Positions 1-64,000 of a DNA stretch of 64,000 bases are shown one piece after another. Every line of letters starts with the position of its first letter. Position 1 is the stretch's first letter. The position numbers and the translations under genes are program-made. The DNA is from Arthrobacter woluwensis (lineage in GTDB: Bacteria > Actinomycetota > Actinomycetes > Actinomycetales > Micrococcaceae), in the NCBI RefSeq assembly GCF_900105345.1, contig NZ_FNSN01000003.1:2170001-2234000 (forward strand), written 5' to 3'. The notes under the pieces are model-generated. The model ran no database searches. It saw only the letters and a list, made by a program, of their open reading frames with translations, and was not told the DNA's origin.

Positions 1-500
1 AGCTCGACGCGGGAGACGCGGATGCCCCAACGGCCGGTGGCCTCGTCGAGGACGCCGCGTAGCTGGCCGTTGATCTGGTCGCGGCTGGTCAGAGCCTGCT
101 CCAGGTTGAGGCCGCCCACCACGTTACGGAGCGTGGTGGTGGTGAGCTGCTCGACGGCCTGGATGTAGTTGGCGATCTCATAGGTGGCCGCGCGGGCATC
201 CGTGACCTGGAAGTACACCACGGTGTCGATGGAGACCACCAGGTTGTCCTCGGTGATGACGGGCTGCGGAGGGAAGGACACCACCTGTTCACGAAGGTCC
301 AGCAGCGGCAGCAGGCGGTCCACGAAAGGGATGAGGATGGTCAGGCCCGGGTTCAGCGTGCGCTGGTACTTTCCGAGCCGTTCCACCACCCCGGCGCGGG
401 CCTGCGGCACGATCCGCACGGAACGGATCAGCACGATCAGGACGAAGATCACCAGGGCGATCAGGAGGAAGGAGAGTACGACAGGTAAGGGATTGAACAT
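1..500 (-). CDS. SPFH/band 7 (stomatin-like) membrane protein, 3' end beyond window
   Basis: The 5' 500 bases encode the N-terminal part of an SPFH/stomatin-family protein. It begins MFNPLPVV with a hydrophobic segment at about residues 5-25, then the typical VERLGKYQRTLNPGL stretch, and continues through the band 7 fold (ITEDNLVVSIDTVVYFQV; later NVVGGLNLEQAL). These proteins form oligomeric scaffolds at the inner face of the membrane, usually with an NfeD partner. The NfeD gene lies immediately upstream on the same strand (558-1019), so the pair is probably co-transcribed with NfeD first. The gene runs off the left edge, so its C-terminus and stop are not visible. Confidence 0.9.
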   Translation of the reverse strand, partial: MFNPLPVVLSFLLIALVIFVLIVLIRSVRIVPQARAGVVERLGKYQRTLNPGLTILIPFVDRLLPLLDLREQVVSFPPQPVITEDNLVVSIDTVVYFQVTDARAATYEIANYIQAVEQLTTTTLRNVVGGLNLEQALTSRDQINGQLRGVLDEATGRWGIRVSRVE

Positions 501-557
501 CAGCAGGTGCCTTTCCTGGGTTGGCGGGACGGGCAAGCGCCTTGCCCGCTGAAAAAG

Positions 558-1019
558 TCAGGAAGCAGCGGTGGGCTGCTCGGGAAGTCCGACGACAGCG
601 TGGGCGCCGTCGATGCGCAGCACCTGGACGGTGGTGCCGGTGAGGAAGCTGAGGCCGTCCGTCCGGGCGCTCCACACGTCGCCCCCGATCTTGACGAGCC
701 CGCCCTGCGCGCTCACGGTCTCCACGACGAGGGCGGAGTCGCCGATCAGCCGGTCGACATTGCTGAGGGAGTCCTTGGGACCCTTGCGCAGATGTTTCAG
801 GGCGATGGGCCGGACGAAGAAGATCATCAGGAGCGAGACCAGGCAGAACACGACCACCTGGAGCCAGAAGGGCGCTCCTGCAAGGGCGACGAAGAGGGTC
901 ACCAGCGAAGAGCCGGCCATCATGAGGAAGATCAGGTCGAGGCTGAGGAGCTCGATCACCCCGAAGACCAGCAACGTGACGAGCCAGAGGGCCCAGAGAT
1001 TGTCGATGAGCCAGTCCAT
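558..1019 (-). CDS. NfeD-like membrane protein
   Basis: A 153-residue protein starting MDWLIDNLWALW. Three hydrophobic segments fill roughly residues 5-80 and a small OB-fold-like soluble domain follows (GDSALVVETVSAQGGLVKIGGDVW, then VQVLRIDGAHAVVG). This is the short NfeD class, which partners SPFH proteins and is thought to support their membrane assembly. The ATG at 1019 is preceded by a purine-rich GGGGTGG at suitable distance. Longer in-frame upstream starts give an Arg-rich non-conserved N-terminus and were rejected. The SPFH gene follows after 57 nt. Confidence 0.85.
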   Translation of the reverse strand: MDWLIDNLWALWLVTLLVFGVIELLSLDLIFLMMAGSSLVTLFVALAGAPFWLQVVVFCLVSLLMIFFVRPIALKHLRKGPKDSLSNVDRLIGDSALVVETVSAQGGLVKIGGDVWSARTDGLSFLTGTTVQVLRIDGAHAVVGLPEQPTAAS

Positions 1020-1166
1020 CGTGCCACCCCTTTGCTGTGGGTGAGACCAACGCCTCCTTCGGCGACGACTCCCCACGATCGTTTGAACCATCCTAGTCAC
1101 ACCGCGCTCCCGGGCACCTCGCGTGAGGGTCACGATCTGGGCTTCCGTGTCGGGAGGGCTGCCGGT

Positions 1167-2057
1167 TCAGGCCGCGCGAGGGCGGTAGGCGGAGAGGGTG
1201 AACGCCGCCGTGACCGGGGTGAGGGCTCCCAGGGCTTCGGTGCGGCGGGCGAGCGCCTCCGGATCGAGGTGGTGCCCGGCCGGGCCCATGAGCGCGACGG
1301 CGGCGACGTCCGCAGGCGTGAGAGACAGGCCGAACTCGAGCGTCCGCCGCTCGAGCAGCTCGAAGTCCTCTCCCATGCCGGCGTCGAGCCGTTCGGTCTT
1401 GCCTTCCTCGATGTCCAGGAGCCCGGCGACTTCAGCGATCTCCCGCAGATGGGCCGGCTGCGGAGTCACGACGACGGCGACCCCGCCCGGCCGGAGGACG
1501 CGGCGGAACTCGGCCGGGTTACGGGGCGCGAACACCACGAGGAGAGCGTCGGCGCTGCCGGCGGCGAGCGGAAGCGGACGCCAGACGTCCCAGACGAACA
1601 CCGCGGCATCGGGGTTCAGGCGTGCGGCGCGACGGAGGGCGAACTTCGAGATGTCGAAGGCGACGGCGGCCGGGGCGGTGGACCCGGAGCCCTGGGGGCT
1701 CAGTCGCGTGGTCACCTCGTGGAGGTAGTAGCCGGTGCCCGCTCCGGCGTCGACGACCACCGGCGTGCCGGTGTCGCGCGACGGATCCGTTGAGGCCATC
1801 CCTTCACGGACCATCCCGGCGAGTGCTTCCGCCAGGGGAGCATAGTGCCCGCTGTCGAGGAAGGCGGCCCGCGACGCTGCCATGGCGGCGCTGTCCGCGG
1901 TGAACGCCGTGCCTTTGCCGGTGAGGAAGTTGTAGTAGCCCTGTTTGGCGGCGTCGAAGCTGTGGCCCGCGGGGCACTGGAGGCGCGGTCCCTGACCGGG
2001 CACGAACGGCTCGCCGCAATGCGGACAGCGGAGGAGCGCCCTGGCGTCATCCTTCAC
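1167..2057 (-). CDS. 23S rRNA (guanine-N1)-methyltransferase, RlmA family
   Basis: A 296-residue SAM-dependent methyltransferase. The N-terminus carries a zinc site (C11, C14, C28, H32) typical of RlmA proteins, which read the loop of 23S rRNA helix 35. The SAM motif DAGAGTGYY lies at about 103-111, and a VVFAPRNPAEFRRVLRPGG stretch follows at the end of the Rossmann core. Family members methylate G745 (RlmAI) or G748 (RlmAII/TlrB, linked to tylosin tolerance). Gram-positive homologues are usually of the second type, but specificity cannot be read from sequence. The GTG start lies 2 nt after the deformylase stop, so the two genes form an operon. Confidence 0.85.
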   Translation of the reverse strand: MKDDARALLRCPHCGEPFVPGQGPRLQCPAGHSFDAAKQGYYNFLTGKGTAFTADSAAMAASRAAFLDSGHYAPLAEALAGMVREGMASTDPSRDTGTPVVVDAGAGTGYYLHEVTTRLSPQGSGSTAPAAVAFDISKFALRRAARLNPDAAVFVWDVWRPLPLAAGSADALLVVFAPRNPAEFRRVLRPGGVAVVVTPQPAHLREIAEVAGLLDIEEGKTERLDAGMGEDFELLERRTLEFGLSLTPADVAAVALMGPAGHHLDPEALARRTEALGALTPVTAAFTLSAYRPRAA

Positions 2058-2059
2058 GG

Positions 2060-2704
2060 TCAGAAACCCAGGCCCTTCCTGGCGCCGTCGATCCCCGGCG
2101 CGGCCCAGTACTCCGCGTACTCCGGATTGAAGGTCAGGGACCGGGTGACGGCCTTGTCCACGTACAGTGTGCCGCCCAGATGGTCGGTCTCATGCTGGAC
2201 GATGCGGGCCTGCCAGCCGCTGAATTCCTCGCTGCGGGTCTCGCCCTCCGGAGAGGTCCAGTCGAGCTGCACGCGCTGGTGACGTGCGACCACCGCCTGC
2301 AGACCGTGGACGGACAGGCACCCCTCATAGAAGGGCGCCAGCTCTTCGCCCAGGCCGTGATAGACCGGGTTGACCACTGCGAAGTAGGGGAGCGGCTCGC
2401 GGTGACGCTCCGCGGCGACCTCCTCGGGGATGGGCCACTGGTCTTCCAGGACCGCGATTCGGAGAGGGATGCCCAGCTGTGGCGCTGCAAGTCCGACCCC
2501 CGGCGCCGCATGCATGACGGCCCGCATGAGGTCCAGGAAGGCTTGGAGCTCCGCATCACTGAGCTGGCCGGTGAAGTCCTTGGCCTGCTGCCGGAGGACG
2601 GGGTGGCCGGCCTGTACGATCGCGATCTCCTCCGGGGACTCCAGGAGCGCCAGGACCAGCTCGCGGATCTCCGCATCGCTCAGGGTGGGGGCAGGGGCGG
2701 ACAC
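2060..2704 (-). CDS. def: Peptide deformylase
   Basis: Removes the N-formyl group from nascent proteins. All three metal-site motifs are present: GVGLAAPQ (69-76), EGCLS (127-131, Cys ligand) and HETDH (171-175, two His ligands and catalytic Glu). I chose the GTG at 2704 (214 aa) because TGAGGAGAGCC sits just upstream as a strong ribosome site. An earlier GTG at 2758 would add a Pro/Ser-rich tail with no ribosome site. The N-terminal helix before the core is longer than in E. coli Def, as is common in Actinobacteria. The gene is followed by an RlmA-type methyltransferase, so both products act on the translation machinery. Confidence 0.95.
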   Translation of the reverse strand: MSAPAPTLSDAEIRELVLALLESPEEIAIVQAGHPVLRQQAKDFTGQLSDAELQAFLDLMRAVMHAAPGVGLAAPQLGIPLRIAVLEDQWPIPEEVAAERHREPLPYFAVVNPVYHGLGEELAPFYEGCLSVHGLQAVVARHQRVQLDWTSPEGETRSEEFSGWQARIVQHETDHLGGTLYVDKAVTRSLTFNPEYAEYWAAPGIDGARKGLGF

Positions 2705-2774
2705 GGCTCTCCTCAGGTCAGGGGGCGACGGCTCGTCGGACGGGTGGGCCGACGGCACGGCTAGGATGCAGTCT

Positions 2775-3173
2775 ATGACAGCTGAGACTGCCCGCCGGAT
2801 CGTTCTCGACTATGTGCATGCCGTGGGCCGTCAGGCCCCTGTGGAGGAGCTCGCCGCCTTGCTGGCGCCGGACTTCGTGTTCCGCGAATGGCCGAACGCG
2901 TTGTCGCCCCAGGAGGCCACTCGGGATCGGGAACAGACCTTGAACGGATTCGCCCAGGCGCACCTCGTAGTGGGGGACCAGCAGTACACCGTGCAGCGGG
3001 TGCTGGCCGACGGCGAGGAGGTGGCGGTGGAGCTGTCCTGGCAGGCGGTGGCACGGATGGATCTGCCGTACTGGAATGTGGGGGACACCATGAAGGCCCG
3101 GATCCTCTCGGTCTTCACGGTGCGTGACGGTCTCATCGCGGCACAGGACAGCTTCGACAGCTACGAGACCTGA
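2775..3173 (+). CDS. SnoaL-like/NTF2-fold protein
   Basis: A 132-residue protein with the cone-shaped NTF2-like pattern: helix 1 (ARRIVLDYVHAVG), ALLAPDFVFREWPN, then beta strands ending in SVFTVRDGLIAAQDSFDSYE. Members of this fold are small-molecule isomerases, lyases or binding proteins, and no substrate can be assigned. TAGGAT at 2762-2767 ends 7 nt before the ATG at 2775 and no Shine-Dalgarno is visible, which suggests a leaderless transcript. An ATG 9 nt upstream (2766) is an alternative start. The gene is divergent from def. Confidence 0.75.
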   Translation: MTAETARRIVLDYVHAVGRQAPVEELAALLAPDFVFREWPNALSPQEATRDREQTLNGFAQAHLVVGDQQYTVQRVLADGEEVAVELSWQAVARMDLPYWNVGDTMKARILSVFTVRDGLIAAQDSFDSYET

Positions 3174-3209
3174 GAGCCTGCTCGGTGCCGGGAAGCCCGG
3201 TGGAAGAGC

Positions 3210-4115
3210 TCAGCCGTCGATCAACGACCGCACGAGCGTCAGGAACTCGCCCGTCTCCCTGCTGAGTGGCGCGCGGGAAGGCCACACCGCCCGGAGCGTC
3301 CGCGCCAGCACGAGCCCGGGCACGGTGACTGCCACGAGCCGGCCTGTCTGAAGTTCGGAGCTGACCGCCAGGCGGCTGACGACGCCGGGACCGAGCCCCG
3401 CGGCCACGCTCGCCACGAGTGCGGCATTGCTCCCCACCTCGAGACGCGACGGTCCGGTCCCGCCTCGCGTATGGGCCGCAAGGGCGCGCTCGGCCACCTG
3501 CCGGGTCCCGGAGCCTGCTTCACGGACCACCAGGGTGGCGCCCGCGAGCTCCTCGGCGCCGACGGTCCCGCTCCCGGCCCAGGGGTGCGACGCCGGCACG
3601 ACCACCACCAGGTCGTCCCGCAGCAGATCCAGATAGTGGAAGCCCGTCTCGATGGTGGGGCCCTCGACGAAGCCGAGATCGACGCTGCCATCGCGCAGCC
3701 GTTCGAACACGGACGCCGAGTTGCCGACGTCGAGGGTGATGGACAAGGAGGGGAGCCGCTGCCGGGCTGTCGCCAGCCAGCCGGGCATGAGGTGTTCGGC
3801 CACGGTGAGGCTCGAGCAGATGTGGAGGCTGCCGCCCTGACCGGCGAGGGCGTCCGCGGCGTGCGTCACCCGCGTGGCGGCGGCGAGCACTTCTGAGGCG
3901 AGGCCCGCCAGCACCAGGCCACGGTCGGTGAGGCGGCTTCCCCGCGCGGACCGTTCGGCCAAAGGGAAGCCCGCACTGCGCTCCATGGAATCCAGCAACC
4001 GGGAGGCATTGGGCTGTGCGAGTCCCAGAAGACGGGCCGCCGCGCCGATGCTGCCGGCTTCGGCCAGCGCATCCAGCAGGCGGAAATGGCGCAGATCCCA
4101 GTCTCGTACGGTCAT
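3210..4115 (-). CDS. LysR-family transcriptional regulator, divergent from a YeiH-type exporter gene
   Basis: A 301-residue LysR regulator. The N-terminal winged HTH reads RHFRLLDALAEAGSIGAAARLLGLAQPNASRLLDSMER, followed by a two-lobed periplasmic-binding-like effector domain (SLHICSSLTVAEHLMPGWL to the C-terminus). It is divergent from a YeiH-family transporter across 70 bp, the usual arrangement for a regulator of its neighbour. In other bacteria YeiH homologues are paired with CysB/YeiE-like LysR proteins. I chose the ATG at 4115 because TATGCT ends 6 nt upstream, fitting a leaderless start. A longer start (4136) is possible. Confidence 0.85.
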   Translation of the reverse strand: MTVRDWDLRHFRLLDALAEAGSIGAAARLLGLAQPNASRLLDSMERSAGFPLAERSARGSRLTDRGLVLAGLASEVLAAATRVTHAADALAGQGGSLHICSSLTVAEHLMPGWLATARQRLPSLSITLDVGNSASVFERLRDGSVDLGFVEGPTIETGFHYLDLLRDDLVVVVPASHPWAGSGTVGAEELAGATLVVREAGSGTRQVAERALAAHTRGGTGPSRLEVGSNAALVASVAAGLGPGVVSRLAVSSELQTGRLVAVTVPGLVLARTLRAVWPSRAPLSRETGEFLTLVRSLIDG

Positions 4116-4185
4116 ATCACCAGCATATGGCTCCATGCCCGTTTGCCGTCTACTGGCCGCCGGCCGACGTTGAAAGCATGGAAAC

Positions 4186-5181
4186 ATGCCTACCGCTCTG
4201 CAACGTCCCGGACTGCTCCTCGCCGGAGCCGTGGCCCTCGTGGCCTGCGTGATCTCCCATCTGGTTCCGGGGGTGAGTGCGCTGCTGATCGCGATCATCG
4301 TGGGGGTCGTCGCGCGCAATGCCGGCATCCTGCCCCGCACGAGCGATCCCGGACTGGGCTATGCCGCCCGGGTGCCGTTGCGCCTGGGCATCGTGCTGCT
4401 GGGCCTGCAGCTGTCTCTGCCCGAGCTGTTCGCCCGCGGCTGGGGAGTCCCGGTGCTGGCGGTCCTCGTGGTCGGCGTCGGCATCGTGGGAACCCTCGGC
4501 CTCGGCCGCCTGCTCGGGGTGGAGCGTAGACAAGCGCTCCTCGTGGCCTGTGGATTCTCGATCTGCGGCGCCGCAGCTGTCGCCGGCGTCGAGTCGAGCG
4601 TGGATGCCCGCGAGAAGGAGACGGTGACCGCCGTCGCGCTCGTGGTCCTGTTCGGAACCCTCATGATCCCGCTGATTCCCGGTCTCGGAGCCCTCCTGGG
4701 GCTCAGCACGGAACAGACGGCGCTCTGGGCGGGCGCTTCGGTGCATGAAGTCGGGCAAGTCGTCGCGATCGGAGGTCTGTTCGGTGGGGGAGCGCTCGGC
4801 CTGGCGGTCAGCATGAAGCTCGCCCGCGTGCTGCTGCTGGCCCCCGTGGCCGCCGTCCTGGGAGCCCGGTCCCGCGCGCTCGCCCCGGAGGGCGACATGA
4901 GTCAGGACTCCGCGTCGAGTAAACCACCCGTGATTCCCCTCTTCCTCGTGGGGTTCATCATCGCGGCGGTGGTCCGGAGCCTTCTGCCGGTGCCGCACGA
5001 AGTGCTCGCCCTGGCCTCCTCAGCCCAGGAATTCCTGCTGTCGGCCGCCATGTTCGCACTCGGCGCCGGCGTCCACGTGAAGTCACTCCTGTCCGGCAGC
5101 GGAAGGCTGCTCGCCCTGGCCGCCGGGTCCACCGTGCTGGTCGCTGCTCTGGGGCTGGGTGGCGCCCTGGTCATCGCGTAA
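4186..5181 (+). CDS. YeiH/UPF0324 family membrane transporter (putative sulfate exporter family)
   Basis: A 331-residue integral membrane protein with about ten hydrophobic segments. The family signatures are the N-terminal LLIAIIVGVVARNAG, RLGIVLLGLQLSL, CGFSICGAAAVAG, and WAGASVHEVGQVVA near the middle. Family members are annotated as putative sulfate exporters (PSE family), but the substrate is experimentally uncertain. The divergent LysR gene (3210-4115) is the likely regulator. It ends 13 nt from the convergent TetR gene. Confidence 0.85.
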   Translation: MPTALQRPGLLLAGAVALVACVISHLVPGVSALLIAIIVGVVARNAGILPRTSDPGLGYAARVPLRLGIVLLGLQLSLPELFARGWGVPVLAVLVVGVGIVGTLGLGRLLGVERRQALLVACGFSICGAAAVAGVESSVDAREKETVTAVALVVLFGTLMIPLIPGLGALLGLSTEQTALWAGASVHEVGQVVAIGGLFGGGALGLAVSMKLARVLLLAPVAAVLGARSRALAPEGDMSQDSASSKPPVIPLFLVGFIIAAVVRSLLPVPHEVLALASSAQEFLLSAAMFALGAGVHVKSLLSGSGRLLALAAGSTVLVAALGLGGALVIA

Positions 5182-5194
5182 CGCCCACCGGGAC

Positions 5195-5788
5195 TCAGGC
5201 GACGGCGAGCAGCCGCTTCAGATGCCGCTCCACACGAGTGGCCACTGCGGACGTGGCGGAACTCGAGGAGGCGTTCCACAGCTCCTCGGCGACGAGTCCC
5301 TCCAGGAAAGTCACGAGGTCCTTCGCCGCCTCCCTGGGCTCGTGAGCCCCGAGACCGGCCATCAGATTCTCGGCCAGGTGGTGGGAGAACAGGCAGCGCG
5401 CCAGGGCGCTGCGCACGTCGCCGGGCAGCGACGTCTCACCCAGCAGAGCAGTGCGTGCGAGCGCCTGATCGCGGCGGACCGTCAAGAGCAGCTCCATCTG
5501 ACGGGCGACGACGGCGGCAGCCCCGGGAAGGCCATCGCGCCCCGGCGCTCCAGGGCCCGCGTCCGCCGCGCCCGAGAGACCGCGGTCCAGTTCGGCGCGG
5601 GACCGGACCGCGATCCACCGGGCCGTCGCCTCCAGGAGTGCAAGCCGCGTCCTGAAGTAGTACGAGGCAGACCCGAGCGGCAGGCCCAGACTCCGGTCCA
5701 CCGCATGGTGCGTCAGCCCACGGGCGCCATCCCGCGCCAGCAACCCGACCGCGGCCTCGCAGATCGCCTCTCGCCGGTCCTGTCCCAT
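5195..5788 (-). CDS. TetR-family transcriptional regulator
   Basis: A 197-residue TetR protein. The HTH occupies about residues 5-50 (RREAICEAAVGLLARDGARGLTHHAVDRSLGLPLGSASYYF), with the conserved YYF at the end of the recognition helix, followed by an all-helical ligand domain. The ATG at 5788 follows GGAGGACCGGGG. Longer upstream starts would read into the zapE promoter and were rejected. The gene is divergent from zapE, and an inverted repeat (CTCTA-N6-TAGAG) lies in the intergenic space, so self-regulation and control of zapE are plausible. The ligand is unknown. Confidence 0.85.
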   Translation of the reverse strand: MGQDRREAICEAAVGLLARDGARGLTHHAVDRSLGLPLGSASYYFRTRLALLEATARWIAVRSRAELDRGLSGAADAGPGAPGRDGLPGAAAVVARQMELLLTVRRDQALARTALLGETSLPGDVRSALARCLFSHHLAENLMAGLGAHEPREAAKDLVTFLEGLVAEELWNASSSSATSAVATRVERHLKRLLAVA

Positions 5789-5835
5789 CACGCCGCCCCC
5801 CGGTCCTCCATGGGTGCTCTCTAGCCGACCCAATC

Positions 5836-5851
5836 CTCTATAGATGTAGAG
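5836..5851. promoter_or_regulatory. Candidate TetR operator
   Basis: Perfect inverted repeat CTCTA-TAGATG-TAGAG. Its right arm overlaps the TAGAGT hexamer (5847-5852) that would be the -10 box of zapE. A repressor bound here would block that promoter. The assignment to the adjacent TetR protein is an inference from position. Confidence 0.45.
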
Positions 5852-5858
5852 TACAGGC

Positions 5859-6878
5859 ATGCTGCCCCGCCTGTTCCCCTCCACCGCGAAGACCGCTGCC
5901 TTGCCCACCGCGGCTGCGGTCCGCCGGAACGTGGAGGCCGAAGGCCGTCGGCTCGACGAAGCTCAACAGGAAGCCCTCGACCGACTGGAGTCGGCCGGAG
6001 CCGCCCCCATCTACCTCTGGGGCGCCGTCGGGCGTGGCAAATCCTGGCTACTGGAGGAGTACTTCACCCTCCTCCCGGAGGAGACCCGGCAGCGCGTCCA
6101 CTTCCACGGCTTCCTCAGCGGATTGCACTCGGCGCTCGCGGCCGATCCCGGACGCGCCGAGCACGTGTTGGCGCGCTACCGGACGGAAACCCCGGTGCTG
6201 CTCTTCGACGAATTCCTCCTCCACGACGTCGCCGACGCCCATCTCCTGAATCGCTGGCTCCCGCGCGCGCTCGCGGCCGGGGTGCGGGTCCTCGCCACAT
6301 CGAACTACCCACCGCACCGCCTCCTGCCCGATCCGCTCTTCCACGAGGCGGTCCTGCCGGTCATCCGGACGATCGAATCCGGCTTTCACGTCATCGAGCT
6401 GACGGGGACGTGGGATCATCGGCAGACCGGGATCCCGGGCGGGTCGGCGCAGCCCGGCTGGCTCAGGGAGCCGTCCACGGAGTCCGGCGGGCGCGACCAG
6501 GCCGGGGGAGCGCAGGAGCTGCAGGTGCCCCTCGGAGGCGGGAGCCGGAGCCTGCGGGCGGGGCTGGCGTCCGACGGCGTTTTCGTCGTGGAGTTCGCCA
6601 GGCTCTGCGATGACCCCCTCTCCGCGCAGGACTATCTGGTCCTCGCGCGGCGGTGGAGGAGGTGGGAGATCACCGGAGTGCCCGGCGTCGAACGTCTGGA
6701 GCGGGAGCCGACGCAGCGCTGGGCGCACCTGGTCGACGTGCTGTACGACGAGCGGGTGGACGTCCTCTTCGCGTCGGAGTCGCCGCTGCCCTCGGAGGCG
6801 GAGCTGGCCCCGCGGGTGCGGGACGCGGCGCGGTTCGTCAGCAGGCTGCGGCATCTCGCCGAGCGTCCCTTCACATGA
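5859..6878 (+). CDS. zapE: AFG1/ZapE-family ATPase
   Basis: A 339-residue P-loop ATPase. Walker A is GAVGRGKS (55-62) and Walker B is LLFDE (113-117), followed by the sensor-like ATSNYPPHRL stretch and the ESGFHVIELTG segment typical of the AFG1-like family. In E. coli ZapE is a Z-ring-associated ATPase needed under stress; mitochondrial Afg1 has a role in respiratory-complex quality control. The actinobacterial function is not established. TAGAGT at 5847-5852 ends 6 nt before the ATG, indicating a leaderless start within the candidate TetR operator. The next gene, another ATPase, starts 49 nt downstream. Confidence 0.85.
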   Translation: MLPRLFPSTAKTAALPTAAAVRRNVEAEGRRLDEAQQEALDRLESAGAAPIYLWGAVGRGKSWLLEEYFTLLPEETRQRVHFHGFLSGLHSALAADPGRAEHVLARYRTETPVLLFDEFLLHDVADAHLLNRWLPRALAAGVRVLATSNYPPHRLLPDPLFHEAVLPVIRTIESGFHVIELTGTWDHRQTGIPGGSAQPGWLREPSTESGGRDQAGGAQELQVPLGGGSRSLRAGLASDGVFVVEFARLCDDPLSAQDYLVLARRWRRWEITGVPGVERLEREPTQRWAHLVDVLYDERVDVLFASESPLPSEAELAPRVRDAARFVSRLRHLAERPFT

Positions 6879-6903
6879 ATTCATAAAATTCATAGAATTC
6901 ACA
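6877..6903 (+). repeat. Three tandem 9-bp AT-rich repeats before an ATPase gene
   Basis: GAATTCATA, AAATTCATA and GAATTCACA follow one another without spacing directly after the zapE stop codon. They occupy about -51 to -25 relative to the predicted leaderless start of the next gene, covering its -35 zone. They are strikingly AT-rich for this genome. An iterated protein-binding site is the simplest reading. The binding protein is unknown. Confidence 0.6.
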
Positions 6904-6927
6904 CAAACTCACCGTTAGACTCGTCCC

Positions 6928-8013
6928 ATGAAAAACCCGTTCCGCCCGACCGCCGGGGCCACTCCTCCCGAACTGATCGGCCGGGAAGGCCTCCTGGACG
7001 AGTTCACCTACGGACTGCACCTGGGCTCGGGGGCGCCGGGTCTGCTGACCATCTTCACAGGCGTGCGTGGCGTGGGGAAGACCGTCATGCTGGGGGCCGC
7101 CGAGGATGCGGCGCTGGAGGCCGGCTGGGCCGTCATCTCCGAGACCGCGACGCCGGGCTTCGTGGCCAGGATCGGCGAGCACATGCGCCGGCTCACTCAG
7201 GAGCTGGGGGAGGGGCGCGCGGCCCGGCGGGTCACCGCCCTCTCCGTCGCCGGATTCGGGATCACCACGCAGCTGGCACCTGAGGAGCAGGTCCAGTGGC
7301 GCGATCAGGCGATCGCCCTGCTGGCCCTCCTCGCCGAGAAGGGAACCGGACTCATCCTGACCGTGGACGAGATCCACGCCGCCAATCGCTCCGAGCTGGC
7401 CCTCTTGGCCGCCGACGTCCAGCACCTGATCCGCGAGTCCCTGCCGATCGGGCTCGTCTTCGCCGGGCTGCCGTCCGCCGTCTCGGACCTCCTCAACGAA
7501 GGCGTCGCGACCTTCCTGCGCCGTGCCGACCGCATCGATCTGCATGCCGCCGCGCTCGACGACGTCGAACGGTCCCTCCGCGACACGCTCGCCGAGGGCG
7601 GCTGGACGCTGGGCCCGGACCAGGCCGCGCGGGCCGCCGAGGCGACGGGCGGGTACCCCTTCCTCATCCAGCTGGTGGGGTACTACCTCTGGAAGGAGGC
7701 CGAGGTCGGGCCGCTCGGCGATGATGCCGTGCAGCGCGCCGTGGCGGCTGCCCGGCGTCGTCATGACCGGACCGTCATCGAAGCGGCGCTGGCCTCCGTC
7801 TCGCCGAGGGACCGGGAGTTCCTCGAAGCGATGGCCGAGGACCCCGACGGGATCTCCACCAGCGGCGACATCGGTCAGCGGATCGGCATGAGGGCCAGCG
7901 CCGTGGGGAACTACCGGACCCGGCTCATCGATGCCGGCCTGATCGAGGCGGCCGGTCATGGAAAGCTGCGGTTCGCCATTCCGGGGATGGCGGAATACTT
8001 CCGCGGCGAGTGA
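6928..8013 (+). CDS. AAA-family ATPase with C-terminal winged helix
   Basis: A 361-residue STAND/AAA-like ATPase of the kind annotated as ATP-binding protein. Walker A is GVRGVGKT (45-52) and Walker B is LTVDEIH (144-150). A FAGLPS sensor segment and a helical lid follow, and the C-terminal about 80 residues look like a winged helix (SPRDREFLEAMAEDPDGISTSGDIGQRIG, then NYRTRLIDAGLIE). Such proteins recall archaeal-type ATPases and MalT-like switches. No partner is adjacent apart from zapE upstream. TAGACT at 6916-6921 ends 6 nt before the ATG, predicting a leaderless mRNA from its own promoter, downstream of the 9-bp repeats. Confidence 0.8.
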   Translation: MKNPFRPTAGATPPELIGREGLLDEFTYGLHLGSGAPGLLTIFTGVRGVGKTVMLGAAEDAALEAGWAVISETATPGFVARIGEHMRRLTQELGEGRAARRVTALSVAGFGITTQLAPEEQVQWRDQAIALLALLAEKGTGLILTVDEIHAANRSELALLAADVQHLIRESLPIGLVFAGLPSAVSDLLNEGVATFLRRADRIDLHAAALDDVERSLRDTLAEGGWTLGPDQAARAAEATGGYPFLIQLVGYYLWKEAEVGPLGDDAVQRAVAAARRRHDRTVIEAALASVSPRDREFLEAMAEDPDGISTSGDIGQRIGMRASAVGNYRTRLIDAGLIEAAGHGKLRFAIPGMAEYFRGE

Positions 8014-8050
8014 ACGCTGCGCCGCACCGGGTGGTCAGGACAGCAGGCAC

Positions 8051-8929
8051 TCAGCGCAGCACGACATCGGCGGTCTCGCGCAGGGCGGCCGCGACGGAAT
8101 CGAGAGCGGCCGAGCCCGCCGCCCACTGCTGCCAATGCAGACTGACGTCCACCGTGTTCGCCTCATCCAGCACGACCAAACGGCCCGCTTCACGTCCCTC
8201 GTCCGTCTGAATGTCCGGCAGCATCGCCCAGCCGAGCCCCAGCTCGGTCGCTTTCACGAACTCCGAACTGGAGGGGACATGAGTGCACGGTGGATCCAGG
8301 ATCTTCTCCGGGCTGTGGAGAGCCAGGAAGCGGTCCTGCAGGCTGTCCTTGCGGTTGAAATTGAGCATGGGGGCGCGCGAGAGGCCGTCGACCGTCAGCC
8401 CCTCGGGGAACCAGCGGTCGCGGAACGATGGACTCGCCATGGCGTGATACCGCATCACCCCCAGTGACGTCACACGGCACCCGGGCACCGGGCTCGTGTC
8501 CGAGGTGATCGCAGCCATCGCGACACCCTCGCGGAGCCACGCGGTCGTGTGATCCTGATCGTCCACGAGGATCTCGAAGCGCACCCCGGGCACGGTGGCC
8601 AGAGCCGGGAGCACCCAGGTGGCGAGTGAGTCCGCATTGACCACCAGGGGGATGCGCGCCCCGTGCGGGTCCTCCAGCCCGAGCTCCACCGCCGTCTCCT
8701 GTTCCAGGAGGGCGATCTGACGCGCGAGACGCAGCACCGCCCGACCGGGAGCCGTGGCCACGGCAGGTTTCGAGCGCAGGAGCAGCACTTTCCCGACCTG
8801 CTGCTCCAGCGCTCGGATGCGCTGGCTGATCGCGGATGGCGTGAGGTGCAAAGCGGCGGCCGCGGCGTCGAAGGTGCCATGTTCCACGACCGCGCTCAGG
8901 GCGCGGAGCTGATCGGGATGAGCTATCAC
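8051..8929 (-). CDS. LysR-family regulator ArgP/LysG
   Basis: A 292-residue LysR regulator of the ArgP (IciA)/LysG type: HTH at the N-terminus (LRALSAVVEHGTFDAAAAALHLTPSAISQRIRALE) and an effector domain. It is divergent from a LysE-type exporter. In Corynebacterium LysG activates lysE when lysine, arginine or histidine accumulate, so the same circuit is likely here. The GTG start at 8929 is supported by TAGAAT (8937-8942) ending 7 nt upstream. No upstream in-frame ATG exists before the promoter. Confidence 0.9.
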   Translation of the reverse strand: MIAHPDQLRALSAVVEHGTFDAAAAALHLTPSAISQRIRALEQQVGKVLLLRSKPAVATAPGRAVLRLARQIALLEQETAVELGLEDPHGARIPLVVNADSLATWVLPALATVPGVRFEILVDDQDHTTAWLREGVAMAAITSDTSPVPGCRVTSLGVMRYHAMASPSFRDRWFPEGLTVDGLSRAPMLNFNRKDSLQDRFLALHSPEKILDPPCTHVPSSSEFVKATELGLGWAMLPDIQTDEGREAGRLVVLDEANTVDVSLHWQQWAAGSAALDSVAAALRETADVVLR

Positions 8930-8939
8930 ATGAATGATT

Positions 8940-8963
8940 CTAATGATCCTGAAGAATAATTAG
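8940..8963. promoter_or_regulatory. Candidate LysG/ArgP binding region between argP and lysE
   Basis: Imperfectly symmetric AT-rich stretch with CTAAT-N14-ATTAG arms in the 70-bp divergent intergenic region. Its left arm overlaps the predicted -10 of the regulator gene and it lies upstream of the lysE -10 (TAGCGT, 8988-8993). This position suits a LysR-type activator that represses itself. The assignment is inferential. Confidence 0.4.
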
Positions 8964-8999
8964 CTTCACTTCGGGCCGCGTCGTGGATAGCGTGAGCGG

Positions 9000-9617
9000 G
9001 TGATCTCCCCTGACATCCCCGTGCTTTTCGCCGGCTTCGGCGCCGGACTGTCCCTCATCATCGCCATCGGAGCGCAGAACGCCTTCGTGCTCCGCCAAGG
9101 TCTTCTGCGAGAGCATGTGGTGCCCGTCGTGCTGCTCTGCATGGGCAGTGACGCCGTGCTCATCCTGGCCGGGATCTCAGGGGTAGGCGCAGCGATCGAG
9201 GCGGCGCCCTGGATTCTGGTGGTGGCACGCTGGGCCGGCGCCGCATTCCTTCTGGCCTACGCCTTCACGGCGGCACGGCGGGTGATGAGCAAGAGTTCCG
9301 CCCTGTCCACCGAACGCGGAGGAAGCGCCGGTCTCTGGGCGACTCTCGGTACGGTGGCCGCCCTGACCTGGCTGAACCCGCACGTCTACCTGGACACGGT
9401 GCTGCTGCTCGGCTCTCTCGGCGCGGCGCACGGAGAGGCGCGGTGGTCCTTCGGCGCGGGCGCCGCGGCGGCGAGTGTCATCTGGTTCAGCCTGCTGGGG
9501 TTCGGCGCCCGATTCCTGGCTCCGGTCTTCGCCCGACCGGCCGCCTGGCGCCTCCTCGACGCGGCCATCGCCGTGACCATGGTGATCATCGCCGCGCAAC
9601 TGGTGTTCGGCCACTGA
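9000..9617 (+). CDS. lysE: LysE/ArgO-family basic amino acid exporter
   Basis: A 205-residue LysE-superfamily exporter with six predicted membrane segments. It has the characteristic N-terminus (GLSLIIAIGAQNAFVLRQGL) and the central TWLNPHVYLDTVLLLG motif of the LysE/ArgO branch. It exports lysine and/or arginine when intracellular pools rise. TAGCGT (8988-8993) ends 6 nt before the GTG at 9000 and there is no Shine-Dalgarno, so translation is probably leaderless. The divergent LysG-type regulator completes a textbook exporter-activator pair. It ends 5 nt from the convergent VOC gene. Confidence 0.92.
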   Translation: MISPDIPVLFAGFGAGLSLIIAIGAQNAFVLRQGLLREHVVPVVLLCMGSDAVLILAGISGVGAAIEAAPWILVVARWAGAAFLLAYAFTAARRVMSKSSALSTERGGSAGLWATLGTVAALTWLNPHVYLDTVLLLGSLGAAHGEARWSFGAGAAAASVIWFSLLGFGARFLAPVFARPAAWRLLDAAIAVTMVIIAAQLVFGH

Positions 9618-9622
9618 GCCGT

Positions 9623-10015
9623 TCAGGCGACCAGTTCGACCTCGAAGCCCTGCCCGTTCACCAGGTATAGCGCGGTGTGCTGAGGACCGCCGGCATGCGG
9701 GTAGACCTCCGGGAAGAGCTCTTGCCAGTCGTTCGCGACGGCGTCCCTGCGCAGCTCGTCGAGCAGGGCACGGCCCGGAACGGTGAAGGCCACATGGTTC
9801 AGCCCGGGACGGAGCCGGTCGTGCGGTTCGTCCAGCACCGCGGGGGACTGCTCCAGCACCAGATAGCTTCCCTCCGGATGCCGCCAGATCCGGCCCTGCG
9901 GCCAGTCCGCGGGGTCGTCCTTGACGAAACCGAGGTGGGCCAGGAGCCAGTCGAAGGACGGCTCGGCGCCGGGAAGGTCGCGAGTCCAGAGCTCAAGGTG
10001 ATGGAAGATCGGCAC
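9623..10015 (-). CDS. VOC-family (glyoxalase-like) protein
   Basis: A 130-residue single VOC unit beginning IFHHLELWTRDL and ending QHTALYLVNGQGFEVELVA. Paired beta-alpha-beta-beta-beta motifs and the internal LNHVAFTV strand are typical. Putative metal ligands are the N-terminal His, the His of NHVAF and the C-terminal Glu. The reaction is unknown; relatives include glyoxalases, dioxygenases and resistance proteins. TAGACT ends 6 nt before the GTG start at 10015, indicating its own leaderless promoter and separation from the upstream MhuD-like unit by a hairpin (10081-10113). Confidence 0.8.
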   Translation of the reverse strand: MPIFHHLELWTRDLPGAEPSFDWLLAHLGFVKDDPADWPQGRIWRHPEGSYLVLEQSPAVLDEPHDRLRPGLNHVAFTVPGRALLDELRRDAVANDWQELFPEVYPHAGGPQHTALYLVNGQGFEVELVA

Positions 10016-10080
10016 ACCGGGAGTCTAACGCCCGCGTTTCCGCCTCGTCCTGGTCGACGGATCCGTCGGGCAACACGAAA

Positions 10081-10113
10081 GGGCGGCCACGGGATCTTCC
10101 CCCGTGACCGCCC
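10081..10113 (-). terminator. Terminator after the MhuD-like gene
   Basis: Hairpin with two 6-bp blocks (GGGCGG/CCGCCC and CACGGG/CCCGTG) separated by one mismatch, with a 7-nt loop. On the minus strand it is followed by CTTTCG, a short U-run. It lies 7 nt after the stop of the 10121-10447 gene. Confidence 0.7.
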
Positions 10114-10120
10114 CGTCACA

Positions 10121-10447
10121 TCACTCTCCGCTGCTGAGGTCCGCGACGCTGTAGCTCCACAGCTCGGCGGACACTCCCACCGGGCGCTGGCGCGCGCCGT
10201 CGTCGCCTCCGGAAGGGCGGTGACCATGACCGAACGACGCCGACTCGCGCCAGGCGTTGAAGCTCTCCTCATCGGCCCAGCGGGTCAGGACGAGCCAGAC
10301 ATTGCGGCCGTCGGACGGCTGCAGAAGCTCGAAGCCCTCGAAGCCGGGCTGGCCGTCCACCGAGGTGGCGCGGGCGGCGAAGCGCTTGGCGAGCTCGTCG
10401 CCGGAATCTGCGGGAACGGTGATGGCGTTGATCTTGATGACACTCAT
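10121..10447 (-). CDS. MhuD/IsdG-like haem-degrading monooxygenase (ABM domain)
   Basis: A 108-residue ferredoxin-like ABM-domain protein. It aligns closely in pattern with mycobacterial MhuD: N-terminus VIKINAITVPADSGDELAKRF, Asn7 and Trp66 at the same numbers as the catalytic Asn and ruffling Trp of MhuD, and a GHGHR segment supplying the haem-ligand His (H74 or H76, with a two-residue shortening before it). MhuD releases iron from haem without CO. It overlaps the upstream VOC gene by 4 bp, so the two are co-translated. No DtxR/IdeR box is obvious upstream. Confidence 0.8.
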   Translation of the reverse strand: MSVIKINAITVPADSGDELAKRFAARATSVDGQPGFEGFELLQPSDGRNVWLVLTRWADEESFNAWRESASFGHGHRPSGGDDGARQRPVGVSAELWSYSVADLSSGE

Positions 10448-10842
10448 GAGTCCATTCTGCCTGCTGGGTCAGGACCCCACCCACTCCACTCGGCGGCGTC
10501 GATCACGCAGAAGCGATTTCCTTCGGGGTCCTCCATGATCAGGTAATCGGCGTCGTCAGGCCGGCCTTCCCAGTGGACGAGGCGCGCCCCCAGCGCCTCG
10601 AGCCTTACGGCTTCCGCCGCCTGGTCCTGCGCGTACAGGTCGAGATGGAGCCGCGGTGGCAGCATGCGCTCCGAGGGCGAAGCGTCCAGCGACACATTGG
10701 GGCCGCGGCCTTCCGGGGAATGGAGCAGGACGAAGTCGTCCCCTGGGGGCTCCCTCACCACATAGTGAAGCGCCGCGCACCAGAAGGCGGTCTGCGCGGT
10801 CAGATCGCGAACACGGAACACCACCGAACCGATGACCAGCAT
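10444..10842 (-). CDS. VOC-family (glyoxalase-like) protein
   Basis: A 132-residue VOC protein of the glyoxalase-like (Glyoxalase_6-type) class: VIGSVVFRVRDLTAQTAFWCAALHY at the N-terminus, PRLHLDLYAQD in the centre and the terminal MEDPEGNRFCVID motif. The substrate is unknown. It is first in a two-gene unit with the MhuD-like enzyme (ATGA overlap), which makes a shared role in haem or oxidative metabolism possible. TAGATT ends 6 nt before the ATG at 10842, consistent with a leaderless mRNA. Confidence 0.8.
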   Translation of the reverse strand: MLVIGSVVFRVRDLTAQTAFWCAALHYVVREPPGDDFVLLHSPEGRGPNVSLDASPSERMLPPRLHLDLYAQDQAAEAVRLEALGARLVHWEGRPDDADYLIMEDPEGNRFCVIDAAEWSGWGPDPAGRMDS

Positions 10843-10947
10843 GAACCGAATCTAGACGTCGGGAGGCGGTGATCCAAGGCCGGGGTGTGAGTTTCCGATC
10901 GGCCGAGGTCTTGTCGGCTGGGCACGGGACTGCCAGACTGGGCCGCT

Positions 10948-11538
10948 ATGGAGGGCTTGACCTGGGCGGAGACCGAAGGGACGTTCTGCGCCACCACCGT
11001 GCTCCTCGAGGGAGTCAGTGATGTCGCGGCCGTACGGGCGGTCGCCAAGCGCCTCGATGTCGACCTCTCCTCCGTGCAGCTGGTGGATCTCGGGGGAGTG
11101 ACCAACGTGCGGCGGGTGCTGCTGGACACCGTCCGCGCCAGGCCCGACGCCGGCCTCCTCGGGCTCTGCGACGCCGGAGAGGTGCGATTCGTGCTGCGGG
11201 CGCTGGACGTGGCAGGTCTCGGAGTGGCTCACGAACGGGAACTGCCCTCCCGGGGCTTCTTCGTCTGCCGCGCCGACCTCGAAGAGGAGCTGATCCGCGC
11301 TCTGGGGACGGCACGGACGGTGGAGGTCATCGAAGGACTCGGGCTCGGAACCAAGCTGGCCACCCTGCAGCAGCAACCCGCGTGGCAGGGCCGGCCCCTG
11401 GCCGAGCAGCTTCACCGTTTCTGCGGGGTCGCCTCAGGACGCAAGGAGCTGCTGGCCGGCGCTCTGGCGGCGGAACTGGAGCCGAGCGAGGTCCCGGTTC
11501 CTCTCAGGAGGCTGGCCGAGAGGATGGCCCGGGCCTGA
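10948..11538 (+). CDS. Stand-alone TOPRIM-domain protein (OLD nuclease-type)
   Basis: A 196-residue protein. VLLEGVSDVAAVRAVA places the TOPRIM glutamate at E21, and LLGLCDAGEV (69-78) occupies the position of the DxD motif but reads D-A-G-E. This resembles the C-terminal TOPRIM domain of OLD-family ATP-dependent endonucleases, without any ATPase domain. Such orphan domains occur in Actinobacteria and have no established activity. The altered acidic motif makes nuclease activity doubtful. Its 3' end overlaps the convergent HTH gene by 35 bp. Confidence 0.7.
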   Translation: MEGLTWAETEGTFCATTVLLEGVSDVAAVRAVAKRLDVDLSSVQLVDLGGVTNVRRVLLDTVRARPDAGLLGLCDAGEVRFVLRALDVAGLGVAHERELPSRGFFVCRADLEEELIRALGTARTVEVIEGLGLGTKLATLQQQPAWQGRPLAEQLHRFCGVASGRKELLAGALAAELEPSEVPVPLRRLAERMARA

Positions 11539-12412
11539 TCTCAGCCTTCGGGACAGCGTTTCCGGTCGACTCCGCCAGGATCCCCAGCAGCTTGAGCGAC
11601 TCCTCGGCCGGGCTGCACGGCTCGGCCGTGTACAGGAGGATGCGGTGTCCCGAATCGTCGGGGGAGTCCAGCACTTCGAACGACAGCTCCAGCTCACCCA
11701 GTTCGGGATGCCGGAACAGTTTGACTCCCGAGACGCAGTTCTGCACGGGATGCCGGGACCAAAGCCGAGCGAACTCCTCGCTGCGGAGCGTCAGTTCACC
11801 GATCAGCGCGGCCAGCGCGCCGTCGTCGGCCCGTCCCGCCAGCAGACGCAGCGAGGCGACGGCACGGGAGGCCTCCTCCGGCCAGCGCGAGTAGAGCTCG
11901 CGCGTCTGCGGGTCGAGGAAGAGCAGCCGGTGCAGATTGGGCCTCGTCTCGGGCGCCGCGGGCGCGGCGAAGTCCAGATGGCCCGCCACCAGGCGATGCC
12001 CCAGCGGATTCCATGCGAGCACGTCGCCGAGACGGCCCAGCACGACGGCGGGCACGCCGGTCATGGCCTGCACCAATCGGATCGTGCCCGGCCGAGCCTC
12101 GTCCGGTCGGGACGGTCCGCGACGGCCCGGCTTCCTCGCCGGACGGGCCAGATCGAACAGGTGGCTCCGTTCGTCGGCGCTCAGACGGAGGGCCCGGGCC
12201 AGGGAGTCGAGCACGGCATCGGACGCATTGGTGCTGAGGCCTTGTTCTAGCCGCGTGTAGTACGTGAGGCTCACTCCGGCGAGCATCGCCAGCTCCTCGC
12301 GCCTCAGCCCGGGCACGCGTCGCACTCCGTGGTGCAGCAGTCCCACGTCATCCGGCTGGATGCCCGCGCGGCGGAGCCGAAGGAACTCGCCGAGTTCGCT
12401 CTGAGGGTTCAT
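11504..12412 (-). CDS. XRE/MmyB-like helix-turn-helix regulator
   Basis: A 302-residue regulator. An N-terminal XRE-type HTH (VPGLRREELAMLAGVSLTYYTRLEQG) is followed by an MmyB-like PAS-type ligand domain (AMTGVPAVVLGRLGDVLAWNPLGHRL, with ELYSRWPEEA and the FARLWSRHPV motif). These regulators bind small hydrophobic ligands and usually control a divergent neighbour; here that is an MFS transporter (12560). I chose the ATG at 12412 because CAGAAT ends 7 nt upstream. An ATG 9 nt further upstream is also possible. Confidence 0.88.
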   Translation of the reverse strand: MNPQSELGEFLRLRRAGIQPDDVGLLHHGVRRVPGLRREELAMLAGVSLTYYTRLEQGLSTNASDAVLDSLARALRLSADERSHLFDLARPARKPGRRGPSRPDEARPGTIRLVQAMTGVPAVVLGRLGDVLAWNPLGHRLVAGHLDFAAPAAPETRPNLHRLLFLDPQTRELYSRWPEEASRAVASLRLLAGRADDGALAALIGELTLRSEEFARLWSRHPVQNCVSGVKLFRHPELGELELSFEVLDSPDDSGHRILLYTAEPCSPAEESLKLLGILAESTGNAVPKAEIRPGPSSRPAS

Positions 12413-12559
12413 GGAAGCCATTCTGCCCCGAGGAAAGCCGGCTGTCCTGTCCCTGGGAGTGCTAGGCAGGGCCGGGTCTGGTTGCGATCCGGCGACGGCC
12501 GCACAGTGGAGGCACCGCCACCTGAGGCGGCATCGACCCCACGAGCAAGGAGCCACGGC

Positions 12560-14077
12560 ATGACCATTCCCTCGGGACCGCACACGGAGAGCGGCACGCC
12601 CGCCGCCGCACCGGACGGCGGTGGGAGACCAAGCGGTGCAGGCTCAGGCGGTGCCGCCGGCACGGGTGCCACGATGTCCCGGCATCAGCGGATCGCGCTC
12701 GTGGTGCTGCTGACGGCGGGCTTCACCCTCGCCGTCGACTTCTCAATCCTCAACGTCGCCCTTCCGGTCATCGGCAGGGAGGTCGGCTTCGCCCTGGAGA
12801 ACCTGCAATGGATCGCCACGGCCTTCTCCCTGTGCGCGGCGGGACTCACGCTGCTGTCCGGACGGGTCGCCGATCTGCTCGGCCGACGTCGGGTGTTCTT
12901 CACCGGCATGGCGCTTCTCGGCATCGCGTCGCTGGTCGGCGGGATCGCGACCGAACCGGCATTGCTCCTCGCCGCCCGGGTGGGCCAGGGCATCGCTACG
13001 GCTCTGGTGATCCCGTCGGCCCTGGCGCTGCTCCTCGCCGCCTTCGAGGAGGGTCCTCTGCGGGAGAAGGCCCTCGGCTTGAACGGCGCGCTGATGGCTG
13101 CGGGTTTCACCACGGGAGCCGTTCTGGGCGGCCTCCTGACCGACATTCTGAGCTGGCGATGGGCCTTCTTCCTCAACATCCCGGTGGCCCTCGGCGTGCT
13201 GATCGCCGGCCCTTTGGTGCTCCACGAGAGCCGTCCCGCCACGCGGCAGACCCTGGATGTGCCGGGCGCGATCACCGTGACGCTGGGCCTGTTCGCCCTG
13301 GTCCTCGGGCTCACTCAGGCCGCCGAAACCGGCTGGACCTCACCATTCACCCTGGTCGCGCTGGGGGCGGCCGCCGTCCTGCTCGTCTCCTTCATCCTGG
13401 TGGAACGGCGTGCCGCTGCACCGCTCGTGCCCCTCTGGATGGTGCGCCGTCCGGCCATCGCGTGGGGGAATCTGGCCGGTCTGGCGGCCTTCGCCACCGA
13501 GACCTCCCTCGTGTTCCTTCTGACCCTCTACGTGCAGCGCGTGCTCGGGTACAGCCCGCTCGGCGCGGGCCTCTCCTTCGCGGTCCTGGGGCTCGGCACC
13601 GTTCTGGGTGGACTGCTCGGGCCCCGGGTGATCGCCCTGTTCGGCACCAAGGGGGCGCTGGCCGGCGGGTTCGCCGCGCAGGCCGCCGCCACCGGCATCC
13701 TGGCGCTGCTGAGCTCGGAGCCCGGGTCGCTCATCCTTCTCCTGATCGCGACTTTCGTCGGAGGAGTGGCCAATCTGGTGGTCATCGTCGGGTTCACCGT
13801 GACCGCGACCTCCGGTCTGCCCGACACCGAGCAAGGCCTCGCCACCGGGCTCGCGACCATGAGCCAGCAGATCGGCATCACCCTCGGGATCCCGATCATG
13901 AGCGCCATCGTCACGGCGCACCTGACCAGCATGGGGGCCGGGGCCGCCGGGCCGGACGTGATCCTGGGTGGCCTCACCACGGCCATCCTCGTCAACGCCG
14001 GGGTCTGCCTGGCGATGGCCGTCCTGCTCGCCGCCTTCCTGCGGAGGCCCGCTGCACGTACGCGGACCACGACCTGA
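12560..14077 (+). CDS. MFS transporter, DHA2 (EmrB/QacA) family
   Basis: A 505-residue drug:H+ antiporter-like transporter with 14 predicted helices after a Gly/Pro-rich cytosolic N-terminus of about 40 residues. It has LSGRVADLLGRRRVF (motif A, between TM2 and TM3), LTDILSWRWAFFLNIPVAL (motif C region of DHA2 proteins) and a late NLVVIVGFTVTATSGLP segment. AAGGAG lies 8 nt before the ATG. The divergent MmyB-like regulator probably controls it, so inducible efflux of a small hydrophobic compound is a reasonable guess. The substrate is unknown. Confidence 0.88.
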   Translation: MTIPSGPHTESGTPAAAPDGGGRPSGAGSGGAAGTGATMSRHQRIALVVLLTAGFTLAVDFSILNVALPVIGREVGFALENLQWIATAFSLCAAGLTLLSGRVADLLGRRRVFFTGMALLGIASLVGGIATEPALLLAARVGQGIATALVIPSALALLLAAFEEGPLREKALGLNGALMAAGFTTGAVLGGLLTDILSWRWAFFLNIPVALGVLIAGPLVLHESRPATRQTLDVPGAITVTLGLFALVLGLTQAAETGWTSPFTLVALGAAAVLLVSFILVERRAAAPLVPLWMVRRPAIAWGNLAGLAAFATETSLVFLLTLYVQRVLGYSPLGAGLSFAVLGLGTVLGGLLGPRVIALFGTKGALAGGFAAQAAATGILALLSSEPGSLILLLIATFVGGVANLVVIVGFTVTATSGLPDTEQGLATGLATMSQQIGITLGIPIMSAIVTAHLTSMGAGAAGPDVILGGLTTAILVNAGVCLAMAVLLAAFLRRPAARTRTTT

Positions 14078-14083
14078 CGCACG

Positions 14084-14129
14084 ACGACGGCGGCGCCGCA
14101 CCGGCTTTCGGCCGGCGGGCCGCCGTCGT
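14084..14129. terminator. Bidirectional hairpin between MFS and DUF3237 genes
   Basis: Ten-bp perfect outer stem ACGACGGCGG/CCGCCGTCGT enclosing a smaller GC hairpin, located between convergent genes. There is no T-run on either side. Confidence 0.65.
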
Positions 14130-14135
14130 GGACGC

Positions 14136-14603
14136 TCAGCTCACCCGGTAGGCCGTGTAGCGCACGGTGTCCGCATCACGCAGACCTGACGTGATGAACA
14201 ATGACCGTTCCAGGTGGGCCAGCCGCGGCGCCGAGGTCTCGATCGAGACAGTGGTCCGGAAGTAGAACTCTTCCGGCCCGGGCTGTTCGCCGCGGGCCAG
14301 CGCCTCGGCGGCCTGAGGACCGGGGATGCGGAGACCCTCGGCGTGGAGATACAGGAGCTCGCCGTCCTCGGTCCTGGCACTGTAGCGGGCATCGATCTCG
14401 CAGCCTCCGTCCGGGCGGATGCGCTGCCAGTCAGCGCCGCCCTCCAGGATCTCCGCGGTCACCGCACCGGAGATCCTGCCACCGAGGATCGGCACCACGC
14501 GGCGATGACCGACGCGGGTGACGCCATGGTCGGCCGGAGCGCCGACCTGCACCTCGACGTCGAAGGCGGCTTCCAGGCCCGGCACAGGAAGCGGCGCCGT
14601 CAT
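14136..14603 (-). CDS. DUF3237 domain protein
   Basis: A 155-residue beta-barrel DUF3237 protein: VQVGAPADHG, VVPILGGRISGAV, DGGCEIDARYSARTEDG, then FYFRTTVSIETSAPRLAHLERSLFI. The family is often found in clusters for aromatic or polyketide catabolism but has no assigned reaction. It is the last gene of a three-gene operon (flavin monooxygenase, MarR, DUF3237), overlapping the MarR gene by 4 bp. The context suggests a role in handling the product of the monooxygenase. Confidence 0.8.
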   Translation of the reverse strand: MTAPLPVPGLEAAFDVEVQVGAPADHGVTRVGHRRVVPILGGRISGAVTAEILEGGADWQRIRPDGGCEIDARYSARTEDGELLYLHAEGLRIPGPQAAEALARGEQPGPEEFYFRTTVSIETSAPRLAHLERSLFITSGLRDADTVRYTAYRVS

Positions 14604-15094
14604 GACGTCACCCCAGGGCCCTGCGGGGGCGAGTCCCCCGTCGAGACCTCCGCACTGCCGCTCCGTGCGACCAGGTCCCGCAGGCTCTCCAGCACCGGAA
14701 CCGCCGCGGCGAGGACGCTCTGTTCCTCCGGGCTCAAGCGCGCCACCGCCTCCAGAATGACGGTCGTGGACGTGGCGTCGAAGGACTCGAAGTGGCGGAG
14801 CGCGTCCTCGGAGGCGCGGACCTGGACCCCGCGCCCGTCCTCGGGACTCGGGCGCCGGCTGATCAGACCCGCCCGCTCCATAGACGCGAGAAGGTTGCTG
14901 ACGCTGGACTTGCTGAGGCCCAGCGTCGTGGCGAGTTCACCGGGCGATGTCGCGGTTCCGCGCGGGAGGGCACGGAGGATCTCAACCTGCGCATCCGGGA
15001 TGTCGGGCAGATCGGCACGGGCGCGGGTCACGGTCAGCAGGGTCCGGCGGAGCGGTGAGACGACTGCGGCCAGTCGTGCGGCGTCGACGATCAT
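14600..15094 (-). CDS. MarR-family transcriptional regulator
   Basis: A 164-residue MarR protein. The winged HTH covers about residues 45-105 (SPGELATTLGLSKSSVSNLLASMERAGLISRRPSPEDGR, with the conserved D-x-R wing), flanked by dimerisation helices. It overlaps both neighbours by 4 bp, so it is translated within the monooxygenase operon. An inverted repeat in front of that operon (16384-16402) is the likely operator, giving autoregulated repression lifted by an aromatic or phenolic ligand. The ligand is unknown. Confidence 0.88.
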   Translation of the reverse strand: MIVDAARLAAVVSPLRRTLLTVTRARADLPDIPDAQVEILRALPRGTATSPGELATTLGLSKSSVSNLLASMERAGLISRRPSPEDGRGVQVRASEDALRHFESFDATSTTVILEAVARLSPEEQSVLAAAVPVLESLRDLVARSGSAEVSTGDSPPQGPGVTS

Positions 15095-16341
15095 GCCCCG
15101 GCTCCCACTCCCAGCGAAGACCGCGCGTTGAGCTGTTCCGGGTGGAAACCCGCGGCACGCTTGTAGGACGCCGCGATCTCCTCGAGCTCCGCTGCCGGGA
15201 TCACGTCGTGGATGTCCGCGAAGCCGCCGGGCGCCCGTTCGTGGGCGAGTTGCATGACGCGTTCCGGCCCGGTCTGCCGCGTCATCTCCAGAAGTTTCGC
15301 CGTGACGGGACGGCGGTCCTTCTCGTAGCGCTGCAAGGCATCCTCGATCGTCGCCGCAGTCGCGAGGTGGTGGGCCAGCGTGCGGGCGTCGAGGATGGCC
15401 TGCGAACCGCCGTTGGATCCGTTCGGGTACATCGCGTGGGCGGCGTCCGCGATCAGCGTCGTCCTGCCGATGCTCCAGCGGGGGAGTGCGTCGCGGTCCA
15501 CCATCGGGTATTCGAGGATCTCTTCGGCGCCGGCGATGACCCCCGGCACATCGAGCCAGTCGAAGGACCAGCCGCGGAACAGCTCCGCGATCGGAGCGGG
15601 CGCGACGGCGCGGTTCCAGTCGGCGTCCGGTGAGCCGGCGACGCGGCGCTCGGCGATGAAATTGACGCGCTGCGTGCCCGTCGCCGGGTCGAGCGGTTCG
15701 AGAGGGTAGGCGACGAACTTCTGCTCGCCGTCGCCCGCCATGATCATGGTGCGACCATCCAGGAACGGCGCGACGCGTGCCGTTCCGCGCCAGAGAGTGA
15801 GTCCACTCCAGACGGGAGCGCCGTCCTCGGGATACCGGAGGGCGCGCAGGGCGGAGTGGATGCCGTCGGCGCCGATCAGCACGTCGGCGTCCACGTCCAC
15901 GGGGCCGTCCACGGTGTCGAAGGTGGCGGTGACGCCGTCGGGCCGGTCCCGGACCGCGGACAGTCGATGTCCCGTGCGCACCACGTCGCCCAGCCGCTCC
16001 CGGACCACTTCGTAAAGAACGAGCTGCAGCCGGCCCCGGTGCACGGACAGCTGAGGCCAGCGGTATCCCGCGGCCAGCCCACGCGGTTCGGACCAGATCT
16101 CCTGGCCATGACGGTTGAAATAGCTCAAGGCCTCCGGCTCTACGCCGAGCTCCCGGATCCGGGAGCCCAGACGGAGCTCGTCCAGTTCCCGCACGGCGTG
16201 GGGCAGCAGGTTGATCCCGACGCCCAAGGGCCGGATCTCACGGCTGCGTTCGTACACGACGACCTCCCGGAGGCCTGCCGCTTCGAGACTGAGAGCGAGG
16301 GCCAGGCCGCCGATGCCGGCCCCTGCGATGGCGATGCGCAT
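15091..16341 (-). CDS. FAD-dependent aromatic monooxygenase (PHBH/PhzS-like)
   Basis: A 416-residue group A flavoprotein monooxygenase. The FAD-binding GAGIGGLALALSLEAAG is at the N-terminus, the DG motif is ADVLIGADGIHSALR (about 155-170), and the GD-type motif is TTLIADAAHAMYPNGSNGGSQAILDA (about 290-315). The match is to 3-hydroxybenzoate 6-hydroxylase/PhzS-like enzymes annotated as flavin-dependent oxidoreductases. The ATG at 16341 is preceded by GAAGGAG. It is first in the operon with MarR and DUF3237 genes. Substrate unknown; an aromatic acid or phenol is expected from the family. Confidence 0.88.
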   Translation of the reverse strand: MRIAIAGAGIGGLALALSLEAAGLREVVVYERSREIRPLGVGINLLPHAVRELDELRLGSRIRELGVEPEALSYFNRHGQEIWSEPRGLAAGYRWPQLSVHRGRLQLVLYEVVRERLGDVVRTGHRLSAVRDRPDGVTATFDTVDGPVDVDADVLIGADGIHSALRALRYPEDGAPVWSGLTLWRGTARVAPFLDGRTMIMAGDGEQKFVAYPLEPLDPATGTQRVNFIAERRVAGSPDADWNRAVAPAPIAELFRGWSFDWLDVPGVIAGAEEILEYPMVDRDALPRWSIGRTTLIADAAHAMYPNGSNGGSQAILDARTLAHHLATAATIEDALQRYEKDRRPVTAKLLEMTRQTGPERVMQLAHERAPGGFADIHDVIPAAELEEIAASYKRAAGFHPEQLNARSSLGVGAGA

Positions 16342-16383
16342 GAAGACTCCTTCGTCTGTGATCTGCACCACGGGTGATGAAGA

Positions 16384-16402
16384 TAGTTTTGCATCTGAAC
16401 TA
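16384..16402 (-). promoter_or_regulatory. Candidate MarR operator before the monooxygenase operon
   Basis: 19-bp element with perfect TAGTT/AACTA arms around 9 nt, in the promoter region of the 16341-14136 operon and 43 nt upstream of the start codon. Size and symmetry fit MarR-family sites, and the MarR gene is in the operon. Confidence 0.5.
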
Positions 16403-16458
16403 CTTTGCCGCAAGGGGTGGGTCCCGGGGGAGAAGACGCGGGGGAGCGGGCACAGCAG

Positions 16459-16488
16459 AGCCCCGGGCGCCAGGTGGCGTCCGGGGCT
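16459..16488 (-). terminator. Terminator after glgP
   Basis: Perfect 8-bp stem AGCCCCGG/CCGGGGCT continuing into an inner GCGCC/GGCGT stem with a GU pair, 24 nt after the glgP stop codon. No U-run follows. Confidence 0.7.
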
Positions 16489-16512
16489 CCGTCAAGCGTG
16501 CTGCCAGTCGGT

Positions 16513-18996
16513 CTACAGCGACGGCGGCGTGTGCCAGATCCGCTCGATGTAGTCGCGCATCGAGCGATCCGACGAGAAGAAGCCGCAGCGCGCGACGTTC
16601 AGGATCGCGGACCGGGTCCAGGCGTCCTGGTCTGCGTATGCGGCGTCCACGGTGCGCTGAGCCTGCAAATAAGAGCCGTAGTCCGCCAGCACCATGAAGC
16701 GGTCGTCGTAGAGCAGGTTGGAGACGATCGGTTCGAAGGTCGAGCGGTCTCCGCCGGAGAACGCGCCGGAGGCGATGAGGTCCATCGCGCGGCGGAGGTC
16801 CTCATTGCCCTGGTAGAACTCGCTCGGCCGATATCCCTTGGCCCACAGTGCCGCGACCTCCGGTTCGGTCATGCCGAAGAGGAAGAAGTTGTCATCGCCC
16901 ACAAGCTCGCGGATCTCGACGTTCGCGCCGTCGTCCGTGCCGATGGTGAGCGCGCCGTTCAGCGCGAACTTCATGTTGCCCGTGCCGGAGGCCTCCTTGC
17001 CGGCCAGGGAGATCTGCTCCGAGAGGTCGGCGGCCGGAATCACCCGCTCGGCGAGCGTGACGTTGTAGTTGGGCGGGAAGAGCACCTTGAGCCGGCCTTC
17101 GACGCGCGGATCGTTATTGACCACGGATCCGACCGCGTTGATGAGGTGGATGATCCGCTTCGCCATGGCATATCCAGGAGCGGCCTTCGCCCCGAAGATG
17201 AAAGTACGCGGAGTGATGTCGGATGCCTTCACCCGGCCGGACTGGACACCCTCGTAGAGCGTGACGATGTGCAGCACCTGGAGCATCTGGCGCTTGTACT
17301 CGTGCAGGCGCTTCACCATGACGTCGAGCAGATGTCCCTCACCGACCACCAGGCCGTCACGGAGCATCAGCTCGTCGCGGAGGCGGTCCTTGTTATGGGC
17401 TTTGACCTCGGCGAATGCCGCGCGGAACGCAGGATTCTCCGCGTGGGGCTCCAGTTCTTTGAGGCGGTCCAGGTCCGTCTCCCAGCCCGAGCCGATGGTG
17501 TCCGAGATGAGAGAGGACAGTGCGGGATTCGCCAAGCGGAGGAAACGCCGTGGCGTGACCCCGTTGGTGACGTTGGTGAACTTGCCGGGGAAGAACTCGG
17601 CGAAGTCGGGGAGCACCTTGTCCCGGAGGAGCTGTGAGTGCAGCTCGGCGACGCCGTTGACCTTGGCGCCGGCCACTGTCGCCAGATAAGCCATCCGGAC
17701 GGAGCGTTCCGGGTGCTCGCCGATGATCGACATGTTGCGGATCCGCATCTCATCGTCGCCGAACTGTTCCCGCACCGACAGGAGGAACTCCTCATTGATG
17801 CGGTAGATGATCTCCAGGTGGCGGGGGAGCAGGCGCCCGAGCAGGTCCACCGACCAGACTTCCAGGGCCTCCGGCAGGAGAGTGTGACAGGTGTAGGCGA
17901 AACACTGACGGGTGATCTCCCACGCTTCGGCCCAGTCGAGACCTCGCTCATCCACCAGGACGCGCATGAGTTCCGGCACCGCGATCACCGGGTGAGTGTC
18001 GTTGAGCTGGAAGATCACGCGCTCAGGCAGGTTCTTGAGATCGAAACCCTCGGCGAGCTGACGGTCCAGGAAGTCCCGGATCGAGGCGGCCACGAAGAAG
18101 TACTGCTGCTGAAGGCGCAGCTCCTTGCCCTGCGGCGTCGAGTCCTCCGGGTACAGCACTTTGGAGATGTTGGACGCGAACGTCTGGGCGCGCACGGCCT
18201 CCGAGTACTCGCCGGAGTTGAAGGTGCGCAGATCGAAGGCGTTGGTGGCCTCGGCGCTCCAGAGGCGCAGCGTGTTGACGCGGCCATTGCGGTAGCCGGG
18301 CACCATGTAGTTGTAGGGGACGGCCTGGACGTCCCAGGCCGGGACCCAGCGGGTCCGCTGCGTGCCGTCGTCGTCGTAGCTTTCAGTGTGACCGCCGAAC
18401 GAGATGGTCTGCGCCGCTTCAGGGTGCGGGAATTCCCAGGGGGAGCCCATGGCCAGCCACTGATCGGGCTGTTCGGCCTGCTGGCCTTCGACGAACGTCT
18501 GACGGAAGATGCCGAATTCGTAGCGGATGCCGTACCCGATGGACGGGACGCTCATGGTGGCGAGGGAATCGACGAAACAGGCCGCCAGGCGACCCAGACC
18601 GCCGTTGCCGAGACCCGGCTCGACCTCAAGGCGGCGGAGCTCATCGATGTCGATGCCGCAGGAGGCGAGGGCTTCGGTCGCGATCTCATTGAGCCCGCTC
18701 GCCAGGAGGTTGTTGTCGAGCTGCCGCCCCAGGAGGTACTCGGCGGAAAGATAGCAGACGCCCTTGGCCTGGCGCTCGTGCTGGCGGCGCTGGTCTTCCA
18801 GCCAGCGGGCCATGAGATAGTCCCGCACGGTCTCAGCCAGCGCCAGGTAGCGGTCGTTGTCGCTCGATGTCGACAGCGCCACGCCCTGACGGAAGTTCAG
18901 GTTGTTGAGGAATTCTTGGACGAACCCGTCTACGGTGCTGGCGGGTGGGGCCACCGGCCCGAGTGCGAGCGGGTGAGAAACAGGAGTGTCAGACAT
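16513..18996 (-). CDS. glgP: Glycogen/alpha-glucan phosphorylase
   Basis: An 827-residue GT35 phosphorylase that releases glucose-1-phosphate from glycogen or maltodextrin. Full family length. Diagnostic segments are LSAEYLLGRQL and LGNGGLGRLAACFVDS near the N-terminus, FQLNDTHPVIAVPELMR in the middle, and the PLP site EASGTGNMKFALNGALTIGT whose Lys carries the cofactor. TAGCGT (19003-19008) ends 6 nt before the ATG at 18996, predicting a leaderless transcript. A hairpin terminator follows. No other glycogen gene is adjacent. Confidence 0.97.
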   Translation of the reverse strand: MSDTPVSHPLALGPVAPPASTVDGFVQEFLNNLNFRQGVALSTSSDNDRYLALAETVRDYLMARWLEDQRRQHERQAKGVCYLSAEYLLGRQLDNNLLASGLNEIATEALASCGIDIDELRRLEVEPGLGNGGLGRLAACFVDSLATMSVPSIGYGIRYEFGIFRQTFVEGQQAEQPDQWLAMGSPWEFPHPEAAQTISFGGHTESYDDDGTQRTRWVPAWDVQAVPYNYMVPGYRNGRVNTLRLWSAEATNAFDLRTFNSGEYSEAVRAQTFASNISKVLYPEDSTPQGKELRLQQQYFFVAASIRDFLDRQLAEGFDLKNLPERVIFQLNDTHPVIAVPELMRVLVDERGLDWAEAWEITRQCFAYTCHTLLPEALEVWSVDLLGRLLPRHLEIIYRINEEFLLSVREQFGDDEMRIRNMSIIGEHPERSVRMAYLATVAGAKVNGVAELHSQLLRDKVLPDFAEFFPGKFTNVTNGVTPRRFLRLANPALSSLISDTIGSGWETDLDRLKELEPHAENPAFRAAFAEVKAHNKDRLRDELMLRDGLVVGEGHLLDVMVKRLHEYKRQMLQVLHIVTLYEGVQSGRVKASDITPRTFIFGAKAAPGYAMAKRIIHLINAVGSVVNNDPRVEGRLKVLFPPNYNVTLAERVIPAADLSEQISLAGKEASGTGNMKFALNGALTIGTDDGANVEIRELVGDDNFFLFGMTEPEVAALWAKGYRPSEFYQGNEDLRRAMDLIASGAFSGGDRSTFEPIVSNLLYDDRFMVLADYGSYLQAQRTVDAAYADQDAWTRSAILNVARCGFFSSDRSMRDYIERIWHTPPSL

Positions 18997-19505
18997 GGCA
19001 CGACGCTATATGACGCAGGTGTCCGCGAAAGTGTCTGTCGAGAATATTTCGGGCGGCTGTCATGTAACGATCCAGGTGAGCGCCGAATGGTCAAAAAAGT
19101 GCAGGGGAGTGGCGCGGTGGGCGCAGGGGCGGGTCGCTCGGCGCGTTCAGGACGCCGATCGGGTGCTGATGAGGACGACGCCGTCGCGGTCACCACGGCA
19201 CCGATCGTGTCCGCAGAGCCTTCCTGGCCCTGCCTCCGCCATGGATTCGAACTCTCGACGACGCCGATCGCCTCATGTCCAGAACGCTGAACCCGACGGC
19301 GGCGCCTCGCCTGGCGGATGAACACCGCAGCCAGGAGTCCGATCACCTCAGCGACGACCACCCATACGGCGACGTCGAAGAATGTGTCAGGCCAGAGCGC
19401 ATGCACCGCGACAAGTGACCCGCCGATGATCACGAGCACGCAGACGAGAGAGATCCAGCTGACACCGACGGACGTGTCAGGCGTGATGTCTCGGTCGGCG
19501 GTCAT
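18930..19505 (-). CDS. Hypothetical two-helix membrane protein, possibly decayed at its 3' end
   Basis: A 191-codon frame starting MTADRDITPD, with GGAGAG at good distance before the ATG. Residues about 15-65 form two clear hydrophobic helices (WISLVCVLVIIGGSLVAV; VAVWVVVAEVIGLLAAVF) followed by an Arg cluster. The remainder is low-complexity and basic, runs through the glgP promoter and overlaps the glgP coding region by 67 bp on the same strand, which is unlikely for an intact gene. I read the N-terminal half as a real gene, or the remnant of one, that has lost its original stop. No family recognised. Confidence 0.4.
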   Translation of the reverse strand: MTADRDITPDTSVGVSWISLVCVLVIIGGSLVAVHALWPDTFFDVAVWVVVAEVIGLLAAVFIRQARRRRRVQRSGHEAIGVVESSNPWRRQGQEGSADTIGAVVTATASSSSAPDRRPERAERPAPAPTAPLPCTFLTIRRSPGSLHDSRPKYSRQTLSRTPASYSVVPCLTLLFLTRSHSGRWPHPPAP

Positions 19506-19813
19506 CGAAGAACTCTCCACATCTCTGCCGCGGCGTTCCATGAGCAGTCGTGGAGTCAGGCTAAGCGAGAATGCCGCGCGCGACCAGAGCCTGGTCGAGT
19601 CCTGCAGTCGGAATGCCGAGGTCGCCGTCACAGGTATACGACGTCGACCAAACCCTCTCCGTCCACGACAGTAAAGCGCCGATAATCTACATTATGTCAA
19701 CTAATAATCCGGACGCTGCCCTGGGCCGATCATCTCGCCCCTCCTTGGCGCACGAGACGTTCCCCTCGTTCACAGTGCGCTGAGACATGACCTCCACGCG
19801 ACGCTCTCACTGT
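19506..19813. other. Non-coding terminus gap around dif
   Basis: About 310 bp without a convincing gene on either strand. A 70-codon frame at 19571-19783 (+) spans dif itself, has no ribosome site and shows no family resemblance. The gap holds an AT-rich core at 19672-19710 containing the dif site. Nothing else is recognisable. Confidence 0.6.
19675..19702 (+). other. dif: dif: XerC/XerD chromosome dimer resolution site
   Basis: 28-bp site in the standard 11-6-11 layout. The left (XerC-type) arm is AGCGCCGATAA, the centre is TCTACA and the right (XerD-type) arm is TTATGTCAACT. The right arm matches the B. subtilis arm (TTATGTAAACT) at 10 of 11 positions, and the whole matches the actinobacterial dif pattern as I remember it (CGCCGATAAT, then ACATTATGTCAA). 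It is one of the most AT-rich spots of the region and is not in a coding sequence. dif sites are normally single-copy and lie opposite oriC, so this probably marks the replication terminus. Confidence 0.88.
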
Positions 19814-19912
19814 TCAGGGAGTTCGACGCGTCAGTTCGGCGCGCACGATGCCGCCGGGCCGCCCGTCGGCTTCGGCGAGCTTGGTTCCGTCAGCAGCAAA
19901 GACCGCAGAGCC
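19814..19912 (-). pseudogene. Remnant: C-terminal tail of a carbon-nitrogen hydrolase (nitrilase superfamily)
   Basis: In the frame shifted relative to the methyltransferase fragment, the minus strand reads GSAVFAADGTKLAEADG followed by RPGGIVRAELT and then stops at 19814. This is the characteristic closing strand-turn-strand of nitrilase-superfamily hydrolases (GSAVxxPDGxxLAEAG, then VxAEL). No other part of such a gene is present upstream in any frame, because the methyltransferase fragment takes over at about 19912. I interpret it as the 3' stub left by a deletion. Confidence 0.55.
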
Positions 19913-20307
19913 GCGCCGTAGTCCAGGGGCTGGGCATCCTCCACCGGCGGCCCCCAGATCTGGCTCGCACCAATGCAGATGACCGCATCGGCCGCTGCAT
20001 TCTGAGCCTCCAAGCCAGGCATGAGATCGAAAATCACCCGGTCATCCAGCCCGCGAATCCGCGCTTGCTGGCGTGCCCGCTCGATGAACGCCGGCGACCG
20101 GTCCACTCCCCTGCCTCGCGCGTGCGGCACCGACTCCACGACCCGGAGCAGCAACTCACCCCACCCGCACCCCATGTCCAGAACGTCCGTCGGCGCAGGG
20201 TCGGATAAGAAGGTCACCAGGTGCGCGGCGCGTTCCTCCGAGAGCGGAGTCAGCCACGTCAGAGAGTCATGGAGGGGCGGTAGTTCCAGCGATGTACTGT
20301 CCGTCAC
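19831..20307 (-). pseudogene. Truncated SAM-dependent methyltransferase
   Basis: A 158-codon frame whose first about 132 residues form a good class I methyltransferase N-terminus: VLDMGCGWGELLLRVVE (SAM motif I), GVDRSPAFIERARQQA, then VICIGASQIWGPPVEDAQPLDYGAALR. Relatives with this N-terminus usually run to about 240-250 residues. Here the sequence changes abruptly after YGAALR into a Pro/Ser-rich nonsense tail that overlaps, out of frame, a nitrilase-like remnant. The Rossmann sheet would be incomplete, so the product is probably inactive. It lies about 130 bp from dif. Confidence 0.7.
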
Positions 20308-20346
20308 ACCATCGATCCTCTCACGAGCCCTCAGGCCGTTCCCAGG

Positions 20347-20724
20347 TCATTGCCGGTCCACCTCTCCAACAGCGCGGCTCCCTCGCAACGCTACCAGCGC
20401 GGCCCTGACGGTGTCCCGGGCATGTGCGAGTTCGGCAATCCGCCCGTCGATGACCTCGAGCTGCTCCGCCAGGAGCGACGCCTTCTCCCCCTCGCTCATG
20501 CCGTCCCAATGCGTCATGCGCTCCCGCATCTCCGTCAACGAGAAGCCGGCCGCCCGTCCCGCAAGAATCAGTTCCACTCGGCGCTGAGCCTCCGGCGTGT
20601 AGTCACGATAGCCATTGGGCAATCGCTTCACCTGACCCGGGCTGAACATGTCCCGATCCTCGTAGAACCTGATCGCCGACGGCGCCACACCCGTGCGGCG
20701 AGCCAGTTCACTGATCCTCATCAT
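20347..20724 (-). CDS. MerR-family transcriptional regulator
   Basis: A 125-residue MerR protein: RISELARRTGVAPSAIRFYEDRDMFSP (HTH), NGYRDYTPEAQRRVELILAGRAAGFSL (wing and second HTH), then a dimerisation coiled coil (ALLAEQLEVIDGRIAELAHARDTV). No Cys pair typical of metal or redox sensors is present, so a small-molecule or unknown signal is expected. AAGGGG precedes the ATG. It is divergent from a DUF998 membrane protein gene, with a palindrome in the shared region lying inside a 19-bp promoter spacer of that gene. Confidence 0.88.
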   Translation of the reverse strand: MMRISELARRTGVAPSAIRFYEDRDMFSPGQVKRLPNGYRDYTPEAQRRVELILAGRAAGFSLTEMRERMTHWDGMSEGEKASLLAEQLEVIDGRIAELAHARDTVRAALVALRGSRAVGEVDRQ

Positions 20725-20729
20725 CCCCC

Positions 20730-20760
20730 TTGACCTTCAAGTGACTTGAAAGTTTAGCGT
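20730..20760 (+). promoter_or_regulatory. MerR-type promoter of the DUF998 gene with operator
   Basis: TTGACC (20730-20735) and TAGCGT (20755-20760) are separated by 19 bp, the over-long spacer that MerR activators correct by DNA distortion. The spacer contains the perfect palindrome TTCAAGT-G-ACTTGAA (20736-20750). It resembles SoxR-type boxes in layout. Confidence 0.65.
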
Positions 20761-20800
20761 CGATTCCGACAACCCGGTCCACGACTCAAGGAATTCCCCC

Positions 20801-21400
20801 ATGACGCACTTCCTCGCCGGCACAGCGGTTGTTCTGTTCTCCCTGCGGCTCCTGCTGTTCGTCCTGCTGCACGTGCTGCCCGGCGGCATCCACCCTGTCC
20901 ACGACACCGTCAGCGATTACGCCGCATCTCCGGCGAAACGGACCAGGGCAGTCGCTTCCGCCGCATCGTGGACGGCGTCCTTGGCCTGGCTTTCGCTCGG
21001 CTTCGCCGTCCTGTCTAGCACCTCCCGATCGGACACCACGCTGGGTGGCTGGCTGCTCGGCCTCGGCGTGCTCCTGGCGGTCATGCCTTTCGTGCCGACC
21101 GATCGCAGCGGCACCACCACGACCACGCGTGGCAGGATCCATCTGCTGTTCGCGATCGCCTGGTTCACCCTCGCCTACGCGACCATCACCCCCTTGAGCA
21201 GATTGATCGCGGGCCCAGCGGGCGCCGTCGCCGTGGTGAACGCACTGGATCTGATCGCGGCGATCTCGTTGACGGCGCTTGTCCTCGCCTTGCTCATCCA
21301 GCCTCTACGACGCCGGTTCTTCGGTCTCAGCGAACGCCTCTTCATCGTGGTGGTCACTGCTGCTCCGCTGGTGGCAGCAGCAGTCCTGGCCTCCCCCTGA
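20801..21400 (+). CDS. DUF998 family membrane protein
   Basis: A 199-residue membrane protein with six predicted helices. DUF998 hallmarks are the HPVHDTVSDYAASP loop after TM1, the FVPTDRSG loop after TM3 and the following RGRIHLLFAIAWF helix. Function is unknown for the family. AAGGAA lies before the ATG at 20801. The MerR-type promoter directly upstream indicates that this gene is the target of the divergent MerR regulator, suggesting a role in a stress or solute response. Confidence 0.78.
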   Translation: MTHFLAGTAVVLFSLRLLLFVLLHVLPGGIHPVHDTVSDYAASPAKRTRAVASAASWTASLAWLSLGFAVLSSTSRSDTTLGGWLLGLGVLLAVMPFVPTDRSGTTTTTRGRIHLLFAIAWFTLAYATITPLSRLIAGPAGAVAVVNALDLIAAISLTALVLALLIQPLRRRFFGLSERLFIVVVTAAPLVAAAVLASP

Positions 21401-21500
21401 GTTTCGGTGGCAGCCGGCCACCGAACCCCACCGGTCCGAAGAGCCGTTCCGAACGTCCCTGATACCGTCAGAGCTTCGGAACAGCGAAAGGGCAGGTCAG

Positions 21501-21899
21501 ATGGACCATGACGGGATGGCATCACAGACCCTCCCAGGAGACCGCCTGACGGCAGGTCAGAGAACGTCCGTGGTGCTCGCGATCGCGGGCACGGTGGTCT
21601 GCTTCCCTGCGGCCCTACTGTTCGGCTTGGCGCTGGGCGCCTATCCCTTCCGGATGGAATGCACCCTCGAGACGCTTGGCTCGGGGTGCTACGAGGGTGA
21701 ACTCGAGCTCAGCGGCGTCCTCCTCGCACTGGTTTTCGTGCCGTTCTTCGTCGCGACGCTCGTGCTGGCCATCATCAACCGAAAAAGCCCACGGCGCGCA
21801 GCGACCTGGCTGCCGCTCATCGGGCTGTGCAGCGTGACATTCATCGCCGTCGCCGTCTACGCAGTACTGATGGCCACGAGCCCTTCGCCCGGCCTGTGA
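21501..21899 (+). CDS. Hypothetical three-helix membrane protein
   Basis: A 132-residue protein starting MDHDGMASQ, with three hydrophobic helices (VVLAIAGTVVCFPAALLFGLAL; LLALVFVPFFVATLVLAI; LPLIGLCSVTFIAVAVYAVL) and two Cys in the first extracytoplasmic loop (MECTLETLGSGCYEG) that could form a disulfide. Purine-rich AAAGGGCAGG precedes the ATG. Not recognised as a named family. It lies 100 bp after the DUF998 gene in the same direction and could be co-transcribed. Confidence 0.6.
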   Translation: MDHDGMASQTLPGDRLTAGQRTSVVLAIAGTVVCFPAALLFGLALGAYPFRMECTLETLGSGCYEGELELSGVLLALVFVPFFVATLVLAIINRKSPRRAATWLPLIGLCSVTFIAVAVYAVLMATSPSPGL

Positions 21900-21948
21900 T
21901 GCCCTGGCGGCACCGCTTCACTCAGCCGCGGCCCAGTAGCCTGGGGGC

Positions 21949-22443
21949 ATGAGCCCCACTCCCCCGTTCCTGCCACCCGTCGACATCGCACCGGGCTTCG
22001 TCGTCCGCAAGGCCCTCCGCAATGACCTGGGGTCCCTCATCGAGCTGCTGCACGATGACATGCTCGGTCAGACCCGCGAACGGCACGACGACGGCGCCTA
22101 CCTCCGAGGCTTCGAAGCGGTCGACTCCGATCCGGCCCAGTTCCTCGCGGTCGTCGAAGACTCCGACGGCGCCCTCGTCGGGTTGATGCAGCTCAGCCTG
22201 ATCCCGGGGATTTCCCGTGGCGGACGCCTCCGGCTCAACATCGAAGGCGTCCGCATCGCGTCGACGCTGCGCGGACAAGGAGTGGGGTCCGCCATGATCT
22301 CCTGGGCCGTCGAGTACGGCCGCCGGAACGGAGCCGGCCTCGTCCAGCTCACGACGGACGCCCGCAGGACCGACGCCCAGCGTTTCTACACCCGGCTGGG
22401 GTTCGTGGCGAGCCACGTTGGCATGAAGCTCGACCTGGATTGA
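21949..22443 (+). CDS. GNAT-family N-acetyltransferase
   Basis: A 164-residue acetyltransferase. It has FVVRKALRNDLGSLIELLHDD at the start, the central LIPGISRGGRLRLNIEGVRIAS strand and the acetyl-CoA P-loop RGQGVGSAMISWAVEYGR (Q/RxxGxG/A), then DAQRFYTRLGFVASHVGMK. The substrate is unknown. TAGCCT (21937-21942) ends 6 nt before the ATG, so a leaderless transcript is likely. It converges on the PBP gene 9 nt away. Confidence 0.82.
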   Translation: MSPTPPFLPPVDIAPGFVVRKALRNDLGSLIELLHDDMLGQTRERHDDGAYLRGFEAVDSDPAQFLAVVEDSDGALVGLMQLSLIPGISRGGRLRLNIEGVRIASTLRGQGVGSAMISWAVEYGRRNGAGLVQLTTDARRTDAQRFYTRLGFVASHVGMKLDLD

Positions 22444-22452
22444 ACCCGCGTT

Positions 22453-24438
22453 CTAGCCGGCGGCTCCGACCAGGAACTTCTTCAGCAGAGGACCGCTCGT
22501 GTCGGCGCCCAAGCCACCGTCCTCGACGAAGACCGCGACAGCGAGATCGCCGTGCGTCGCCACGATCCAGGCGTGGGTCTTGGGCGGGTTGTCCGTGCCG
22601 AACTCGGCCGTACCGGTCTTCGCCCCGACAGGAGCACCCGGGACGTCAGACAGGAATCCTGCGTGGCCCGATGTCACGACGGCCCGCATGAGGTCCTTGA
22701 GCTTCACCGATTCCGCCGGCGTGATCGGCTTCTCGATCGGCGCCGTCGTCGTCGATGGTGACGGCGAACCGCTCGCAGTGGCCCCGGGAGTGGCTGCGGT
22801 CCCCTCCCCGAGGACCAGCTTCGGTGTGACCGGCGCGCCCTTGCCGACTGAGCCGGCCATGACCGCTGCCGCCAGCGGCGACATCAGGACCTTGCCCTGG
22901 CCGATCATGGAGGCCGCGTGCTCCGTGCCCTCCGCCGCGGCCGGAACGGACCCGAGGAAGCCGTCGAAATTCAGCGTGTCAGAGGGAAGCCCGACACCGA
23001 GAGACTGCGCCGCAGCGCTCACCTGAGCCTGGGACACCTTGTCCCGCGCGTTGATGAACGCCGTGTTGCACGAGTGGGCGAACGCCTCCCTCAGCGGGAT
23101 CGTCCCCACTTCCGAGGCGGGATACAGCGGAGCGTTCTTGAAGGTCCGGCCATCCACGGAAGCAGTGGCGGTGCAGGAAACGGTGCTGTCCGGGGTCATG
23201 CCGTTGCGGATCATCGCCAGGGAGTCCACGATCTTGAACGTCGAACCCGGCGCATACTGACCGATCATGGCCGTGTTGTAGCCATTGCTGCCGGGTCCCG
23301 AGGCCGCAGCGAGCACGGCTCCGTCAGACGGCCGCAGGGCGACGATCGCGGAGGCCGGCCCGATGTCCTTGAGAGTGTCCTCCGCAAGCGCCTGAAGGCG
23401 TGGGTCGAGGGTCGTCTTGAGGGGGGTTCCAGCTTTGGCCTCCACCTGGAAGAGCACGCGGCCCGCGTCCTGGGTGGCGCCGTCCGTCGTCGGCGCATCC
23501 GCCGGGACGGTGGACTTGGCCCGGACCACCACGCCCTCCTGACCGCGCAGCTGCGAGTCATACCGGGCCTGGAGGCCGCCGATGCCGGTCATGTCACCGG
23601 CTTTGAGCTCACCCTTGGACTTCTCCACCTGTTCGGCGGTCGCTTCGCCCACCGTCCCCAGGACTGCGCGGGCGAAGCCCCGGCTCGGCGCCAGCGGCAA
23701 CGTGCCCGGGACGGTCCTCGCGCCGGGGATCTGAGCGAGCTTCTCTGCGGTCAGTGCTTTGGCCTCCGCCGAGTCCGCCCGGAGAGTGATCGCCTTGACG
23801 AATGCCTGAGGCCCGGAGGCCTTGACCTGTGCCGCGAATCCGGCGGGATCCACATCGGCCAGGCGGGCCACCTGCTGCGCGGCCGCATCGGCATCCTTGC
23901 CATTCAGACGGGACTTGTCGATGCCGAAATCGAGGACGGGCCGATTGGTGACCAGGACCTTGCCTCCGGCTCCCAGAATGTCCGCGCGGGGCGCGGACTG
24001 ACCGCCCGTCTCCAGGACCTCGCCGTCCTTCAGATCGGGCGCCACGAGCGCGGGACTCCACTGAGCAGTCCATTCGCCGTTGCTCTTCTTCAGCCCGGCC
24101 TGGGTGGAATAGCTCCAATGGGCTCCGGACAGCGTCCAGTCGAAGGAGAGCTTCGCCGTCCCCTTCTCCCCCTCCACCGTCACGGAATCGACCTTGACGG
24201 TGGGCTTGCTGTCCGGCAGGCCCTTCACGATGGCTTTCAGCTTCTTGTCCGCTTCCGCGCCGTCGACGCCGTCGAAGCGCACCGAACCGACGTTGAGCCC
24301 GGCGAGACCGCCGGCGAGCTGCTGGACGTAGGACTCGGCGCCCTTGCGCCCGTCGTCACACGCCGACAGCGAACCGAGCAGGATGACGGAAGCGGCCAGG
24401 ACACTGAGTGTTTTCGTTGATTTCCCCACGAGCGTCAT
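22453..24438 (-). CDS. Lipoprotein penicillin-binding protein (MecA-type N-terminal domain, transpeptidase)
   Basis: A 661-residue class B-like PBP. A lipobox (LGSLSAC, Cys27) follows a signal helix, so the protein is lipid-anchored outside. Residues about 30-140 form an NTF2-like MecA_N domain, then a PBP dimer domain, then the transpeptidase with STFK (S399-K402), SCN (456-458) and KTG (607-609). All catalytic motifs are intact. It cross-links peptidoglycan. A Thr/Pro/Ser-rich insertion (about 548-572) sits before the last motif. GTG at 24429, preceded by CATAAT at 7 nt, is an alternative leaderless start; ATG at 24459 is less likely. Confidence 0.92.
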   Translation of the reverse strand: MTLVGKSTKTLSVLAASVILLGSLSACDDGRKGAESYVQQLAGGLAGLNVGSVRFDGVDGAEADKKLKAIVKGLPDSKPTVKVDSVTVEGEKGTAKLSFDWTLSGAHWSYSTQAGLKKSNGEWTAQWSPALVAPDLKDGEVLETGGQSAPRADILGAGGKVLVTNRPVLDFGIDKSRLNGKDADAAAQQVARLADVDPAGFAAQVKASGPQAFVKAITLRADSAEAKALTAEKLAQIPGARTVPGTLPLAPSRGFARAVLGTVGEATAEQVEKSKGELKAGDMTGIGGLQARYDSQLRGQEGVVVRAKSTVPADAPTTDGATQDAGRVLFQVEAKAGTPLKTTLDPRLQALAEDTLKDIGPASAIVALRPSDGAVLAAASGPGSNGYNTAMIGQYAPGSTFKIVDSLAMIRNGMTPDSTVSCTATASVDGRTFKNAPLYPASEVGTIPLREAFAHSCNTAFINARDKVSQAQVSAAAQSLGVGLPSDTLNFDGFLGSVPAAAEGTEHAASMIGQGKVLMSPLAAAVMAGSVGKGAPVTPKLVLGEGTAATPGATASGSPSPSTTTAPIEKPITPAESVKLKDLMRAVVTSGHAGFLSDVPGAPVGAKTGTAEFGTDNPPKTHAWIVATHGDLAVAVFVEDGGLGADTSGPLLKKFLVGAAG

Positions 24439-24597
24439 TATGCCAAGCGTCACTGACATTCCTGGTCAAGCGCCCAGGCGGCCCGCCGCACGCAGACCTT
24501 GACACACCCTGGTATAAGCAGCGCGATCGGCGGATAATGGATTCAGGTCATGGCACCCGCCACGTACCAGCAAGAACAAGGGAAAAGGGGAAACGTC

Positions 24598-24882
24598 ATG
24601 GGCTTTGTGGCATTCCTTATTCTGGGTCTCATTTGCGGTGCGATCGCCAAGATGATCATGCCCGGCGAACATGGTGGAGGGTGGATCTCCACCCTGATCC
24701 TCGGGGTCGTCGGAGCACTTCTCGGCGGCTGGATCGGCGCCGTCGTCTTCAACGTCGGACTCGCCGGCTTCTGGAGCCTCCAGACATGGATCCTCGCCAT
24801 CGTCGGATCGGCGATCGTCCTCTTCGTCTTCGGGCTGTTCAGTCACAGCGGCCGCGGCGCCGGCCATCGCACCAGTCACTGA
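24598..24882 (+). CDS. GlsB/YeaQ/YmgE-family stress-response membrane protein
   Basis: A 94-residue protein of three hydrophobic helices with the family pattern GFVAFLILGLICGAIAKMIMPGEHGGGW and GVVGALLGGWIG. These transglycosylase-associated proteins are small stress-induced membrane proteins of unknown mechanism. AAAAGGGG precedes the ATG at 24598; an upstream ATG (24550) would add a non-conserved tail. An extended -10 (TGGTATAAG, 24510-24518) lies about 80 nt upstream. A strong hairpin follows. Confidence 0.82.
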   Translation: MGFVAFLILGLICGAIAKMIMPGEHGGGWISTLILGVVGALLGGWIGAVVFNVGLAGFWSLQTWILAIVGSAIVLFVFGLFSHSGRGAGHRTSH

Positions 24883-24897
24883 ATCGACCACACCACG

Positions 24898-24924
24898 GAG
24901 GCCGGGGCGCCGAGCCCCGGCCTC
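24898..24924 (+). terminator. Terminator after the GlsB-type gene
   Basis: Perfect 11-bp stem GAGGCCGGGGC/GCCCCGGCCTC with a 5-nt loop, 16 nt after the stop codon. Only short T content follows. Confidence 0.75.
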
Positions 24925-24970
24925 CGGCTTGTCCGCCTGGGCGGCCCGGTCCACCTAGACTGGACGAGCT

Positions 24971-26101
24971 ATGCAGTGTGACTACTTTGACGCCGGGACG
25001 TGCCGCTCCTGTACGGAGATGGGCGTGCCGTACCCCACCCAGGTGGCCCGGAAGGAAGAGCATCTGCGCCGACAGCTCGGCGCTTTCCCCGGCATCGAAT
25101 GGCTCCCCTCATTCACTGCGGCCGAATCCGGCTTCCGCAACAAGGCCAAAATGGTCATCTCCGGAGACCCCGGCTCCCCCACCCTGGGCATCCTCGACAC
25201 CGACGGCCTGGGCGTGGACCTGCGCGCCTGCGGGCTGTGCTCCCCCGGCCTGACGGCCGCCTTCCCGGTCCTGGCGGACTTCATCAGCACCACAGGCCTG
25301 ATCCCGTATGACGTGCCGCGCCGCCGGGGTGAGGTCAAGTACCTCATCGTGACCGAATCGCCCGACGGCGAGCTCATGGTGCGGTTCGTCCTGCGCAGCA
25401 CCCGGCAGCTCGCTCAGCTGCGGGACGCCCTGCCGCGGCTTCAGGCGGCGCTTCCGGCCGCCGTCGTCGTGTCCGCGAACATCCACCCCGAGCACAAGGC
25501 GACCCTCGAAGGCGACGAGGAGATCATCCTGACCGCTCAGGAGTCGCTGCCGATGCGGCTGGACGCCCTGACACTGCACCTGCGCACCCGGAGCTTTTTC
25601 CAGACCAACACCGCGGTGGCCCGGGAGCTCTACCGTCAAGGCACGGCATGGGTGGACGAGGTCGGACCTTCCACGCTGTGGGACCTCTATTGCGGCGTGG
25701 GCGGCTTCGCCCTCCACGCGGCGCGCGCCGACCGTGAGGTCACGGGCATCGAGGTGAGCGCGGAGGCCGTGGCCAGCGCCCGCCTCAGCGCCTCGGACGC
25801 CGGTCTTCCCCACACAGGATTCGTCGCAGCGGACGCCACGGCCTTCGTCCGGGACGCCGTCGAGCTTCCCGAGCTCGTGATCGTCAACCCGCCGCGTCGC
25901 GGGCTGGGAGCGGAACTCGCCTCCCTCCTCGAGGACTCCGAAGTGCGCCACGTCCTGTATTCCAGCTGCAACGCGGTGAGCCTGGGCAAGGATCTGACCC
26001 GGATGCCCGGCCTCGCTCCGGTGAAGGCCCGGCTCATGGACATGTTCCCGCAGAGCCACCACTACGAGACCATGGTGCTGCTTGAGCGCCGCGCCGCCTG
26101 A
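24971..26101 (+). CDS. rlmC: 23S rRNA (uracil-C5)-methyltransferase RlmC
   Basis: A 376-residue RumB/RlmC-type enzyme that methylates U747 of 23S rRNA. An iron-sulfur cluster set is visible at C3, C11, C14 and C87 (CGLC), at the same numbers as in E. coli RlmC. The SAM motif is DLYCGVGGFALHAA, the substrate site is VIVNPPRRGLG and the catalytic Cys is in LYSSCNAVSLGKDL. There is no TRAM domain, which separates it from RlmD. TAGACT (24956-24961) ends 9 nt before the ATG, so the mRNA has almost no leader. Confidence 0.92.
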   Translation: MQCDYFDAGTCRSCTEMGVPYPTQVARKEEHLRRQLGAFPGIEWLPSFTAAESGFRNKAKMVISGDPGSPTLGILDTDGLGVDLRACGLCSPGLTAAFPVLADFISTTGLIPYDVPRRRGEVKYLIVTESPDGELMVRFVLRSTRQLAQLRDALPRLQAALPAAVVVSANIHPEHKATLEGDEEIILTAQESLPMRLDALTLHLRTRSFFQTNTAVARELYRQGTAWVDEVGPSTLWDLYCGVGGFALHAARADREVTGIEVSAEAVASARLSASDAGLPHTGFVAADATAFVRDAVELPELVIVNPPRRGLGAELASLLEDSEVRHVLYSSCNAVSLGKDLTRMPGLAPVKARLMDMFPQSHHYETMVLLERRAA

Positions 26102-26125
26102 CCACCCCCGACCCGGAAGACCGCG

Positions 26126-26515
26126 ATGAACTCCCCCAGCAAGCCCCTCCTGACCGCTGCGATCGTCCTGGACGTCGTGCTGATCCTCGTGTTCGCGGGG
26201 ATCGGACGCGACGCCCACCACCGGGATCAAGGCGTCCTCGGAATCTTCGTCACCGCCTGGCCGTTCCTGGTCGGCGCCGCGATCGGCTGGCTCGCCGGAC
26301 GCGCCTGGCGGGCCCCGCTCCGCCTGTGGCCTGCCGGCGTCTCCGTCTGGCTGGGCGCACTCGTCGGCGGAATGGTGCTGCGCGCTCTCACCGCTCAGGT
26401 GGTGGTGCTCCCGTTCTTCATCGTGGCCACCCTCTTCCTGGCACTGGTCCTGCTCGGCTGGCGCGCCGTGTGGCTCCTGGTCGCGCGACGCGGATCAAAG
26501 CGCCGGGCCCTGTAA
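26126..26515 (+). CDS. DUF3054 family membrane protein
   Basis: A 129-residue protein with four predicted helices: ILVFAGIGRDAHH at the end of TM1, TAWPFLVGAAIGWLAG, SVWLGALVGGMVLR and the terminal VVLPFFIVATLFLALVLLGWRAVW. These are DUF3054 hallmarks. Function unknown; widespread in Actinobacteria. It starts 24 nt after rlmC, probably in the same transcript. Confidence 0.8.
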   Translation: MNSPSKPLLTAAIVLDVVLILVFAGIGRDAHHRDQGVLGIFVTAWPFLVGAAIGWLAGRAWRAPLRLWPAGVSVWLGALVGGMVLRALTAQVVVLPFFIVATLFLALVLLGWRAVWLLVARRGSKRRAL

Positions 26516-26565
26516 TAGAGTTCCTGTAGAGCAAGAACCAGTCAGTGACACCAGGAAGGCCCACC

Positions 26566-26847
26566 GTGATCACCGCATTCGTCCACATCAAGACGGACAC
26601 CTCCTCCATCCCGGAATCCGCGCAGCAGATCGCGGCCATCGAGGGCATCTCCGAGGTCTACTCGGTCACCGGCGATTGGGATCTCATCGCCATCGCCAAG
26701 GTGAGCAAGCATGAGGATCTGGCAGACGTCATCGCCGACCGCCTGTCCAAGGTCCCGGCCGTCGTCCACACGACGACCCACATCGCCTTCCGTTCCTATT
26801 CCAAGGAGGACCTTGACGAGGCCTTCTCCATGGGCTTCGACGGCTGA
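26566..26847 (+). CDS. Stand-alone Lrp/AsnC ligand-binding (RAM) domain protein
   Basis: A 93-residue protein comprising only the RAM domain of Lrp/AsnC regulators: VITAFVHIKTD, IEGISEVYSVTGDWDLIAIAKV, then VVHTTTHIAF. The DNA-binding HTH is absent. Such stand-alone domains occur as small amino-acid-binding oligomers and may act by mixing with full-length Lrp proteins. CCAGGAAGG precedes the GTG at 26566, which gives the conserved N-terminal strand directly. It ends just before a bidirectional hairpin and converges on trpD, although a link to trpD is only positional. Confidence 0.82.
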   Translation: MITAFVHIKTDTSSIPESAQQIAAIEGISEVYSVTGDWDLIAIAKVSKHEDLADVIADRLSKVPAVVHTTTHIAFRSYSKEDLDEAFSMGFDG

Positions 26848-26870
26848 CCTTCGCGCACTCTTCTTAAAAC

Positions 26871-26901
26871 AGAGGGCTCCCGGATCATCCGGGAGCCCTC
26901 T
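26871..26901. terminator. Bidirectional terminator between the RAM-domain gene and trpD
   Basis: Perfect 13-bp stem AGAGGGCTCCCGG/CCGGGAGCCCTCT with a 5-nt loop between convergent genes. Confidence 0.8.
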
Positions 26902-26947
26902 GCTGGTCTCTGGGGAACTCGTCTACGTGGTCTGCGGACGAAACCGC

Positions 26948-28006
26948 TCAGCGGCGGCTGGCCTGAACCCACCGTTCGAGCACGTCGGCGGCCGCACCGG
27001 AGTCGATCGATTCTTCGGCGACCCGCTGGGCCTCCTTCAGCCGCTCCTGCAGTGGAGTCTCGTATGCGGCGTCGGCGGCGACGAGTCCGGCGGCGGCATT
27101 GAGCACGACGGCGTCACGCACCGGCCCCTTCTCCCCCGCCAGGAAACGGCGCACCAGGTCGGCGTTGCTGTCCGCGTCGGACCCCTTGAGCGCCTCGACC
27201 GGCACGAGCTCCACGCCGAAGTCCCTGGGGTCCAGGCGATGGACCTGGACCTCGCCGTCGCGGACCTCCCAGACGGTCGACAAGCCGGAGGTCGTGATCT
27301 TGTCGCGGCCGTCGTCCCCGCGGAACACCAGAGCGCGGGTCCCGCGACGCGCGAGCACTCCGGCCATCAGCGGCGCCATCCGCTCATTGGCGACGCCGAG
27401 CGCCTGCGCCGTGACGCCGGCCGGGTTGGTCAGCGGCCCCAGGACGTTGAACGCCGTCGGGATGCCGAGATCCCGGCGCACTCCACCGGCATGCCGGAAG
27501 GAGGGGTGGAAGACCTGGGCGAAACACAGGGTGATCCCGACTTCTGCCGCGATCTCCGCGACTCGCTGGGCCGGCAGATCGAGGCGCACCCCGAGGGCCT
27601 CGATCACATCGGCCGACCCCGCCTTCGTCGACGCCCCCCGGTTGCCGTGCTTGACCACGGTTCGGCCGGCGCCGACCACCACGAGCGAGGACATGGTCGA
27701 GATGTTGACCGTGTCCAGACCGTCGCCACCCGTGCCGACGATGTCCAGGGTCTCGCCGGGGACGGAGATGCGCTCGGCCCGCGCCAGCATCGTGCCGGCC
27801 AGCCCGTCGATCTCCTCCACGGTCTCGCCCTTGGCCCGCAGGCCCACCAGGAACCCGGCGAGCTGCGCCGGATTCGCGGCCCCGTCCATCACCTCGGCCA
27901 TGGCCCAGGCCGTGGCCTCGGCCGGCAGATCTTCGCCGCGGACGAGTGCGCTGATCAGGAGCGGCCAGGTCCAGGGAACTCGCGGGGTCTGAACGTCGTT
28001 ACTCAC
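26948..28006 (-). CDS. trpD: Anthranilate phosphoribosyltransferase
   Basis: A 352-residue TrpD that converts anthranilate and PRPP to phosphoribosylanthranilate in tryptophan synthesis. Motifs are [17 protein letters not shown] (PRPP site), [18 protein letters not shown] (KHGNR signature) and [12 protein letters not shown]. No other trp gene is adjacent, so this copy is unlinked from the main trp operon. TAGGAT (28013-28018) ends 6 nt before the GTG at 28006, predicting a leaderless mRNA back to back with ctaE. No Trp-rich leader peptide is visible upstream. Confidence 0.95.
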
Positions 28007-28155
28007 GTGTAGATCCTATCGAGGCGACGCCGCCGGACCCGCAATGTGAACTGCGGCACCTCCCCTGGTGCGGAAAACCACGGTAGTTTTCGCAGCTCTG
28101 TAGAAAAAGTCTGCCGAAACGGCGCTTTGCGTTGGGCACCGCGAGGTTTTGCAGA

Positions 28156-28161
28156 CATAAT
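28156..28161 (+). promoter_or_regulatory. -10 element of ctaE (leaderless)
   Basis: CATAAT, matching TATAAT at five of six positions. It ends 6 nt before the GTG of ctaE at 28168, so transcription should begin at or beside the start codon. A weak TTGGGC lies 18 bp upstream. Confidence 0.6.
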
Positions 28162-28167
28162 GTCTAT

Positions 28168-28806
28168 GTGACCACAGCGACTCATGCCCCCAGTACCCCG
28201 GCGCATCCCACGCTGAACAGGCCAAACATGGTTTCCGTTGGGACCGTGGTGTGGCTGTCCAGCGAGCTGATGTTCTTCGCCGGCCTTTTTGCCATGTACT
28301 TCACCCTGCGCTCCACTTCCGGTGAGCTCTGGGCCGAAGAGACTGCGAAGCTGAACTTCCCCTTCGCCCTGGTGAACACCATTGTTCTGGTGCTCTCCTC
28401 CTTCACCTGCCAGATGGGCGTCTTCGCCGCAGAGCGTCTGCAGCCCCGCCGCACCGGCAGCATCTTCCAGTTCACCCGCTGGGGGATGAACGAATGGTTC
28501 ATCCTGACGTTCCTCATGGGTGCCTTCTTCGTGGCCGGTCAGGCCACCGAGTACGCGATGCTGACCAGCGAGCACGTGACCCTGAACGCGAACGCCTACG
28601 GTTCGGCCTTCTACATGACCACGGGCTTCCACGGCCTGCACGTCATCGGCGGCCTCATCGCGTTCCTCTTCATCCTCGGACGTTCGTACGCGGCCAAGAA
28701 GTTCGGCCACTTCGAAGCGACTTCGGCGATCGTGACCTCCTACTACTGGCACTTCGTCGACGTCGTGTGGATCGGCCTCTTCCTGGTCATCTACGTCCTG
28801 AAGTGA
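28168..28806 (+). CDS. ctaE: Cytochrome c oxidase (aa3) subunit III
   Basis: A 212-residue subunit III of the aa3 oxidase with five predicted helices, the actinobacterial short form lacking the first two helices of mitochondrial COX3. Signatures are [32 protein letters not shown] and [16 protein letters not shown] chose the GTG at 28168 (VTTATHAPS) because CATAAT ends 6 nt upstream; a longer frame would read through that promoter. It heads the ctaE-qcrCAB operon, joining one oxidase subunit with the bc1 complex, the standard layout for the actinobacterial bcc-aa3 supercomplex. Confidence 0.95.
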
Positions 28807-28891
28807 CCGGTGCCTTGAGCACGGAACACGGCAAAGAAAACTACGCACCTGCCTGGCTGGCAAGTGCACGATCGATCAAAGGAACCACCAA

Positions 28892-29680
28892 GTGAAGGCA
28901 CTCTCCCTGAAGCGACGTCATCCGCTCGCGGCAATCGCCTTGCTGTTGTTGGGTCTGCTCTTCACTGGTGGCCTCTACGCGGCGGCCTCCACGGCCAACC
29001 AGGCCAAGGCCGAGACCCAGAGCTACAGCGCCAGCGATGCCGCTGAGGGCAAGAAGCTGTTCGTGGCTAACTGCTCCACCTGTCACGGCATGGGCGCCGC
29101 CGGCACCAAGGACGGTCCGTCCCTGGTCGGCGTCGGCGCTGCCGCCGTCGACTTCCAGGTCGGCACGGGCCGTATGCCCATGCAGATGAACGGCCCGCAG
29201 GCCCAGATCAAGCCGAAGCAGTTCAACGAGGAGCAGACCCGCCAGCTCGCCGCCTACGTGGCGTCCCTGGCACCGGGCCCGAGCGTTCCCGACGCGCACA
29301 TCCTCGACGAGAAGGGTGACGCCGCCAAGGGTGGCGAGCTCTTCCGAGTGAACTGCGCCATGTGCCACAACGCCGCCGCTGCCGGTGGTGCGCTGACCCG
29401 GGGCAAGTTCGCCCCGACCCTGCACGGTGTCGAGAGCAAGCACATCTACGAGGCCATGGTCACCGGCCCGCAGAACATGCCTGTCTTCAGTGACGCGAAC
29501 ATCTCCCCCGAGGGCAAGCGCGACATCATCACCTTCCTGAAGACCATCGAGAACAACCCGTCCCCGGGTGGCGCCGACCTCGGCGCCCTGGGTCCGGTCT
29601 CCGAGGGCCTCTTCGTGTGGACTGCAGGTCTGGCCGTCATCATCGGCTTCACCATCTGGCTGACCTCGCGTAGCAGCTAG
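28892..29680 (+). CDS. qcrC: Cytochrome bc1 complex dihaem cytochrome c subunit
   Basis: A 262-residue dihaem cytochrome cc. An N-terminal anchor helix (about 10-31), two covalent haem sites CSTCH (61-65) and CAMCH (155-159), distal Met in GRMPM and NMPVF, and a C-terminal anchor helix (about 240-257). This fused cc subunit passes electrons from the Rieske protein straight to CuA of the aa3 oxidase, replacing soluble cytochrome c in Actinobacteria. AAAGGAACC precedes the GTG start. Confidence 0.96.
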   Translation: MKALSLKRRHPLAAIALLLLGLLFTGGLYAAASTANQAKAETQSYSASDAAEGKKLFVANCSTCHGMGAAGTKDGPSLVGVGAAAVDFQVGTGRMPMQMNGPQAQIKPKQFNEEQTRQLAAYVASLAPGPSVPDAHILDEKGDAAKGGELFRVNCAMCHNAAAAGGALTRGKFAPTLHGVESKHIYEAMVTGPQNMPVFSDANISPEGKRDIITFLKTIENNPSPGGADLGALGPVSEGLFVWTAGLAVIIGFTIWLTSRSS

Positions 29681-29779
29681 CTGACAGCGCGGGCGAACAC
29701 TTTGCCGCTGCGACGACGGCGGCGTTGAAATTGAAGATCTTCGGCAACAGCCGAACTCAGAGAGGGAAAAAGGGGAACC

Positions 29780-30850
29780 ATGGGCAACCATAGTGACGGC
29801 AGCTCGACAGGCTCGGGCACCGTAGCTACGGCTGGTCAGCACGATGAGGGAGCATTCCAGGATCCTGGAATTCCTCCTCACCGTCCTCGACTCGCCGACA
29901 AAGACCCCAAGGCCGCCAAGCGGGCGGAGCGGCAGGTCGCCATCCTGTTCATCGTGTCCGTGATCGGCACCTTGGTCTTCCTGGTGGCGTACTTCGCCAT
30001 CGATCTGACCAACAAGTCCACGACTCGTGACATCAGCCTGCAGAACATGCTGCTCGGGCTTGGCACCGCGTTCGCAATGCTTGGCATCGGCACTGGCATC
30101 GTGCACTGGGCGAAGACCCTGATGCCCGATCACGAAGTCTCCGAGGAGCGGCACGAGCTGCGGTCCGAGGACGACCGAGTGGCAGCCGTGGCCATCGCGG
30201 ACACGATCATCGAGGAATCCGGCATCAAGCGCCGCCCCCTCATCCGGAACACCCTGCTGGGTGCGGTCGCGCTGGCTCCCCTGCCCGCCCTGGCCGTCTT
30301 CGGAGATCTGGGACCGCGTCCGGACGACAAGCTCGCACACACCATGTGGGCCCCGAAGGACGGCAAGCTCAAGCGCCTCACCCGTGACCCTGATGGCACC
30401 CCCATCAAGGCTTCGGATGTCACCATCGGCTCCGCGTTCCACGTGATCCCGGAAGGCCTGAACGAGCTGGAGCACGGCAAGCTGAACGAGAAGGCCAAGG
30501 CCGTCGTTCTGCTGATGCGTCTGAACCCGGATGAGCTTCACCCCTCCCCCGGACGTGAGAACTGGGCTTACAACGGCATCGTCGCCTACTCCAAGATCTG
30601 CACGCACGTCGGTTGCCCTGTCGCTCTGTACGAGCAGCAGACGCACCACCTGCTGTGCCCGTGTCACCAGTCGACCTTCGACCTGACGCACGAGTGTGAG
30701 GTCATCTTCGGCCCGGCCAGCCGTCCGCTGCCGCAGCTGCCGATCGCCGTCGACGAAGAGGGTTACCTCGTCGCCACGAGCGATTTCCATGAACCTGTCG
30801 GACCGAGTTACTGGGAGCGTGACGAGCATGAGCGCCGCCTCAACAGCTGA
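29780..30850 (+). CDS. qcrA: Cytochrome bc1 complex Rieske iron-sulfur subunit
   Basis: A 356-residue Rieske protein with three N-terminal helices (about 53-72, 90-109 and 157-175), as is typical of Actinobacteria, and a C-terminal 2Fe-2S domain with CTHVGC (274-279) and CPCH (293-296). The long insertion between the membrane part and the cluster motifs (about 200-260) is also typical. GAGAGGGAAAAAGGGG precedes the ATG. It overlaps qcrB by 23 bp. Confidence 0.96.
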   Translation: MGNHSDGSSTGSGTVATAGQHDEGAFQDPGIPPHRPRLADKDPKAAKRAERQVAILFIVSVIGTLVFLVAYFAIDLTNKSTTRDISLQNMLLGLGTAFAMLGIGTGIVHWAKTLMPDHEVSEERHELRSEDDRVAAVAIADTIIEESGIKRRPLIRNTLLGAVALAPLPALAVFGDLGPRPDDKLAHTMWAPKDGKLKRLTRDPDGTPIKASDVTIGSAFHVIPEGLNELEHGKLNEKAKAVVLLMRLNPDELHPSPGRENWAYNGIVAYSKICTHVGCPVALYEQQTHHLLCPCHQSTFDLTHECEVIFGPASRPLPQLPIAVDEEGYLVATSDFHEPVGPSYWERDEHERRLNS

Positions 30851-32519
30851 GCAATCCACCTATCAGGCGGAGACCAAGTTCGGCCGCTTCACTGACTTCG
30901 TCGATCAGCGTGTCGGTGGATCCGGCATCCTGAAGGAGTTCGGCCGCAAGGTCTTCCCGGACCACTGGTCCTTCATGTTTGGCGAGGTGGCGCTGTACTC
31001 CTTCGTCATCCTGCTGATGTCGGGAACGTTCCTGACGTTCTTCTTCGACCCGTCCATGGCGGAGACCCACTACCAAGGCAGCTACTCGCCGCTCTACAAC
31101 GTGGAGATGTCGGTCGCCTACAACTCCTCGCTGAACATCTCCTTCGAGGTGCGTGGCGGTCTGTTCATGCGCCAGGTCCACCACTGGGCAGCACTGCTCT
31201 TCGTGGCCTCCGTGTCGGTGCACATGCTCCGCGTGTTCTTCACCGGCGCCTTCCGCAAGCCGCGTGAGCTCAACTGGGTGGTGGGCGGTGTCCTGCTGAT
31301 CCTGGCCATGGCCGCCGGCTTCACCGGTTACTCGCTCCCCGATGACCTGCTGTCCGGTAACGGCCTGCGCATCATCGACGGTGTCATCAAGTCGATCCCC
31401 GTGATCGGCACCTGGATCTCCTTCTTCCTCTTCGGCGGAGAGTTCCCCGGCACGGCCATCATCGGTCGCCTGTACGTGCTCCACATCCTGCTGGTCCCGG
31501 CTCTCATCCTTCTGATGGTCGCCATCCACCTGTTCATGGTCGTGGTTCACAAGCACACCCAGTACCCCGGCCCGGGCCGCAACGACCGCAACGTCGTCGG
31601 CTACCCGCTCGGCCCGGTCTACGCCGCGAAGGCCGGTGGCTTCTTCTTCATCGTCTTCGGTGTCATCGCACTGATGGCCGGCTTCTTCACGATCAACCCG
31701 ATCTGGAACTACGGTCCGTACGACCCCTCCCCCGTGTCCGCAGGCACCCAGCCTGACTGGTACATCGGTTGGGTGGACGGCGCGCTGCGCCTGATGCCGG
31801 GCGTCATCGGCGCGATCGGCAGTTACCGTCAGCACTTCGAGTTCATCATCTTCGATCACACGCTGACCCTGAACGTGCTGCTGCCGGCCCTCGTGCCCGC
31901 AGGCATCGTGTTCACGGTGCTGTTCACCTACCCGTGGATCGAGCGCTGGATCACGAAGGACGACCGCGAGCACCACGTGCTGGACCGCCCGCGCAACGCT
32001 CCGACCCGCACCGCGATCGGCGTCGCAGGCATCGTGTTCTACTGCGTCATGTGGGCTGCCGCCAGCTCCGACCTCATCGCCACCCACTTCAAGGTGTCGC
32101 TGAACGACGTGACCTACTGGCTCCGCGCCCTGTTCTTCATCGGCCCGGTCATCGGCTTCTTCGTGGCCAAGCGTGTGGCTCTCGCCCTGCAGCGCAAGGA
32201 CCGCGAGATCGCCCTCCACGGCCGCGAGACCGGACGCATCGTGCGACTGCCGCACGGTGAGTTCATCGAGGTCCACGAGCCGCTGAACGACTACAAGCGC
32301 TACCGCCTGGTGGCCTTCGAGTCGCCGAAGCCGCTCCCCGCACAGCCCAACGCGCAGGGTGTGGTGGACAGCAAGGAACGCCGTCGTGCGAAGTTCTCCA
32401 AGTGGTTCTTCGAGGACCGCGTCGCACCCGTCACTCCGGCGGAGCTCGAGTCGGCTCATGGCCACGGCCACCACGCCGAGGTCGAGTCCGGTGAGGACAG
32501 CAAGAGCCTGAGCCACTGA
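30828..32519 (+). CDS. qcrB: Cytochrome bc1 complex cytochrome b subunit
   Basis: A 563-residue cytochrome b with eight or nine helices. Haem-ligand His pairs lie in RQVHHWAALLFVASVSVHMLR and LVPALILLMVAIHLFMVVVHKH. The PEWY-type Qo loop is represented by PDWYIGWVDG. The C-terminus carries the actinobacterial cytosolic extension of more than 100 residues ending in a His/Glu-rich tail. QcrB is the target of the anti-mycobacterial drug telacebec. The ATG at 30828 was preferred over a GTG 9 nt upstream. A strong terminator follows. Confidence 0.96.
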   Translation: MSAASTAEQSTYQAETKFGRFTDFVDQRVGGSGILKEFGRKVFPDHWSFMFGEVALYSFVILLMSGTFLTFFFDPSMAETHYQGSYSPLYNVEMSVAYNSSLNISFEVRGGLFMRQVHHWAALLFVASVSVHMLRVFFTGAFRKPRELNWVVGGVLLILAMAAGFTGYSLPDDLLSGNGLRIIDGVIKSIPVIGTWISFFLFGGEFPGTAIIGRLYVLHILLVPALILLMVAIHLFMVVVHKHTQYPGPGRNDRNVVGYPLGPVYAAKAGGFFFIVFGVIALMAGFFTINPIWNYGPYDPSPVSAGTQPDWYIGWVDGALRLMPGVIGAIGSYRQHFEFIIFDHTLTLNVLLPALVPAGIVFTVLFTYPWIERWITKDDREHHVLDRPRNAPTRTAIGVAGIVFYCVMWAAASSDLIATHFKVSLNDVTYWLRALFFIGPVIGFFVAKRVALALQRKDREIALHGRETGRIVRLPHGEFIEVHEPLNDYKRYRLVAFESPKPLPAQPNAQGVVDSKERRRAKFSKWFFEDRVAPVTPAELESAHGHGHHAEVESGEDSKSLSH

Positions 32520-32537
32520 TTCAGCGGCACACAGCCG

Positions 32538-32573
32538 AAAGGGCCCCCTCCAGGAAACTGGAGGGGGCCCTTT
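32538..32573 (+). terminator. Terminator of the ctaE-qcrCAB operon
   Basis: Perfect 16-bp stem AAAGGGCCCCCTCCAG/CTGGAGGGGGCCCTTT closed by a GAAA tetraloop, 18 nt after the qcrB stop. Confidence 0.88.
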
Positions 32574-32650
32574 CGTCATATCGGCGCTTTTGCCGGCAGG
32601 TGCTCGGAGGCGCTGTGCCGGAGCCCTGCGTGAGCGCCCTGGGCCGGCGC

Positions 32651-33445
32651 TCAGGGGCGTGGTGGAGGGGCGGCCCGGTAGTTGCGGGGTGACTTCTTCC
32701 CCTGCCTCTGGAGGGGCACTCTGAGCGAGTAACGGTCGGCACGGTAGTAGGACACGGAATAGTCCACCACCGTGTCGGCCACATAAGCGTGACGCTGGAT
32801 CTTGAGCAATGGTGAGCCGATGTCCACCTTGAGGAGAGTGGCCACGGACGGGCTGGCCGCGGTGGCCTCGACGATGTCCTCGCCCCAGTCCATCACCAGC
32901 CCGTAGTTCTGCTCCAGCTCGCCGTAGAGCGAGACCGGGGCCTTCCCCGCCGTGATCCCGGGCGCCCGTGACGAGACGATGAAGTTCTCGTCGACGCTCA
33001 TGGGCTCATTGTCCGCGAGCAGAAGGCGCCGGAAGCGCACCACCGCGGTTCCCTCGGGGACCTCGAGCTCGCGCGCGAGATGGGCATTCGAATGGATCTC
33101 CTCGAAGCTGAGGACACGCGACGTCGGCACCATGCCGCGGCGCTGCATCTCCTCACTGTACGAGGTGAGTTTGAGCTGCAGGTCCATCTTCGGGCGGTGC
33201 ACGAACGTCCCCACCCCCACCATGCGATCCACCACATTGTCACGGGCCAGGGAATCGAGAGCCTGCCGCACAGTCATCCGCGCGAGCCCGAAACGTTCGC
33301 ACAGGGCGCGCTCAGAGGGCAGCTCCGTGCCCGGCTGGCACTTGGTGTCGATGAAGACCAACAGAAGGGATTTGAGCTGCTCATAGAGCGGCACAGGGCT
33401 TTCCCTGATGATCTCTCCGCTGATGGCCGACGCACTGGGGGGCAT
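32651..33445 (-). CDS. GntR-family regulator of the HutC/DasR type
   Basis: A 264-residue regulator. The N-terminal winged HTH is LYEQLKSLLLVFIDTKCQPGTELPSERALCERFGLARMTVRQALDSLARDNVV, and a UTRA effector domain follows (LTSYSEEMQRRGMVPTSRVLSFEEI to VDYSVSYYRADRYSLRV). It resembles DasR/NagR, which sense amino-sugar phosphates and control PTS and chitin genes. It is divergent from an HPr-like gene, which strengthens a link with PTS control. A short C-terminal basic/proline tail is not conserved in the family. Confidence 0.88.
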   Translation of the reverse strand: MPPSASAISGEIIRESPVPLYEQLKSLLLVFIDTKCQPGTELPSERALCERFGLARMTVRQALDSLARDNVVDRMVGVGTFVHRPKMDLQLKLTSYSEEMQRRGMVPTSRVLSFEEIHSNAHLARELEVPEGTAVVRFRRLLLADNEPMSVDENFIVSSRAPGITAGKAPVSLYGELEQNYGLVMDWGEDIVEATAASPSVATLLKVDIGSPLLKIQRHAYVADTVVDYSVSYYRADRYSLRVPLQRQGKKSPRNYRAAPPPRP

Positions 33446-33497
33446 GCTGTTCTCCGCACGAAAAGTGGATCACTGGACAGCTACTATTCTTGTTCAG

Positions 33498-33516
33498 ATA
33501 CCTGTACCGGTCTAAT
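33498..33516 (+). promoter_or_regulatory. Promoter of the HPr-like gene with a possible GntR site
   Basis: TCTAAT (33511-33516) is a good -10 box 19 nt before the start codon of the HPr gene. The preceding ATACCTGTACCGGTCT is partly symmetric and has the ACC...GGT core seen in DasR/NagR-type operators. The match to a DasR consensus is only partial, so the operator assignment is tentative. Confidence 0.35.
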
Positions 33517-33535
33517 GAACATTCGAGGAGTCCCT

Positions 33536-33811
33536 GTGCCCGTTGTCCGCGCCCGAATCGCTGCCGCCATCGGCCTGCACGCGCGCCCGGCCGCCCAGTT
33601 CGTCCGCGCCGTCGCCGAGACGCTGCTGCCGGTCACCATCACCCAGCAGGGACAGGATCCGGTGGACGCCCGGTCCCTCCTCGAGGTCATGACGGCGGAC
33701 TTCACGCAGGGCACTGAAGTGACACTCGGCCTCGATGACGAACGGTACGGCACCCCGGAGGCCCAGAGCATCCTGGAGAGCCTCCGGGACCTGCTCGAGT
33801 CCCAGGAGTAG
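33536..33811 (+). CDS. HPr-family phosphocarrier protein
   Basis: A 91-residue HPr. GLHARPAAQFV places the phospho-accepting His at position 15, as in all HPr proteins. The regulatory serine region reads VDARSLLEVM (S47), not the canonical KSIMGVM, so HPr-kinase control is unlikely, as expected for Actinobacteria. HPr transfers phosphate from enzyme I to PTS sugar permeases. GAGGAG sits 6 nt before the GTG at 33536. No enzyme I or permease lies nearby; the divergent GntR regulator is the probable controller. Confidence 0.88.
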   Translation: MPVVRARIAAAIGLHARPAAQFVRAVAETLLPVTITQQGQDPVDARSLLEVMTADFTQGTEVTLGLDDERYGTPEAQSILESLRDLLESQE

Positions 33812-33883
33812 GCGACGGCGCCGCACGGCGCCTGAGGGGGCCGTCAGGGCTCCCCCGCTGTGAGCAACTCTCCAGCAACGAAA

Positions 33884-33931
33884 AACGACGACGGCGGCGG
33901 CCTCCCGAAGGAGGCCGCCGCCGTCGTCGTT
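33884..33931. terminator. Bidirectional terminator between HPr and ctaF
   Basis: Perfect 22-bp stem starting AACGACGACGGCGGCGGCC and closed by a CGAA tetraloop, between convergent genes. One of the longest hairpins in the window. Confidence 0.85.
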
Positions 33932-33960
33932 GATGCAGTCAGTCGGCGTGAGCCGGCCGG

Positions 33961-34362
33961 TCAGTGAGCGTGATCACCGCGGCTGTACTCGAACACCCAG
34001 CCGACGAGGGCCACGACCGCAAGGCCGGCTGCGATGAAGAGGATCCACCAGCCGACGGCCAGGCCGAGGAAACCACCGGCGCAGGCCAGGCCGAGAACCA
34101 GCGGCCACCAGCTCCAAGGGCTGAAGTGCCCCTGCTCGCCGGCGCCTTCGTGGATCTCGGCGTCTTCACGGTCCTCGGGACGCATGCCGACGCGCTTGCC
34201 GGTGAACCCGAGGTAGAACCCGATCATGCCGGCCAGGCCACCCACGAGGAGGATGCCCAGGACGCCGACCCACTCGGTCCAGTTGGTCAGGAAACCGTAG
34301 ACGATCGAGACCGGGACGAAGAAGAAGACGCCGGTTCCGAAGAGCCAGGACTCGATTTTCAC
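33961..34362 (-). CDS. ctaF: Cytochrome c oxidase subunit IV (actinobacterial CtaF)
   Basis: A 133-residue membrane protein starting [26 protein letters not shown] with four predicted helices in two pairs and a charged loop ([18 protein letters not shown]) between them. This matches the actinobacterial subunit IV, which supports the aa3 oxidase and the bcc-aa3 supercomplex. It overlaps ctaD by 4 bp and is last in the ctaCDF operon. Confidence 0.93.
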
Positions 34363-36044
34363 TTGGCGACTCCGTTCGGGACTGCGGAGGTGTGCGCGGG
34401 GGCCAGCTCCGGGTGGTGCAGGTCGAGCGCAGGACGCTCAGACCGGATGCGCGGGATGGACGTGAAGTTGTGACGCGGCGGCGGGCAGGACGTGGCCCAC
34501 TCGAGCGAAGCGCCGAAGCCCCACGGGTCATCCACGGTGACCTTCTTGTCACTGCGCCAGGTGATGTACACGTTCCAGAAGAACGGGATCAGCGAGGCGC
34601 CGAGCACGAAGGAGGAGATCGTGGAGAACTGGTTCATCGCGGTGAAGCCGTCCTGCGGCATGTAGTCCGCGTAACGACGCGGCATGCCGAGCACACCCAG
34701 CCAGTGCTGGATCAGGAAGGTGCCGTGGAAGCCCAGGAACAGGAGCCAGAAGTGGATCTTGCCGAGGCGCTCGTTGAGCATCTTGCCGGTCCACTTCGGC
34801 CACCAGAAGTAGAAGCCCGCGAACATCGCGAACACCACGGTGCCGAACACCACGTAGTGGAAGTGGGCGACCACGAAGTAGCTGTCCGAGAGGTGGAAGT
34901 CCAGCGGCGGCGACGCCAGGATGATGCCGGTCAGACCGCCGAAGAGGAAGGTGACCATGAAGCCGAGGCTCCAGAGCATGGGGGTCTCGAAGGTGATGGA
35001 CCCACCCCAGAGCGTTCCGATCCAGTTGAAGAACTTCACACCGGTCGGAACCGCGATCAGCATCGTCATGAAGGAGAAGAACGGCAGCAGCACGGAGCCG
35101 GTCACGTACATGTGGTGAGCCCACACGGTGACGGACAGGGCGGCGATGGAGATGGTCGCGTAGACCAGGCCCTTGTAACCGAAGATCGGCTTGCGGCTGA
35201 ACACCGGGAAGATCTCGGAGACGATGCCGAAGAACGGCAGGGCGATGATGTACACCTCGGGGTGACCGAAGAACCAGAACAGGTGCTGCCAGAGCACCGC
35301 TCCACCGTTCTCGGGATCGAAGATGTGAGCACCGAAGCGACGGTCGGCACCCAGGCCGAACAGAGCGGCGGCCAGCGGCGGGAAGGCCATCAGCACGAGG
35401 ATCGCGGTGATCAGCGTGTTCCAGGTGAAGATCGGCATGCGCCACATGGTCATGCCCGGGGCACGCATGCAGATGATCGTCGTGATGAAGTTCACGGCGC
35501 CGAGGATGGTGCCGAAGCCGGAGAGACCCAGACCGAAGACCCAGAGGTCACCGCCCACGCCCGGAGAGAACGTGGTGTTGGAGAGGGGCGCGTAGGCGAA
35601 CCAGCCGAAGGAGGCGGCACCCTGAGGGGTGATGAAGCCCGAGACGGCGATGGTGGAGCCGAACAGGAAGAACCAGAAGGCCAGGGCGTTCAGACGGGGG
35701 AAGGCCACGTCGGGAGCGCCGATCTGGAGCGGCATGATGACGTTGGCGAAGCCCGCGAACAGCGGGGTGGCGAACATCAGGAGCATGACCGTGCCATGCA
35801 TGGTGAACAGCTGGTTGTACTGCTCCTTGGTCTGCAGGATCTGCATACCGGGTTCAAACAGCTCCGCGCGGATGAGCAGTGCCATGACGCCGCCCAGGCA
35901 GAAGAAGATGAACGAGGCGATCAGGTACATGTAACCGATCGTCTTGTGGTCGGTGGACGTGATCCAGTTGACCACGATCCGGCCCTTGGATTTCGGCACG
36001 ACCGGTGCCTCCAGGACCCCAGCGGGTTGAGTGTAGGTAGCCAC
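34359..36044 (-). CDS. ctaD: Cytochrome c oxidase (aa3) subunit I
   Basis: A 561-residue haem-copper oxidase subunit with twelve helices. The CuB/cross-linked His-Tyr motif is [16 protein letters not shown], the haem-ligand region is [10 protein letters not shown], and the low-spin haem His lies in [12 protein letters not shown]. It reduces O2 to water and pumps protons. The N-terminus ([20 protein letters not shown]) is the usual actinobacterial extension. It starts 10 nt after ctaC. Confidence 0.97.
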
Positions 36045-36054
36045 GAGACGTCCC

Positions 36055-36927
36055 TTACTTCTTTTCGTTCAGATTGGGGTTGCGGTCGTACTTGGAACCA
36101 AGCTCGCCCGTATTGCCCTGCTTGCGGAGGTCATCCATATGAGCCTGGAACTCGGACTCGGAGACGACCTTCACGCGGAAGAGCATCTCGGAGTGGTACT
36201 CACCGCAGAGTTCGGCGCACTTACCGTCGTAAGTGCCTTCCTTGGTGGGGGTGAAGTTCAGGTAGTTCGTCTTACCGGGGATCATGTCGCGCTTCTGCAG
36301 GAAGGCGGGAACCCAGAAGGAGTGGATGACGTCACGGGAGTTCAGCTCCAGCTCGACGCTCTTGTTGACCGGGAGGTACAGCGTGGGGAGCTTGTCCTTG
36401 TCCACTTCCTGACCGGTGAGGTGCGCCTGGACGCCGCCTTCGTACACGGGCTGCTGGATGACATTGCCCTGCTTGTAGTTGAAGTCCCAGGCCCACTGCT
36501 TGCCACGGACATCGACCACGACGTCCGCCGGCTTGGACCGGTCGTCGATCGCCTGCTGGTCACGGTCGGTGAAGTAGAAGAACACCAGGACCATGAACAG
36601 CGGGATGGTCAAGTAGAAGACCTCGAGCGGCAGGTTGTAGCTCAGCTGCTTGGGGAAACCGGTGGTGCCCTTGCGGCGCCGGTAGGCGATGATGCACCAG
36701 ATGATCAAGCCCCAGGTCACGAACCCGACGGCAATGGCGGCAATCCACGAGTTCACCCAGAGGTCGATGATCCGGCCAGTGTGGTTGGTGACGTCCTTCT
36801 CAGACGGCAACCACCCCCTGGCTACCTCCGATGAACATCCGGTCAATGCCAACGCACCGGCCACGGCGACGCCGGTGATCGCCGTGATCTTACCGCGTCG
36901 GCTGCCGGTTCGGTTCTGCGAACTCAC
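36055..36927 (-). CDS. ctaC: Cytochrome c oxidase (aa3) subunit II
   Basis: A 290-residue lipoprotein subunit II. Lipobox LALTGC gives Cys31; two helices follow (about 62-82 and 100-120), then the cupredoxin domain with CuA ligands H202, C237, C241 and H245 (CAELCGEYH). Electrons enter the oxidase here from QcrC. Start is GTG at 36927 with AGAGGAAGG upstream. It heads ctaC-ctaD-ctaF and is separated from the upstream ErpA gene by a hairpin. Confidence 0.96.
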
Positions 36928-37039
36928 AGACGGCCCTTCCTCTTTGTTTCAGCATGTGGCGCCGTTTTTTGGCACCACTGCGTGGAGTTTTACTACCCGA
37001 TGTAGAGCTTACCGCGATGGGCCGCGTTTTGCTCACACA

Positions 37040-37088
37040 ACAGCCGTGTGCCCCGCACATTCTTGAGAAGTGCGGGGCACACGGCTGT
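37040..37088 (-). terminator. Terminator after the ErpA gene
   Basis: Perfect 19-bp stem ACAGCCGTGTGCCCCGCAC/GTGCGGGGCACACGGCTGT. The 11-nt apical part can pair further (TTCT/AGAA). It lies 16 nt after the 37105 stop codon and separates this gene from ctaC. Confidence 0.85.
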
Positions 37089-37104
37089 CGAGAAGGGAGA
37101 CTTC

Positions 37105-37485
37105 CTAGTGGAACGAGTCACCACAGGCGCACGATCCGCCGGCATTCGGGTTGTCGATGGTGAAGCCCTGCTTGGAGATGGTGTCCTCGAAGTCGATCGA
37201 AGCGCCGTTCAGGTACGGAACGCTCATCTTGTCCACCACGACCTCCACACCGTCGAAGTCGCGGACGGCGTCGCCATCGAGCAGACGCTCGTCGAAGTAG
37301 AGCTGGTAGATGAGGCCCGAGCAGCCGCCCGGCTGAACGGCGACGCGCAGACGGAGGTCCGTGCGGCCTTCCTGCTCCAGGAGGCTGCGGACCTTGCCAG
37401 CGGCTACGTCGCTGAGCTGGACCTCGTGGGTGGGAAGCTCGTCATCCGTGGTGACAGCGACATTCTCGCTGGTGCTGGTGCTCAT
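37105..37485 (-). CDS. erpA: A-type iron-sulfur carrier (ErpA/HesB family)
   Basis: A 126-residue A-type scaffold. The three cluster Cys are C55 (GGCSG), C119 and C121 (SCACGDSF). It delivers Fe-S clusters to target enzymes; placement next to the cytochrome operon fits maturation of respiratory Fe-S proteins such as QcrA. AGAGGAG precedes the ATG at 37485; a start 27 nt upstream lies within the ribosome-site region and was rejected. Confidence 0.93.
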   Translation of the reverse strand: MSTSTSENVAVTTDDELPTHEVQLSDVAAGKVRSLLEQEGRTDLRLRVAVQPGGCSGLIYQLYFDERLLDGDAVRDFDGVEVVVDKMSVPYLNGASIDFEDTISKQGFTIDNPNAGGSCACGDSFH

Positions 37486-37629
37486 GGATCTCTCCTCTTT
37501 CACTTTTCCCAAGGCCTGTCATGACCCCAGGACACTGCTGGCTCTCCTACTATGCTACGGCCGAACACGGAGCAGCCTTAATAGGGGTCAACGCGGGAAC
37601 GGCCCGCGATCTTCCCGGACGTCGCCGAT

Positions 37630-39033
37630 TCAGCCGTTGAGATCGGCGAGAAGGAGCGCCTCGGCCAGGATGGCCTTGCGGAATTCCTCGATATGGAGGG
37701 ACTCGTTGGCGCTGTGCGCGCGGGAATCGGGGTCCTCGACGCCGGTCACCAGGATCTGCGCCTTCGGATAGACCTCGACGAGTTCCGCGATGAAAGGGAT
37801 CGACCCGCCGATGCCGGTGCCCACCGAGCCGGTCCCCCACGCCTCCGCGAGGGCGGCCATCATGGCGGTCGCGGCGGGCGACTCCATGTCCACGGCGAAC
37901 GGGTTGCCCATCTCGCCCGGGGTGAAGGTGACCTGAGCGCCGAACGGGGCGTGGGCCTTCACATGCTCCTCGACCGCCTTCATGGCGGCCTGCGGGTCCT
38001 GCCCGGGGGCGATCCGCAGGCTGAACTTCGCACGCGCCGTCGGGAGCAGGGTGTTGCTGGCCACCTCGATGCTCGGTGCGTCGATGCCGATGATGGACAG
38101 GGCCGGCTTGGTCCAGATGCGGGAGGTGAGGCTCCCCTCCCCCGCGAGCTGCACGCCCGGCAGGACCGATGCGTCGGCGCGGAAGTCCTCTTCCGGCATG
38201 TCGACGTCGGAGTCGTCGTGCGAGACCAGTCCCTCGATCGCCACATTGCCGCGCTCGTCGTGGAAGGTGCTGATGAGGCGCGCCAGCAGGGTGGGCGCGT
38301 CGAGCACGGGTCCGCCGAACATGCCGGAGTGGACCGCGTGGTCCAGCACACGGACCTCGACGACGCCGTCGACCAGGCCACGGAGGCTCGTCGTCAGGGC
38401 GGGGATGCCCACTTTCCAGTTGCTGGAGTCGGCGACGATGATGACGTCGGCCTCGAGCTCGGCCTGGTGCTCCTCCAGGAAGGTGCGGAACGTCGGCGAA
38501 CCGGCCTCCTCCTCGCCCTCGATGAAGAGCGTGACGCCAAGGCCGAGTTCGTCCCCGAGGACCTTCGCGACGGCGGCGCTGGCGGAGAGGTGCACCATGA
38601 TGCCCGCCTTGTCATCGGCCGCCCCGCGCCCGTACAGCCGGCCGTCACGTTCGACCGCGACGAACGGCTCGGACTCCCACAGCGCCGGATCCCCCGGCGG
38701 CTGGACATCGTGGTGGGCGTACAGCAGCACGGTCGGCTTGCCGTCCGCGGCGGCGCGGCGTGCGACGACGGCGGGCCCACCCGGCGTGCCGTCCTCCTTG
38801 AGGGCACGGTGCACGGCGACCTCCGGGAATCCGGCGGCGGTGGCGAGGGCCGCGACGGCCTCGGCGCTGCGGTCCAGCTGAGCGGCGTCGAAGCTCGCCC
38901 AGGCGATGCCCGGGATGGCGACGAGGTCCTTGAGGGTCGCCACGGTGGAGGCGAAGGATTCATCGATGGCGGCGCGCAGGGCCGCGCTGTGGCGGCCGGC
39001 TGCTGGCAGGCTGTTTTCCTCGTGAGAAGTCAT
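37630..39033 (-). CDS. M20-family dipeptidase
   Basis: A 467-residue M20 metallopeptidase. Zinc-site motifs are LLYAHHDVQP (His-Asp), GRGAADDKAG (bridging Asp), FIEGEEEAGS (catalytic Glu-Glu), ADSSNW and the late HSANESLH. The MFGGPVLDAPTLLARL insertion is the lid/dimerisation domain. It resembles actinobacterial dipeptidases that hydrolyse short peptides in the cytoplasm. TAGGCT (39040-39045) ends 6 nt before the ATG, giving a leaderless promoter opposed to that of the DUF3043 gene. Confidence 0.92.
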   Translation of the reverse strand: MTSHEENSLPAAGRHSAALRAAIDESFASTVATLKDLVAIPGIAWASFDAAQLDRSAEAVAALATAAGFPEVAVHRALKEDGTPGGPAVVARRAAADGKPTVLLYAHHDVQPPGDPALWESEPFVAVERDGRLYGRGAADDKAGIMVHLSASAAVAKVLGDELGLGVTLFIEGEEEAGSPTFRTFLEEHQAELEADVIIVADSSNWKVGIPALTTSLRGLVDGVVEVRVLDHAVHSGMFGGPVLDAPTLLARLISTFHDERGNVAIEGLVSHDDSDVDMPEEDFRADASVLPGVQLAGEGSLTSRIWTKPALSIIGIDAPSIEVASNTLLPTARAKFSLRIAPGQDPQAAMKAVEEHVKAHAPFGAQVTFTPGEMGNPFAVDMESPAATAMMAALAEAWGTGSVGTGIGGSIPFIAELVEVYPKAQILVTGVEDPDSRAHSANESLHIEEFRKAILAEALLLADLNG

Positions 39034-39054
39034 GCTGAAAGCCTACCGAAGCAC

Positions 39055-39078
39055 GGTGCAGGTCCAGCGACCTGCACC
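39055..39078. promoter_or_regulatory. 24-bp palindrome shared by divergent promoters
   Basis: Perfect 10-bp arms GGTGCAGGTC/GACCTGCACC around CAGC. It fills the middle of the 60-bp space between the M20 peptidase and DUF3043 genes. With both predicted leaderless promoters placed, the -35 zones of both fall inside it. It probably binds a dimeric regulator; no regulator gene is adjacent. A transcription terminator is unlikely because both genes point away. Confidence 0.6.
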
Positions 39079-39093
39079 GAGTATCCTTGTGGG

Positions 39094-39675
39094 GTGTTTG
39101 GACGTAAGAAGGATGAGCCCCTGCCCGCCGAGCCGGAGACCGCTTCCGATGCTCCCGTGATCGGAAAGGGTGCCCCGACCCCGAAGCGGAAGGACCAGGT
39201 CGCAGCCCGCAAGCGCCCCCTGGTGCCCGAGGACCGCAAGGCCTCGAAGCAGGCCGAGCGCCTTGCCGTCGCGGAGCAGCGTGCCAAGGTGCGCAGCGCG
39301 ATGGACACCGGTGACGAGCGCTTCCTGCCCGTGCGTGACAAGGGCCCGCAGAAGCGCTTCGCCCGCGATTTCGTGGACTCCCGCTTCAGCGCGGGTGAGT
39401 TCCTGATGTTCGGCGCCCTGATCTTCGTGGTCGCGTCCCTGGTCATCCCGCAGCGGAGCGACTCCCAGTTCATCGTGCTGGGCGCGTTCTGGGTGATGTT
39501 CCTGGTGGTCTTCGTGGACACGTTCCTGCTCAGCCGCCGCCTCAAGAAGGCGCTGACGGCCAAGTTCGGGTCCGTCGAGCGCGGCACCGTCTGGTACGGC
39601 TGCATGCGCGCCCTGCAGTTCCGCAAGCTGCGCCTTCCCAAGCCCCAGGTCACCCGCGGCCAGCGTCCCAGCTGA
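39094..39675 (+). CDS. DUF3043 family membrane protein
   Basis: A 193-residue protein. A charged cytosolic N-terminus (FGRKKDEPLPAEPE, later APTPKRKDQVAARKRPLVP) precedes the signature RSAMDTGDERFLPVRDKGPQKRFARDFVDSRF. Two helices follow (LMFGALIFVVASLVIP; IVLGAFWVMFLVVFVDTFLLS), then a basic tail. DUF3043 is nearly universal in Actinobacteria and functionally uncharacterised. TATCCT (39082-39087) ends 6 nt before the GTG at 39094, so the start is probably leaderless. Confidence 0.85.
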   Translation: MFGRKKDEPLPAEPETASDAPVIGKGAPTPKRKDQVAARKRPLVPEDRKASKQAERLAVAEQRAKVRSAMDTGDERFLPVRDKGPQKRFARDFVDSRFSAGEFLMFGALIFVVASLVIPQRSDSQFIVLGAFWVMFLVVFVDTFLLSRRLKKALTAKFGSVERGTVWYGCMRALQFRKLRLPKPQVTRGQRPS

Positions 39676-39710
39676 TCCGGGCGGCCAGCGAGCCGCCCCT
39701 CCTTCCACAG

Positions 39711-39751
39711 ACAAAGGCCCCGGCCGTGAATCTCACGACCGGGGCCTTTGT
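39711..39751. terminator. Bidirectional terminator between DUF3043 gene and pyrD
   Basis: 13-bp stem ACAAAGGCCCCGG/CCGGGGCCTTTGT with a further inner CGTGA/TCACG pairing, between convergent genes. Confidence 0.82.
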
Positions 39752-39762
39752 GGTGTCCGGAC

Positions 39763-40830
39763 TCAGCGGCGGAGCTTCGCGAGACCCTTGTTGATGTGGC
39801 CCGCCCAGAAGGGACCCTCATACAGGAATGCCGTGTAGCCCTGGACGAGGTTCGCGCCGGCATCGAGGCGTTCCTGGACGTCGGCCGCCGTTTCGACTCC
39901 GCCCACCGAGATGATGACCATCTCCGCAGGCACCTGGGCGCGCAGACGGCGCAGGACATCCAGAGACCGGGCCTTCAGGGGCGCCCCGGACAGACCGCCG
40001 GCGCCGCACGACTCGACCTTGGCGGCCGGCGCCGTGAGGCCCTCCCGCCCGATCGTGGTGTTGGTCGCGATGATCCCGTCGAGACCGAGGTCGATCGCCA
40101 GGCGGGCCACGTCATCCAGGTCCTCATCGCTCAGGTCGGGGGCGATCTTGACCAGCAGCGGAACGTGGCGTCCCGCGCTGCGGTCCGCTTCCGCTCCCAC
40201 CGCCTCCAGGAGAGGGCGGAGCGAGTCCACGTTCTGGAGGAGGCGGAGTCCGGGCGTGTTCGGGGAACTGACGTTCACCACCAGGTAATCGGCGTGCGGG
40301 GCCAGCGCACGGGTGCTGACGAGGTAATCCTCGACGGCGTGCTCCAGCTCGACGAGCTTCGTCTTGCCGATGTTCACGCCGATGACGGGGCGCACGCCCG
40401 GGTGACGACGGCTCAGTGCGGCGCGGGCTGCGGCGATGCGCGGCGCGACGTGCTCGGCGCCGTCGTTGTTGAAGCCCATCCGGTTGATCACTGCGCGGTC
40501 CTCCACCAGGCGGAAGAGGCGCGGCTTATCATTGCCCGGCTGAGCTGCGCCGGTGATGGTTCCCGCCTCGATGTGGCCGAAGCCCATGGCGGCCAGTGCC
40601 TCGATGGCCAGGCCTTCCTTGTCGAATCCCGCGGCAAGACCGAACGGGGAGGGGAAGTCGATGCCGAACACCGTGGTCCGCAGCGACGGGTCGGGACCGT
40701 TGAGCCGGTGAAGGAGCCCGGCCGCTCCGGCCTTGTTGAAGAACCGGATGGCCTGGTAACCGATCCGATGAGCCTTCTCGGGATCCATCCAGGAGAAGGC
40801 AACACGGAAGACGGTGGGATAGATGCGCAT
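39763..40830 (-). CDS. pyrD: Quinone-dependent dihydroorotate dehydrogenase
   Basis: A 355-residue class 2 PyrD. The N-terminal membrane-associating helices (MRIYPTVFRVAFSWMDPEKAHRIGYQAIRFF) mark the quinone-using class. FMN-barrel motifs are FGLAAGFDKEG, FGHIEAGTITG, NRMGFNNDGA, VNVSSPNTPGLR (catalytic Ser) and IISVGGVETAADV. It oxidises dihydroorotate to orotate in pyrimidine synthesis, passing electrons to menaquinone. Start at 40830 gives the conserved N-terminus. It is divergent from a hydrolase gene. Confidence 0.95.
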   Translation of the reverse strand: MRIYPTVFRVAFSWMDPEKAHRIGYQAIRFFNKAGAAGLLHRLNGPDPSLRTTVFGIDFPSPFGLAAGFDKEGLAIEALAAMGFGHIEAGTITGAAQPGNDKPRLFRLVEDRAVINRMGFNNDGAEHVAPRIAAARAALSRRHPGVRPVIGVNIGKTKLVELEHAVEDYLVSTRALAPHADYLVVNVSSPNTPGLRLLQNVDSLRPLLEAVGAEADRSAGRHVPLLVKIAPDLSDEDLDDVARLAIDLGLDGIIATNTTIGREGLTAPAAKVESCGAGGLSGAPLKARSLDVLRRLRAQVPAEMVIISVGGVETAADVQERLDAGANLVQGYTAFLYEGPFWAGHINKGLAKLRR

Positions 40831-40932
40831 GGCTCCATTTTTTCCGCTCGGGCCGGTCCGCACAAATGAGCCCACGTCATGGGGGCGGGCTTAGGATGAA
40901 AACGCGGACACACGACGCGCTGAGGAGGGGAC

Positions 40933-41880
40933 ATGGAGTGGCAGCCGGACATCCTCGGGCCGTCGTTCGAGTCCTTGGAACTGCACACCACCCGGGACGG
41001 TTCCCAGCAGACCGCCACCCTGATCCGGCACCTCGGGGCGACGCCGGACGGCACACCACCGGCACGGGGCACCGTCCTGTTCCTGCATGGCTGGAGCGAC
41101 TACTTCTTCAACAGGGAACTGGCGGAGTTCTTCGCAGGCCAGGGCTTCAGCTTCTTCGCGCTGGACCTCCACAACCACGGGCGGAGCCTGCGCCCGGAGC
41201 TGCCCGGTGGCTACGTGGCCGATCTCGACCACTATGACCAGGACATCCTGGCCGCGCTGGACTCCTGTCATCCGGCGTCGGGACGCCCGCTGCTGCTCAT
41301 GGGCCATTCGACCGGTGGCCTGGTGGCCAGCCTGTGGGCGGCCCGCCACCCGGATCGCGTGGACGGCTTGATCCTCAACAGCCCCTGGCTGGAGATGCAC
41401 GGCAGTCCGGCCGTCCGCCATGCGGCGCGGTCACTGCTGGCTCCGCTCTCCCGCATGAGGCCCCAGACCGTGCTGCGTCTTCCGGAGCGGGGATTCTACT
41501 GGCGCAGTATCAGTTCCGAGGCGGAGGGCGAGTGGGAGCTCGACGACCGGTACCGACCGCCTCTGGCCTTCCCGGTGCGTGCCGGCTGGCTCAGCGCGAT
41601 CCTGAGCGGCCAGAGCAAGGTGGCCCGCGGCCTCCGGCTCTCCCAGCCCATCGTGGTGCTCATGTCCATGTCGAGCTCCAACGGTCCCCTCTGGCGGGAG
41701 GACATGCGCCGCAGCGACGCGGTCCTGGACGTCAACACCATGGCCGTCCGCGCCCTCGAACTCGGCACCTCCGTGACTCTGGAAAGGGTCGACGGCGCGC
41801 TGCACGACGTCTTCCTCTCCCCCGCCGCCGTGCGCGAGGAAGCCTATGGCCGGCTCCGACGCTGGCTGAAGACTTTCTGA
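40933..41880 (+). CDS. Alpha/beta hydrolase (lysophospholipase/serine aminopeptidase type), copy 1
   Basis: A 315-residue alpha/beta hydrolase of the Hydrolase_4 type. Oxyanion-hole strand VLFLHGWSDYFFNRELAEFF, nucleophile elbow GHSTGG (S126), and a late GALHDVF supplying the catalytic His (about 289). The LDLHNHGRS segment is typical of monoacylglycerol-lipase-like enzymes. GAGGAGGGG precedes the ATG, and TAGGAT (40892-40897) is a likely -10. A second related hydrolase starts 26 nt downstream, so the two were probably produced by duplication. Substrate unknown. Confidence 0.85.
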   Translation: MEWQPDILGPSFESLELHTTRDGSQQTATLIRHLGATPDGTPPARGTVLFLHGWSDYFFNRELAEFFAGQGFSFFALDLHNHGRSLRPELPGGYVADLDHYDQDILAALDSCHPASGRPLLLMGHSTGGLVASLWAARHPDRVDGLILNSPWLEMHGSPAVRHAARSLLAPLSRMRPQTVLRLPERGFYWRSISSEAEGEWELDDRYRPPLAFPVRAGWLSAILSGQSKVARGLRLSQPIVVLMSMSSSNGPLWREDMRRSDAVLDVNTMAVRALELGTSVTLERVDGALHDVFLSPAAVREEAYGRLRRWLKTF

Positions 41881-41906
41881 CTGCGACAACCCGAAAGGAA
41901 AGCCTG

Positions 41907-42998
41907 ATGACACGTTCCCCGCTGCGGGTCCGCACCTGGCAGCAGGACGTGCTGTTCAACGACTTCGAACAGTGCCTCCTGCCCCTGGAACCCGACGAGG
42001 AGGGCGCGGTCTCGGCGACACTGGTCCGCCGGAAGCCGAAGCGCGAACTGTCGTCGGAGGCACGGGCTCATGACTGGCCGTCATGGCTCGCCGCAGTCCG
42101 GCAGCGACGCGAGCACCGCCATGATCACGAGGACCACAATGTGGTGCTGTACCTCCACGGCTGGGCGGACTACTTCCTCCAGACCGAGCTGGCCGACTAC
42201 TTCGAGGACCACGGCGCGAGTTTCTATGCGCTGGACCTTCGCAAGTTCGGCCGCAGTCTGCACGAGTACCAGACCGCCGGCTACACGGACGACCTGGACG
42301 TCTATGACGAGGAGATCGAGGCCGCCCTCACCGTCATCAGGGAGGAGGCCGCGGTCCGGGGCGTGCCGGAGGAACGCCTCCGGGTGCACCTGATGGGGCA
42401 TTCCCTCGGCGGGCTGGTCGCTGCGCTGTGGGCGGACCGCCACCCGGGCCGCCTGGCCAGCGTCATCCTGAACTCACCCTGGCTGGAGCTCCAGGGCAGC
42501 ACGCTGGTGCGCAGTATCGCCTCCCAACTGGTGGAACCGTTCGCTCGGGCCGATCCCAAGCACGCGTTCCCGCTTCCGGAGATGCCCGCGTACTGGAAGA
42601 GCGTCAGTGACAAGGCGTACGGCGAATGGCACATCGTCTCCGCCTGGCGGCCCCGGGAATCCTTCCCCATCCGTGCCGGATGGATCCGCGCGGTCATGAA
42701 CGGCCATGCCCGCGTGCAGCACGGCCTCGACATCGATGCGCCGGTCCTCATCATGCTGAGTGAGCGGAGCAAGATCCAGACCGGCTACACGGACGAGCTC
42801 AAGACGCTCGACGCCGTGATCGACGTCCAGGAGACCGCCAAGCGGGCGCTGGGGATCAGCCGCCGGGTCGCCGTGTTCCGGTACCGCGGCGCCATCCACG
42901 ACATCTTCATGTCCGCACGGCACGTCCGCGAGCAGGCCTACAAGGAGTCGATGGACTGGCTCGTTCAGACCGCCGCGGAATCCACGGCCGCACCGTAG
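41907..42998 (+). CDS. Alpha/beta hydrolase, copy 2 with N-terminal extension
   Basis: A 363-residue paralogue of the preceding protein. It shares [32 protein letters not shown], the elbow GHSLGG (S166), [13 protein letters not shown] and the catalytic-His segment GAIHDIFMS. It differs by about 40 extra N-terminal residues with a charged His/Arg-rich linker ([11 protein letters not shown]). AAAGGAA lies before the ATG at 41907. Its last 34 bp overlap the convergent uppS gene. The pair suggests two related ester or glyceride substrates. Confidence 0.85.
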
Positions 42999-43765
42999 CG
43001 GCGGTCCCGGCGGGCGTAGGTCTCGACCGCCTGATACAAGGTGGTGCGGTCCACGTCCGGCCACAGTTCCTCGAGGAAGACGAATTCGGCGTAGGCGGAC
43101 TGCCAGGGCAGGAAGTTGGACAGGCGCTGCTCACCGGATGACCGCATGAAGAGATCGACGTCGGGCAGATCGGGCTGGTAGAGGTACCGCTGCACCGTCT
43201 TCTCCGTGATCTTGCCGGCCTTGAGGCGTCCGGACGCGACCTCCTCCGCCATGCGGTTGAAGCCGTCCACCAGCTCCGCGCGGCCACCGTAGTTGATGCA
43301 CATGGTCAGCACGCAGCGTGTGTTGGCACGGGTGAGCTTCTCGGCTTCCTCGAGCTCCCGGATCACGGATCCCCAGAGTCGCGGACGGCGGCCCGACCAG
43401 CGCACCTGGACGCCCCAGCGATTGAGCTGGTCACGCTGGCGGCGTAGTACATCCTTGTTAAATCCCATGAGGAAGCGGACCTCCTCGGGGGAACGCTTCC
43501 AGTTCTCCGTGGAGAACGCGTAGACCGTCACGTACTTCACGCCGAGCTCGATCGCGCCCGCAACCACGTCGAGCAGCGCCGGCTCCCCCGCCTTGTGCCC
43601 TTCGATCCGAGGCAGCCCACGGAGGTTGGCCCAGCGCCCGTTGCCATCCATGACGATCGCGACATGTTCGGGGACGAGTTCCGCCGGGATGCTCGGCGGT
43701 GTGGCGCCGCTCGGGTGCGGATAGGGGAATTCGTAGCCCTGCTGGGCGGAATCAGAGAAGGACAC
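42965..43765 (-). CDS. uppS: Isoprenyl transferase (cis-prenyltransferase, UppS type)
   Basis: A 266-residue cis-prenyltransferase making the polyprenyl diphosphate carrier for cell-wall synthesis. The catalytic site is MDGNGRW (39-45, Asp40), followed by [10 protein letters not shown], the [23 protein letters not shown] substrate loop and [10 protein letters not shown]. Chain length (C50 or C55) cannot be told from sequence. Start is GTG at 43765. It lies 18 nt after recO, in the same operon, as in most Actinobacteria. Its 3' end overlaps the convergent hydrolase gene. Confidence 0.94.
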
Positions 43766-43783
43766 GTGTGTTAATTCCTCAGT

Positions 43784-44539
43784 TCAGGACGAACGGTCGA
43801 CATGCTGCAAGGACTTCACCCTGCGTTCCAGGTGCCATTGTAGATAGGCGGACACGAGCCCCGCGGCTTCGGTCCTGGCACGTTCCGGCGACTCCCCCGC
43901 CGTCTCCCAGTCACCACTCAGCAGTGCCGCGAGCAAGGTGATGGTCTCCGGAGCAGGAGCAGGCGACCCGGGTGGCCGGCAGTCCGCGCACACCATGCCG
44001 CCCAGAGCCGCGTTGAACGCGGTGTGCGGGCCAGGGGCGTCGCAGCGGGCGCAGGAGGTGAAGCTCGGGGCCCAGCCGCCGGTGGACAGGGCCCGCAGGA
44101 GATACGAGTCGAGAATGAGGCCGGGCGCGTAGGCGCCGCGACTGAGCGCCGCCAGCGCCCCCACGAGCAGAAGGTACTGGGCGGTGCCCGAGTCGCCGTC
44201 GACGTCGGTCAGCTTCTCCGCCGTCTCCACCATGGCCGCCGCCACCGTGTAGCGCGAGTAATCGGAGGCGATCGCATGCCCGTAGGAGCCTTTGCTCTGG
44301 GCCTGGGTGACGACTTCGAGGCTCCGTCCCGGCACCAGCTGCAGATCCGCCACCATGAAGGGTTCGAGCCGGGAGCCGAAACGGCTGCTGGTCCGCCGGA
44401 CCCCGCGGGCCACCGCACGGATCTGACCGTGGTGCTTCGTCAGCAGCGTCAGGATCCGGTCCGCCTCGCCCAGCTTATGGGTGCGCAGCACGACGGCGTC
44501 GTCGCGGTATGCGCGTGATGTGAAACTCGCCTCTGCCAC
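43784..44539 (-). CDS. recO: DNA repair protein RecO
   Basis: A 251-residue RecO with an N-terminal OB-fold ([44 protein letters not shown]) and a helical C-terminal domain holding a zinc site made of two CxxC pairs (SCARCDAP and VCADCRPP). RecO loads RecA on gapped DNA together with RecR. It is followed by uppS and preceded by the leuA terminator. Confidence 0.94.
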
Positions 44540-44570
44540 GGTTCCATTCTCCCACTTCCGGACGCCGAAA

Positions 44571-44611
44571 GGCCCCGGCGGCGCTCCGGGAGTCGGAGCA
44601 CCGCCGGGGCC
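44571..44611 (-). terminator. Terminator after leuA
   Basis: 11-bp stem GGCCCCGGCGG/CCGCCGGGGCC with an inner GCTCCG/CGGAGC hairpin, about 50 nt past the leuA stop and before recO. Confidence 0.8.
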
Positions 44612-44660
44612 GGCGGAGATTCAGCCTGCGCCGTCCGGGACGTCGGGCGACGGGCCCCTC

Positions 44661-46539
<1,879 letters not shown>

Positions 46540-46641
46540 GTTGTCAGGTTAGCACGTGCTTAGGATGAGGGTGTCCCGCATCACCACGATGTCCACCATG
46601 TGGCCCGACCAGGGGCCATCCTGCAAAGGAGAGATTCCCCT

Positions 46642-48594
46642 TTGAATCCATCCGGTATTGAACTCGGCCACGTCGACCCCGGGACGCGAGCCCAGGATGA
46701 CTTCTACCGCCACGTCAACGGCGCCTGGCTGTCCTCCACCACGATCCGCGACGACCGTTCGCTCGAAGGCACGTTCACCGCGCTCCGCGACGCCTCGGAG
46801 GAGGCGGTCCGCACCCTGATCGAAGACGCCGCCGACCGAGGGCAGGCCGAAGGCGGGATCGCCGCGCAGATCGGCGGGCTCTACGCGAGCTTCATGGATG
46901 AAGCCCGTGTCGAGGCACTCGGCCTGGACCCGATCCGTGAGCGTCTTGCCGCGCTGGCCGAGCTCGACGGCCCGGAAGCGGTGATCCGCCGCGTGGGCGA
47001 ACTCTTCCGCGCGGACGTCCCGGGCCTCTTCTATCTCTACCCGTCCCCCGACGCCGGCGATCCCACCCGGGTCCTGCTCTACCTCGGACAATCAGGCCTC
47101 GGCCTGCCCGACGAAAGCTACTACCGCGAGGAACAGTTCGCGGAAACCGTGGCCAAGTACCAGGAGCACCTCGGCCGGATCCTTGCGCTGGCCGAGTGGG
47201 ACGATCCCGAGGGCGCCGCGGAGCGCATCGTGGCGCTCGAGCGCCGGATCGCCGCGACGCACTGGGACAAGGTCACCCTCCGCGACCCTCAGAAGACCTA
47301 CAACCTCCGCACCGCGGCGGAGTTCGCCGAGGTCTTCCCCTTCGCGCGCCCCTGGTTCGAAGCGGCCGGGATCGACGAAGCCGTCTACGGAGAGGTGGTC
47401 CTCAGCACGCCGGAGTACTTCCCCGCCCTGCTGGAGCTGCTGTCCTCCGAACCCGTGCAGAGCTGGCGGGACTGGCTCGCGGCCAGGATCGTCGGCGCCG
47501 CGGCCCCGTACCTCTCCTCCCCCTTCGTGCAGGAGAACTTCGCGTTCTACGGCACCGTGCTCAGCGGCACCCCCGAACTGAAGGAACGCTGGAAGCGCGG
47601 CGTCGCCGTCGTCGAGGATGCGCTCGGCGAGGCGATCGGCGAGCTGTATGTCCGCAAGCACTTCCCGGAGAGCCACAAGGCGCGCATGGAGGAGCTGGTG
47701 GCGAACCTCGTGGAGGCGTACCGCAGCAGCATCACCGGACTCGACTGGATGGGCGAGGAGACCAAGACCCGCGCCCTCGCGAAGCTCGACTCGTTCCGGA
47801 CCAAGATCGGCTACCCGGCCAAGTGGACCGACTACTCGTCCGTGGTCATCGACCCCGCCGACCTGCTGGGCAATGTGGAGCGTGCCCACAGCGCCGACGT
47901 GGACCGGCACCTGGACGAAGTGGGCAAGGAGGTCGACCATGAGAAGTGGCTCATGACGCCCCAGACAGTCAACGCCTACTACCACCCGGTGCTGAATGAG
48001 ATCGTCTTCCCGGCCGCGATCCTGCAGCCGCCGTTCTTCCAGGCCGACGCCGATGACGCGGTCAACTACGGCGCGATCGGCGCCGTCATCGGTCACGAGA
48101 TCGGGCACGGCTTCGACGACAAGGGTTCCCAGTACGACGGCGACGGCACCCTGCGCAACTGGTGGACCGACGCCGACCGCGAAGCGTTCGAGGGTCGCAC
48201 TCGGCGCCTCGTCGATCAGTTCAACGCTCTGGAACCGGCGGAGGCCCCGGGTCATCGTGTGAACGGTGAGCTCACCCTCGGCGAGAACATCGGAGACCTC
48301 GGTGGACTGGGCATCGCGTACAAGGCCTACCTGGCCACGCTCGACGGCGGAGAGGCCCCGGTCCTCGACGGCCTGACAGGCGCCCAGCGCTTCTTCTTCG
48401 CATGGGCCACGAGCTGGCGCCAGGTGATCCGCAGCGAAGAGGCGATCCGCCGCGTCACGATCGACCCGCACTCCCCCAATGAGTTCCGCGCAAACGCGAC
48501 CGTGCGGAACCTGGACGCCTTCCACGAGGCCTTCGACGTCCGGGAGGGCGACGCCATGTGGCTCCCCGAGGAGGAACGCGTCCGCATCTGGTGA
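46642..48594 (+). CDS. M13-family metallopeptidase (neprilysin-like, PepO type)
   Basis: A 650-residue M13 endopeptidase. Zinc motif VIGHEIGHGFDD (HExxH) and the third ligand in GENIGDLGG, plus the substrate-binding NAYYHPVLNEIVFPAAILQPP. There is no signal peptide, so it is either cytoplasmic or exported by a non-classical route. I chose the TTG at 46642 because AAAGGAGA sits 10 nt upstream; an ATG at 46600 precedes that site and would bury it. The gene is divergent from leuA. A very long hairpin follows. Confidence 0.92.
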   Translation: MNPSGIELGHVDPGTRAQDDFYRHVNGAWLSSTTIRDDRSLEGTFTALRDASEEAVRTLIEDAADRGQAEGGIAAQIGGLYASFMDEARVEALGLDPIRERLAALAELDGPEAVIRRVGELFRADVPGLFYLYPSPDAGDPTRVLLYLGQSGLGLPDESYYREEQFAETVAKYQEHLGRILALAEWDDPEGAAERIVALERRIAATHWDKVTLRDPQKTYNLRTAAEFAEVFPFARPWFEAAGIDEAVYGEVVLSTPEYFPALLELLSSEPVQSWRDWLAARIVGAAAPYLSSPFVQENFAFYGTVLSGTPELKERWKRGVAVVEDALGEAIGELYVRKHFPESHKARMEELVANLVEAYRSSITGLDWMGEETKTRALAKLDSFRTKIGYPAKWTDYSSVVIDPADLLGNVERAHSADVDRHLDEVGKEVDHEKWLMTPQTVNAYYHPVLNEIVFPAAILQPPFFQADADDAVNYGAIGAVIGHEIGHGFDDKGSQYDGDGTLRNWWTDADREAFEGRTRRLVDQFNALEPAEAPGHRVNGELTLGENIGDLGGLGIAYKAYLATLDGGEAPVLDGLTGAQRFFFAWATSWRQVIRSEEAIRRVTIDPHSPNEFRANATVRNLDAFHEAFDVREGDAMWLPEEERVRIW

Positions 48595-48606
48595 CGCCTT
48601 CCAGGG

Positions 48607-48655
48607 AGACGGCGAGGGCCGTGAAGAGGATTCCTCTTCACGGCCCTCGCCGTCT
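48607..48655. terminator. Bidirectional terminator between M13 peptidase and LCP genes
   Basis: Perfect stem of about 23 bp beginning AGACGGCGAGGGCCGTGAAG with a 3-nt loop. It lies between convergent genes. Confidence 0.88.
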
Positions 48656-48674
48656 GCCGCGGCGCCTGCGCCCG

Positions 48675-50234
48675 TCAGCCGGTGAACGCGCTCTGGCAGG
48701 TCTGGTCCGCGGCCGTCTGGCCGACGATGTCCTTGGGCAGCTGAACCGTCTGGTACGCGGTGCCGGAGGCGAAGTCCGTGCCCACGGCGACCTGGACACC
48801 CAGGATGTCGGCGCTGGGCTTCAGCTGCGCCTGCGGGATGCCGAGGGCCGTGGCCACCTTGACGGCCGCGCCGCGGTAGGCGGATGAGTAGTACACGACC
48901 GTCTTGGCGGTCGTCTCCGCCGGGACCGCCGCCTGGACCAGGAAGCCCTTGGCCAGGAGGAAGGTGTTGAGCTCCTGGCTCCGGCCCTCGACGCCGGTGG
49001 CGTTCGCCACGGTCACCGGCGCGGTCGACTGATCGACGCCCGGAGCCGGGTTCGTGGTGGCGGAGGGAGTGGAGGACGGCGTCGACGACGGCGTCGCGCT
49101 GGGCTTGGGCTTCGGCTTGGCCGCGTTGGGGTTGGTGAGGTCGACTCCCTCACGCATCGCCTTGAACAGCTGGCCCGCATCCGGTTCCTTCGGCTGGACC
49201 CAGGCCGTCGGGTTCACGACCGACGGCTCCCACGGCACCGTCACGAAGGCGACCTTGGCGAGATCCACCTTCTGCAGTCGCTGGGCGATGGTGATCAGGG
49301 TCTGCGGATTGGCGAGCCCCTCATCCACCGTGAGGTTCTTGGTCACCGTGTCCGCGATGCCCAGGAGCTTCGGGAGATTGGTGAGTGTGCCGTCGCTCCG
49401 CACCTTCCGGGCCAGGGAGGCCAGGAACTGCTGCTGCGACTTGATGCGGGAGATGTCACTGCCGTCGCCCACACCGTGGCGGTTACGCAGGAAGGCCAGG
49501 GCCTGATCGCCCTGGACGAGCGACTTGCCGGCGGGGAGCTTGAGCCTGGAGTCCGGATCGTCGATCGGCGCGTTGACGCAGACCTCCACGCCACCCACCT
49601 CGTTGGACAGCTCCTTCACGGCGTTGAAGTCGGCCATCATGAAGTGGTCGATCTCCAGACCGGTCAGCTTGTTGATCGTGTCGACGGTGCAGCCCGGACC
49701 CGCTTCGGACATCGCGCCGTTGATCTGCGAGTCCGGCCGGGGCGCCTTGACCTGTTTGGTCTTGGGGTCGGTGCACTGCGGAATGGAGACGACCAGGTCG
49801 CGCGGGAAGGACACCATGCTGACCCGCTGGTTGTCCGCGGAGATGTCCAGCAGCATCAGCACATCCGAATTGCCGTACCCGGACGACTGGTCCGACGTGC
49901 CGTAGGCCTTGTTCTTGCCGTCACGGGTGTCCGTGCCCATGATCAGGATCTGCAGACGGTCGGTCGCGTCGTTGAGAGTCCCCTTGTCCCGGCCCGACGC
50001 CGTAAGGGGCGCGGTGTTCAGATTGCCCTGCAGGCGGAAGTACCAGTACCCGGCGAACCCGAGCACCGCGATGAGGGCGGCGCTGGCGACCCACGCCGTG
50101 ACCTTCACCCAGAGCGGGGCTCCGGACGGCCGGGTCAGGTGGCGTGCTTCGTGCACCTTGGCGTCAGATGCGTGAGCACGCGCTTTGCGGAGCGTGTCAT
50201 CCGCCCGTCGTGCGGCATGGGGTGGCTTGGTCAC
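48675..50234 (-). CDS. LytR-CpsA-Psr (LCP) family cell-wall ligase with LytR_C domain
   Basis: A 519-residue membrane-anchored LCP protein: cytosolic N-terminus, one helix (about 45-67), then the LCP domain (LQILIMGTDTRDG; NSDVLMLLDISADNQRVSMVSFPRDLVVSIP; LAFLRNRHGVGDGSDISRIKSQQQF). A Thr/Ser/Pro linker (about 375-400) leads to a C-terminal LytR_C domain (APVTVANATGVEGRSQELNTFLLAKGF). LCP enzymes attach arabinogalactan, teichoic acids or other glycopolymers to peptidoglycan. Which polymer applies here is unknown. Start is GTG with AAAGG upstream. Confidence 0.92.
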   Translation of the reverse strand: MTKPPHAARRADDTLRKARAHASDAKVHEARHLTRPSGAPLWVKVTAWVASAALIAVLGFAGYWYFRLQGNLNTAPLTASGRDKGTLNDATDRLQILIMGTDTRDGKNKAYGTSDQSSGYGNSDVLMLLDISADNQRVSMVSFPRDLVVSIPQCTDPKTKQVKAPRPDSQINGAMSEAGPGCTVDTINKLTGLEIDHFMMADFNAVKELSNEVGGVEVCVNAPIDDPDSRLKLPAGKSLVQGDQALAFLRNRHGVGDGSDISRIKSQQQFLASLARKVRSDGTLTNLPKLLGIADTVTKNLTVDEGLANPQTLITIAQRLQKVDLAKVAFVTVPWEPSVVNPTAWVQPKEPDAGQLFKAMREGVDLTNPNAAKPKPKPSATPSSTPSSTPSATTNPAPGVDQSTAPVTVANATGVEGRSQELNTFLLAKGFLVQAAVPAETTAKTVVYYSSAYRGAAVKVATALGIPQAQLKPSADILGVQVAVGTDFASGTAYQTVQLPKDIVGQTAADQTCQSAFTG

Positions 50235-50320
50235 TCAAGGGGCCTTTCGAAACAAACAGAACCGTCCCATCGTAGAGCCGATTCCTGCATTTGAGCTGAC
50301 AGATCTCCGAAGAGTCCTGC

Positions 50321-51283
50321 TCAGAAGCCCATCCGCCCCAGCTGCTTGGGATCCCGCTGCCAGTCCTTGGCCACCTTCACGTGCAGATCGAGGTACACCT
50401 TCGTGCCCAGCAGCGCCTCGATGCCCTTGCGGGCGCGCGTGCCGACTTCTTTGAGCCTGCTGCCCGCGCGGCCGATGATGATCGCCTTCTGGGAAGGCCG
50501 TTCCACGAACAGGTTCACCCGGACATCCAGGAGAGGGTTGTCTTCCGAACGTCCTTCCCGGGGGACGATCTCCTCGACCACCACGGCCAGGGAGTGGGGC
50601 AGTTCGTCCCGAACGCCTTCGAGAGCGGCCTCACGGATCAGCTCGGCCACCATGACGGCTTCCGGCTCATCGGTCAGCTCTCCGTCCGGGTAGAGCGGCG
50701 GCGACTTCGGCAGGTACGAGATCAGCACGTCCTCCAGGGTGGTCACCTGGAAACCGTCCTGTGCCGACACCGGGACGATGTCCCTGAAGCCGTCGCCGCC
50801 GAGAATCTCCTGGCCCATGGCGTGGACGGACAGCAGCTGCTTGCCGAGGTCCTCCTTGCTCACCAGATCGGCCTTGGTGACGACGGCGATGATGGGCTTG
50901 CGCCCGAGGAGTGCCAGCTGCTGTGCGATGAAACGGTCACCGGGGCCCACGGCCTCGTTGGCCGGGAGGCAGAACCCGATGACGTCCACTTCGGACAGGG
51001 TGGCCGCCACCAGATCGTTCAGCCGCTGACCCAGCAGCGTGCGGGGCCGGTGCAGGCCCGGCGTGTCGACGAGGACCAGCTGGGCGTCGGGACGGTGCAG
51101 GATGCCGCGGATCGTGTGGCGGGTGGTCTGAGGCTTGTTGGAGGTGATGGCGACCTTCTGCCCCACCAGGGCGTTGGTCAGGGTGGACTTGCCCGCATTC
51201 GGACGTCCCACCAGGATGGCGAAACCTGCCCGGTAATCCTTGTTCTCCGGTGTGGGCATCAGCCCGTCATTGCGTCCCGACAT
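50321..51283 (-). CDS. era: GTPase Era
   Basis: A 320-residue Era. G-motifs: GRPNAGKST (26-34), TTRHT (switch I), DTPGLHRP (G3) and TKAD (G4). A C-terminal KH domain (QKAIIIGRAGSRLKEVGTRARKGIEALLGTKVYLDLHVKV) binds the 3' end of 16S rRNA. It acts in 30S maturation. Its start codon overlaps the CorC-like gene stop by one base, closing the phoH-ybeY-corC-era operon. Confidence 0.96.
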   Translation of the reverse strand: MSGRNDGLMPTPENKDYRAGFAILVGRPNAGKSTLTNALVGQKVAITSNKPQTTRHTIRGILHRPDAQLVLVDTPGLHRPRTLLGQRLNDLVAATLSEVDVIGFCLPANEAVGPGDRFIAQQLALLGRKPIIAVVTKADLVSKEDLGKQLLSVHAMGQEILGGDGFRDIVPVSAQDGFQVTTLEDVLISYLPKSPPLYPDGELTDEPEAVMVAELIREAALEGVRDELPHSLAVVVEEIVPREGRSEDNPLLDVRVNLFVERPSQKAIIIGRAGSRLKEVGTRARKGIEALLGTKVYLDLHVKVAKDWQRDPKQLGRMGF

Positions 51284-52593
51284 CAGTCCTCTTCCTCCCG
51301 GGACTCCGCGGTCCCACGTTCAGTTTCATTCGACTCCTGGGCCAGGACGTGGTGGACACGGTTCCTCCGGCCCTCAATGCTCAGCGCTTCCAGCCGCAGC
51401 CCGTGGGTGCAGGCGACGCTGCCCAGGATCGGAACCCTGCCCAGCGCCTTGGCGAGGAGGCCGCCGACGGAATCGACGTCGTCGTCCTCGATCTCCCGGT
51501 CGAAAAGCTCACCCAGGTGGTCGATCGGCATGCGGGCGTTCACCCGGAACGTGCCCGGCGCCAGTTCGACGAACTCAGCAGCCTCGGAGTCGTACTCGTC
51601 CACGATCTCGCCCACGATCTCCTCGATGAGATCCTCCAGGGTCACCAGACCCGCGGTGCCGCCGTATTCGTCGATCACGATCGCCATGTGGACCTGCTCG
51701 GTCTGGAGTTCCTTGAGAAGCTCCGCCACCGGCTTCGACTCCGGCACGAACCGCACCGGCCGCATGAGGGCGATCAGGGAGATCGAGGAATCCGGTCCAC
51801 GTCCGAACAGAGCCGCCGCCACATCCTTCAGGTAGAGGATGCCCAGCACGTCGTCCGCGCTCTCCCCCACGACGGGGACGCGCGAGTTGCCGCTGCGCAG
51901 GAAGAGGCTCATCGCCTGTTCCAGCGTCTGTTCGCTGCCGATGTGGACGATGTCGGTGCGGGGCACCATGACGGCGCGGACGAGGGTGTCCTCCAGGTCG
52001 AAGACGCTCTGGATGAGTTCGGCCTCGCCCTCTTCGATGAGCTCGGAATCGCTCGAGCGCTCGAAGAGCTCCCGCACTTCGGCGCTGGTCAGCGAACCGA
52101 GCTCGTCATGCGTGTCGACGTCCGAGCCGTGCGAGGACGGCAGCACGGCCGTGCCGAAACGCTGCAGCCATTCCGGGATCGGGCCGAGGACCAGGCGCAG
52201 GACGTGGACGAGGGACGCCGTGTACCGGACGGTCGCGGCCGGGTGCAGCCGGCCGAGACGGCGCGGCGACACCCCGACGAGCACGAAGCCGACCAGGGCC
52301 ATGATGACCGTGGCGATGAGCCCCGCGAGCCATACGTTCTCGATGAGCCCGGACACCGCGAGCGTCAGGGCGACCGCGCCGGCCATCTCGAACCAGATGC
52401 GCCAGAAGCGCAGCGACCTCAGGTGCGCCTGCGCGTCGTCGAGCACCCGGTTGGCCGCGTGCCCGGGACGGGACTCAGCCAGATCGTCGAGGGCGTGACG
52501 GGGCAGGAACGCAAGGGCCGATTCGGCCGCCGAGAGGATGGCGCCGATGACCAGGAAGACGACCGTCAGGACCAGCAGTACCGCCAGGGTCAT
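51283..52593 (-). CDS. HlyC/CorC-family CBS-domain membrane protein (CNNM-like)
   Basis: A 436-residue protein. An N-terminal CNNM/DUF21 membrane domain with about four helices (VVFLVIGAILSAAESALAFL) precedes a Bateman module of two CBS domains (VMVPRTDIVHIGSEQTLEQAM; FVPESKPVAELLKELQTEQVHMAIVIDEYGG) and a CorC_HlyC domain (GTFRVNARMPIDHLGELF). Relatives are divalent-cation (Mg or Co) export or homeostasis factors. It overlaps ybeY by 4 bp. Confidence 0.92.
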   Translation of the reverse strand: MTLAVLLVLTVVFLVIGAILSAAESALAFLPRHALDDLAESRPGHAANRVLDDAQAHLRSLRFWRIWFEMAGAVALTLAVSGLIENVWLAGLIATVIMALVGFVLVGVSPRRLGRLHPAATVRYTASLVHVLRLVLGPIPEWLQRFGTAVLPSSHGSDVDTHDELGSLTSAEVRELFERSSDSELIEEGEAELIQSVFDLEDTLVRAVMVPRTDIVHIGSEQTLEQAMSLFLRSGNSRVPVVGESADDVLGILYLKDVAAALFGRGPDSSISLIALMRPVRFVPESKPVAELLKELQTEQVHMAIVIDEYGGTAGLVTLEDLIEEIVGEIVDEYDSEAAEFVELAPGTFRVNARMPIDHLGELFDREIEDDDVDSVGGLLAKALGRVPILGSVACTHGLRLEALSIEGRRNRVHHVLAQESNETERGTAESREEED

Positions 52594-53063
52594 TCGGTGG
52601 TCTCCAGGGGGGCGTCCTTGCCCAGGAAGGAGGAGAGCAGCTGGCGCTGAAGGCCGAACATCTCGGCCTTCTCCTCCGGCTCAGCGTGGTCGAAGCCCAG
52701 GAGGTGGAGGATTCCGTGCGTGGCGAGCAGGAGCATCTCCTCCTCGGTGCTGTGGCCGGCGTTCTTCGCCTGGATCTCGGCCACCTGCGGGCAGATGGCG
52801 ATGTCGCCCAGCATGCCGGCCGGGGTGATCCGGCCGGGAGCACCCGGGGTCAGCTCATCCATGGGGACCGAGAGCACGTCCGTGGCGCCCGGCTCGTCCA
52901 TCAGCTCGATGTGGAGCTTCTCCATCGTGGGCTCGTCGACCAGGAGCACGGACAGTTCGGCCTCGGGGTGGATGTAGAGCTCGTCGAAGATGAACCGCGC
53001 GAGGCGGACGATGTCCTCGGCATTGGCGTCGACGCCGGATTCGTTGTTGACCTCGATGCTCAT
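52590..53063 (-). CDS. ybeY: Endoribonuclease YbeY
   Basis: A 157-residue YbeY. The zinc site THGILHLLGFDH supplies H116, H120 and H126. It takes part in 16S rRNA 3' maturation and ribosome quality control, and Era binds the same rRNA region. It overlaps phoH (4 bp) and the CorC-like gene (4 bp), so the operon is translationally coupled. Confidence 0.95.
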   Translation of the reverse strand: MSIEVNNESGVDANAEDIVRLARFIFDELYIHPEAELSVLLVDEPTMEKLHIELMDEPGATDVLSVPMDELTPGAPGRITPAGMLGDIAICPQVAEIQAKNAGHSTEEEMLLLATHGILHLLGFDHAEPEEKAEMFGLQRQLLSSFLGKDAPLETTE

Positions 53064-54196
53064 GCGGTGGCTCCTGGCTCGGTGGTGCTGTGCTCTGTGC
53101 TGCTGCGCTCGGCGCTGCCGTCCAGGCCTGCTGCCTGGCGGGAGGAGGTGCGACGGCGGTGCGTGCCTCGCTGCTGCTCCTCATCCCAATGGTTGTAAGC
53201 GGTCACGATGTCCCCCACGAGGCGGTGGCGCACCACGTCGCTGGCGTCGAGGACGGAGAAGTTGATGTCTTCGATGCCGTCCAGGATGCCCTGGACGATC
53301 TTGAGACCCGAGGTCGTCCCGCCCGGCAGATCCACCTGGCTGGTGTCACCCGTGACCACCATCTTGGAGCCGAAGCCCAGACGGGTGAGGAACATCTTCA
53401 TCTGCTCCGGGGTGGTGTTCTGGGCCTCGTCCAGAATGATGAACGCCTCGTTGAGGGTGCGGCCACGCATGTACGCGAGCGGCGCCACCTCGATGGTCCC
53501 CGCCGCCATCAGGCGCGGGATCGACTCCGGATCCATCATGTCGTGCAGCGCGTCGAACAGCGGTCGCAGGTACGGGTCGATCTTGTCATTGAGCGTGCCG
53601 GGTAGGAAGCCCAGCCGTTCGCCCGCCTCGACCGCGGGACGCGTGAGGATGATCCGGGTGACTTCCTTGTTCTGCAGCGCCTGGACCGCTTTCGCCATGG
53701 CCAGGTAGGTCTTGCCGGTGCCGGCCGGGCCGAGTCCGAACACGATCGTGTTCTGGTCGATCGCATCGACATAGCTCTTCTGATTGAGCGTCTTGGGGCG
53801 GATCGTGCGGCCGCGGCTGCTGAGGATGTTCTGCGTCAGGACCTCGGTGGGCGTCGGCACGGTGCGTGCGCTCAGCATGCCGAGGAGCTGGACCACGAGC
53901 TCGCGGGTGACGGGGGTGCCCCGCTCCGACAGCGACTTGAGTTCCAGGACCAGACGGTGTGCCAGCTGGACGTTCTCGGTGGGACCCTTCAGGGTCAGTT
54001 CGTTGCCGCGCACGTGGAACGTCACGGCGGGGAAGGCGGACTCGAGACCGCGCAGGGATTCGTCGTGGGCGCCCAGTGCCCGCACCATGGCCTCGCCCGT
54101 GTCGAAGAGGATGACCTCGGTCCGCGAGAGGGGCGTGCTGTGCGGGAAGTCGGCATGACCTGACAGGGCCCCCGATGACATGGTTTCTTCGCTCAT
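53060..54196 (-). CDS. PhoH-family ATPase
   Basis: A 378-residue PhoH-like protein. A KH-type N-terminal part is followed by Walker A GPAGTGKT (156-163), Walker [11 protein letters not shown] and the sensor [13 protein letters not shown] Ser/Thr/Glu-rich tail of about 40 residues ends the protein. PhoH proteins are predicted RNA helicases. Genomic linkage with ybeY and era points to rRNA processing. I chose the ATG at 54196; a downstream ATG at 54181 would also fit. Confidence 0.93.
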
Positions 54197-54481
54197 GGTG
54201 CCGGCCCTCGTGACCGGATATCCCTTTCGTGGAAATCGTGCGGCCATGAAGTCCATGGCCTGCTGAAAGTCTACGTCAGGACGCCGGAGGGTCACGGGTT
54301 GGGCACAGCGGGGTATCAATCGGATTTCACTTCCGGGGGCTGCCCGCTCAGAGGCACGGCGACCTGACGGGGTGTGGCAAGGTGGAACGTGGGGCGTGCT
54401 GATCAGCAGGCCCTTTCGCATGGGCGTGCATCACCCATCGATCCCGAGGGAACAACCCGGCCGGCAGGAGGAAGGAGCACC

Positions 54482-55408
54482 ATGACGTCGATCAGCGCAC
54501 GACGACGGCGCCTTCCCGCGCGTCTGCTGGCACTCCCCCTCGCCGCGGCTCTCCTGTCCGCCTGCACGGCGACACCCTCGGTGACCGAGTCGTCCGGTCT
54601 GCCGGACCCGCAGTCGCTGGCCACCTCCGTGCCGGATGTCACAGCGGTCCCGAGCGAGACGGCGGACACCGCGACCCAGGTGCAGGTCTACTGGATCGGG
54701 CGCACGGGCGGCAACGCTTATCTCTTCTCGGAGCCTCGTAAGACCGGCGCCGGCGACGATCCTGTCACCTCGGCGCTGAAGGTCATGATGGCCCAGAAGC
54801 CCGAGGATCCCGACTACTTCACCGCCTGGCAGGCTCCGCACCGTCTGGCCGCGTCCATGTCCGGGGTCTCGACCATCACGGTGGATGTCAGTGCGGACGC
54901 CTTCTCCAAGAACCTCGACCCGTCGATGGCCAAACGGGCCATGCAGCAGCTGGTCTTCACGGCGGTGTCCGCCGCGCGCGCTTCAGGAATGGTCGACGCT
55001 TCGGTGGAACCCGACGTCGTGCTCCTGATCGACGGGCGCAATGACGTCGAGGCGTTCGGCTCGATCCCCTTGAATCTCCCGTTCCACCGGGACCTCGCGT
55101 TCCTCTCCCCTGTGCGCATCATGGTCCCCCAGGACCAGGCCGTCCTCAGCTCGGGCACGGTCGCATTCAACGGCGTGGTGCTGGGCGGCCAGAAGGACGT
55201 GACCTGGTCGGTCGCTCCGGCCGGCTCACCCGAAGGCCAGGACGTGCTGTCCTCGGACAAGGTCGCCGTCACTCAGACGGCGGTCAAGGTGGGGCGCTTC
55301 GCCTCCCGGGTCGACCTGCCGAAGGGCACGTACGAGCTGACCGTGTCCGCCGCGGTCCCCGGCACGGCTCAGCCGGTCCAGGATTCGAAGACGGTCACCA
55401 TCCGCTGA
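54482..55408 (+). CDS. GerMN-domain lipoprotein
   Basis: A 308-residue lipoprotein. A signal helix ends in lipobox LLSAC. A GerMN (sporulation/spore germination) domain follows at about 65-180 (VQVYWIGRTGGNAYLFSEPR, ALKVMMAQKPEDPDYFTAW, ITVDVSADAF, AMQQLVFTAV), and then an immunoglobulin-like Gmad2 region to the C-terminus (VRIMVPQDQAVLSSGTVAFNGVVLG to DLPKGTYELTVSAAV). Homologues occur next to LpqB/MtrAB in other Actinobacteria. The role is probably at the cell envelope. AGGAGGAAGGAG gives a very strong ribosome site before the ATG. Confidence 0.85.
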   Translation: MTSISARRRRLPARLLALPLAAALLSACTATPSVTESSGLPDPQSLATSVPDVTAVPSETADTATQVQVYWIGRTGGNAYLFSEPRKTGAGDDPVTSALKVMMAQKPEDPDYFTAWQAPHRLAASMSGVSTITVDVSADAFSKNLDPSMAKRAMQQLVFTAVSAARASGMVDASVEPDVVLLIDGRNDVEAFGSIPLNLPFHRDLAFLSPVRIMVPQDQAVLSSGTVAFNGVVLGGQKDVTWSVAPAGSPEGQDVLSSDKVAVTQTAVKVGRFASRVDLPKGTYELTVSAAVPGTAQPVQDSKTVTIR

Positions 55409-55417
55409 GATCCCGCC

Positions 55418-56170
55418 TCACCAGCGTCCGAGCACGGTGTTCGCGACGACCAGCGCCGCCGGTCCCGCCGACGATGACCGCAGCACGTGCGGTCCCAGCA
55501 GTGCGGTGCGGGCACCCGCCTCGTGGAACGCAGCCACCTCGGACGGGGAGATCCCACCCTCCGGTCCCACGATGAGCAGAACCTCACCGTCGAGCTCCCG
55601 GATGGCATCCAGCTGCGAGGCGAGCGAGCCACTCGCGTCCTCGTGGAGGACGAATGCCGCGCCCGAGCGGGAGATGCGCCGGGCGAGTGCCGCCGAATCG
55701 AGGACATCCTCGACCTCCGGTGTACGGGCGCGCCGCGACTGCTTCGTGGCGGCCCGGATGACGGAACGCCACTTCGCCAGGGCCTTCGCCGCCCGGTCCC
55801 CCCGCCAGCGGACGATCGAACGGTCGGACTGCCACGGGATGACCCCGTCGATGCCCAGTTCCGTCGCGCTCTCGATCGCCTGCTCGTCGCGGTCGCCCTT
55901 CGCCAGGGCCTGCACCAGGATCAGGCGGGGCGACACCGCCGGTTCCCGCACGATCTCGAGCGCCCGAACCACCAGCTCACCAGCGTCGGACGATTCCACC
56001 GTGCCGATGACGCGTGTCCCCTGCTCGTCCACGAGATCGACGCCCTCGCCGGCCGACAGCCGCTTGACCGTGACGGCGTGCCGCGCTTCGGCGCCGTCGA
56101 CGGTCACGAGACCGGAAGGCTCCACCTCATCGAGGGAACCGGCGGGGACGAAGAAGACCGGGTTGCTCAT
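55418..56170 (-). CDS. rsmE: 16S rRNA (uracil1498-N3)-methyltransferase
   Basis: A 250-residue RsmE with the PUA-like N-terminal domain (FFVPAGSLDEVEPSGLVTVDGAEARHAVTVKRLSAGEGVDLVD) and a SPOUT knot domain (LVQALAKGDRDEQAIESATELGIDGVIPW; VGPEGGISPSEVAAFHEAG; LLGPHVLRSSSAGPAALV). It methylates U1498 in 16S rRNA. It starts 3 nt after dnaJ and is third in the hrcA operon, the usual actinobacterial order. Confidence 0.94.
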   Translation of the reverse strand: MSNPVFFVPAGSLDEVEPSGLVTVDGAEARHAVTVKRLSAGEGVDLVDEQGTRVIGTVESSDAGELVVRALEIVREPAVSPRLILVQALAKGDRDEQAIESATELGIDGVIPWQSDRSIVRWRGDRAAKALAKWRSVIRAATKQSRRARTPEVEDVLDSAALARRISRSGAAFVLHEDASGSLASQLDAIRELDGEVLLIVGPEGGISPSEVAAFHEAGARTALLGPHVLRSSSAGPAALVVANTVLGRW

Positions 56171-56173
56171 GGC

Positions 56174-57298
56174 TCAGAGGTTGCCGAACTTGTCGCGGAG
56201 CTTGGCGAACATTCCGCCGCTGCTGGCGAGCTTGCCCTCGGTGAACTCCTCGTCGCGGAGCCCGGCGAGCTTCCGCAGCAGCTCCTCCTGTTCGGCGTCG
56301 AGCTTCGTGGGGGTCTCCACCTGGATGCGGACCTTGAGATCGCCGCGGCCGTAGCCGCGCAGGTGGGTGACACCGAGCTCATGGAGAGTGATCACCTCAC
56401 CGGACTGCGTGCCGGGCTTGATGCTGATCGTCTGCGGACCGTCGAAGGTCTCCAGCTCGACGTCGGTGCCGAGGGCCGCCGCGGTCATGGGGACCTTCAG
56501 CGCGGCCTGCAGGTCGTCGCCGTCGCGCGTGTAGGTCTTGTCCGGGTTCACCCTGACCTGGACGTACAGATCCCCCGAGGGACCGCCGGCGATGCCGGCT
56601 TCACCGTGGCCGGAGAGCTGGATCCGGGTTCCGGTGCTCACCCCGGCGGGGATCTTGATGGAGAGGGAACGGTGCGAGCGGACGCGGCCCTGGCCGTTGC
56701 ACTCGTTGCACGGGTCCTTGATCACGGTGCCGAAGCCCTGGCAGCTGGGGCACGTGGCGGCCGTCATGACCTGGCCCAGGATGGACCGCACCGGGCGCTG
56801 GACCTGGCCCGCGCCATGGCAGATATCGCAGCGCTCCGGGCTCGTGCCCGGCTGGCAGCAGCTGCCGTCGCAGGTCTCACACACCACGGCCGTCTCCAGC
56901 TCGAGCGTCTTCTCCACGCCGAACACGGCGTCCTTGAGATCGATGCGGACCTCGACCAGGGCGTCCTGGCCGCGCCGCACCCGGGAGGCCGGGCCGGCAG
57001 CGGCGCCGCCGCCACCGAAGAAGGTGTCGAAGATATCCTGGAAGGCGAAGCCGGAACCGGAGTATCCGCCGAAACCGTTGTCGGTGCCGTTCTCATTGCC
57101 CGTGGTGTCGTAGACCCGGCGCTTCTCGGGATCCGAGAGGACCTCGTAGGCATGCGTCACGGCCTTGAACTGCTCGGCGGCGTCGTCCCCGGAGTTGACA
57201 TCCGGGTGGAGGGTCCGCGCGAGCTTGCGGTAGGCCTTCTTGATCTCCTCACCGCTGGCGTCGCGCGGGACTCCGAGGACTTCATAGTGACTGCTCAC
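56174..57298 (-). CDS. dnaJ: Chaperone DnaJ (DnaJ2 type)
   Basis: A 374-residue DnaJ. The J-domain has HPD at 31-33. A G/F-rich linker with a GGGGAAAG run follows, then a zinc-binding domain of four Cys repeats ([24 protein letters not shown] and CNECNGQG); the first is altered from CxxCxGxG to CxxCxGxC. The C-terminal substrate domains are intact. It stimulates DnaK. Linkage to hrcA rather than dnaK marks the DnaJ2 paralogue common in Actinobacteria. GAGGAAGAGAAG precedes the GTG start. Confidence 0.94.
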
Positions 57299-57358
57299 GT
57301 GTGTGTACTTCTCTTCCTCTGTTGGGTGAAATGCAGTGGCGTCGGGCGACCGGTCAGG

Positions 57359-58372
57359 TCACCCCGCCAGAATCCGTGAAAGGTAACGTGCGACGGCGCG
57401 CACCGCCGCCATGGAGGACGGATAGTCCATACGGGTGGGGCCGAGGACGCCCACCTTCGAGGCGGACCCCTTGCCGTAGCCGGTGGCCACCACCGAGGTG
57501 CCGGCGAGCTCGTCGAACGGGTTCTCGCGTCCGATGCTGACGGCGACGCCATGCTGGTCCTGATGCATCTCGGTGAGCAGCCGCAGCATGACCACCTGCT
57601 CCTCGAGCGCCTCCAGCACCGGCCCGATGCTCAGGGGGAAATCCATGGTGGCGCGCGCCAGATTGGCGGTTCCCGCCAGGACGATCCGCTCCTCGGCGCT
57701 CGAGTCGAGAAGCGACAGGAGCGCGGACGCGAGTGCGGCGGCGGGCTGCTGAAGGCCCGGGGCAACCGTCGCGGTCAGGACCGGGACGGTCTCCCGCAGC
57801 GCATCGAGCGGCTGATTAGCGCAGGCTGCCAGGAACATCGTCCTCAGCACCGCGACGTCGGATTCCGCCAGGACCTGTCCCAGATCCACCACCCGCTGGT
57901 CCACCGACCCGGTGTCGGTGATCAGCACGAGCAGCACCTGGGGACCTCCGAGCGCGACCACTTCGAGATGCCGCAGGCGGGCCTGGCTGGCCTTGGGGTA
58001 TTGGACCACGGCCACCTGCCGTGTCAGCTGGGACAGGAGCCGGGCCGACCGTTCCAACACGTCATCAAGGTCGGAGGCGCTGTCGAGGAAGGAGTGGATG
58101 GCGCGGCGCTCAGCGGCGGACAGCGGTTTGACGGAGGCCAGCTGGTCCACGAAAAGACGGTAGCCCTTGTCCGTCGGAATGCGGCCGGCACTCGTATGAG
58201 GGGCCGCGATGAGCCCCTCCTCCTCCAGGGCCGCCATGTCATTGCGGATCGTCGCGCTGGACACACCCAGCTGATGGCGTTCCACCAGCACCTTCGATCC
58301 CACCGGCTCCCGGAAGTGGACGTAATCCTCCACAATGGCGCGCAGGACTTCGAGACGACGAGGATCACTCAC
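57359..58372 (-). CDS. hrcA: Heat-inducible transcription repressor HrcA
   Basis: A 337-residue HrcA: N-terminal winged helix (RRLEVLRAIVEDYVHFREPVGSKVLVERHQLGVSSATIRNDMAALEEEGLI), the HTSAGRIPTDKGYR signature, and a GAF-like C-terminal domain. It represses heat-shock genes by binding CIRCE, a perfect example of which lies 40 nt upstream of its start (58412-58438). It is autoregulated and heads hrcA-dnaJ-rsmE. GGAGG precedes the GTG at 58372. Confidence 0.96.
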   Translation of the reverse strand: MSDPRRLEVLRAIVEDYVHFREPVGSKVLVERHQLGVSSATIRNDMAALEEEGLIAAPHTSAGRIPTDKGYRLFVDQLASVKPLSAAERRAIHSFLDSASDLDDVLERSARLLSQLTRQVAVVQYPKASQARLRHLEVVALGGPQVLLVLITDTGSVDQRVVDLGQVLAESDVAVLRTMFLAACANQPLDALRETVPVLTATVAPGLQQPAAALASALLSLLDSSAEERIVLAGTANLARATMDFPLSIGPVLEALEEQVVMLRLLTEMHQDQHGVAVSIGRENPFDELAGTSVVATGYGKGSASKVGVLGPTRMDYPSSMAAVRAVARYLSRILAG

Positions 58373-58411
58373 TCGGCCACCTCCACATGCTCTTGCTCTT
58401 CGGCGTTTCTC

Positions 58412-58438
58412 TTAGCACTCTACCTCTCTAAGTGCTAA
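58412..58438. promoter_or_regulatory. CIRCE element (HrcA operator)
   Basis: TTAGCACTC-N9-AAGTGCTAA, one mismatch from the consensus TTAGCACTC-N9-GAGTGCTAA. It sits between hrcA and the divergent DUF3097 gene, next to a possible -10 (TAGTAT, 58442-58447) for the latter. Confidence 0.95.
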
Positions 58439-58497
58439 TTCTAGTATGCCTGCCCCGGACCCGGGACATCGCCAGGCGGAGAACAGCAGGAGGCTTC

Positions 58498-59337
58498 ATG
58501 TCCATCCATTCCTGGGGACCGCAGGACCTCAGCGCGCCCGCCAAGAAGCAGCTGCGCGAGGTGCCGGTGGAGCGAGGCATGGTCCTCGAGGAAGTTCAGA
58601 CCGGCTGGGTCGGCGCCGTGACACGCGTGGAGAAATCGGGCGGGATGCACATCCTCAGCTTGGAGGACCGCCGGGGCAAGGAGCGCTCCTTCCAGCTCGG
58701 CTTCGGCTTCCTCCTCGACGGCGAGGCGGTCAAGATCGTTCCGCCGCGCGCCGCTGCCGCTCAGCAGGGTCCCCGGCGCACCGCCAGCGGTTCCCTTCAT
58801 GTCGACACCAAAGCCCGTACGGCCCTCGCCAGCCGCATCTGGGTGGAAGGCAAGCACGACGCCGAACTCGTCGAGCGCGTCTGGGGTGACGATCTGCGGG
58901 TGGAGGGCATCGTCGTCGAGCCCCTGCACGGCATCGATGACCTGGAAGCGGCCGTCGCGGCCTTCGGCCCCGGGCCCGGCCGCAAGCTCGGCATCCTGGT
59001 CGATCACCTGGTGCCCGGCTCGAAGGAGCAGCGGATCGTCGACGCCCTGATGCGCAAGCCGGGCGTCGCCGGAAACGTCCTGGTGGTGGGCCATCCCTAC
59101 GTCGATGTGTGGCAGGCCATCAAGCCGCAGACCCTCGGCATCCCCGCCTGGCCGCAGATCCCCCGCGGCACGGACTGGAAGACGGGCATCCTCCAGGCCT
59201 TCGGCTGGCCGCACGCCACCGCGGAGGACATCGGCCTCGGCTGGCAGAAGCTGCTCTCCACGGTGCGCAGCTACGCTGACCTGGAACCGAGCCTGCTGGG
59301 GCGTGTCGAGGAGGTCATCGATTTCCTCACGGCCTGA
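58498..59337 (+). CDS. DUF3097 family protein
   Basis: A 279-residue protein with the DUF3097 pattern: VPVERGMVLEEVQTGWVGAVTRVEKSGG, FGFLLDGEAVKIVPP, ASRIWVEGKHDAELVERVWGDDLRVEGIVVEPLHGID and GLGWQKLLSTV. The WVEGKHDAELVE segment and the later LGILVDHL look TOPRIM-like (Glu and Asp positions), so a nucleic-acid role is conceivable. The family is uncharacterised and restricted to Actinobacteria. GCAGGAGG precedes the ATG at 58498. CIRCE lies 60 bp upstream, so heat induction is possible. Confidence 0.85.
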   Translation: MSIHSWGPQDLSAPAKKQLREVPVERGMVLEEVQTGWVGAVTRVEKSGGMHILSLEDRRGKERSFQLGFGFLLDGEAVKIVPPRAAAAQQGPRRTASGSLHVDTKARTALASRIWVEGKHDAELVERVWGDDLRVEGIVVEPLHGIDDLEAAVAAFGPGPGRKLGILVDHLVPGSKEQRIVDALMRKPGVAGNVLVVGHPYVDVWQAIKPQTLGIPAWPQIPRGTDWKTGILQAFGWPHATAEDIGLGWQKLLSTVRSYADLEPSLLGRVEEVIDFLTA

Positions 59338-59416
59338 CCTCCCAGCCACTATGCTGAGTAGGAAACGCCGTCACGTGCGCCGCCCGTGATCCGGAACTAC
59401 CTCAGGAGTAAAAGCT

Positions 59417-59935
59417 GTGTCTGACGCATCCGGACCGAAGCCCCAGGGAGCATCCTCCCCGGGCGATCAGCCGCGCTCCGCGTCCGGCATGAACGGCGGC
59501 CCGGCCCAGAAGAATCCGGCCCAGCACAACCCCGGCCAGGGCAACCCCGGTCAGACCTCTGGGGAGCACCCCTACACGGGCGCCAGCGCCGTCCCGGAGC
59601 CGCTGAGCTCCAGCGAGGACCGGCAATGGGCCATGCTGGCCCATTTCGGCGGCATTCTGGGCTTCATCCCCTCGCTGCTGATCTACTTGATCTTCAAGGA
59701 CCGGGGACCGTTCACGGCCCAGGAAGCGAAGGAAGCCCTCAACTTCACGCTGCCTCCCACACTGGTGGCCGTCGTGGCGAACATCTTGAGCCTCATCCCG
59801 TGGATCGGTGGGATCTTCGCGGTGATCGCGGCCCTGATCTGGATCGCACTCACGGTGTTCTCCGTGATCGCCGGCGTCCACGTCAACCGAGGCCAGCCAT
59901 ACCGCTACAAGTACAACCTGCGGCTCATCAAGTAG
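59417..59935 (+). CDS. DUF4870 domain membrane protein
   Basis: A 172-residue protein. About 65 disordered N-terminal residues rich in Pro, Gly, Gln and Asn precede a Tic20-like DUF4870 domain: DRQWAMLAHFGGILGFIPSLLIYLIFKDRGPFTAQEAKEALNF, then two more helices and HVNRGQPYRYKYNLRLI. Function unknown. CAGGAG precedes the GTG at 59417. It is monocistronic with a clear terminator. Confidence 0.85.
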   Translation: MSDASGPKPQGASSPGDQPRSASGMNGGPAQKNPAQHNPGQGNPGQTSGEHPYTGASAVPEPLSSSEDRQWAMLAHFGGILGFIPSLLIYLIFKDRGPFTAQEAKEALNFTLPPTLVAVVANILSLIPWIGGIFAVIAALIWIALTVFSVIAGVHVNRGQPYRYKYNLRLIK

Positions 59936-59938
59936 CCG

Positions 59939-59971
59939 AAAGGCGGAACCCCGGCTCGGGGTTCCGCCTTT
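59939..59971. terminator. Intrinsic terminator after the DUF4870 gene
   Basis: Perfect 15-bp stem AAAGGCGGAACCCCG/CGGGGTTCCGCCTTT with a 3-nt loop and a run of T residues continuing after the stem, 3 nt after the stop codon. It may also serve the convergent hemW transcript. Confidence 0.9.
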
Positions 59972-60025
59972 TTCATGCCCTGAACACTTCGTGCCCTGAC
60001 CACCGTCGGATGCCGGGCGGCAGGG

Positions 60026-61255
60026 TCAGTCCGGCAGAAGCCGGCGTACGACGGCGTCGGCCAGGAGGCGGCCCCGCAGGCTCAGGCGGACGGTGCCCTT
60101 GAAGGCGGCCTGAGGGTCGATCAGGCCGTCGGCGATCAGACCAGCGACGGCGGTGCGCCCCTCGGCGTGGAGCGCCGAGGTGGGCAGGCCCTCAGCCAGC
60201 CGGACGCGCAGGAGGATGTCCTCGAGATAGCGGGTGTCGCCGTCGAGCACTTCCTTGCCCGCGGCCGGCGAGACCCCGTCCCCCAGGCGCTGCGCGTAGG
60301 CACGGGGGTGCTTGACGTTCCACCACCGTACGCCGCCGACGTGCGAGTGCGCGCCGGGGCCGATCCCCCACCAGTCGTCGCCCCGCCAGTAGGCGAGATT
60401 GTGCCGGCATTCCTGACCCGGCTCGCGTGCCCAGTTGCTGACCTCGTACCAGTCGAAGCCTGCGGCGGCGAGGCGCTGCTCGGCGAGTTCGTACTTGTCG
60501 GCATGGTCGTCGTCGACGACGTCGGGCACCTCCCCGCGCCGGATCTGCGCGGCGAGCTTCGTGCCGTCCTCGATGATGAGGGCGTAGGCGCTCACGTGGT
60601 CTGGCTCGCAGGTGAGCGCAGCGTCCAGGGAACGTTCCCAATCGGCCAGCGACTCCCCCGGGGTCCCATAGATGAGGTCCAGACTCACGTTGAGACCCGC
60701 GGCACGGGCCCATGCCACCACCTGCGGGACCCGCTCGGGCCGGTGAACCCGGTCCAGCGTCTTCAGCACGTGCGGCACGGCGGACTGCATGCCGAAGGAC
60801 ACGCGGGTGAAACCGGCTTCCGCCAGGCGCGCGAGGGACTCCTCGGTCACCGTCTCGGGATTGGCCTCGGTGGTCACCTCCGCGCCCGGTTCCAGACCCC
60901 AGAGGTCCCGGGCACGGCCCAGCAGGGCACCCAGTTCCTCCGGGTTGAGCAGGGTCGGCGTGCCGCCGCCGAAGAAGACGGTCGACACCGGGCGCCGCGG
61001 GATGCCGGAACGCTCCAGGACACCGGCTGCGAAGTCCAGTTCGGACAGCGCGGTGCCGGCATACTCGTCCTGGCTCGCACCACCGCCGAGTTCCGTGGCC
61101 GTGTAGGTGTTGAAGTCGCAGTAACCGCAGCGGACCGTGCAGTACGGCACGTGGATGTACAGGCTGAAGGCACGCTCCTGCGCGCCTTCCCGGGCCTGGG
61201 GGTCCAGGAGCCCGTCCGCGGGAGCCGGGTCACCGAGAGGAAGCGCACTGGGCAT
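60026..61255 (-). CDS. hemW: Radical SAM haem chaperone HemW
   Basis: A 409-residue radical SAM protein. The cluster motif is C39-x3-C43-x2-C46 (YCTVRCGYC), followed by VFFGGGTPTLL, TTEANPETV, VSFGMQSAVPHVLKTLDR and SLDLIYGTPGES. It carries the HemW_C domain and the usual HNLAYWRGDDWWGIGPGAHS segment. HemW inserts haem into respiratory enzymes and lacks the fourth Cys needed for coproporphyrinogen oxidase activity (HemN), as here. It starts 3 nt after lepA. Confidence 0.94.
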   Translation of the reverse strand: MPSALPLGDPAPADGLLDPQAREGAQERAFSLYIHVPYCTVRCGYCDFNTYTATELGGGASQDEYAGTALSELDFAAGVLERSGIPRRPVSTVFFGGGTPTLLNPEELGALLGRARDLWGLEPGAEVTTEANPETVTEESLARLAEAGFTRVSFGMQSAVPHVLKTLDRVHRPERVPQVVAWARAAGLNVSLDLIYGTPGESLADWERSLDAALTCEPDHVSAYALIIEDGTKLAAQIRRGEVPDVVDDDHADKYELAEQRLAAAGFDWYEVSNWAREPGQECRHNLAYWRGDDWWGIGPGAHSHVGGVRWWNVKHPRAYAQRLGDGVSPAAGKEVLDGDTRYLEDILLRVRLAEGLPTSALHAEGRTAVAGLIADGLIDPQAAFKGTVRLSLRGRLLADAVVRRLLPD

Positions 61256-61258
61256 GGG

Positions 61259-63109
<1,851 letters not shown>

Positions 63110-63290
63110 GGGAGACACTCAGGAGTCCTTACTGTTGCCTTCGGGCGGTCCTTCCGGCGCGGCCCGGCGTGAAGCCGGGCATGCGGAACAGGACCGAGGG
63201 GTCAGATCAATCATTCTCCCACGTTTCGGAGCACTTCTCCTCACATCCTCCCCCACCGCCGCGCCGGTCTTCCTGGGTACCCTGGACCAC

Positions 63291-63767
63291 ATGGCCGGCT
63301 TGTTCTCACGCATCCTCAGGTTCCTCGGCGCCAAGCCGCGCCGCACACCCCGCGTGGGGCGCGGCGCGGCCGGCACCTATCCCGGCGACTTCACCGGCGT
63401 CGTGGCCGTGCGCTATTCACCGCGGGCCGACGGCAGGGCCGATCCCGGCGAGATCGTGTGGACCTGGGTCCCCTATGAAGAGGACCACCGGCAGGGCAAG
63501 GACCGGCCTGTCCTCCTGGTGGGCGAGGACGGACCGTGGCTGCTCGGCCTCATGCTGACCTCCAAAGACAGGAACAACGGCGCGCATCGCGACGCCGCCT
63601 ACGTCGACATCGGGTCCGGTCCGTGGGATCGCGAAGGGCGGCCGAGCGAAGTCAAGGTCAACCGCGTGGTGCGGGTCGATCCTGCCGCGATCCGCCGCGA
63701 AGGCGCCGTGCTCGACCGACGGCGGTTCAGCCAGGTCAGCGAGGGTCTCCGCCGCGCCGGACACTGA
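63291..63767 (+). CDS. PemK/MazF-like protein without a visible antitoxin
   Basis: A 158-residue protein. A basic N-terminus (about 30 residues, KPRRTPRVGRGAAG) precedes a PemK/MazF-like fold: GDFTGVVAVRYSP, EIVWTWVPYEEDHRQGKDRPVLLVGEDGPWLLGLMLTSKD, then the later VKVNRVVRVDPAAIRREGAVLDRRRFSQVSEGL. The GKDRPVLLV core matches the KxRPvlVi motif of MazF toxins. No antitoxin gene is adjacent on either side, and its neighbours are lepA and rpsT. TACCCT ends 7 nt before the ATG, so it is probably leaderless. Confidence 0.75.
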   Translation: MAGLFSRILRFLGAKPRRTPRVGRGAAGTYPGDFTGVVAVRYSPRADGRADPGEIVWTWVPYEEDHRQGKDRPVLLVGEDGPWLLGLMLTSKDRNNGAHRDAAYVDIGSGPWDREGRPSEVKVNRVVRVDPAAIRREGAVLDRRRFSQVSEGLRRAGH

Positions 63768-63793
63768 GTCTTTGGCCATTCAAGGCGTGATTC

Positions 63794-63802
63794 TGCTAAG
63801 AT
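63794..63802 (+). promoter_or_regulatory. rpsT promoter (extended -10)
   Basis: TGC-TAAGAT, an extended -10 box 130 nt before the rpsT start. TTGGCC lies 19 bp upstream of the hexamer. Transcription should start near 63809, giving a leader of about 120 nt. Confidence 0.6.
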
Positions 63803-63812
63803 CGTTTGCTGT

Positions 63813-63887
63813 GTGTCCGCACAGGTCGACGGACACTGATGATTGGCTGCCATAGGCATCCCCACGCCGCTCAGTCAATGGCCAATC
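63813..63887 (+). promoter_or_regulatory. Structured 5' leader of rpsT
   Basis: Two hairpin-forming pairs: GTGTCCG/CGGACAC (63813-63836, 10-nt loop) and GATTGGC/GCCAATC (63841-63887, enclosing 33 nt). Ribosomal protein genes often carry such leaders for autogenous control. Nothing here matches a named riboswitch family. Confidence 0.45.
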
Positions 63888-63931
63888 TGACGCCCTCTAG
63901 ACCCATCCGTCATTACAAGAGAGTTCACTAA

Positions 63932-64000
63932 GTGGCTAACATCAAGTCTCAGAAGAAGCGCATCCTCACCAACGAGAAGGCTCGCCAGCGCAACGTCGCT
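63932..64000 (+). CDS. rpsT: 30S ribosomal protein S20 (5' end only)
   Basis: The first 23 codons read (M)ANIKSQKKRILTNEKARQRN, the conserved N-terminus of bS20, which binds 16S rRNA early in 30S assembly. Start is GTG at 63932 with AAGAGAG upstream. The gene continues beyond the right edge. Position next to lepA is standard for Actinobacteria. Confidence 0.95.
   Translation, partial: MANIKSQKKRILTNEKARQRNVA

Follow-up and report, generated by a model that had tools for sequence, protein, structure and literature searches.

Prediction of dif sites has covered all 66 of the Actinobacteria surveyed by Kono et al. 2011, and in the accessible part of that text the Frankia alni site is quoted as CACGCCGATAATGCACATTATGTCAAGT (PMC3025954). 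The site described here lies in a 64,000-nucleotide stretch of the Arthrobacter woluwensis chromosome (C3:2170001–2234000 of the 3,295,468-bp contig C3; hereafter, the window). It resembles the F. alni site and the other actinobacterial sites in its 11-6-11 arrangement, the pattern GCCGATAA...TTATGTCAA, its single copy and its location near the terminus. It differs from the quoted F. alni site in the spacer (TCTACA here, TGCACA there) and in the outer bases, and in nothing essential as far as the accessible text goes (PMC3025954). The chromosomal dif is an ordinary feature, of an already known kind.

Directional motifs leading to dif are also described. According to the available portions of the sources, KOPS (E. 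coli GGGNAGGG, PMC13342612) and AIMS (PMC5993296) resemble the motif reported below in being strand-biased octamers that run from the origin to dif and switch strand there. They differ in that the motif here is BGGGGGAG, a candidate FtsK guide.

For secondary replicons, two groups of systems are relevant: (i) the dif modules and pdif sites of Acinetobacter plasmids and (ii) large replicons of Enterobacteriaceae and others. In the former, neighbouring sites face opposite ways, except where modules have fused (accessible text of PMC13141974 and PMC11705084), and the plasmids studied lack KOPS, as far as the available part of PMC11705084 goes. In Enterobacteriaceae, the accessible sections of PMC11724359 describe FtsK-type dif sites as the norm on replicons larger than 250 kb; plasmids >115 kb mostly carry some Xer site, those of 30–100 kb tend to have none, and dimers of R27, a 180.5-kb plasmid, are resolved with FtsK. 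KOPS switching at dif is described for large extrachromosomal replicons in the part of PMC13342612 available. In the literature searched, with subscription journals mostly outside its scope, we found no report of dif-like seams or of a chromosome-like layout on Micrococcaceae or actinobacterial plasmids. The apparent novelty lies in the plasmids, in this genome as in related ones: they have their own dif-like sites and seem to have a chromosome-like layout centred on those sites.

The chromosomal dif site

Re-reading of the sequence returned the same 28 letters and exact 11-6-11 layout that the original prediction had given for the site, and the ATAAT-CTAC-ATTAT inner symmetry that it described is present (Table 1). 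The right arm differs at one base from the XerD arm of what we take to be B. subtilis dif. Within the window, the 28-mer has a single match at ≤3 mismatches, with none in 100 dinucleotide shuffles. The whole-genome search suggested with the prediction, run at the same threshold over 3,859,681 bases in 9 contigs, likewise gave one match and not several copies (backwards control, 0). With only the arms specified and the centre free (≤3 mismatches), no better dif is found elsewhere on C3, where this site stands alone; the whole genome adds two sites, both on contig C2.

Table 1. Features of the window around dif (positions within the window)
Feature	Positions	Strand	Remarks
Left BGGGGGAG run, pointing to dif	4785–17829	+	9 copies, all +
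Glycogen phosphorylase gene	16513–18996	−	nearly whole profile matched
BGGGGGAG switch interval	17822–21959		contains dif at 19675
ORF left of dif	18930–19631	−	no Pfam match
dif	19675–19702	+	AGCGCCGATAA-TCTACA-TTATGTCAACT; 11-6-11, 28 bp
dif left arm AGCGCCGATAA	19675–19685	+	XerC side, by analogy; register matches Frankia alni dif as quoted in the accessible text of PMC3025954
dif central hexamer TCTACA	19686–19691	+	predicted place of strand exchange
dif right arm TTATGTCAACT	19692–19702	+	XerD side, by analogy
32 codons like the tail of an ORF in L150	19814–19909	−	ORF in L150 is 252 aa
Methyltransferase-domain ORF right of dif	19831–20307	−	158 aa; matches 77/97 profile positions
Right BGGGGGAG run, pointing to dif	21959–63255	−	18 copies, all −

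The site is conserved well beyond this genome. All 120 family genomes examined contain a match at ≤3 mismatches (backwards control, 0). The exact dif core, searched with a pattern into which the TNNACA spacer form was built, occurs in at least 120 stretches; 117 of the 120 listed are titled Actinobacteria, read by eye, and three (L010, L048 and L085) are filed outside this group. In 118 tabulated sites, the inner GATAA of the left arm is fixed by the search pattern and the outer bases vary; the last base of the right arm is T in 104 and the penultimate base is G or C in 109. When 30 of the family-genome matches were taken as loci, the window could be aligned with 17 of the 29 others, each time over 25–53 bp at dif itself, the exception being 97 bp at 19814–19910 found in two same-genus loci. 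Nothing was found to favour a chance AT-rich palindrome, and its absence from the shuffles together with its presence in every relative examined makes the probability of such an origin vanishingly small.

The genes of an XerCD-type dif system are present. XerD passes its NCBIfam model (score 343.4, cut-off 329.6); a second, XerC-like protein scores best in the XerC model at 310.9, under the cut-off of 335.15. These are two of six integrase-domain matches in the genome, and FtsK-gamma is also encoded (E 8.6e-24).

A strand-biased octamer and the terminus

The original prediction had placed the replication terminus in the window and proposed GC skew as a check. The dif site, at 2.19 Mb, does lie inside the switch zone, but the skew is too weak and mixed to place the switch. 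In 20-kb samples of C3, the skew is mostly positive between 0.38 and 2.09 Mb, becomes mixed up to 2.29 Mb and is mostly negative beyond, with the samples at 2.09–2.17 Mb already slightly negative and those at 2.25–2.29 Mb slightly positive. GC skew was dropped as the deciding test because of this noise, and replichore-biased octamers were examined instead.

The octamer most biased by replichore is CGGGGGAG (157:3); in the contiguous 260-kb block described next, the ratio is 53:0, ranking it first among 11,816 octamers with ≥15 copies there. Over the contiguous 260 kb from 2.07 to 2.33 Mb, all 38 BGGGGGAG copies left of dif, up to 2,187,822, are on the + strand and all 44 to its right, from 2,191,959, are on the − strand. 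When all 241 copies sampled on C3 beyond dnaA are divided by one strand switch, its best position is again the 4.1-kb interval between these two coordinates, which leaves 6 of the 241 on the wrong strand. It is this switch, with dif inside it, that upholds the terminus claim. The polarity recurs in other genomes: in the 120 dif-core loci listed, the copies to the left of dif number 194 on + and 4 on − and those to the right 2 on + and 236 on −, the corresponding counts in 29 family loci being 24, 0, 0 and 33. On each arm, BGGGGGAG is directed towards dif, as KOPS are, and it looks like a KOPS-type FtsK guide motif. It is a candidate for a phylum in which no KOPS sequence was found in the literature searched, some of which was accessible only in part.

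The position of dif defines where the terminus of the chromosome lies. With dnaA at C3:387,844 and C3 taken as a circle, 154 kb (4.7% of C3) separate dif from the point directly opposite dnaA; this offset, the lack of a sharp skew switch and the XerC-like score below the cut-off speak against the assignment. The forks presumably meet at dif, where the guide-like motifs converge. It is also conceivable, if unlikely, that dif is genuine and the forks normally meet elsewhere, dif being only the point on which the FtsK guide motifs converge. The mixed skew and the unequal arms from dnaA (1.80 versus 1.49 Mb, if C3 is circular) would fit such an arrangement; the narrow switch interval around dif argues against it, though it bears on FtsK and not on the forks.

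Single copy, conservation in relatives and the octamer switch around the site all agree with the initial dif call, and we consider the site almost certain to be the single chromosomal dif, predicted to act through FtsK–XerCD in resolving chromosome dimers. By analogy with E. coli-type systems, an odd number of crossovers after replication would produce a chromosome dimer, and septal FtsK, reading BGGGGGAG from origin to dif on both arms, would be guided to the site. At dif, FtsK would activate XerD and XerC bound on the two 11-bp arms, and strand exchange across the TCTACA spacer, with the order of cleavage expected from those systems, would allow the two chromosomes to separate.

Genes around dif

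The original prediction placed dif between two damaged-looking genes, a description that fits the right side. There, the methyltransferase-domain ORF matches only part of its profile, and the adjoining 32 codons match the tail of an ORF in a same-genus locus (L150). The end of the methyltransferase ORF overlaps these codons in another frame, so that remnants of two genes appear fused at 19814–20307 (−), as if by deletion. The ORF to the left, lacking a Pfam match, speaks neither for nor against damage, and the next gene leftward, for glycogen phosphorylase, is nearly whole by its profile match. Elsewhere in the window, frames at 28132–36927 resemble cytochrome c oxidase and bc1-complex genes, as judged by eye, and the region at 33–37 kb has a lower GC content and a strong AT skew.

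Additional dif-like sites in Micrococcaceae

The two further sites of this genome are on contig C2 (82,744 bp). C2 closes with a copy of its first 9,760 bp (99.95%; no mismatches and 5 gap bases), the pattern expected of an over-assembled circle of ∼73 kb. Its genes include those for a ParA-type ATPase and a conjugation coupling protein, and BGGGGGAG copies are directed from parA to the dif-like sites. These lie in direct orientation at 38187 (ATTGCCGATAA-TTGAGA-TTACGTAAGTC, 21.4 bits) and 43110 (AACGCCGATAA-TTGTCG-TTATGTAAGGT, 39.4 bits), scored with a matrix built from 30 dif sites of the family. On this matrix, the best value over 920 kb sampled from the rest of the chromosome, beyond the window, is 12.8 bits. 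Genes for an ABC ATPase, a likely permease (Pfam match below cut-off), YcaO and a TOMM leader-binding protein lie between the sites (C2:38187–43137) and form a compact cassette of the YcaO/TOMM type for peptide modification, together with its ABC transporter genes.

Extra sites are widespread in the family. By hand count among the matches listed, 101 of 395 family genomes have ≥2 matches to CCGATAANNNNNBTTATGTMAA at ≤1 mismatch, where the chromosomal dif itself usually accounts for one, matching with 1 mismatch; the backwards control gave 4 matches in all. Nine of 10 named Micrococcaceae plasmids have ≥1 arms match at ≤3 mismatches, for 33 matches (control, 1), a few of which look like chance. 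With a refined site matrix, 82 sites reach ≥14 bits over 934 kb of loci from plasmids and islands, and none does over the 920 kb of own chromosome; note that these loci were chosen for holding sites and were themselves used to refine the matrix with which their sites were then counted. The 82 sites have 42 spacers, and none has the chromosomal form TNNACA. The search pattern, which disfavours TNNACA, supplied part of these sites, and the rest were found without that bias. The spacers fall into two similarly large classes, ending in A in 40 cases and in C or G in 41, with T in 1, and the right arms are of two kinds, TTATGT as against TTC/TTT forms. Orientation is not strictly alternating: same-direction neighbours occur in several arrays, including C2.

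That dif-like sites of a plasmid or mobile kind are so common in the family lends something to the notion that the chromosomal site is itself a mobile-element attachment site or a plasmid-type Xer site that landed there, with the real dif elsewhere. We regard this as very improbable, since the extra sites have other spacers whereas the site in the window has the chromosomal one, and since it is the sole site found on C3 and is located at the motif switch. Our assignment remains that of the single chromosomal dif.

A conserved recombinase gene, annotated as resolvase or recombinase family in the named plasmids, is found near many of the dif-like sites. A reading of these as res sites of this recombinase was rejected on several grounds: (i) in the two cases inspected closely, L252 and NC_015146, the site comes after the stop codon of the gene and not at its promoter; (ii) in NC_011881 and NZ_CP066363, the sites are 0.6–5 kb away, on both sides of the gene; (iii) an arms search at ≤3 mismatches gave no site on a Cupriavidus plasmid that carries a related gene and (iv) the inner arms of the extra sites are those of chromosomal dif. 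The 'XER modules' of Antarctic Arthrobacter were also set aside as recombinase-bearing elements for which the accessible text of PMC6305408 does not mention a dif site. Two site pairs at an identical 2,811-bp spacing are not one shared module, the loci having no common homology.

Seven genomes that belong to a single genus (g10; L252–L257 and L261) have an extra dif-like site on the main contig. These sites are probably near the origin, because they are ∼70–320 kb from the point opposite dif. The conserved recombinase gene is common to six of the seven loci (not L255).

Organization of the plasmids

Micrococcaceae plasmids of 73–190 kb are, in our judgement from their sequences, probably organized like chromosomes. 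FtsK guide motifs would run from parA to a terminus carrying dif-type XerCD sites, and because they lead there the plasmids would use the chromosome's FtsK–XerCD pathway. The sites would be seams at which host XerCD swaps cassettes between plasmids and chromosomes, and spacers unlike TNNACA would prevent fusion of plasmids into chromosomal dif. The set behind this reading was chosen for carrying sites, and some members share a backbone or host strain. If it is true, mid-sized actinobacterial plasmids resolve dimers via FtsK, and gene cassettes are exchanged through host XerCD without a transposase.

BGGGGGAG forms two polar blocks on ten whole plasmids or contigs, which include 4 of the 10 named Micrococcaceae plasmids (all four typed conjugative); unlabelled contigs were taken as circles. 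Wrong-strand copies amount to 1/32 on C2, 2/38 on AP024662, 3/33 on NC_011881, 2/20 on G369:C3, 2/42 on NZ_CP066363, 6/39 on NC_015146, 3/23 on G385:C3 (scanned without its last 76 bases), 1/18 on G374:C2, 4/27 on G388:C2 and 1/25 on G079:C14. The polarity beats every one of 100 label shuffles in six of the ten, and the order on G369:C3, G385:C3, G374:C2 and G388:C2 is no better than the best of the 100. The motif does not merely track gene direction: 122 copies are co-directional, 128 contra-directional and 47 intergenic with respect to mechanically picked ORFs.

The terminus-side switch strictly contains a site in 6/10 plasmids (rotation p 0.002–0.003, null mean 2.0) and is ≤2.5 kb from one in 9/10 (null mean 2.7, p 0.0002), a tolerance picked post hoc. 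The misses are 25.7 kb on G374:C2 and 2.4 kb on AP024662. The origin-side switch overlaps the ParA gene in four of the five plasmids checked (C2, AP024662, NC_011881 and NZ_CP066363); NC_015146 has three equally good origin-side intervals, one of them 0.4 kb from an AAA ATPase gene. These replicons resemble the enterobacterial (PMC11724359) and other extrachromosomal (PMC13342612) large replicons, as described in the accessible text, in that a secondary replicon has guide motifs whose polarity reverses at a dif-type site, but they are only 73–190 kb and belong to Actinobacteria.

Homology ends at dif-like sites

Ends of homology between different replicons coincide with dif-like sites. In 28 of 666 cases, a site is present on both partners within 10 bp, whereas 500 rotations of the sites give 0.03 such cases on average and never more than 1; the ends are not mutually independent. 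The excess is weaker for a site on either partner (39, null mean 6.8, maximum 35). Some homology ends at 32 of the 82 sites, and of the 3,212 pairs of sites from different replicons, 13 have one 60-bp flank in common (≥70%) and none has both. The clearest break is between NC_011881 and NZ_CP068014, which have at least 4,612 bp in common at 99.9% up to the junction of left arm and spacer, past which the spacer and right arm differ. This is what would be left by an exchange inside the spacer.

Inter-replicon homology that ends at sites, dif arms and varied spacers are likenesses to the Acinetobacter dif modules and pdif sites, as presented in the accessible text of PMC13141974 and PMC11705084. 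The plasmids here differ in belonging to Micrococcaceae, in their larger size, in their many polar guide-like motifs and in lacking the strict alternation of C and D modules. The sites would work like dif modules, and we do not file them as members because their orientation is not strictly alternating.

A 4,004-bp segment that starts at a dif-like site is 99.8% identical between plasmid NC_015146 (L290, 5664–9667) and the main contig G369:C1 (L261, 10470–14473), seemingly of the same strain. On NC_015146, it carries tyrosine recombinase and HTH regulator genes, with a second tyrosine recombinase just past its far end. Judging by this gene content, some of the segments linked to sites may be recombinase-bearing elements and not host-XerCD cassettes. 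Two related plasmids, G369:C3 (L262, 6020–9623) and G374:C2 (L264, 6096–9700), have different inserts of ∼3.6 kb at a shared position; the dif-like site is at one end of the insert in one plasmid and at the other end in the second.
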